Virus record (IMG/VR): IMGVR_UViG_3300048114_000047
Coordinates: 1-25,266 of that record
Source: a virus
DNA: 25,266 nucleotides
Strand: one strand, 5' to 3'
Below, piece after piece: positions 1-25,266 of this stretch (its first letter is position 1; each line of letters starts with the position of its first letter). The notes below the pieces were generated by a model. That model made no database searches and was not told where the DNA came from. It was given only the letters and a program-made list of their open reading frames with translations. A program made the translations under genes and the position numbers.

Positions 1-127
1 CAAAGCCGCCTTGCCGTGGTCGGCGGGCAAGTGGATTTGGCTGTTGCGGTTGCGGTTCTGTTTCTGGTTCCGGCGCATTTACCACCCTATCGGCAACAGC
101 GTTAATATTCAGCGACAAGATGCACAA
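1..127. repeat. Left copy of the 127-base terminal overlap
   Basis: Identical to 25140-25266. It encodes part of the C-terminal tail of the large terminase, including a proline/glutamine-rich stretch. Confidence 0.95.
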
Positions 128-1774
128 TGCGGCGTATGCGTACACCCTGCAATCAAGTGCTTCATTGCGTGTTCTTGTCTTTACAAATTCGCGGCGCGGA
201 AAGCCTTTTTGATATTTTGTGACGATTTTTTCACTATTCGCTAACTGCTGATAGTATTCGTCAGAACGCCCCGCCGGAAAATGACAATAGCCCGCACCTT
301 CCGATTGTATCTTAAGACGCGAAAATATCAACTCCTTGATTGGAAAAGTGCCGACAGTGAATAGCTTTATCTTGCCAATGTTGTTTTTTGACGGTCTGCC
401 GACAAGCGGTCGCTGTTCACCGGCCATACCTTTGATAGCAAATATCCGGCGACCTTCGCGTGGTCTGACAAAGTTATACACCGCCTGTGTATAGTGACCG
501 CCACTATCGACACAAGCTGCCCTGATGCCAAGTTGTCTGCCGCTTTCGGTCGTATAGCTGGCTTTTAGGATGTTATCCAGATCATTCCACAGATGCGGCG
601 TTGACGGGTCGCCATACAGCGTTTTGTAATCCAGCGACCAACTCTCTTCATCACGCCCCCAGCCGACCAATTCCAATTCTAGCCGGTCATCCTGCACATC
701 GATGCCAGCCGTTATGACAACGATGTCATCTGGTATGTTTGCGCCAAATTCCTCTTCGCGGTCATCAAAGCGGATGTCACCGACCGTTTCGCCAGCGTCT
801 TCCCAAGTTTCAGCTAAAAATGTATTCACAAACACCCGCAACGTGTCCGGTGCCTTTTTAGCTATTAGGAAATCGCGCACTGCATCTGCCAGCATTGTCC
901 AAGGCGAATATAGCCCGTTGATGTGGAAACCAGCCACGCCGGTGAAATCAGCAGTGGCCACCCATTCGCCTCTTCGCACAGATCTGTTGCGCTTGGCATC
1001 ATCCCAGACACTGCCGCACGCTTCGCACGCATAATATGCAGTCTCCGGCTTGTCCTTTTCCCATTTGACGTTTGACCATTTCAGCGTTTGCACTGTGCCG
1101 CAATCTTCACAAGGCACGAAATACTGCCGCTTGTCACTTTCTTCATACTGGCTTTCAATCATCGACGCGCCTTTATTGGTCGGCGTGCTGACCATTACCA
1201 TCTTGCGGTTGTGAAACGTGGCCGACCGTTTTCTGGCCAATAGGATCGGTGAACCTTCGGAACCGGCAGATGGCGGGTAACGGTCAACCTCATCGCATAA
1301 AACCACGCGGATCGGACGTGATGCCAAGCCAGCGGCACTGTTCGACCCGACTAAGCTGATATGACCGCCGGTGAATACCTTGTGCGTTGTGGTGTTGTTT
1401 GCATCGCGGCTGCGCGGATCTTTGACGCTGCCTTTAAGTGCTGGCGTATCGCGCAACATTGGTGCCAGCCGGTCTTTGCTAAATGCCTGTGCCATTTCCA
1501 GCGTTGGCTGAACAAGCAGGATCGGTGACGGGTCGTGATGGATGTGAAAGCCGATGACGTTCAACAGCATTTCGGTTTTGCCGACCTGTGCGCCAGCCAT
1601 TACCACGATGTCACGCAAACGCGGATCGCTGATCGCATCCATAATGCCGCGCTGATATTCGGCGCGTGATGTGACCCAACGACCGGCGGCGGCACTAGCT
1701 TCCGATGACAGTCGCCTTTCGCGGTCTGCCCACTCTCCCACGCTTAGGCGCGGCGGTGGCTTTAGCGTCTGCAT
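1..1774 (-). CDS. terL: Terminase large subunit, lambda gpA type (3' end wraps to the right edge)
   Basis: Packaging motor ATPase and nuclease that cuts the DNA concatemer and translocates it through the portal. Read on the minus strand from an ATG at 1774, the frame is open to base 1. It continues across the contig junction to a TAA at 25123-25125, giving 596 residues, close to lambda gpA. The N-terminus has the family's LSVGEWADRERRLSSEAS segment. A Walker A (AGAQVGKTE) and a Walker B (VVLCDEVD) form the ATPase. A zinc ribbon follows (CEDCG then CEACG), and then the nuclease half with acidic motifs AGIDVQDD, CVDSGG and ALDCRVYAYAA. The start overlaps the small terminase gene by 80 bases. 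A run of G (GGGGGC) just upstream could be the ribosome site. GTG codons slightly upstream are alternatives. Confidence 0.96.
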   Translation of the reverse strand, partial: MQTLKPPPRLSVGEWADRERRLSSEASAAAGRWVTSRAEYQRGIMDAISDPRLRDIVVMAGAQVGKTEMLLNVIGFHIHHDPSPILLVQPTLEMAQAFSKDRLAPMLRDTPALKGSVKDPRSRDANNTTTHKVFTGGHISLVGSNSAAGLASRPIRVVLCDEVDRYPPSAGSEGSPILLARKRSATFHNRKMVMVSTPTNKGASMIESQYEESDKRQYFVPCEDCGTVQTLKWSNVKWEKDKPETAYYACEACGSVWDDAKRNRSVRRGEWVATADFTGVAGFHINGLYSPWTMLADAVRDFLIAKKAPDTLRVFVNTFLAETWEDAGETVGDIRFDDREEEFGANIPDDIVVITAGIDVQDDRLELELVGWGRDEESWSLDYKTLYGDPSTPHLWNDLDNILKASYTTESGRQLGIRAACVDSGGHYTQAVYNFVRPREGRRIFAIKGMAGEQRPLVGRPSKNNIGKIKLFTVGTFPIKELIFSRLKIQSEGAGYCHFPAGRSDEYYQQLANSEKIVTKYQKGFPRREFVKTRTRNEALDCRVYAYAALCILSLNINAVADRVVNAPEPETEPQPQQPNPLARRPRQGGF

Positions 1775-2156
1775 TGCCCCCACTATCACCGCCGTCAGTG
1801 ACGCTTGTGCGTCCAGCGTGTTCGTGTGGTTGGTAAGATGATAATTCATCTAGTGCTTCTCTCACTTGGTTTTCTAAAATGCTTTGAACGGTTGCCAGTT
1901 CGGTTTCAGTTGCACAGACCGGCGCACACACTGACGGCAATGCCAGCAACCGCGCTTTCATTGCTGCTAACACGTCAACCCACGCACCGGCAACATCTTC
2001 CGCTGGCACCAGCTTGCCTTTAGCTTGCAGCAGTTCAAGTTCGGCCATTTGCGCGTCAGCTTCCATTTTGCGTGCGCGTGCGGCGTTATAGTCGGCATCC
2101 TCAATGCGTGGTCTTCCCACTGGTTTCTTTGCTTTTTCTGCAACAGTCTGCGCCAT
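1695..2156 (-). CDS. terS: Terminase small subunit (Nu1-like)
   Basis: A 153-residue protein immediately upstream of, and overlapping, the large terminase gene. It should bind the packaging start site and regulate TerL. The central segment (about residues 25-75, ARKMEADAQMAELELLQAKG then LVPAEDV, AMKARLLALPS) is typical of Nu1-family small subunits: a coiled-coil helix, then a V-x-E-V-like site and a helix for oligomerisation. Two GRPR motifs, one near each end (residues about 14-17 and 142-145), resemble AT-hook minor-groove binding sites. The ATG at 2156 has a good ribosome site (AAAGGGAAG). TerS identity rests on position plus the Nu1-like segment, as small terminases are poorly conserved. 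Confidence 0.85.
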   Translation of the reverse strand: MAQTVAEKAKKPVGRPRIEDADYNAARARKMEADAQMAELELLQAKGKLVPAEDVAGAWVDVLAAMKARLLALPSVCAPVCATETELATVQSILENQVREALDELSSYQPHEHAGRTSVTDGGDSGGNADAKATAAPKRGRVGRPRKATVIGS

Positions 2157-2253
2157 TTTCTTCCCTTTATTGCAATATTCAAAATAATTCTGTCGCTAGA
2201 AATCTTTTGCGGTCGCGCGTTACCCGTGAAAGTTTGGCTGCGGAAGTACCTTT

Positions 2254-3009
2254 TTATCTCGCACGCTTGGCACTCCGCTTGGCTGCCGCAAATCTGCGAC
2301 CAAAATTCCTGTTGAATGCCCCCCTAGCGAACCGTTGACTGTCCTCATAAAAGCTAAACTGCTTCGGCACGTTCAAGCTGCGCTGCTCTAACAAATACAA
2401 ACGCTTCAATGGATAACGCTTCTTCGTGCGGCGTTCCAATATCATCTGCTGGCCACCGACCGTCTGCTTAAACGCCTTCGGTCTGTCCAACACTGTGCGT
2501 GGTGCGTTGCGATTGTATCCTGCACGACCGCGCACTGCTGGCCGGTCTGCTGCTGGTATCGCTATGCTGCGGCCATTAGCGTGCTTCAAGCCACCAACAG
2601 CCAGACGTTGCAGATAGTCTTTGTGCATCGCGCCTGTCGGATGGTTCTGCACTATCGACCGCAGTTTGCGTTTAGTCGCGCGGTTGTTCCCGCGTATAGG
2701 CATCATCGCTGCCTTCATAAACGATCTGTTCTTGGCGTCCACATCGCTTGGCCATACACGTTCGATGGTGTTGCGGCGTGTCTCAAACGCTGCATCATTC
2801 AATGCTTGTGACATAGCAAACGGCATCTGGTTCTTGCCAAACGCATCTAATGCTTTCGTGAACGCTGGCAGATTGCTTGTGACGTTAACTGACATCGACC
2901 CTGCTGCTGCCTGTGCCACTGCGCCGCGACTGACGCCGCCAGCTATGGCACCACGCGCTGCACCGCCTACAACTAATCGCCCTGCAAATGCCAGTAACTG
3001 TATCGCCAT
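2254..3009 (-). CDS. Probable minor head-tail/neck protein (minor tail protein Z-like)
   Basis: A 251-residue basic protein. The ATG at 3009 overlaps the stop of the previous gene (TAATG), which decides the start. After an alanine/glycine-rich N-terminus, residues about 40-100 (MPFAMSQALNDAAFETRRN, then PIRGNNRATKRKLRS) follow the pattern of phage proteins that resemble lambda gpZ or P2-type neck proteins: an ALN-type helix, a short basic hinge, then a strand region. The C-terminus is very rich in arginine. Its place before the terminase, away from the other connectors, is unusual. The family call is inferred from pattern only, and an internal virion or scaffolding-associated protein is an alternative. 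Confidence 0.5.
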   Translation of the reverse strand: MAIQLLAFAGRLVVGGAARGAIAGGVSRGAVAQAAAGSMSVNVTSNLPAFTKALDAFGKNQMPFAMSQALNDAAFETRRNTIERVWPSDVDAKNRSFMKAAMMPIRGNNRATKRKLRSIVQNHPTGAMHKDYLQRLAVGGLKHANGRSIAIPAADRPAVRGRAGYNRNAPRTVLDRPKAFKQTVGGQQMILERRTKKRYPLKRLYLLEQRSLNVPKQFSFYEDSQRFARGAFNRNFGRRFAAAKRSAKRAR

Positions 3010-3194
3010 TAGTGTTGCGTTTCCTGTTCCAGTTCCAATATCACCACAGTGCCAGACGTGTCCCGCGCATCGAATATAATGCCATCGCACTCAGTGCAGT
3101 TGATCGTGCCGCTATTCTCTTCGACACAGCCATATGTCTCAGCCTGACAGTGCAGACATATACAGACCTCTTCAAAGAATAACACATATGACAT
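3009..3194 (-). CDS. Small zinc-ribbon protein, first gene of the structural operon
   Basis: A 61-residue protein starting MSYVLFFEEV. It has two CxxC knuckles (Cys13/Cys16 and Cys33/Cys36) with a CTECDG second knuckle, as in rubredoxin-like zinc ribbons. An acidic beta segment (VVILELE) closes the protein. The frame is open further upstream to 3275, but that would cross a transcription terminator at 3212-3242, so the ATG at 3194 is preferred. It has no clear ribosome site and lies just where the candidate promoter would start transcription. Function is unknown. Small zinc ribbons in phages are often DNA- or transcription-related, but nothing here proves that. Confidence 0.6.
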   Translation of the reverse strand: MSYVLFFEEVCICLHCQAETYGCVEENSGTINCTECDGIIFDARDTSGTVVILELEQETQH

Positions 3195-3200
3195 TTGCAA

Positions 3201-3229
3201 ACCATAAGCGCAAAACAAAAGCCGGTCAA
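3201..3229 (-). promoter_or_regulatory. Candidate sigma70-type promoter for the structural operon
   Basis: On the minus strand TTGACC (3229-3224, five of six consensus bases) is followed after 17 bases by TATGGT (3206-3201, four of six). The predicted start is within a few bases of the ATG at 3194, so the transcript would be nearly leaderless. The -35 box lies in the hairpin of the terminator for the previous operon. Position fits a boundary between early and late transcription units. Sequence match only. Confidence 0.45.
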
Positions 3230-3242
3230 TCACCGGCCTTTG
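3212..3242 (-). terminator. Rho-independent terminator of the leftward early operon
   Basis: On the minus strand a 6-bp GC stem GCCGGT/ACCGGC (3237-3232 and 3226-3221) with a 5-base loop is followed by TTTTGTTTT (3220-3212). It lies just after the stop of the last early gene (3262) and before the zinc-ribbon gene. Confidence 0.85.
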
Positions 3243-3261
3243 TCCCTCTCTCCAGTTGTTG

Positions 3262-3435
3262 TCAATCTTCATCATCTGGCGGGTCTGTCTTTACATCACC
3301 CTGCCCGTTGCATATCTCGCATATCACCCGCTTGCCGGTGTCAATCTCATAACGCCCCAAGCCAAAGCAGTTGTCACACGGCTTATAGTGATCCATCACA
3401 TATGGCGGCACAAAGCCTTTCGGCAGATCTGTCAT
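3262..3435 (-). CDS. Small DnaJ-type cysteine-rich zinc protein
   Basis: A 57-residue protein with two CxxCxGxG-type repeats (CDNCFGLG at residues 20-27 and CEICNGQG at 39-46), the motif of the DnaJ cysteine-rich zinc domain, followed by an acidic tail (DPPDDED). Only one zinc site is present, compared with two in DnaJ, and there is no J-domain. The ATG at 3435 overlaps the previous gene's stop as ATGA, which fixes the start, although the frame is open upstream to 3492. Free-standing single zinc sites of this type are common in small phage proteins, and the function is not known. It is the last gene before the terminator. Confidence 0.65.
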   Translation of the reverse strand: MTDLPKGFVPPYVMDHYKPCDNCFGLGRYEIDTGKRVICEICNGQGDVKTDPPDDED

Positions 3436-3560
3436 TGCACCACACCCCAGTTGCCAGACATCCAAGCCCATATTGTGTATTCTTTGCCCCATACGTCAAA
3501 CATCAGTGACGCCACGGCCAGCAAAAACACCAACCCGCATATCTCTTGCCATATACGCAT
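3432..3560 (-). CDS. Small single-pass membrane protein, 42 residues
   Basis: This frame runs from an ATG at 3560 to a TGA at 3432. It has a very good ribosome site (GGGGGTTGAT before the ATG), starts 2 bases after the lipoprotein gene, and overlaps the next start as ATGA. The protein begins MRIWQEICG, has one hydrophobic stretch (about residues 8-22, LVFLLAVASL) and then a tryptophan-rich short tail. The tight coupling on both sides is the main evidence that it is real. Function is not recognised. The pairing with a lipoprotein could suggest an envelope role such as exclusion of other phages, but this is speculation. Confidence 0.6.
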   Translation of the reverse strand: MRIWQEICGLVFLLAVASLMFDVWGKEYTIWAWMSGNWGVVQ

Positions 3561-3561
3561 A

Positions 3562-3789
3562 TCAACCCCCTATGATGCTATGACCGCGATTGATCAGACA
3601 CTTGTTGACCATCTGCCGCACCTCAAATGGCAAATGATACCAGCTAGTGGCCATATCTGCCAACGCACGACACTCAGCCACGTCACGCTGATAAAGCTGC
3701 GCCTTATCCTCGCTAACGCGCAAATCGGCTATTGGGGCGCGACTGGCGCACCCCGATAACACGATTGCTGTTACGACTAGCCAGCGCAT
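3562..3789 (-). CDS. Small lipoprotein, 75 residues
   Basis: The N-terminus MRWLVVTAIVLSGCAS is a short signal peptide with a lipobox (LSGC, lipidated Cys14). The mature part of about 61 residues is mostly helical, with two further cysteines (CRALAD and NKCLINRG) that could form a disulfide in the periplasm. The start overlaps the upstream stop as TAATG. It lies in the early operon and not by the holin and endolysin, so an outer-membrane spanin is possible but not favoured. A superinfection-exclusion lipoprotein would fit early expression. No family is recognised. Confidence 0.7.
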   Translation of the reverse strand: MRWLVVTAIVLSGCASRAPIADLRVSEDKAQLYQRDVAECRALADMATSWYHLPFEVRQMVNKCLINRGHSIIGG

Positions 3790-4130
3790 TATGCTGACTG
3801 CACTGATGCAAGATATGTCTGCATCTCTCTCGCACGTTTGTCGAAAAACTTGCCACCGCGCACGATGCTTGGCTCATCGTTCCAGTGACCTTCGCGGTAG
3901 TCGATCTGTGCGCGATTGTCTAAATCGCCAACAAACAACTGCATAACATCGAAACGCACTAGCGTTGATGGCTTAATATTGTCAGCCAATAATTCATTGA
4001 GGAAATCAACATAGGCATCGCGCAACTCAACAGGCTCTATATTGCCAGCGCACTCAATGAAATTACACAACTCTGAATAGTTGTAGCGGCCAGAGGTGTT
4101 AAAGCGAAACTTGAAAGGTAATTTAGTCAT
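3789..4130 (-). CDS. Hypothetical protein, 113 residues
   Basis: The start is set at the ATG at 4130 because GGGAG lies 9 bases upstream. The longer open frame to 4229 overlaps the previous gene and has no ribosome site. The protein begins MTKLPFKFRFN and has helices with aromatic and acidic residues in the middle. Its C-terminal part (RGGKFFDKRAREMQTYLA) is basic. No signal peptide, membrane segment or known motif is seen. It is followed directly by the lipoprotein gene (TAATG overlap). Function unknown. Confidence 0.6.
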   Translation of the reverse strand: MTKLPFKFRFNTSGRYNYSELCNFIECAGNIEPVELRDAYVDFLNELLADNIKPSTLVRFDVMQLFVGDLDNRAQIDYREGHWNDEPSIVRGGKFFDKRAREMQTYLASVQSA

Positions 4131-4167
4131 TTTGCAAACTCCCGTTTTGCTGTGGTGGGCGGGGCTG

Positions 4168-4353
4168 TTAAGCCGCCGCCTTGACGTTGTGTTTTGCAAC
4201 ATATCTGGTGTGTTCCCAAATGCGCCCATCTTTTAATATCTGTTGCAAACCAAAACGCTTTGCCGTTTCAGAAATTACGACAAACTTTTTTTCTGAATAA
4301 TCATCGCGTGAAAGGTCTGTAACGATGTCACCGATTTTGATTTGTGTTGTCAT
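4168..4353 (-). CDS. Hypothetical small basic protein, 61 residues
   Basis: Begins MTTQIKIGDIVTDLSRDDYSEKKFVVIS, a pattern of short beta strands with a GDIV turn that recalls small SH3/KOW-like barrels common in phage early regions. It has a good ribosome site (CGGGAG, 9 bases before ATG). It is the first gene after a 78-bp gap downstream of the replication initiator gene. The gap holds an inverted repeat and a possible promoter, so this gene may begin a sub-operon. The fold suggestion is by pattern only. Confidence 0.6.
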   Translation of the reverse strand: MTTQIKIGDIVTDLSRDDYSEKKFVVISETAKRFGLQQILKDGRIWEHTRYVAKHNVKAAA

Positions 4354-4372
4354 TTTGGATACTCCCGTTTCC

Positions 4373-4417
4373 GTGTTGATGACTTACAGTGCGCCTTTAT
4401 TTACCCCTAGTCAACAC
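4373..4417. promoter_or_regulatory. Inverted repeat and possible promoter/operator between initiator gene and small early genes
   Basis: Arms GTGTTGA (4373-4379) and TCAACAC (4411-4417) are perfect 7-base inverted repeats separated by 31 bases. On the minus strand TTGACT (4414-4409) sits in the right arm, with TAAATA and TGTAAG downstream at non-ideal spacing, so a promoter is only weakly supported. The gap of 78 bp is one of the largest in this packed genome. It could be an operator, an mRNA structure in the leader of the 4353 gene, or both. Confidence 0.4.
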
Positions 4418-4431
4418 TTATTTCCATTTTT

Positions 4432-5136
4432 TTACACATCAGCACCCACTTTTTTTAATTCGGCAATCACATCCGGTCTGTTTTGCTTGTAATAGGTGCG
4501 TAAACCGTCACCCATTGTCTGCCACTGTTCTAAGCTGACCATCCTGCGCTGTGGCGGTGTCCATTCTGTTGATTGGCTATTAAACGCCCTAGGTTGCCCA
4601 CTGACGCGCTTTGGCTTGTTTTTGGCATCTCGCATACACCAGTTGCGCCAGAACGCCTGTACGTCGACATACGCGGCTTTGTTACCGTTTTGCTGATCCC
4701 ACATCCTGATTGCTTGTAAGACCTCACCACCGTTAAGACCTTTATCAGCGGCATAGGCCAGATCTTCATCCGATGGCGTCCAATCACAAACTTTGGTTTT
4801 CTGCTGTTTTTTATTTAACGGTTCTTTAATGGTTATGGGTGCATCTCCTGCAGGGGTGTCCTGCATCTGGTGCAGGGGTGCGAGATATGCAGGGGTGTAT
4901 TCTGTTGACCGACCAGACCTATGATTTCGGCGCAAAAAGCCTTCATCTTCCAGCTTTTTCAGCTTTGCTCTGACGGTTCGCTCTGACGCACCCGTAATGT
5001 GGCAAATATGCCCCACAGATGGCCACGCAACGCCCCGCGCATCGTTGTGATGGTTTGCCACCACAATAAGTACCAGCTTTGCAAGCGGGTCGTTTACAGG
5101 CGCATCCATCGCCCAATCTAACGCTTTAATGCTCAT
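4432..5136 (-). CDS. Replication initiator: winged-helix plus DnaT-like domain
   Basis: A 234-residue protein. The start at 5136 overlaps the upstream stop (ATGA) and has a strong ribosome site (GGGGAG). Residues about 10-75 form a winged helix-turn-helix (WPSVGHICHITGASERTVR then LKKLEDEGFLRR), as in phage replication proteins of the lambda O/HTH_36 type. Residues about 118-170 (DWTPSDED, IRMWDQQN, FWRNWCMRDA) match the pattern of the DnaT-like domain that contacts ssDNA and helps load the replicative helicase. The linker (residues 78-115) is coded by DNA with three iterons and an AT-rich stretch, so the origin probably lies inside the gene. No helicase or helicase loader is otherwise visible, so host DnaB/DnaC-type proteins are the likely partners. 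Confidence 0.75.
   Translation of the reverse strand: MSIKALDWAMDAPVNDPLAKLVLIVVANHHNDARGVAWPSVGHICHITGASERTVRAKLKKLEDEGFLRRNHRSGRSTEYTPAYLAPLHQMQDTPAGDAPITIKEPLNKKQQKTKVCDWTPSDEDLAYAADKGLNGGEVLQAIRMWDQQNGNKAAYVDVQAFWRNWCMRDAKNKPKRVSGQPRAFNSQSTEWTPPQRRMVSLEQWQTMGDGLRTYYKQNRPDVIAELKKVGADV
4786..4897. other. Candidate replication origin (iterons plus AT-rich stretch inside the initiator gene)
   Basis: Three iterons (4849-4897) are flanked, on the 3' side of the gene, by about 50 bases that are roughly 70 percent A+T (4786-4836), a possible unwinding element. In phage lambda the origin has the same plan: iterons and then an AT-rich region within gene O, between the domain that binds DNA and the domain that binds the helicase loader. 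Here the repeats also fall between a winged helix and a DnaT-like domain. Origin function is inferred, not shown. Confidence 0.6.
4849..4897 (+). repeat. Three direct repeats TGCAGGGGTG (candidate origin iterons)
   Basis: Exact 10-base copies lie at 4849-4858, 4871-4880 and 4888-4897 (start-to-start 22 and 17 bases). They lie inside the initiator gene. The outer copies are read in one frame (giving Thr-Pro-Ala twice) and the middle copy in another (Ala-Pro-Leu-His), so the repetition is kept at DNA level and does not follow from a repeated peptide. Confidence 0.8.
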
Positions 5137-5954
5137 ATCACACACTCCCCGTGACTGGCTTGGCAAAAATAACCTTGTTCATCAAATACCCAATCCTGTT
5201 GACGTTGCACGAAATCCACAAATTCAGCCAAATTTCTGCCTTTTCTGAAAGTGCTATCAATCATCTTTTCTTGCTTTATCCACCAATTTGCCCGATCTGG
5301 ATGTTCACGCGCCATTGCCGCCAAAATGCTTTCGCTTTTTAAAAAGCAAAAATCACAATTGCCATAAAGTGATGCGCCTTTTACGTTGGGCAGTTGCAAA
5401 TCAAATGCTTGCTCTTGCCAAAACCCAGCCACGTCCGCTTTGGTAATGCCAGCTTGTATCATTGGAAACCAATACGACCAACGATCTTTGCTTTCGCTTT
5501 TTTCCCGATGTGCTTCATCCGCGCGTATCCCGACCGCCGCAACCCACTTTTTCCAGCCAAGCTGTTTTGTCAAATATCGCTTCATTGGCAAAATCTTCAG
5601 TTCTGTTGTGCAAAAACGCGCCGCAATATTCGGCAAATATTTTTTTTGTCTAATCATCAATTCAAATGGTTCACCATAAAAACTTGCGTTTTCATAATCT
5701 GTCAGCCGATACCCAGCTTTGCCATCTGGCCGGTCGTATTCCAGCCACGCAATCGGCACGCCCCATTTTTCACTGCATTCATTTACAAAATCTAGCGTTT
5801 GTTGCATTTCCCGACCTGTGTTCGCAAACGTCACAACCGCGCGTTCCGGCAGACCATCATTTGCTTCGATAATGCGATAAAGCATATAAGCTGACGTTCT
5901 GCCCCCGCTAAAACTGATCTGCACGTTTCCATCTGGCAAAATAAATTCATTCAT
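5133..5954 (-). CDS. PAPS reductase/ATP pyrophosphatase-family protein
   Basis: An adenine nucleotide alpha-hydrolase of the phosphoadenosine-phosphosulfate reductase family, 273 residues from the ATG at 5954. The PP-loop is SGGRTS near the N-terminus, followed by VTFANTGRE, RFCTTELKILPMKRYL and IRADE segments seen in this family. Four cysteines toward the C-terminus (NCDFCFLK, then YFCQASHGEC) could bind a metal cluster or zinc. Such genes are common in marine phages. Proposed roles are sulfur assimilation or a DndC-like step in nucleic acid modification, but no Dnd partner is present here. A TTG two codons upstream is a less likely start, because GGAG is better spaced for the ATG. It overlaps both neighbours by a few bases. 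Confidence 0.85.
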   Translation of the reverse strand: MNEFILPDGNVQISFSGGRTSAYMLYRIIEANDGLPERAVVTFANTGREMQQTLDFVNECSEKWGVPIAWLEYDRPDGKAGYRLTDYENASFYGEPFELMIRQKKYLPNIAARFCTTELKILPMKRYLTKQLGWKKWVAAVGIRADEAHREKSESKDRWSYWFPMIQAGITKADVAGFWQEQAFDLQLPNVKGASLYGNCDFCFLKSESILAAMAREHPDRANWWIKQEKMIDSTFRKGRNLAEFVDFVQRQQDWVFDEQGYFCQASHGECVI

Positions 5955-6213
5955 TATCAATTATCTCCAATGTCAGTGCCGCATAGCCAATGATGTCCAA
6001 TAAACTGTCAACGTGCTTGCACTCGCTGTTTGCCAGCCGTGACAGTTTCATTGCGATCATCATCGCCCCAAACTGCTCCGGCGTAATATCTTTACCAGCA
6101 ATCATCGACATCATCTGGCTTGTCTGTGTCCAGTTTTTACGCAGATCGCCGTAACTTTCCCCGCGCTGCTTCAAAATCGCTTGCACATTTTCCAATGCTT
6201 TAGAACGGTTCAT
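5947..6213 (-). CDS. DUF6378-like small phage protein
   Basis: An 88-residue all-helical protein that begins MNRSKALENVQAIL. The order of motifs fits the DUF6378 pattern of phage accessory proteins: an N-terminal helix, RGESYGDLRKNW, then an ITPEQFGAMMIAMKLSRL helix, then VDSLLDIIGYAAL. The biochemical role of this family is not established. It may be related to the all-alpha NTP pyrophosphatase fold, given the helix pattern, but the EExxE-type metal site is not clear here. The start has AGAGG upstream and overlaps the previous gene by 14 bases. Confidence 0.7.
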   Translation of the reverse strand: MNRSKALENVQAILKQRGESYGDLRKNWTQTSQMMSMIAGKDITPEQFGAMMIAMKLSRLANSECKHVDSLLDIIGYAALTLEIIDNE

Positions 6214-6622
6214 TGAATACCTCTAAAATTGTAAACTCTTGAATTGGCACTTCGGCCATCAACCCATAATCACGCTCAATTCCGCGATCCCGTCTGCCGC
6301 CGATAGTTGTTTCAAAATCCACGTTGAAATTGACATAACCAATGCAGTCGATCCATCGCACGATTAAAAATGTCGGCAAGCCGGTTTCAAACGCCACTTG
6401 CCGCGCATACATCATTTTGTGCAGATGCAGCAACGATGTTTTGTATCGGCTGATCTCAAAAGTGCGGCACTTTATTTCTGCAAACGCCGCTATTCCGCCA
6501 TCACGCACCAGCCCGAAATCAAGCTGATCATACTGTGGCAGCTTCACAAAATCTACGTTCCAAACGCGGCTGACCGATTGCATTGTTTGCAGTTCTAGCA
6601 CCCGATTTGCTTTAGTCTCCAT
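6200..6622 (-). CDS. PD-(D/E)XK nuclease-like protein, 140 residues
   Basis: The start is the ATG at 6622, immediately after the previous stop, with a GGGGG ribosome site. The open frame extends to 6772 but that part overlaps another gene. Residues 35-51 hold a PD-(D/E)XK-type core: Asp35 (YDQLDFGLV) and Glu49-x-Lys51 (FAEIKCR). A conserved C-terminal block (IGGRRDRGIERDYG, then VPIQEFTIL) is one I recognise from hypothetical proteins of many marine phages. It is probably a nuclease or a nuclease-derived protein, with the substrate unknown. It sits next to a second nuclease-like gene and may act in recombination or host DNA breakdown. Confidence 0.65.
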   Translation of the reverse strand: METKANRVLELQTMQSVSRVWNVDFVKLPQYDQLDFGLVRDGGIAAFAEIKCRTFEISRYKTSLLHLHKMMYARQVAFETGLPTFLIVRWIDCIGYVNFNVDFETTIGGRRDRGIERDYGLMAEVPIQEFTILEVFNEPF

Positions 6623-6623
6623 A

Positions 6624-6884
6624 TCAACCCCCATTCGGATCATATGATAGGTTATTCGGATTAAACGGGATGATGTTGTGCTTGTTGCGCGTGTTTTTGC
6701 AGTATTCCGCGCGGATAACACCAAGCGGTTCAACGCCATCTTCAATATGTCGCGGATAAACCCGCACCTCAATGCCGGTCTTGCCTTTAAACAAATGTAT
6801 CGTCAGATCTTTAACGTCAATCCAGCTTTCCGCTGACAGCATCGTATAAGTGCGATCACCGATTGTTTGATAGCCATCATCCAT
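6624..6884 (-). CDS. Hypothetical protein, 86 residues
   Basis: A soluble protein beginning MDDGYQTIGDRTYTML, predicted mostly beta in the first 60 residues (DLTIHLFKGKTGIEVRVYP), with an asparagine/proline-rich C-terminus (IIPFNPNNLSYDPNGG). The ATG overlaps the stop of the Hjc-like gene by 8 bases, and the stop is followed at once by the next start, so it is firmly in the operon. It sits between two PD-(D/E)XK-like genes. No motif is recognised. Confidence 0.6.
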   Translation of the reverse strand: MDDGYQTIGDRTYTMLSAESWIDVKDLTIHLFKGKTGIEVRVYPRHIEDGVEPLGVIRAEYCKNTRNKHNIIPFNPNNLSYDPNGG

Positions 6885-7314
6885 TTGCTAATATCTCCCG
6901 CGTGACATAACAGAACGTGTCAATATCCATTTCACAGGCATATCGCCAGTCGTGCTTTTCAGCAATGTCACCAGCCATCACAAAAAACGTCAAATATGTC
7001 ATCGCTTGCACCGGCACTCTTACCCGCGTCTTTTGTCGATCCAGCCGGTAAAACAGACAAGGCATTTTATCGCCGCCAGCATATTCAGCCGCCGCGCATA
7101 CTTGATCCCACCACGCACTATCCACCCCCGATTTTCGCCTCTTGCATTCCAGAACAAAAGGAAAATCGCAATCATCAGTATATAAATCGCCAAGGTGTTT
7201 CTGGCGTGTCTGATCCAATTCACGCACGAATGTGATGCCAAGCTGATCATATAATTCTTTTGCGATTTCATATTCATAGCCCTTGCCTTTATTGCGGCTT
7301 TTCAATCCAGACAT
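6877..7314 (-). CDS. Hjc-like Holliday junction resolvase/PD-(D/E)XK nuclease
   Basis: A 145-residue protein beginning MSGLKSRNKGKGYEYEIAKEL, an N-terminal basic helix with the Glu found in archaeal Hjc-type resolvases. GDL (Asp43) and ECKRRK (Glu56, Lys58) complete the PD-(D/E)XK metal site. The expected role is to resolve recombination or replication junctions before packaging. The ATG at 7314 is chosen because GGGGGC lies just upstream. An ATG at 7347 in the same frame would add 11 residues and is possible. It is the first gene of the leftward early operon, divergent from the exonuclease/ERF operon. Confidence 0.75.
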   Translation of the reverse strand: MSGLKSRNKGKGYEYEIAKELYDQLGITFVRELDQTRQKHLGDLYTDDCDFPFVLECKRRKSGVDSAWWDQVCAAAEYAGGDKMPCLFYRLDRQKTRVRVPVQAMTYLTFFVMAGDIAEKHDWRYACEMDIDTFCYVTREILANG

Positions 7315-7422
7315 CGCTGCCCCCGTTCGGTTGGTTTCGCATATCATTGCCGAAACGGGATTAATCTGTAAAGCGGAAATTTAAGTGTTGCAAAATGTTA
7401 GTGCGTGGAATACGGTGTCGAA
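7315..7422. promoter_or_regulatory. Divergent early promoter region
   Basis: This is the only place where two operons diverge, so both early promoters should lie here. For the minus strand a weak match is TTGCAA (7393-7388), 17 bases, then TACAGA (7370-7365). For the plus strand TTGCCG (7347-7352), 16 bases, then TAAAGC is weaker still. No clear operator is seen. If the upstream alternative starts (7347 minus, GTG 7405 plus) are used, the gap shrinks to 57 bases. Confidence 0.4.
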
Positions 7423-8265
7423 ATGAAACGGGAAATCGGAAAAGAATGGCGTGACGCTGACCTGACACACTTATCTGTCAGCCAGCTAAATCGCACGCCT
7501 GCATATTGGATTTACGCATATTTGTATCTGCGTGATGACCGCAAAAACATTACTGTCGGGGAAAACGCCGCAGTCGGTACAGCAGTGCATAACGGCTTGC
7601 AGTCAATCGTCTGCCACGGTCAGGATATTACTGATCAGATCTTGGCAGCACAGATTGCGTTTGATTTCCACGATGCTAATCAGGATGCCGCAAAGCGTGA
7701 AAAATATCGTGATTGCATCCCGGATATGATCCGCAACGGCATCGACATATTGACTGAATATGGCTTTACAGGCGCGGTTGATGAAGAACGCATCGAAACG
7801 TGGCTTGATGGCGTCAACGTGCCGCTGATCGGCTTTGTTGATCTATTGGTGCCGGATACGATGTTTTGTGAAATAAAGACCAAAGCACCGCGTAAAACAA
7901 AGCTGCTGAAAGATGGCACGCAGGGATGGGCGAAAGCGACCCTGCCAAAAGCACCAGAAAAAGCGCACGTTGCACAGGCTGCGATTTATCAATACGCGCT
8001 GCAAGTGACGCCATCGATATGTTACATCACTGATCACGATGCTGTGATGTTCACGCCGTTTAACTGTGATGAATTGAAATCTGACGCACTAGCGTATGCG
8101 GTTGAAGATATGCGGCAAAAGGCATTGATCCGGCAGAACCTGTTGCGCGTCAGCACAGATCCGAAAGTGCTGGCCAGCTTTACCGATCCAGATTGGGGTC
8201 ATATGTATCAATGGAAAATCGAAACCGAATATTTAGAAAAGGCGAAAAAATTATGGAAGCTGTAA
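7423..8265 (+). CDS. RecB/Cas4-like PD-(D/E)XK exonuclease
   Basis: A 280-residue protein from the ATG at 7423. A GTG at 7405 in frame would add six residues, and no ribosome site clearly decides. The N-terminus has LSVSQLNRTPAYW, typical of the RecB-nuclease-like family (PDDEXK_1). His56 in GTAVHNGL, Asp140 in GFVDLL, then Glu150-x-Lys152 in CEIKTK form the metal site, and HVAQAAIYQYA is the conserved Q-x-x-x-Y motif. It is probably a 5'-3' double-strand DNA exonuclease that makes single-strand tails for the ERF annealing protein whose gene overlaps its 3' end by 13 bases. Together they form a two-component phage recombinase. Confidence 0.85.
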   Translation: MKREIGKEWRDADLTHLSVSQLNRTPAYWIYAYLYLRDDRKNITVGENAAVGTAVHNGLQSIVCHGQDITDQILAAQIAFDFHDANQDAAKREKYRDCIPDMIRNGIDILTEYGFTGAVDEERIETWLDGVNVPLIGFVDLLVPDTMFCEIKTKAPRKTKLLKDGTQGWAKATLPKAPEKAHVAQAAIYQYALQVTPSICYITDHDAVMFTPFNCDELKSDALAYAVEDMRQKALIRQNLLRVSTDPKVLASFTDPDWGHMYQWKIETEYLEKAKKLWKL

Positions 8266-8831
8266 AACTTGACAAAGCATTGAGCGATTTCCGCAACGCG
8301 GCAACGCTTGGCAAATCTGGCAAAAACCCGATGTTCAAAAGCCAATACAGCACTTTGGGTGATGTGCTATCTGCGCTGAATAAAATATCTGAATATGGTT
8401 TGGCGTTTAAGCAATATTTCAGTGATGATTGTTTGGTCACAACTGTGTCGCACATCGAAACCGGCGAAAAGTTTGACAGTGCCATACCGATCCGGCCAGA
8501 AAAGAACACACCGCAGTCATACATCAGTTGCGTGACCTATCTGCGCCGCGCCAGTTTAATGACGATGTTCGGATTGAATGCGGACGATGATGATGGTAAC
8601 TTGGCATCTGGCAATGGCGCGTCTTCCTCCCGTTCGCAGCCTATGTCAAAGGCACCGGCAGTCGCTCCCACTTCGGCTGTCGGTGCCGCCTCCCCAAACA
8701 TCGATAAAGAATTGCAGCAATGCAATAGTGCGCGTGATGTCAACGCGCTTTACACCAATCTGGTGCGTGCGCGTGACGTGACGCCAGATGAAATTGAAAA
8801 AATGCGTATTAGAAAAGAGGAATTAAAATGA
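8253..8831 (+). CDS. erf: ERF-family single-strand annealing protein
   Basis: A 192-residue protein from the ATG at 8253. The open frame begins at 8193 but the first 20 residues there fall deep inside the exonuclease gene. KSGKNPMFKSQYSTLGDVLSALN and YISCVTYLRRASLMTMFGLNADDDDGN are the signature segments of the ERF superfamily. A low-complexity Ser/Ala/Pro linker (about residues 125-150) leads to a short helical C-terminal domain. It should anneal complementary single strands made by the upstream exonuclease, for circularisation or recombination of replicating DNA. Its stop overlaps the next start as ATGA. Confidence 0.88.
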   Translation: MEAVKLDKALSDFRNAATLGKSGKNPMFKSQYSTLGDVLSALNKISEYGLAFKQYFSDDCLVTTVSHIETGEKFDSAIPIRPEKNTPQSYISCVTYLRRASLMTMFGLNADDDDGNLASGNGASSSRSQPMSKAPAVAPTSAVGAASPNIDKELQQCNSARDVNALYTNLVRARDVTPDEIEKMRIRKEELK

Positions 8832-9091
8832 GCGATTATGATGATACAAATCGGGGTGCGATTTTCAAAAACGACAAAACGTCTGACACCCAGCCAGACT
8901 ATACCGGCAAGATCAATGTCGATGGCGTGGAAAAGCGCATTGCGTTGTGGATACGCGAAAGCCAAAAAGGCACCAAATATATGTCAGCAGCTATCAGCGA
9001 CCCACAGCCGCCGCAAAACCAGCCACAAAGCCAGCCGCAGGGTCAGCCGGTAACATTGTCACAAGCTGTTGATGATGCGATCCCGTTCTAA
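8828..9091 (+). CDS. Small protein with SSB-type acidic C-terminal tip
   Basis: An 87-residue protein. Residues 1-55 (MSDYDDTNRGAIFKND, then YTGKINVDGVEKRIALW) form a DUF736-like beta pattern with the phage-typical N-terminus. A Gln/Pro-rich flexible linker (about 57-75) leads to VDDAIPF at the extreme C-terminus, almost the same as the conserved DDDIPF tip of bacterial SSB. That architecture, a small beta domain, disordered linker and acidic tip ending in Pro-Phe, is that of an SSB-like protein. It lies directly after the ERF gene. It may bind ssDNA or compete with host SSB for partners such as RecO, PriA or exonuclease I. The OB fold is not proven. Confidence 0.7.
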   Translation: MSDYDDTNRGAIFKNDKTSDTQPDYTGKINVDGVEKRIALWIRESQKGTKYMSAAISDPQPPQNQPQSQPQGQPVTLSQAVDDAIPF

Positions 9092-9110
9092 ACCAAAAAC
9101 ATCACGCCGG

Positions 9111-9272
9111 ATGCCGCGCCTTGAGCGTTGCATCTGGTGTGAAAAAGATGTGGATCTAAACGGCAACGATTGGGTCTGTGACGGTAGCAAACAAGTGCTG
9201 CACGTTGACTGCTTTAATGACAGGTTAGGGATAATAAATGCAAATCGACAAAAACATACCGCTGCCACCTAA
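9111..9272 (+). CDS. Small zinc-finger protein
   Basis: A 53-residue protein from the ATG at 9111. A start at 9069 would overlap the previous gene and add 14 basic residues. Near the N-terminus CIWC is a CxxC knuckle. Further on are a single Cys (WVCDG) and HVDC, so a CCHC or CCC treble-clef-like zinc site is likely. The C-terminal part (RLGIINANRQKHTAAT) overlaps the next gene. No strong ribosome site is seen. Its position after the recombination genes suggests nucleic acid binding, without direct proof. Confidence 0.55.
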   Translation: MPRLERCIWCEKDVDLNGNDWVCDGSKQVLHVDCFNDRLGIINANRQKHTAAT

Positions 9273-9450
9273 ACGGCACGCGATCAGATCAAAAGCTGTG
9301 GCTTTTGTTGACACAATGCAAGCTGGTGACAGTGTGCTATTTGATGATGTGTTAGATGCCAATAGGCTGCGTGATGCGCTGCGTTATCGCGGCATCAAAA
9401 CGTCAATGCGTAAAGGTGACGACGGGGTGCGGGTATGGCGTCTGTCGTAA
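9238..9450 (+). CDS. DUF7303-like small phage protein
   Basis: A 70-residue protein, MQIDKNIPLPPKRHAIRSKA, then MQAGDSVLF and a terminal DGVRVWRLS. This ordered pattern (IDKxIPLPP, GDSV, RVWR) is shared with many small phage proteins grouped as DUF7303, of unknown function, often near recombination or replication genes. The ribosome site is TTAGGGAT upstream of the ATG. It overlaps the zinc-finger gene by 35 bases and the next gene by 16. Confidence 0.7.
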   Translation: MQIDKNIPLPPKRHAIRSKAVAFVDTMQAGDSVLFDDVLDANRLRDALRYRGIKTSMRKGDDGVRVWRLS

Positions 9451-9590
9451 AGGTGCCATCATATGAGGAATTGCGTGCTTGTTTGCAAATCCCCAAAGCA
9501 ACCCCGCCGCTTGACCGGCTAGGTCGGCGTAATACAGCAACCACGCCAAAAGCGTTGCTGATCGAACGTGTAAAAAGAGAGCAGTGTTAG
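9435..9590 (+). CDS. Hypothetical small protein, 51 residues, last gene of the rightward operon
   Basis: Starts MASVVKVPSYEELRACLQIPKATPP from an ATG at 9435 that overlaps the upstream gene, and ends at a TAG (9588-9590). The protein is basic, with a short helix and then a disordered PP-rich linker. The TAG lies in the loop of the bidirectional terminator and overlaps the holin stop on the other strand by two bases. Overlap with its neighbour and sensible protein composition support it, but it is short and unrecognised. Confidence 0.5.
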   Translation: MASVVKVPSYEELRACLQIPKATPPLDRLGRRNTATTPKALLIERVKREQC

Positions 9591-9605
9591 CTGCTCTTTT
9601 TCTTA
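9572..9605. terminator. Bidirectional terminator shared by two convergent operons
   Basis: The stem AGAGCAG/CTGCTCT (9578-9584 and 9591-9597) has a 6-base loop TGTTAG. On the plus strand TTTTTCTT follows. On the minus strand the rc of 9572-9577 gives a run of T interrupted once. The stop codons of both converging genes (TAG at 9588-9590 plus, TAA at 9589-9587 minus) lie in the loop. Confidence 0.85.
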
Positions 9606-9955
9606 TTTTGGAAACTTTCCAGCGCACCGGCACCAAAGTAAAAACCCAAGATGATCATCATCGCATAGTTGATGCTAAACTGTTCCATCACTTGCGTCAC
9701 CGCATTCGGGTCGCCGGTTCCGGCAATCGTCATTGTCAGCACGATGATATAACTGGCCAGAAACGTGAACCCAAACATCAGTGCCAGATAGCGTTGCGCC
9801 AGCTTAAACGGTGCATAGGCATTCATCAAATCTATGCGTGCTTTGCTTTTTGCGGCAATCTCTTCTTCAGTGCTGGTGTGCATATCGTCGATCAGCTTCA
9901 TACCCTGCTTCACGACATCGCCAGACCCCAAAATTTTACCTAATACTGCAAGCAT
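9587..9955 (-). CDS. Holin of the GTA/3TM type
   Basis: A 122-residue membrane protein. The ATG at 9955 follows the endolysin stop (TAATATG) with GGAG correctly placed. A longer frame to 9994 has no such site. The sequence begins MLAVLGKILGSGDVVKQGMKLIDDMHTS, as in the 'holin of 3TMs' family of gene transfer agents and related phages (GTA_holin_3TM). A charged helix (EEEIAAKSKARIDLMNAY) comes next, then two clear hydrophobic segments (YLALMFGFTFLASYIIVLTM and YAMMIILGFYFGAGAL) and a basic tail. It would permeabilise the inner membrane and release the endolysin. It is the last gene of the late operon. Confidence 0.8.
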   Translation of the reverse strand: MLAVLGKILGSGDVVKQGMKLIDDMHTSTEEEIAAKSKARIDLMNAYAPFKLAQRYLALMFGFTFLASYIIVLTMTIAGTGDPNAVTQVMEQFSINYAMMIILGFYFGAGALESFQNKKKSS

Positions 9956-9956
9956 A

Positions 9957-10334
9957 TTAATAACTCCAAACATTCGGACGCGGTGCGCCGCCAAACGTGT
10001 CTAAATGCAAAAACCTTGCACTGCCTTTTTGTGCCACACCGATGCCAGTGAAACCCATCTGGAAAGCCAGCCGCATCAGTTCGTGCGCTTGTTGCCCGTT
10101 GCACGCTATATCAACCGCACAGCCCCGCGTATGCACTGACAGTTTGCCGGTAGGCTTGCTGGCTTCGATGCTGTGCTTCGGGCTGCGATAGCCGCTGGTG
10201 ACGGTCATTGGCTGACCATACACATCACGCAATTCTTGCAACTTCGCCATAAACGATGCCGACATATTGCATTCGCCGGTTTCACTGCACGCAAATTCGT
10301 CTTTGCTAAAATTAGGATACTTTGACCAATCCAT
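9957..10334 (-). CDS. Endolysin: peptidase M15A (D-Ala-D-Ala peptidase) family
   Basis: A 125-residue single-domain cell-wall peptidase. The M15A zinc site is visible: His68 and Asp75 in SVHTRGCAVDI, His110 and Asp112 in FLHLD, with the usual TVTSGYRSP strand before it (Ser47-Arg50). The N-terminal NFSKDEFACSETGECNM motif is also typical. It should cleave peptide cross-links in peptidoglycan at the end of infection. There is no signal peptide, so release depends on the holin encoded just downstream. Its start overlaps the nuclease gene by 23 bases. Confidence 0.9.
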   Translation of the reverse strand: MDWSKYPNFSKDEFACSETGECNMSASFMAKLQELRDVYGQPMTVTSGYRSPKHSIEASKPTGKLSVHTRGCAVDIACNGQQAHELMRLAFQMGFTGIGVAQKGSARFLHLDTFGGAPRPNVWSY

Positions 10335-10746
10335 TCATCTGCCTCATTTCCATAATGACATCAACCGCGTGATGCCAGCTATCAGCCTCGTTTTCAGCCG
10401 TAAACCGTGTCGGTGACACCCGTTTGGTTTTGTGCCGTAACAACGATGTGACGGGCATAAACAGGCAACGTCTTGATTGGGGCTGAACCAGAGCGACAAT
10501 ATCATAATCCTCAATCGTTGGGCTGCGTTTGTTGCCGCCGTGGCCAAGTTGGAAATGGCAAGACGGGCTTCGACGCCTAGTAGGTAAACACGGGTTCGAT
10601 GCTTTAACTTGAATGCGTAAAATCGTTTCATCTTGAAAAGCCACTAAATCAATTGCGGTTTGCTGTGCCATTGCGACGCGCCAATCTAACGCTAAGATCG
10701 CAGCGGCGGCAATATGCTCACCAATTAGCCCAAGTGTCACCGACAA
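10312..10746 (-). CDS. PD-(D/E)XK endonuclease-like protein in the lysis region
   Basis: A 144-residue protein with the compact core of the PDDEXK/Holliday-junction-resolvase-like group: Glu10 (GLIGEHIAAA), Asp33 (TAIDLVAF) and Gln46-x-Lys48 (LRIQVKAS). Gln replaces the usual Glu in the last motif, as also seen in the archaeal and phage family 'PD(D/E)XK endonuclease'. It is located between structural and lysis genes, and late expression would suit a role in junction clearance during packaging. The C-terminal half (LRHKTKRVSP) is basic. Function by fold only. Confidence 0.7.
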   Translation of the reverse strand: MSVTLGLIGEHIAAAAILALDWRVAMAQQTAIDLVAFQDETILRIQVKASNPCLPTRRRSPSCHFQLGHGGNKRSPTIEDYDIVALVQPQSRRCLFMPVTSLLRHKTKRVSPTRFTAENEADSWHHAVDVIMEMRQMNGLVKVS

Positions 10747-11184
10747 CTAAATCGCCATAATCAGCCAAACAACACCGCCAAGTGTCAGTGCAATAAGCCC
10801 TGCAATCAACCCCCAAACAATCAAATTATCGATAAACTCTTGTCGCGCAATTTCTTCTTCTTTTTTGCGTTTTCTGATTTCGCCTTGCAGCCTGATGATC
10901 TGTTGCCAAGCGTTCATCCCGTAATGCCCGATCACGAAATTGCGTAATTCATTTTCCATCTGCTGCGCTTTTTTTAACGCAGCAAAACTTTCCAACGCTT
11001 CTTCTTCAACCGACCCAAAGCGGCGCGATTTAGCTATGCCGTGTGATGTTTTGATGTTTTGGATAGCACCCATCCAGCGGCCAAGATCGCCAGACATACT
11101 TTCGATCTGTTTACCGGCTGCAATGCCTTTTTTTAGCAGATTAAAACTGGTCGTGGCGGCTGCTAATAATGTGACGGGATCCAT
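10747..11184 (-). CDS. Tail-anchored membrane protein with coiled coil, unknown role
   Basis: A 145-residue protein. The N-terminus (MDPVTLLAAATTSFNLLKKGIAAGKQIESM) is an amphipathic helix. Residues about 60-115 are highly charged coiled coil (EEALESFAALKKAQQMENELR then EIRKRKKEEEIARQ). One strong transmembrane segment lies at the C-terminus (WGLIAGLIALTLGGVVWLIMAI). Similar proteins occur in many marine phages close to the lysis genes, without known function. An inner-membrane spanin-like or holin-accessory role is a guess, but the membrane anchor is at the wrong end for a classical i-spanin. Confidence 0.6.
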   Translation of the reverse strand: MDPVTLLAAATTSFNLLKKGIAAGKQIESMSGDLGRWMGAIQNIKTSHGIAKSRRFGSVEEEALESFAALKKAQQMENELRNFVIGHYGMNAWQQIIRLQGEIRKRKKEEEIARQEFIDNLIVWGLIAGLIALTLGGVVWLIMAI

Positions 11185-11205
11185 TTGGCCACCTCGATGT
11201 CATAG

Positions 11206-11280
11206 TTACTCCCGTACTAAGTAAACAATCCAGATCAGCATAAACGTCTGGATCAGATCGATCATAGGTATCTGTATCAT
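11206..11280 (-). CDS. Possible 24-residue single-pass membrane peptide
   Basis: Frame from ATG at 11280 to TAA at 11206, starting MIQIPMIDLIQTFMLIWIVYLVRE. It is almost entirely a transmembrane helix. The start overlaps the stop of the 52-residue gene as ATGA, which favours translation. So short a frame may be fortuitous. If real it could belong with the lysis genes. Confidence 0.35.
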   Translation of the reverse strand: MIQIPMIDLIQTFMLIWIVYLVRE

Positions 11281-11435
11281 TTGCGCTGCCTCATTCTCCA
11301 TAGTCGCCAAAACACTAACACCATCGCACCAAATGCTGCGGCCATACCAAACCAGCTTTCAAGCGCATCCACCCACATTGGCGCAGACAAGCCGGTGGCT
11401 ATTGTCGCAATGTCAATTTGGGTGTCGTTGTCCAT
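11277..11435 (-). CDS. Small single-pass membrane protein, 52 residues (holin-like)
   Basis: Frame from ATG at 11435 to TGA at 11277. Start and stop both overlap neighbours (TGATG and ATGA), which is strong evidence of a translated chain. The first half is polar (MDNDTQIDIATIATGLSAP). One transmembrane helix at about residues 29-46 (FGMAAAFGAMVLVFWRLW) is followed by a very basic tail (RMRQRK), giving an N-out, C-in topology as in class III-type or pinholin-like small lysis proteins. It could be a second holin, an antiholin, or a virion-associated membrane protein. Confidence 0.55.
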   Translation of the reverse strand: MDNDTQIDIATIATGLSAPMWVDALESWFGMAAAFGAMVLVFWRLWRMRQRK

Positions 11436-11587
11436 CAGTCAACATCCTCTTCGGCAGTGTTGCCTTGCTCAATCCACACAAGATATTCCTGATAGTCAAC
11501 ATTAGCGGGATCAAAAGGAATAAAAGCGTTGTCCTCAAGCCTGACAATACTGCGTCCACCGATCATATTTGTCTTGATAACGTACAT
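11435..11587 (-). CDS. Short conserved protein after the tail fibre, 50 residues
   Basis: Frame from ATG at 11587 to TGA at 11435, 1 base after the fibre stop. GGAG is placed at a suitable distance. The protein starts MYVIKTNMIGGRSIVRLEDN and contains FIPFDPANVDYQEYLVWIEQGN, a pattern (IPxDPxNxDYxxYLxWxxxGN) that recurs in tiny proteins and fibre tips downstream of tail fibres in many phages. It may be a fibre accessory or assembly factor. Function is unproven. Confidence 0.7.
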   Translation of the reverse strand: MYVIKTNMIGGRSIVRLEDNAFIPFDPANVDYQEYLVWIEQGNTAEEDVD

Positions 11588-11588
11588 A

Positions 11589-12770
11589 TTAAAGCTCCGA
11601 ATTAAATGTAAGCAATTGCCCGTCAGTAGTAGTCTGGTAGTAAAAAAGTCCTAATCTGGTTTTTACGACTTCCGCAAAACCAGCCCCACCACCTGAAATC
11701 GTTGGGGCAGCCCTCATTTCAACAGGATAATTTGTTCCAGTTGGAGCAACTCCGCTAACAACTGCGGAAACATATTTAGTATCTTGGAAATAATACCGCT
11801 GACACTTTCTAAGCGTAGTGCCGATATCCTCGTGGATGAAGTCAGTCGCTGTTTGGCCTAATTCTAATTTTACGCCAGTGATGTCTAAAGTTGCATCAGA
11901 TGTGCCAGCCCAATTTGCAATGTCATCAGGCAGGTACTTTGTTGAATCTAACGCAACCCAACTATCCATTGTTGCGGTGCTGTCTGTAAAATTTGTGCCA
12001 AGCCAAGCTACAAAATGAATACTTAATCCACTGCCATCGTCATTGTTAAACACTAAATTAGAGTTGCCAGAAATGGTTTTGGTCACTTTTGTCCAAGTAT
12101 TTGCCGCTAGTGTTTCTGTAAAACTAAACTGATAACTTGCGTCATCTGCTGTTATGTAAAGACCGTATTTACCAGCAACACTTGAACGCACCCAAAAACT
12201 AAGTGTTACATAACTGCTTGTACTTGTGTAATTCCAACCAGAGTTAGAGATATTTTGCGCTTCAATACGATGAATTATTTGACGATAGTCACCAGTACCA
12301 GATGTGGTAGCTGTGTTTGTCATTCTAAAGTAATTTCTAAAGCCTAAAGCATAAGGCGCATCACTTGATGTTAAACTTTCTTGAGAACCCGTTACAGTTC
12401 CGCCAACACCATAACTGTTTTGCCAACGGTCAACGCTTCCATATCCATTGGTTGTGCTACTGGTACCCCGCTGTGCCACTTGCATCGCACCATTGATGAT
12501 GAGGTTAGGGTTCGGCTGAATGGATGTTGCAGGCAAACTGACTGTGTCATTTGCTTGATCAAATTCAAATAAAGTGATCCACGCATCATTATCAGCATTA
12601 CGCATTTTGATAAAATCAGTCGTGGTGTCATACCAAAGCTGATATGCGTATGTAGTCGATGGCGCGGTTGCACCAGCATTTGTGGTTGCAATAGCTGCCA
12701 GCGCATTATTCAAATCTGTGCGCGTATTTGGAAACGTCTGATTGTCTATTACATAATCGTGTTGTGACAT
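11589..12770 (-). CDS. Tail fibre/receptor-binding protein with jelly-roll domain
   Basis: A 393-residue protein that follows the tail hub gene directly. The N-terminal module (residues about 10-75, NTRTDLNNALAAIATTNAG, then YAYQLWYDTTTDFIKMRNADNDAWI) is the virion-attachment pattern common in marine phages. From NLIINGAMQVAQRGTS onward a beta-rich CBM-like jelly roll is likely (GSVDRW, YRQIIHRIEAQ, LSFWVRSSVAGKYGLYI, TWTKVTKTI, VKLELGQTATDFIHED). The LRKCQRYYFQ segment is a typical end of this domain. A short Gly-rich tip (SGGGAGFAEVV) follows. It probably recognises a surface glycan on the host. Host range should map here. Confidence 0.85.
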   Translation of the reverse strand: MSQHDYVIDNQTFPNTRTDLNNALAAIATTNAGATAPSTTYAYQLWYDTTTDFIKMRNADNDAWITLFEFDQANDTVSLPATSIQPNPNLIINGAMQVAQRGTSSTTNGYGSVDRWQNSYGVGGTVTGSQESLTSSDAPYALGFRNYFRMTNTATTSGTGDYRQIIHRIEAQNISNSGWNYTSTSSYVTLSFWVRSSVAGKYGLYITADDASYQFSFTETLAANTWTKVTKTISGNSNLVFNNDDGSGLSIHFVAWLGTNFTDSTATMDSWVALDSTKYLPDDIANWAGTSDATLDITGVKLELGQTATDFIHEDIGTTLRKCQRYYFQDTKYVSAVVSGVAPTGTNYPVEMRAAPTISGGGAGFAEVVKTRLGLFYYQTTTDGQLLTFNSEL

Positions 12771-15620
12771 CTAAAACCCCGTTGCAACGTAATCAAATAA
12801 CCTACTGACACCTGTATCGCTGCTATCATAAAAAGCAATAGTGAAACCGGTTGTTGATTTACTTGTTATAGCATAATAATCGCCACTTTGCATATTACCT
12901 ACTGAAATAGATACAGCCAACAATGTCTGAAACGGCGTGTCAAAAGTGATAGCTTTTGCGCTAACACCAGATGTTATATCGCTTTCGCTTTGTGTGCGCG
13001 TTGGCAGTTGTGCTTCAAACGATAATTCTTCAATAGCTGGCGTTTCATCACTTTCTGTCGTGTTTAACGCCGCCCTGAACCTAAAGGCACGCGCTTTATA
13101 ACTGCCAGCCGTTAGTAACCGATATGCCGACCAGCTTGGCGAACCGGCGGGGTCATCTTCGGTCGTGCTAACGAATAAATCAACATCTGTCGCGCCATCA
13201 ACCGGCGTGCCAGTGTGTTGCGATATTTGTGACACTTTAATCGTTGGATTTATCTTTGCAGTGTAAACACCGGTCAAATCAATATAGTTTGTTGTATCAT
13301 ATTGACCAGTCGATGAAATATTGCCTAAACCACCATCAAAAAGACCACCAGCATCATCGAAATTGCCAGAAACGCTATCGAACAGATTTGTTGTATCTAG
13401 CACTAATTTGTTTTCTGACACTACGCAATTTGTTTTTGTGCCGGTAAACGCAGTGTGTTCATCTATATCGTCAACAAAGTTAAAGCCAAAAACTTCATCA
13501 ACCAGCGCAATACTTGATGCAGCGGTGCCGCTTTGATTGTCAAATTTGTCAAATGCCTTGATAAAATATGTGCCAGTCAATGCCGGTACGATTGCCGTGT
13601 TTGCCGGTCGTGACACTTTTTTGGCAAGTGTGCGTGAATTATTATAGGTTGCGCCAGTTGTTAGCGGTGAATGTCTGATGATGTAATGTGACAAATCCAG
13701 ATCAGTTACCGGCGTCCAGATTAGATCAGCCTGTTCACCAATGATATTTACACTGAAATTTGTTACGTCAGATGGCGCATCTGTTGCGCCAGATACCGTA
13801 TGTTGCACAGCCGTATAAGGCGATCTCGCTAGTGTGCCGATGCCACGCACGCGGATATCATATGTAATATCTGACTGCACATTTGGTATTGTGAAAAATC
13901 CACCGCTGGCAATGCCTAGACTAATATAATTGCTATCTGTGCTTTCTTTATATTCAGCCTCAAAATTCACGACCTGTGGGTTGGTGCTTGATGCTGTTAC
14001 CTCAATAACAGATAACGGTTGTTGATTTATTGTAACCGTGTTTTCTGCTGTTGTAACAGTAGGCGCGGGCAGCGTGAACGGGTCTGGCAAGTTTGTATTG
14101 TCTGTGATGAAATCTTGCTCATCAGCATCCCAATCAAACACCGCGCTGTTTAATTCACGCAATGTCAGATCGACCCCGATCACAGGTTGATCATTCGCAC
14201 CAACATCAACCGCTAATGACCATTCGCTGACTTCAAACACCTTGCTGGCAAAGCCAAGCCGGTCGTTTGTCACCATAACTGTGTCACCGACCGATAGCTT
14301 AAATGCTGATATGGTGCAAGGCATAGTCATTGTGATCTGCTGCCGGTTGCGGAATAGAGCAATCTTGGCCAGACGCTGTGCCATAGCCGGATCAGTCGTG
14401 AATGGCAGATCGTAATCTAAAAATTTAGTATCGCCACCATCTTCAGTGACAAATGCGCTTGAAACATATGCAGGGTAATCTGTCGGCACATAAAATTTGC
14501 CATCTGGATTTGCTGAAAATGGTGCAAATACACCTTTCACCGCATTGTAGTTGTCGCGTGCGCTGCGCCGCGTTTGCAGGGATATAGCCCCGCGCAGATC
14601 ATCTTCATCAAGCGTAATTGTTGGAGCAACATATTTGGCGACCTTCAAATGGAATTTTCCGTTTGCAAAATGAATGGTGCCGCCACAGGCAGTCAAAAGC
14701 TGCTCAAGCACTTGTTTCGGGCTTTGATTGGTGTTAAAGGTGCCGTGAACCTCATATCTGTTTTGTGTGCCGCCACCGGCCAATGTGACCTGTTCATCAC
14801 ATATATTAGCCGCCGTAATAAAGCTGGCGTCATCAATTTCTGACGCATCTGCGCCAAATCCATATGTGCTGTCTGTTAAATAGTCGCGGATCGCCAGTGC
14901 AGGATTTGATGAAAATGCAGTGGTGTCATCACGCGGGTCAAATAGTTTTTTACCCTGCACCAAAACTGACAAATTTGGCACGCCAGTTGTATAAGCATCC
15001 CGATCATATTCCAGCTTCATATAACAACAAGCAATGCCCTGCAAACGGTGGTTGCTTGTCCATTTGTTGGACGCTGACACTAATTCGCTGAATGCTGTTT
15101 GTGTTGTTGTGCCTTTTCTTGTGGCAAGTTGAAATTTGCCTTGATACGGGCTTGTGGTTGTGCCAACTAATGTTTCGCTATCGCTAATCGACAATCGCAC
15201 ATCATTCAAATAGAAAATGTTATAATCATCAATTTCGTGTGAAGCCACAGCCAAAACAATATGCAGAAATTTGTCATCTTCGGTGCTGTCGATGAAAACA
15301 ATAGTGCCGCCAACGCGCACAAGCCCATAAATAACATTGCGGGGCTGTGTCGGCTGTTTGATGTTTTGCGTTCTTCTTAAACCATTCGATTGAAAATCGC
15401 CAAGCGAATATGAATAGCTTGGGATCTCCGGTTTAGGTGCTAATGCTTGACTGGCAACATTCAGTGCGGCTGTAGCCGCCGCAGAAACACCAAATGCTTG
15501 TAATGCAGTCAGCCCCAGTATTGTGCCGCCTGTTGCATAGGTCAGGCCAACTGTCACCGCCGCAGTAACTAACGTGGTTGGGTTCGTTATTGCTTTTACG
15601 AAACTTTTAAAAAAGCCCAT
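12771..15620 (-). CDS. Central tail hub / tip protein (lambda gpJ-like)
   Basis: The largest protein, 949 residues. The hydrophobic N-terminus (about 1-60, LVTAAVTVGLTYATGG, LTALQAFGVSAAATAALNV) is typical of gpJ-like hubs and may meet the tape measure. The following region (RTQNIKQPTQPRNVIYGLVRVGGTIVF) is the start of the hub domain, then beta-rich segments with RDYLTDSTYGFG and PKQVLEQLLTACGG as in phage-tail_3 proteins. Fibronectin-type-III-like domains lie at about 520-720 (STNPQVVNFEAEYKESTDSNY, SDVTNFSVNIIGEQADLIW). The C-terminal 250 residues are beta-rich and may bind the fibre. It starts one base after the previous stop. No NlpC-type tail protein lies beside it, unlike lambda gpK. 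Confidence 0.85.
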   Translation of the reverse strand: MGFFKSFVKAITNPTTLVTAAVTVGLTYATGGTILGLTALQAFGVSAAATAALNVASQALAPKPEIPSYSYSLGDFQSNGLRRTQNIKQPTQPRNVIYGLVRVGGTIVFIDSTEDDKFLHIVLAVASHEIDDYNIFYLNDVRLSISDSETLVGTTTSPYQGKFQLATRKGTTTQTAFSELVSASNKWTSNHRLQGIACCYMKLEYDRDAYTTGVPNLSVLVQGKKLFDPRDDTTAFSSNPALAIRDYLTDSTYGFGADASEIDDASFITAANICDEQVTLAGGGTQNRYEVHGTFNTNQSPKQVLEQLLTACGGTIHFANGKFHLKVAKYVAPTITLDEDDLRGAISLQTRRSARDNYNAVKGVFAPFSANPDGKFYVPTDYPAYVSSAFVTEDGGDTKFLDYDLPFTTDPAMAQRLAKIALFRNRQQITMTMPCTISAFKLSVGDTVMVTNDRLGFASKVFEVSEWSLAVDVGANDQPVIGVDLTLRELNSAVFDWDADEQDFITDNTNLPDPFTLPAPTVTTAENTVTINQQPLSVIEVTASSTNPQVVNFEAEYKESTDSNYISLGIASGGFFTIPNVQSDITYDIRVRGIGTLARSPYTAVQHTVSGATDAPSDVTNFSVNIIGEQADLIWTPVTDLDLSHYIIRHSPLTTGATYNNSRTLAKKVSRPANTAIVPALTGTYFIKAFDKFDNQSGTAASSIALVDEVFGFNFVDDIDEHTAFTGTKTNCVVSENKLVLDTTNLFDSVSGNFDDAGGLFDGGLGNISSTGQYDTTNYIDLTGVYTAKINPTIKVSQISQHTGTPVDGATDVDLFVSTTEDDPAGSPSWSAYRLLTAGSYKARAFRFRAALNTTESDETPAIEELSFEAQLPTRTQSESDITSGVSAKAITFDTPFQTLLAVSISVGNMQSGDYYAITSKSTTGFTIAFYDSSDTGVSRLFDYVATGF

Positions 15621-16178
15621 CTAACTGCCCCAAGTGATCTGTTTGTCTTGCAAACTGGCTACCATTTCTAAACCTTTATCGCTTGGGTAGTCAATTTTCT
15701 GATCTTCGCTTGTAAAACGTCTAGTGCGGCTGCGATCCAAATCGATCAATCTGCTTTCTGCACTGACGTTGATATTGGCTGTTGCGCCAGCATCTTCGAT
15801 GGTCATCACATCCATACGACCGCTGAACATCGTATATGGTGTGTCTATGATCGCACCGCTGTCATTTAAAAAGCCAAAAAACACCTTTAACGATCTGCCT
15901 TGATAGTTTTCTGACAACGCCGCAGATACCAAACTACTGTCTAAACCAGATAACGTGATATTCACGCCATTAGCTTGCACTTGGCTGGTTTCTGCAATTT
16001 CGCTCAAATTGAGATAGCTGGCAGACCCCACATATGTTTCACTGTCAATCGTGATGTCACCGTAGCCATTCCAGACCGTAACAAGACCGCCATCAAAATC
16101 CATACGCACAGCAAAAAACGGCTGAACCTCGCCAGCCGCTAATTCAGCTTCAAAGTTAGTGCCAATCGATCTAGCCAT
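15621..16178 (-). CDS. Tail-tip protein, DUF2163/gpL-like
   Basis: A 185-residue beta-rich protein between the distal-tail gene and the hub gene, directly abutting both. The segments VQPFFAVRMDFDGGLVTVWNG, IDSETYVGS, LSGLDSSLVSAAL, GRSLKVFFGFLND and MFSGRMDVMTIEDAG match the plan of DUF2163-like and gpL-like tail-tip proteins. Here the C-terminal zinc or Fe-S region of lambda gpL (four Cys) is absent, as the sequence holds no cysteine. It probably joins the tail tube to the hub. Confidence 0.75.
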   Translation of the reverse strand: MARSIGTNFEAELAAGEVQPFFAVRMDFDGGLVTVWNGYGDITIDSETYVGSASYLNLSEIAETSQVQANGVNITLSGLDSSLVSAALSENYQGRSLKVFFGFLNDSGAIIDTPYTMFSGRMDVMTIEDAGATANINVSAESRLIDLDRSRTRRFTSEDQKIDYPSDKGLEMVASLQDKQITWGS

Positions 16179-16808
16179 TTATAACGCCTCAACTGCACCG
16201 AATGCCATTGAATAGAAACCGGCTGTGTCAATATTCCAGTTGTGTGTCGGTGTTGATAGCCGGAAAACACCTTTTGCATCAGTCACAACAACCGTTGCAC
16301 CATCAGCCGGTGATGACCGCAGATCTGGCCATATGGTTAATGTCGCTTCGCCAGATGCGTTGCTGTTTACATCGTCAAGCACTTTGTAAAGCTGTGCGGT
16401 GCCGCTACTGCCTAGCTGGATATAATCACCCGCAAGCAAATATCCTGTAGCAGACGCTGGCAGACCGTCTATAGCCAGTTCATCACCTGTCTGGCTTGCA
16501 CCGTTCACAACTGGTGTGCCAGCCGCTGACGCCGCACTGCCGCGCGGTGTTGCGGCGTTCGGGTCGCCAAGCAGAAACGTACCAAAGCCGCCATACTGCT
16601 TCATAAAGAACGTGATCCATTCTTCAGCGTCTGCGCGTTTCATTAGTGGCAAATTTATGTCAGCTTCCCAGCGTTGACCTTGGTGCCGGTAAACCGTCAG
16701 CTTATAGTTATATGGTGATGTCGTGATGCCAACAGTATTGACTGCCGTCAGGCTGACTGTCGCCACATTGGTGTTTGTCGGCATCGATAGTGGATAGGTG
16801 ATTGCCAT
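16179..16808 (-). CDS. Distal tail/minor tail protein (gpM-like position)
   Basis: A 209-residue protein after the tape measure gene, with a strong ribosome site (GGGGGTTAATT then ATG). The first half (VYRHQGQRWEADINLPLMKRADAEEW, then FFMKQYGGFGTFLLGDP) is the pattern of minor tail proteins that cap the tube at the tip. Residues about 95-190 form an inserted beta domain (DELAIDGLP, LAGDYIQLG, YKVLDDVNSN) of the kind that carries a gpM-type OB or Ig-like fold. The C-terminus closes the first domain (HNWNIDTAGFYSMAFGAVEAL). By position it corresponds to lambda gpM or a small Dit. Confidence 0.72.
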   Translation of the reverse strand: MAITYPLSMPTNTNVATVSLTAVNTVGITTSPYNYKLTVYRHQGQRWEADINLPLMKRADAEEWITFFMKQYGGFGTFLLGDPNAATPRGSAASAAGTPVVNGASQTGDELAIDGLPASATGYLLAGDYIQLGSSGTAQLYKVLDDVNSNASGEATLTIWPDLRSSPADGATVVVTDAKGVFRLSTPTHNWNIDTAGFYSMAFGAVEAL

Positions 16809-16810
16809 AA

Positions 16811-18424
16811 TTAACCCCCAAACGCCGCGCTGAACGACCCACCGCGCCGCTTGGCATCCAAAACCGCACCTTTAGCCGCCTGTGCGATCTGCGGTAACAT
16901 ATTGGTCATTTCTGCACGCACTGTCTGCTGAACGCCGGTTGACAAATTGATGGTTTGGTTGACAACGACACCGCCGCCAATCTGGTTGTTTGGCACGATG
17001 CTGCCAGACTGGTTCGGCACAAATAATTCCCGGCCACGTTCACCGACCATATAAGGCGTGTTTTTATTGACCTGACCGCCCATTGCGCGTGGTGCAGGGT
17101 AATACACACCAGCAGTGCCAGCACCGCCGCTGATGCCCCCGCCGCCGCCAAATATGCCGCCAAATACACCACCAAGCGCACCAGCTAAAACGCCGGTCAC
17201 TTGTTGCTGTATTGCCATTCTGATCATATCGCTGATAATGCTTGCAGCCATAGATTTGAACGCATCTTTGACCGATGTTGTGCCTTGTATGACGCCAAGC
17301 AAACTGTCTTCAAGCCGGTTAAGACCGCGCACCGCCATATTGTCTAGCTGTTGCGTTGTGTTGCGTGCCGCTTGTGCATATTGCTGTAATCCGGTTTTCG
17401 ATTTGTTCACAGTAAATGAAACGCCGGTTGCGCTGGCTTGCACTCGCTGAAACCCGTTTGCCAGATTTTGTATCGGCTGGCTTGCACTATTAGCTGTGTT
17501 GATGATGGCTTTAATATTACCGTCAGCGTCCATCACAGCTTTGCCAGCGTTTTCCATATTGAACACGATGCGGTCAATATCTTTTTCTAGCTTTTCACCA
17601 AATGTAAATTTGGTCATTTCAACGCCAACTTGTTTAGCCAAATCAACGATGCTATTTAAAAAACCACGCAGCTTGCCAATAGCCGCGCTGATTACCTTCA
17701 ACAAATTTACGATGATAAATTCAGATATTTTAGCTAATGCTGGCAAAAATGTTGCGGTAATTTGATTGCCGATAGATTTTAAAACTTGACCTAATTTGTC
17801 GAAATTATCATTTGCTGTTTCAACTGCTGCGGCTTGGTTTTCAGTCAGTTCTATTGTGACCGCATTAAACTGTTCGCGCAGCTTGTTTACTTCTTCACTG
17901 CCGTTTTGCAATGTATTGATTAGGTTGACACCAGACCGGCCAAACAAATCAAACGCAACCCGCACGCGATCAGCGGGGCTTTCGATTTCTTTCAATCTGT
18001 CAGCGACCGTGTTCAGCAATTCATTTGTCGGTCGCAGATTACCGGCGGCATCAGTCACGCTAATACCCAACGCCTCAAACGACCGCAAACCAGTGCCGAT
18101 GCCGGTGCTGGCTTCAGAAATAGATCGATTGAAGCGTGTCAGACCTTTTTCAAGTTCTTCGGCTGACGCACCCGTCTGGCTGGCGGCAAATTGTAACGAT
18201 TGCAGTTCATTGACGGTAAGACCCAAACGGCTTGACGCCTTGGCCAGATCGTCTATTTGACCGGCCATAATCTTGAGACCCGCACCAACGCCCAGTGCCA
18301 CCAATGCGCCTTGAACGCTCATTATAGAGCGTCTGACGCGGCCTAGTCCGGCGGCAACCTTGCCAAATGCAGCGCGGGTTTTGTCAATGGCCGATATGGT
18401 AAATCTAAGATTTTGATCGGCCAT
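16811..18424 (-). CDS. Tail tape measure protein
   Basis: A 537-residue protein in the canonical place after the frameshifted chaperone gene, whose extension overlaps its start by 20 bases. The N-terminal helical part contains the TMP repeats (LAKASSRLGLTVNELQSLQFAASQTG, RFNRSISEA). A hydrophobic region lies at about 215-255. The C-terminus is Gly-rich and then has AMGGQVNKNTPYMVGERGRELFVPNQSG, a hallmark of tape measure C-termini. Its length predicts a tail of roughly 80 nm by the usual 1.5 angstrom per residue rule, so a short to medium flexible siphovirus tail. No lytic domain is seen. Confidence 0.93.
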   Translation of the reverse strand: MADQNLRFTISAIDKTRAAFGKVAAGLGRVRRSIMSVQGALVALGVGAGLKIMAGQIDDLAKASSRLGLTVNELQSLQFAASQTGASAEELEKGLTRFNRSISEASTGIGTGLRSFEALGISVTDAAGNLRPTNELLNTVADRLKEIESPADRVRVAFDLFGRSGVNLINTLQNGSEEVNKLREQFNAVTIELTENQAAAVETANDNFDKLGQVLKSIGNQITATFLPALAKISEFIIVNLLKVISAAIGKLRGFLNSIVDLAKQVGVEMTKFTFGEKLEKDIDRIVFNMENAGKAVMDADGNIKAIINTANSASQPIQNLANGFQRVQASATGVSFTVNKSKTGLQQYAQAARNTTQQLDNMAVRGLNRLEDSLLGVIQGTTSVKDAFKSMAASIISDMIRMAIQQQVTGVLAGALGGVFGGIFGGGGGISGGAGTAGVYYPAPRAMGGQVNKNTPYMVGERGRELFVPNQSGSIVPNNQIGGGVVVNQTINLSTGVQQTVRAEMTNMLPQIAQAAKGAVLDAKRRGGSFSAAFGG

Positions 18425-18895
18425 CTTCCATCACCTTATAATATGCAAACCATTCGTTTAATTCACTCAGGGTCAGATCTTCAATTTCACCCTGCGTTTT
18501 GTGCAAACGATCCGCCAAGGCCATCATATTTAGCCGCAGCGGATCTTGCTTTAGTTTTTTTCCGCGTCCTCAACTGTGTCAACATCGCTGAACATCTTGC
18601 CAGCAATGTCACTAATCAGCGTCACACTCTCTTTCATAAGATACATCTTATCTTCAAGTGTAAATAGACGCTTGCCATCACCATCTTCAGCTTTTGCAAT
18701 AATCAGATCAATCATACCCGTGATCGTCATATTGTTTAGAAAATCTTTGTGCTTTCTTTGTAGCTTGTCGATGTCTCCGGCGGTAATGGGCGCACAGTAT
18801 ATAATCAATGGCTGATCTTCTTCGCCCCACTCAACAACCTCGATTTGTTTACGCTGCAACGCACGCCGCGCTGCGATCTGTTCTCCCAAGCCCAT
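18405..18895 (-). CDS. Tail assembly chaperone, -1 frameshift long form (gpGT-like)
   Basis: After slippage on A AAA AAC (minus strand 18560-18554) the ribosome reads K-L-K-Q-D-P-L-R-L-N-M-M and continues to TAG at 18405-18407, adding 50 codons from the slip point for a total of 163 residues. The added domain is helical, contains DLTLSELNEWFAYYKV, and matches the downstream 'T' domains of tail chaperones in many siphoviruses. The frameshift extension overlaps the tape measure start. In lambda the same arrangement sets the G to GT ratio and is needed for tails. The frameshift itself is inferred, but motif, position and reading frame agree. Confidence 0.8.
18551..18895 (-). CDS. Tail assembly chaperone, short form (gpG-like)
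   Basis: A 114-residue protein between the tail tube and tape measure genes (MGLGEQIAARRALQRKQIEVVEWGEEDQPLIIYCAPITAGDIDKLQ), of the type that coats the tape measure protein before tube assembly. It ends DVDTVEDAEKN with AAC then TAA. The last codons contain A AAA AAC, so part of the ribosomes should slip back one base and make the long form. It starts 9 bases after the tail tube stop. Confidence 0.88.
   Translation of the reverse strand: MGLGEQIAARRALQRKQIEVVEWGEEDQPLIIYCAPITAGDIDKLQRKHKDFLNNMTITGMIDLIIAKAEDGDGKRLFTLEDKMYLMKESVTLISDIAGKMFSDVDTVEDAEKN
18554..18560 (-). promoter_or_regulatory. Programmed -1 frameshift slippery heptamer A AAA AAC
   Basis: On the minus strand A AAA AAC is in the zero frame of the chaperone gene, 1 codon before the TAA at 18551-18553. 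It fits X XXY YYZ. The adjacent stop codon may help pausing. No convincing downstream hairpin was found by eye, although the region was not folded. Confidence 0.85.
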
Positions 18896-18904
18896 TATTT
18901 ACCC

Positions 18905-19294
18905 CTATGATACGGTCGTTTCAGTCAGACCGCCGGTGCCTTGAAAGCTATATGTGGCAGTCACGATACCGTCAGATGATACGCCAACAGACCGGCTGGT
19001 GACAATAGCTGAACCAGTCAGCTTATGATCGCCAGATGTGTTGCCTTCCATCTGCAAATTAAGTGTGATGCTTGAACCGGCTGTGCAATTATTGTGCGCG
19101 GTGTCAGTATCATCGAAATAGGTTTCAACGCTGCCGCTGAAATCAGTGAATGATGCTTTGTATGTTTTAGCAGTGTCACCCATTGCTGTATCTTCAATGG
19201 TGTCTGCGGTTTCATCAACAGAAAAGCTGATCACTTCAGCCATTGCGTCTGTGCCGATAAGAACGACACCCTCGTTGCCTTTAAAAGTTGCCAT
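18905..19294 (-). CDS. Major tail tube protein
   Basis: A 129-residue beta-rich protein, MATFKGNEGVVLIGTDAMAEVISF, with SFSVDETADTIEDTAMGDTAKTYKASFTDFSGSVETYF, the classical beta-sandwich and loop pattern of TP901-1/lambda gpV-like tail tube proteins. VTATYSFQGTGGL closes the domain. It assembles as stacked hexameric rings. The gene lies between the tail terminator and chaperone genes as in most siphoviruses. It has no C-terminal Ig-like extension. Confidence 0.88.
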   Translation of the reverse strand: MATFKGNEGVVLIGTDAMAEVISFSVDETADTIEDTAMGDTAKTYKASFTDFSGSVETYFDDTDTAHNNCTAGSSITLNLQMEGNTSGDHKLTGSAIVTSRSVGVSSDGIVTATYSFQGTGGLTETTVS

Positions 19295-19305
19295 CGGTTT
19301 GTCTC

Positions 19306-19749
19306 CTATGCGGCAGTTTCAACGTCATTTTCAACGGTTCGATATTCGACCGTCACTGTAAACCGACCAACGGCCACCGGCTGTTCACCGTCACCCGCAA
19401 AATCAGCTTCAAACGCGGTGATCTGTGCATCTTTAGCCAGACCGCCAAGCGTTATATCAGCGGCAATGGCCTCTTCGACCTCAACCGCTATAGTGTCAAG
19501 CGTGTTGTCATAGTTCGACACGCCTTTAACGTATGCTTCAACAGCAACGTCCAAAACCCTGTTCACAGAACGTGGCAAGCCGATTGTATCATACTCGCTT
19601 GTCTCGCTCTTTGTGTATATGCACAACGCTGGCAGATTTGTTTCTTCCAGCGGAAATATCCGACTGCGGAATATATTGCTGCCCGTTGTTGTCAGCCCCG
19701 TCAGCGTGGTCACAATGTCATCGCGTATTTGTTGCCTAACGTGGCTCAT
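19306..19749 (-). CDS. Tail terminator protein (lambda gpU-like)
   Basis: A 147-residue protein that starts MSHVRQQIRDDIVTTLTGLTTTGSNIF, with FPLEETNLPALCIYTKSE, and later VDVAVEAYVK-like (LDVAVEAYVKGVSN) and a final beta strand (FTVTVEYR). This order fits minor tail protein U/tail terminators, which form a hexamer at the head end of the tail and stop tube growth. The start overlaps the upstream stop as ATGA. Confidence 0.82.
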   Translation of the reverse strand: MSHVRQQIRDDIVTTLTGLTTTGSNIFRSRIFPLEETNLPALCIYTKSETSEYDTIGLPRSVNRVLDVAVEAYVKGVSNYDNTLDTIAVEVEEAIAADITLGGLAKDAQITAFEADFAGDGEQPVAVGRFTVTVEYRTVENDVETAA

Positions 19750-20042
19750 TGCTTTTCCAATACCAGTGTCGTCATACCAGTGCCGTCATCCTGCACAATG
19801 CGGATGGTGTAGCCTGTAGCGTCAATCGTAATCGTGTCGCCTTCAGCGGCTGTGGATACATCTGCGGTGCGGCAAACAAAACGTGGCTGTTGTAGTGCAA
19901 ACCCAACACCGCCACCAGCGTCAACCTCGACAAAATCGTTGTCAAATATGCCATTCACTGTGCCGCCGTCATAAGTAGCAGCAACGCCAAAATCATCAAT
20001 GCCAACAAATATGGCACGATCATCTGCGCTTTCGACCGCCAC
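19746..20042 (-). CDS. Head-tail joining protein (gpFII-like stopper)
   Basis: A 98-residue protein, FGVAATYDGGTVNGIFDNDFVEVDAGG and PRFVCRTADVSTAAEGDTITI, then GYTIRIVQDDGTGMTTLVLEK. The DFG-ATY-GxTVxGIFD and DGTGMTxLxLE signatures are those of gpFII/Gifsy-type head-tail joining proteins, which plug the connector and bind the tail. The start is GTG (TAGTG overlap with the upstream stop). Confidence 0.8.
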   Translation of the reverse strand: MAVESADDRAIFVGIDDFGVAATYDGGTVNGIFDNDFVEVDAGGGVGFALQQPRFVCRTADVSTAAEGDTITIDATGYTIRIVQDDGTGMTTLVLEKQ

Positions 20043-20248
20043 TATTCGTCATCCACCGCTGGCGCGACAGTTTCCTGCACCGGCTTTTTGACTGCTTTCG
20101 CTTCTTTAAACGGTTTAGCGTATCCGCGCGCGATAAGTTTCTGTGCCTCAGTATCACGCACATCGTGATCTTCTCCGGCAAGCATTATGCCCGTCGAACC
20201 CGCTTGGCAATCTTTAACAACCGTAATTTTTACTAATCTATTTGGCAT
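20042..20248 (-). CDS. Small head-region protein, 68 residues
   Basis: MPNRLVKITVVKDCQAGSTGIMLAGEDHDVRDTEAQKLIARGYAKPF resembles the small FluMu N-terminal-like fold (VxITxxxxAxGxxLxxGxxxxVxDxEAxxLIxxGxA) seen in phage head genes. The C-terminal third is acidic and probably disordered (VQETVAPAVDDE). It overlaps the upstream gene by 11 bases and the downstream gene by one. Role not known, perhaps a capsid-accessory or connector-related protein. Confidence 0.6.
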   Translation of the reverse strand: MPNRLVKITVVKDCQAGSTGIMLAGEDHDVRDTEAQKLIARGYAKPFKEAKAVKKPVQETVAPAVDDE

Positions 20249-20456
20249 TTTTCTTTGTGTTCCGCTTGACTAGGCTGCTGGCTGATTTCTTTGTCAAACC
20301 CACAGCGCGATCAGTGATACCAACTTTATCTTCGTAAACCTCAACGCGGCCAGTGTTCACCAGATCAAGGCCAATATTATCTTCGACCTCAACAATATCA
20401 CCGATGTTATATGACACGCCTTTGATCAGAATGTTTCTTTTGCATTTAATCTTCAT
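20238..20456 (-). CDS. Small head-region protein, 72 residues
   Basis: MKIKCKRNILIKGVSYNIGDIVEVEDNIGLDLVNTGRVEVYEDKV is a second small domain with the same strand-turn plan as its downstream neighbour (long first strand, IGDIVEVED turn, then a helix and NTGRVEV), so the two may be diverged duplicates. The C-terminal 30 residues are basic and disordered (KSASSLVKRNTKKNAK). ATG at 20456 has GGGG 6 bases upstream, and a TTG one codon earlier is less likely. It is the first gene after the capsid terminator. Confidence 0.6.
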   Translation of the reverse strand: MKIKCKRNILIKGVSYNIGDIVEVEDNIGLDLVNTGRVEVYEDKVGITDRAVGLTKKSASSLVKRNTKKNAK

Positions 20457-20472
20457 CAAAATCCCCTATGGG

Positions 20473-20500
20473 TAAAACGGGGCAGCCGAAGCCGCCCCGT
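20473..20500 (-). terminator. Hairpin terminator with UUCG loop after the capsid gene
   Basis: On the minus strand a 10-bp stem ACGGGGCGGC/GCTGCCCCGT (one G-U pair) with a TTCG tetraloop is followed by TTTTA. It lies 8 bases after the capsid stop (20509) and before the connector genes. It is probably an incomplete terminator or a 3' stabilising hairpin that gives more capsid mRNA than tail mRNA. Confidence 0.85.
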
Positions 20501-20508
20501 CATTTGAT

Positions 20509-23061
20509 TTATGATGCGTCGATGTCCAAGCACGCTGCGAATGATTGCGCGTGACGTACAGCAACGTCCATTTCCTGCATTACGCGGATGCGTACTGCGC
20601 CGGTTGAACCGGCTGTGTATGGATCGACCAACACGTCTGGTGTTGAGAAGAAACCAAGCATCAGTTGGCTAAAGTCACCAAAGATCATAGCAGATGCTGG
20701 ATCAAGTGTGCCTTTGGTCAGATCTGATGGCACGTTGTTGGTTACAGCCAGTCTGTATCCATAGAGGCTGTCCCAAGGTGCATCCAGCAACATTACGCTA
20801 TCTGTTGACGCAACCTTTGATGTTGATGCCATATGGCTCTTCACCTTCGGGTTTGTCAGATAGGCAAGTGTGTTGCCGTTGATCGCTGCGTTGTCAACCT
20901 CAACCTCTTTTACTAGGCTTGTAATCGCTGCCCAAGTAAGATCGCCACCGTTTGTGCCGATTGCAACAGAACCAATACCAGATGTGCCGGTGATGCCGGT
21001 TGGCTCATTTGAGCCGCCGCCTTCGATGGCAACATCTTCAACTTTTTGTGCAATCGCGTTCAACAGATCGTCACGAACGATTTGCTCAACTGATGGATCG
21101 GATTGAACCATTAACAGACGTGATACATCTGTGAATGCGCCAAGTGATTTTGGTGACATTGTGATCTGGCTGAATACAGCGTTGACCTCAGATGTTGCAC
21201 CATTCTCAGCAACAAAACCAGCAGATACGCCAGTTGCCAGCTTTGGAATAGCCACATCGCCACGCAGACCTGTCATAAAGCGTGCGCCAAGTTCGCTGAA
21301 TACTAAGCGTGCGCGAAGCGCGTCAACAAACTGATCGCCAAGGTGATCGGTTGGCCGCAGGAAACCACCGGCACTGTCTGTGCCAACAGTCAGATCACGC
21401 TTGCCGCCCCAGAATGTATCTGGTGCATAAAAGCCGCGTGCTTCACGTCCGGTACGCTTTGCGATTTCTTCAGAAACCTCACGCTCCAAACCTTGCAGAC
21501 CTGAACCATTTACCAAGCCGCGAACAGCTTTGATGAATGAATAGTCACGCTCTTCTTTAGCTGACATATCAACCGCACCGGCTGACTGCTCAAGTGGCTT
21601 GCCTTCGCCAATGGCGTCCAGCAATGTTGCGCGGAATTGTGCAACAGTCTGCCCCGCACCGATGGCCTCATCAGCCAGATCGCGGCGGTTGTGCTTCACA
21701 GCAAGATTGATGATCTCGCTGGCATTCTTTTGGAAATCGCGCTTGGCTGCTTCGGCGGCTGCTTCGCGGATTTCGTTTTGATCAATTTCTGACATTTTTG
21801 GTGTCTCCTTATCTTTGATCACTGGTTCAACATTAGCACTGCGATTAACGCCCACACCGGCATCGGCTGGCACGCTCACAATGCTTGCTTCGTATGGAAT
21901 CCACGAAGAGATGCCGACCGTCCCGTCAGATCTCTTATCTTCCATTTGACGTATCTGATAGCCAATAGACACATTGGATCGGATACCGTCTTTGACATCA
22001 TCATACACTTCCCTTGCAAGCGCACCTTTTCCAAAGCGCACAACCGCCCGCAGTCTCCGGTCGGCTTCATCAAGGTAAGTGCGTTCGACAACGCCAATCT
22101 GTTTTGTCATATCGTGATCTAGCAGCAACGGTGCGTGGCCGCTATTCATCCGTGACAAATCTACTGCTTCGCGGTTGTGCCGCAAAACCTCATAACCGAA
22201 TGACCGTTCAACTGGCTCTTCTGATGACAGTGACATACGCACGCGGCGGTCATCTTCATCAACCATTTCACCAGCAGCGGCGCGAAATACTAACTCGCCA
22301 CGATCAAAGCGTTCCATTTCATCATCTTCATCGTAACCAGTAGTTTCAGTGACCGGCGCGTCTGATTTGCCAAACGTGATTGTCACCGTTTCATCGGTTT
22401 CTGTGATGTTTTGTATGTGTCTATCCATTGCTTTATCTCCGCCATCAAGATACCTCAAAGCACTGATCTTGGTCAATGTGCTAAACTTGTGACCAACTAG
22501 CCGGTCGGTTTCTTCATAACCTTCATCTGTGCTTTGATATATGCGTATCAACGCCGCCGGATCGTCTGGCGTGCCGGTGATTGTGAAATCACTGTCAGGC
22601 ACATTGATCGATCCATCACGTTCAATGCGTTCAATCTCGCCCCGCGCAGTGCCGCCGGATGACCCCCACGACACAAAATCACCAACTGAAAGCGCATCTG
22701 GTGCAGCGCGTTCGCCTTCATCAATACGATCTAACATAGCGTCCTTTGCCCTTGCCCAAGTTTGTCCATCGTTCCCCCCCCAAGCCGACCAAGCCACCCT
22801 GCCCGGGGACGGGTAGCCATCTTCGCCGGGGCTGAAACCTTCAGCTTGCTTGTCAACCTCGTGCCGACTGAAAAAGCTGTGCATCCGGCGCACTGTTTCC
22901 GGCGATAATTCTTGCCGGTTTACTAACTGACGCGCACGCGCAACTGCAACGGCAGTGCCGCCTTTGTTGCCTTCTTCACGCCACTTGAAAAACTTTCTGG
23001 CCTCCGCAGCCATACCAGCAGTGGGTCGCAGATTTACTTCAACGCCTTTATATTTCGGCAT
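20509..23061 (-). CDS. Prohead protease-major capsid fusion with two extra N-terminal domains
   Basis: An 850-residue polyprotein from the ATG at 23061 (a GTG at 23070 is the alternative, adding 3 residues; numbers below use the longer form). Residues 1-120 are a domain with ARKFFKWREEG, GGTAVAVARARQL, SPETVRRMHSFFSRHEVDKQ and EDGYPSPGRVAW, known as a separate phage domain near portals. Residues about 125-205 form a small KOW-like barrel (SVGDFVSWGSSGG). Residues about 215-410 are an HK97-type U35 protease with LLDHD (His319) and NVSIGY (Ser368). A helical delta/scaffold stretch follows (425-500). From about 545 the HK97-fold capsid protein starts (GGFLRPTDHLGDQFV, GFVAENGATSEVNAVF, GGGSNEPTGI). 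Cleavage should release the capsid. It overlaps portal by 14 bases. Confidence 0.88.
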   Translation of the reverse strand: MPKYKGVEVNLRPTAGMAAEARKFFKWREEGNKGGTAVAVARARQLVNRQELSPETVRRMHSFFSRHEVDKQAEGFSPGEDGYPSPGRVAWSAWGGNDGQTWARAKDAMLDRIDEGERAAPDALSVGDFVSWGSSGGTARGEIERIERDGSINVPDSDFTITGTPDDPAALIRIYQSTDEGYEETDRLVGHKFSTLTKISALRYLDGGDKAMDRHIQNITETDETVTITFGKSDAPVTETTGYDEDDEMERFDRGELVFRAAAGEMVDEDDRRVRMSLSSEEPVERSFGYEVLRHNREAVDLSRMNSGHAPLLLDHDMTKQIGVVERTYLDEADRRLRAVVRFGKGALAREVYDDVKDGIRSNVSIGYQIRQMEDKRSDGTVGISSWIPYEASIVSVPADAGVGVNRSANVEPVIKDKETPKMSEIDQNEIREAAAEAAKRDFQKNASEIINLAVKHNRRDLADEAIGAGQTVAQFRATLLDAIGEGKPLEQSAGAVDMSAKEERDYSFIKAVRGLVNGSGLQGLEREVSEEIAKRTGREARGFYAPDTFWGGKRDLTVGTDSAGGFLRPTDHLGDQFVDALRARLVFSELGARFMTGLRGDVAIPKLATGVSAGFVAENGATSEVNAVFSQITMSPKSLGAFTDVSRLLMVQSDPSVEQIVRDDLLNAIAQKVEDVAIEGGGSNEPTGITGTSGIGSVAIGTNGGDLTWAAITSLVKEVEVDNAAINGNTLAYLTNPKVKSHMASTSKVASTDSVMLLDAPWDSLYGYRLAVTNNVPSDLTKGTLDPASAMIFGDFSQLMLGFFSTPDVLVDPYTAGSTGAVRIRVMQEMDVAVRHAQSFAACLDIDAS

Positions 23062-24538
23062 CGTCTTCACGTCCTACGTCGATTGATGGTTGTGCTGGCA
23101 GTTTCTGGCCAAATGGCTGAAACGCTGTATCTATGCCATAACGGTCGGCCAGTTCGCTTTCGCGGTTGATCTGTTCAAAGATCTCTTCAGTGTCACGACC
23201 ATACTGGCTATGCACATCTTGCAAGCTGACGATGCCGTTGTTTAGTGCAGTGACGCTGGCGTTGATCTCTTTGGCCGGATCGACCCAAGCAAAGCCGCGT
23301 GGCCGGTATATCACTTGATCAGCAAACAGATCATATTTACCCATTGGCAGATTGATGCGGCCAACTGTGATGGCCATTTCTAACCAAGCGCGGTATATCG
23401 GGTCAATAAACTGGTCGATCATAAACTGTTGGATCATCTTGAAATGATCACGATCTTCAATGGTGCCTTGCCGGATACTGCTATAGCTGACACCTTCCAG
23501 ATTGTTTGCCAGTGACACATAGCTGACGCCAAGCCCTGACGCTATGCCGCGCAGAATAGCTTTTTCAAATTCATCAAAACTTTCGGTGCCAGATGACGGG
23601 TCAAATGCTTTGAAATCCATTCCGACTGGCAACTGTGAAAACGTGCCGGGGCTGGCGTCCATTATCGGTGCCGCGTTGTCATAATCGTCACCAATGAAGC
23701 CATCACCTTCGGGGCTGGTAAAGAAACCCATCTTTGACGCGGCAACACGCGCATTGACCAGCGTGGCTTCTTCATAGCCATCCAGCATCTTTAGCCGTGA
23801 CAATACGTTTGACATCCACGGCGTGCCGCGTGTTTGACCAGCGCGTTCCTGTAAATAGCAGTGAATGATCTGGTCTGCTGGCACGATCTTGTGATGGCGT
23901 TTTGTCTTGCTGCCATATCCCTGATCGTGGTGCGGGTGATCTTCAAACAAATAATAATTCAGCGGCTTGCCGGTGCGCCGATCTAACTCGACACCCATCC
24001 GCACCTCATTGCCGTTGTTCAGCCGCGCATCATAGCCTTCATCAAGATAGTCAGCTTCCAGAAATTTCAGTGAAAAGCCAAACGGGTTCCCAGCAGGGTT
24101 TTTGATTTTCTGAATAAGCACTTCGCCATCGCGTGCCAGCGTTTCCAGAAACAGCCGTTGTGCTTGCGACCACGACATACGACCATCAACTGTGCAAAAG
24201 CCAGTGCGACCCCACTGTTGCCAAGCCTGTTCGATGATACGATTGCCAACACTGTCAAGCGATCCATCATCGTTACGTTTCCGCACTTGTATCCGCACGC
24301 CGTTATGACCGACCACGTTTGTTGTCATTATCTGCAAATAGCGTTTGCCATATGGATGATTGCGGCTGATGTCGCGGCATCTGTCGCGCAGAATACGCAA
24401 TGACGGTTTAATTTCACTGTCGGCTGACCGGCTGCTGCTGATGAAATCGCTGAATAATCTGCCGGTATCTGCACCGTGATACGCTCTAGCCATCTTGCGT
24501 GGCTTTGGTTTTGCTTTGAAAAAATCGAAAACGCCCAT
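23048..24538 (-). CDS. Portal protein (lambda gpB family)
   Basis: A 496-residue dodecameric channel protein through which DNA passes. The N-terminus (MGVFDFFKAKPKPRKMARAYHGADTGRLFSDF) and the RDISRNHPYGKRYLQIMTTNVVG motif are typical of Phage_portal_2. Further hallmarks are SWSQAQRLFLETLARDGEVLI, HCYLQERAGQTRGTPWMS, GVSYVSLANNLEGVSYSSIRQG and YRPRGFAWVDPAKE. It follows the gpW-like gene by 2 bases and is followed by the protease-capsid gene. With a gpA-type terminase this is a lambda-type packaging system. Confidence 0.95.
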   Translation of the reverse strand: MGVFDFFKAKPKPRKMARAYHGADTGRLFSDFISSSRSADSEIKPSLRILRDRCRDISRNHPYGKRYLQIMTTNVVGHNGVRIQVRKRNDDGSLDSVGNRIIEQAWQQWGRTGFCTVDGRMSWSQAQRLFLETLARDGEVLIQKIKNPAGNPFGFSLKFLEADYLDEGYDARLNNGNEVRMGVELDRRTGKPLNYYLFEDHPHHDQGYGSKTKRHHKIVPADQIIHCYLQERAGQTRGTPWMSNVLSRLKMLDGYEEATLVNARVAASKMGFFTSPEGDGFIGDDYDNAAPIMDASPGTFSQLPVGMDFKAFDPSSGTESFDEFEKAILRGIASGLGVSYVSLANNLEGVSYSSIRQGTIEDRDHFKMIQQFMIDQFIDPIYRAWLEMAITVGRINLPMGKYDLFADQVIYRPRGFAWVDPAKEINASVTALNNGIVSLQDVHSQYGRDTEEIFEQINRESELADRYGIDTAFQPFGQKLPAQPSIDVGREDDAEI

Positions 24539-24540
24539 TG

Positions 24541-25119
24541 TTAAAACCTCACAAGCACTGTTGCGCCGGTTGCATCACCCTGCTTGGCACGTTCGATACT
24601 TAACTCTTTTGAGTATTCTTTTCTGTAATAATCACGCGCACTGATTAAATCTTCAAACGACATTTTTGTTAATGACCGCCCGTTGATTGAATAGCTGGCA
24701 ACGTCTGCATCTGCTTTGCCTTGCAAAATGCTTTCGATCTTGTCGATCATTACTTGCGCGTGACTGCGCGGGTCAACATTGTTATCCAGATCATAGTGTA
24801 TATCTAGCGTGCCGGTATCGATGATAATCCGGTTGCCAGATGATGTTTCAGTGACTTCTAACTGCCAGTGATAGTGACCTTTCGTAAACGATGCACTGTC
24901 CGCGCTTGAAATAGTGAAAAGATAATATGTGCTAGTTTCTGTGGCTGTAACTTTTATTTCACTACCGCCACCACTTATTCTAGCAACGTATTCTGCGCTA
25001 TGTGTTGCAGTTGGATAATCGCCAACAATATCTTCGCGCTTCCATTGCACAAAATCACCGATAGCAAATTGCAGTGGTTCTGTGCTTGGCGCGTTATTTA
25101 CATCAAAAAGATTTGCCAT
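24541..25119 (-). CDS. gpW-like head-tail connector with an extra N-terminal beta domain
   Basis: A 192-residue protein between the terminase and portal genes, the place of gpW in lambda. The last 70 residues (QVMIDKIESILQGKADADVASYSINGRSLTKMSFEDLISARDYYRKEY) follow the gpW/DUF6148 plan: two helices with a short YSINGRSL hairpin between. The first 110 residues are a separate beta-sandwich-like domain (LQFAIGDFVQWKRED, YYLFTISSADSASF, HYHWQLEVTETSSGNRIIID) that resembles BppU-type N-terminal domains by pattern. Such a fusion is not found in lambda. The gpW part is fairly secure, and the role of the first domain is inferred. Confidence 0.72.
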   Translation of the reverse strand: MANLFDVNNAPSTEPLQFAIGDFVQWKREDIVGDYPTATHSAEYVARISGGGSEIKVTATETSTYYLFTISSADSASFTKGHYHWQLEVTETSSGNRIIIDTGTLDIHYDLDNNVDPRSHAQVMIDKIESILQGKADADVASYSINGRSLTKMSFEDLISARDYYRKEYSKELSIERAKQGDATGATVLVRF

Positions 25120-25122
25120 TAG

Positions 25123-25266
25123 TTACCGCCAAGAATTGACAAAGCCGCCTTGCCGTGGTCGGCGGGCAAGTGGATTTGGCTGTTGCGGTTGCGGTTCTGT
25201 TTCTGGTTCCGGCGCATTTACCACCCTATCGGCAACAGCGTTAATATTCAGCGACAAGATGCACAA
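25123..25266 (-). CDS. terL: 3' end of the large terminase gene (other side of the circular junction)
   Basis: The reverse frame from 25266 to the TAA at 25123 reads the same residues as the left edge of the window and then adds the terminal codons, ending in NSWR. It is the last part of the terminase gene that begins at 1774. Bases 25140-25266 duplicate 1-127, so this is one gene shown twice and not a second terminase. The stop lies 3 bases before the ATG of the gpW-like gene (TAACTAATG), as expected within one operon. Confidence 0.93.
   Translation of the reverse strand: MCILSLNINAVADRVVNAPEPETEPQPQQPNPLARRPRQGGFVNSWR
25140..25266. repeat. Exact copy of bases 1-127 (contig circularisation overlap)
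   Basis: Bases 25140-25266 are identical to 1-127. The repeat lies inside the terminase reading frame and keeps it intact across the junction, so the natural molecule or replicative form is circular or circularly permuted with a unit length of 25,139 bp. A repeat of exactly 127 bases matches the largest k-mer of common short-read assemblers, so it is most simply an assembly overlap and not a packaged direct terminal repeat. Confidence 0.95.

What the first reader, a model, noticed from the sequence alone, without database searches (positions are those of the whole stretch)
4786..4897. Candidate replication origin built into the initiator gene, with iterons in two reading frames
Three exact copies of TGCAGGGGTG at 4849, 4871 and 4888 and a roughly 70 percent A+T stretch beside them lie in the linker of the replication initiator gene, between a winged helix and a DnaT-like domain. 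The outer copies are in one codon frame and the middle copy is in another, so selection is on DNA and not on the peptide. Lambda gene O has the same plan, but its C-terminal domain binds lambda P. Here a DnaT-like domain would take that place with no separate loader gene.
Basis: partly seen in the sequence, partly recalled or inferred. Interest (0 to 1): 0.78.

Follow-up and report, generated by a model that had tools for sequence, protein, structure and literature searches.

The report
Phage replication origin inside its initiator gene
In this small marine phage the gene for the protein that starts DNA copying also contains the repeats that protein most likely binds; related phages keep those repeats unchanged as DNA and trade the binding domain and its repeats together as one block, as in phage lambda but now seen across a large group of uncultured viruses.

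Summary
The three exact 10-mers are each half of a 19-bp, imperfectly palindromic iteron starting at 4840, 4862 and 4879. They sit in the linker of an HTH_36 initiator (4432-5136, minus strand) next to a 71% A+T tract.

The relatives give strong DNA-level evidence. In five groups with five N-domain/repeat types, the 30 codons with least synonymous variation always fall on the repeats plus A+T tract (codons 79-122; permutation p at most 0.0015 in each). In L025/L026 one T-to-C change is found in all three copies: silent in two, Leu-to-Pro in the copy that lies in the other frame. The winged helix and repeats travel as one cassette of about 330 bp: window, L028 and L032 share a 94-98% identical C-terminal part but have 46-59% identical N-domains, and the repeats follow the N-domain. 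The breakpoint lies in the A+T tract.

The best reading is a lambda-O-like origin inside the initiator gene. The DnaT-like C-terminus is only suggested (best PDB fold match, E 1.4; no Pfam match). GC skew does not point here. No helicase, loader or primase gene was detected. Many known phages share the plan, so this is a new member of a known kind.

The parts
4432..5136 (-). Initiator gene, 234 aa (O-like replication initiation protein)
   Evidence: HTH_36 E 1.2e-11; phrog_1032 E 2.3e-21 and phrog_391 E 2.6e-16, replication initiation / O-like; 85 distinct viral loci with a tblastn match E<=1e-3 in two scans
4900..5136 (-). N-terminal winged-helix DNA-binding domain (codons 1-79); predicted recognition helix aa 52-64
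   Evidence: Pfam HTH_36 17-68; AlphaFold2 model H41-48 H52-64 E68-74 E77-82
4879..4897 (+). Iteron 1 in gene order (TGCGAGATATGCAGGGGTG); 10-mer 4888-4897
   Evidence: codon frame differs from the middle copy
4862..4880 (+). Iteron 2 (TGCATCTGGTGCAGGGGTG); 10-mer 4871-4880, in the other codon frame; contains the dyad CCTGCA-5-TGCAGG
4840..4858 (+). Iteron 3 (TGCATCTCCTGCAGGGGTG); 10-mer 4849-4858
4790..4834 (.). A+T-rich tract (71%), candidate unwinding element, on the 3' side of the iterons in gene sense; cassette exchange breakpoints fall at about 4800-4817
   Evidence: no synonymous variation at nearly all its codons in type A
4798..4899 (-). Synonymously silent block (codons 80-113): the candidate origin as seen by selection
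4618..4788 (-). C-terminal three-helix domain (about aa 117-173), the part left constant in cassette exchange; possible helicase or loader contact
   Evidence: AlphaFold2 pLDDT about 92; best PDB fold match is the DnaT C-terminal domain, not significant
4435..4617 (-). Variable linker and conserved C-terminal tail (TPPQRRM...NRPDVIAELKKVG)
   Evidence: conservation in A1 and A2

Best explanation
The linker of this initiator gene is most likely the phage's replication origin, working like ori-lambda. The N-terminal winged helix binds three 19-bp palindromic iterons encoded in its own linker, bends or wraps that DNA and opens the adjacent A+T tract. The C-terminal three-helix domain then brings in the host replicative helicase, directly or through the host's loader. 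Shown here by computation: the repeats, their two reading frames, strong DNA-level constraint, concerted change of all copies, and co-inheritance of repeats with the winged-helix domain. Inferred: binding, unwinding and helicase recruitment. Because the binding domain and its sites lie in one cassette of about 330 bp, a single recombination exchange can change origin specificity without breaking the match.
For: 1) DNA-level selection: in types A-E the lowest 30-codon window of synonymous diversity is codons 81-110 (A), 79-108 (B), 89-118 (C), 86-115 (D) and 93-122 (E), with means 0.00-0.06 against gene means 0.16-0.33; permutation p 0, 0.0005, 0, 0 and 0.0015 (profile). 2) No ORF of 60 aa or more overlaps 4790-4897 in any other frame, and the window has no Rfam family match. 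3) Concerted change across frames: L025/L026 carry CCCCCGCA in all three copies, silent CCT>CCC in two and Leu>Pro (CTG>CCG) in the middle copy. Type D phages have CCCCTGTCA repeats (three exact copies in L043) with the same 17/22 spacing and the same frame pattern. L004 changes the linker peptide (HQMQD to QEMHP) but keeps all three 10-mers. 4) Repeats follow the N-domain: window/L028/L032 have C-part nt identity 94-98% but N-part 46-59% and three different repeat types; similarity resumes at codon 107-113 in the A+T tract. 5) Recognition-helix residue 57 is A or S in every close relative with TGCA/CGCA repeats and R in every one with GTGAC/GTCAC repeats. 6) Same plan in named phages: Pseudomonas phage Riah has 7 copies of ACCCCCGCA in three frames, Sphingopyxis VSN-002 four in three frames, Pam5 three in two frames; 81 of 89 further loci have three or more copies, 79 of them in two or three frames. 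7) The order winged helix - iterons - A+T tract - C-domain is that of lambda O (PMC7466680).
Against: No binding or replication experiment exists. Cumulative GC skew does not mark this site. RNA folding of the segment is mildly more stable than shuffles (z -2.2), as palindromic repeats would give. The residue-57 pattern is confounded by descent and has a distant counterexample: L185, helix GERSVQRSI, with CACCCCCGC repeats.
Confidence: 0.87

Rival explanations
1. The repeats are operators: the protein binds inside its own gene to regulate transcription or to mark the DNA (for example for partition), and the true origin is elsewhere.
For: Repeats and A+T stretches can also serve as operators; the detrended GC-skew minimum is at 7324, at a change of gene direction.
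Against: The position in the initiator linker, the A+T tract on the same side, and the match to the lambda, P22 and L arrangement (PMC7466680, PMC8022706). No DnaA-box match (TTATNCACA) in the window and no other short-spaced repeat array with three copies.
Confidence: 0.08
2. The repeats reflect a repeated peptide (TPA / APL) selected in the linker.
For: Two of the three copies encode TPA in the same frame; in types C and E the repeats keep one frame and encode SDTxxSP repeats.
Against: The middle copy is in another frame. The L025/L026 change is silent in two copies and amino-acid changing in the third. Synonymous variation is close to zero across the block in all five types.
Confidence: 0.02
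3. The block is an RNA element in the mRNA (structure or translation control).
For: Fold z-score -2.2, 3 of 200 shuffles as stable.
Against: No Rfam match. Copy numbers of 3 to 7 at mostly 17-23 bp steps in up to three frames, and covariation with the DNA-binding domain, point to protein-DNA binding.
Confidence: 0.03

Closest known systems
Phage lambda O gene / ori-lambda and Stx-phage O genes (PMC7466680)
   Same: Initiator with iterons of about 19 bp in the middle of its own gene, flanked by an A+T tract; DNA-level constraint.
   Different: Different winged-helix family (Pfam HTH_36; the lambda O Pfam family was not hit), different iteron sequences, three iterons instead of four or six, and no P-like loader gene detected in the genome.
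P22 and phage L gene 18 (PMC8022706)
   Same: Initiator-gene internal repeats that differ between related phages along with the initiator's sequence.
   Different: L has an 11-bp repeat TGTCCAACGGA; both are accompanied by a gene 12 DnaB-type helicase, which is not found in this window.
Replication initiation proteins of two closely related Gordonia phages (PMC10684548, Fig. 5E)
   Same: Near-identical C-terminal regions joined to dissimilar winged-helix N-termini: the same domain exchange.
   Different: The paper does not mention iterons; here the exchanged piece is shown to include the repeats.
HTH_36 initiators of Pseudomonas, Sphingopyxis and Pseudanabaena phages (Riah, Itty13, VSN-002, Pam5)
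   Same: HTH_36 domain, then CCCCGCA-type (or GGGGTCA-type in Pam5) repeats in several frames; 17-bp and about 22-bp spacing in the CCCCGCA group.
   Different: Repeat number 3 to 7, different C-domains; VSN-002 also encodes a DnaB-like helicase.
E. coli DnaT C-terminal domain
   Same: Best PDB fold match of the window's C-domain (2ru8); a W-P...A..G...W pattern by eye.
   Different: Not significant by sequence or by fold.

Membership tests
Gene-internal iteron origin of O-type phage initiators (functional kind) | Iterons inside the initiator coding sequence between DNA-binding and C-terminal parts | tested here: met
Gene-internal iteron origin of O-type phage initiators (functional kind) | A+T-rich tract beside the iterons | tested here: met
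   71% A+T at 4790-4834; 4786-4839 in the top 2% of 54-bp windows
Gene-internal iteron origin of O-type phage initiators (functional kind) | Repeats conserved as DNA among relatives | tested here: met
Gene-internal iteron origin of O-type phage initiators (functional kind) | Initiator binds the iterons and the segment supports replication | not testable with these tools
   needs EMSA or footprinting and a plasmid assay
Pfam lambda O family (Phage_rep_O) | Match to the Pfam profile | tested here: not met
   Not among the Pfam hits at E up to 0.1; the N-domain belongs to HTH_36
PHROGs replication initiation (phrog_1032, phrog_391 O-like) | Profile match | tested here: met
   E 2.3e-21 and 2.6e-16, over aa 1-114 only
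DnaT (PF17948) | Profile match of the C-domain | tested here: not met
   No match in the window; sub-threshold in distant relatives (L183 E 0.0067, L185 E 0.037)
DnaT (PF17948) | Three-helix fold like the DnaT C-terminal domain | tested here: inconclusive
   2ru8 is the top match in the PDB but E 1.4, prob 0.25; hhalign against 81 DnaT sequences probability 3%, E 0.015
Single-gene initiation (no phage helicase loader) | No helicase, loader or primase gene in a closed genome | tested here: inconclusive
   None in PHROGs scans; circle closed by a 127-bp overlap and an ORF of 621 codons across the junction; small unassigned ORFs remain

The most novel reading that the evidence does not exclude
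A self-contained, exchangeable origin cassette: about 330 bp carry both the specificity domain and its binding sites. It is traded among marine phages onto a constant C-terminal domain that recruits the host helicase without any phage loader, so that the match between recognition helix and iteron half-site can be read from natural recombinants.
Probability: 0.4. Interest if true: 0.68.

Novelty: new member of a known kind. Interest (0 to 1): 0.52.

Why it matters
It gives a sequence-only way to locate replication origins in uncultured phages: a dip in synonymous variation over linker repeats in HTH_36 initiators. It also offers natural recombinants for working out how initiators recognise their iterons. 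The cassette exchange suggests why origins are kept inside initiator genes: binding domain and sites are inherited together.

Tried and rejected
GC skew on the closed circle: minimum at 7324, follows gene direction, strand-corrected swing p 0.07, not informative. DnaT by Pfam, by hhalign against 81 DnaT sequences and by fold search: not established. Full-length model against the PDB: only generic winged-helix matches, E above 0.007. Sequence search of the PDB with the family profile: nothing significant. Prophage relatives in 84,980 bacterial and archaeal genomes: none found. Rfam: nothing. DnaA boxes TTATNCACA: none. A simple code 'R57 means GTGAC' holds in close relatives but fails in distant L185. 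Papers on HTH_36 or Pseudomonas-phage origins inside the initiator gene: none found in the held library, which lacks most subscription journals.

Full report
WHAT IS THERE. The window is a virus record of 25,266 bp whose first and last 127 bp are identical. The gene at 4432-5136 on the minus strand encodes 234 aa: an HTH_36 winged helix (aa 17-68, E 1.2e-11), a linker, and a C-terminal part. PHROGs files its first 114 residues under replication initiation and O-like proteins.

THE REPEATS. TGCAGGGGTG is at 4849, 4871 and 4888 and nowhere else in the window. It is the only 10-mer with three copies within 150 bp. In gene sense the copies are in frames 2, 1, 2. With random synonymous codons the same protein reaches three copies of a 10-mer in 61 of 20,000 trials. 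The full unit is 19 bp with a second, weaker arm (starts 4840, 4862, 4879; spacing 22 and 17), best seen as CCTGCA-ccaga-TGCAGG in the middle copy. The A+T tract 4790-4834 (71%) follows on the 3' side in gene sense.

SELECTION ON DNA. IMG/VR gave 62 and then 78 relatives in two overlapping scans, 85 distinct loci. I group them by N-domain and linker repeat: A (CCCCTGCA; CCCCCGCA in L025/L026), B (GTCACAGTGAC), C and E (GTGACA...TGTCAC palindromes) and D (CCCCTGTCA). Within each type, synonymous variation is 0.16-0.33 over the gene but 0.00-0.06 over 30 codons that always cover the repeats and the A+T tract, p at most 0.0015 each. In type A nearly every codon from 81 to 111 shows no synonymous change. 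No ORF of 60 aa or more overlaps the block in another frame. L025/L026 show the same base change in all three copies although it is silent in two and changes Leu to Pro in the third. L043, with a different half-site, keeps the 17 and 22 bp spacing and the same frame pattern.

THE CASSETTE. Window, L028 and L032 are 94-98% identical in the C-terminal part but 46-59% in codons 1-81, and their repeats are of types A, B and C. BLASTN similarity resumes at codon 107-113 in L028, L035, L038 and L071, inside the A+T tract; in L064 it runs from upstream to codon 11 and is then lost. The repeat type follows the N-domain and not the C-domain. In close relatives residue 57 of the recognition helix is A or S with TGCA/CGCA repeats and R with GTGAC/GTCAC repeats. 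This is confounded by descent and has a distant exception, L185.

HOW IT PROBABLY WORKS. By analogy with lambda and Stx-phage O proteins, which bind iterons in their own gene beside an A+T tract (PMC7466680), the winged helix should bind the three iterons and open the A+T tract. In the Stx phage P27, changing iterons without altering the O protein abolished plasmid establishment, which is the experiment to repeat here. The C-terminal three-helix domain (pLDDT about 92) is then the natural helicase-recruiting part; this step is inference. The genome shows ERF, SSB, RusA-like, PD-(D/E)XK and PAPS-reductase genes but no helicase, loader, primase or polymerase by PHROGs, so host enzymes would be needed. 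The closest cultured phages by capsid infect Roseobacter (42-48% aa identity), and alphaproteobacteria such as Caulobacter load DnaB with DciA (abstract of PMC12547741). A host DnaT partner is therefore doubtful if the host is of that kind.

THE DnaT CLAIM. Pfam DnaT does not match the window. hhalign against 81 enterobacterial DnaT sequences gives probability 3%, E 0.015. Foldseek of the C-domain ranks the DnaT C-terminal domain 2ru8 first in the PDB, but at E 1.4. Two distant relatives have sub-threshold DnaT hits, E 0.0067 and 0.037. I put a true DnaT relation at about one half.

HOW COMMON. Pseudomonas phage Riah has seven ACCCCCGCA copies in three frames; Sphingopyxis phage VSN-002 and Pseudanabaena phage Pam5 show the same arrangement. 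Of 89 further loci, 81 have three or more copies of a 9-mer in the region scanned and 79 of these use two or three frames; many of these loci are near-duplicates. P22 and L gene 18 are described examples (PMC8022706), and winged-helix exchange on a constant C-terminus is described for Gordonia phages without mention of iterons (PMC10684548). The finding is therefore a well-supported new member of a known kind. Its added value is the DNA-level evidence from natural variation and the demonstration that binding domain and repeats move together.

LIMITS. Everything is computational. Type groups were assigned from the sequences themselves, and relatives within a type are not independent samples. 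The literature library lacks most subscription journals, so prior reports of HTH_36 internal origins may exist.

Noticed in passing
5133-5954: PAPS-reductase-like gene directly upstream of the initiator is missing at that position in most near relatives (L002, L004, L005, L028) but L064 matches across it: a removable accessory gene beside the origin cassette.
   Followed up: partly
4128-4147 and 4351-4370: A leader AAACGGGAGTxxxxAAAATG (ribosome site plus start codon) occurs twice in the window (expected 0.04) and exactly in 37 of the other loci fetched, mostly just downstream of the initiator, once or twice each.
   Followed up: partly
L177-L181 (Roseobacter phages CRP-821, -831, -406, -811, -823): Cultured phages with a related capsid gene carry a RepA-type or primase/helicase gene in their replication region, with no annotated O-like initiator there: a whole-module exchange of replication strategy.
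   Followed up: partly
20509-23070: 853-aa major head protein; matches to head-protease and major-head families over different parts suggest a protease-capsid fusion.
   Followed up: no
L182, L183, L237: Initiators with D instead of E in the recognition helix (SDR) carry CCCCCGAA repeats where SER/GER forms carry CCCCCGCA: a possible one-residue, one-base link.
   Followed up: no
25126..1849 across the record ends: An open reading frame of 621 codons beside the small-terminase gene spans the record junction, so the 127-bp end repeat is an assembly overlap of a circular map.
   Followed up: yes
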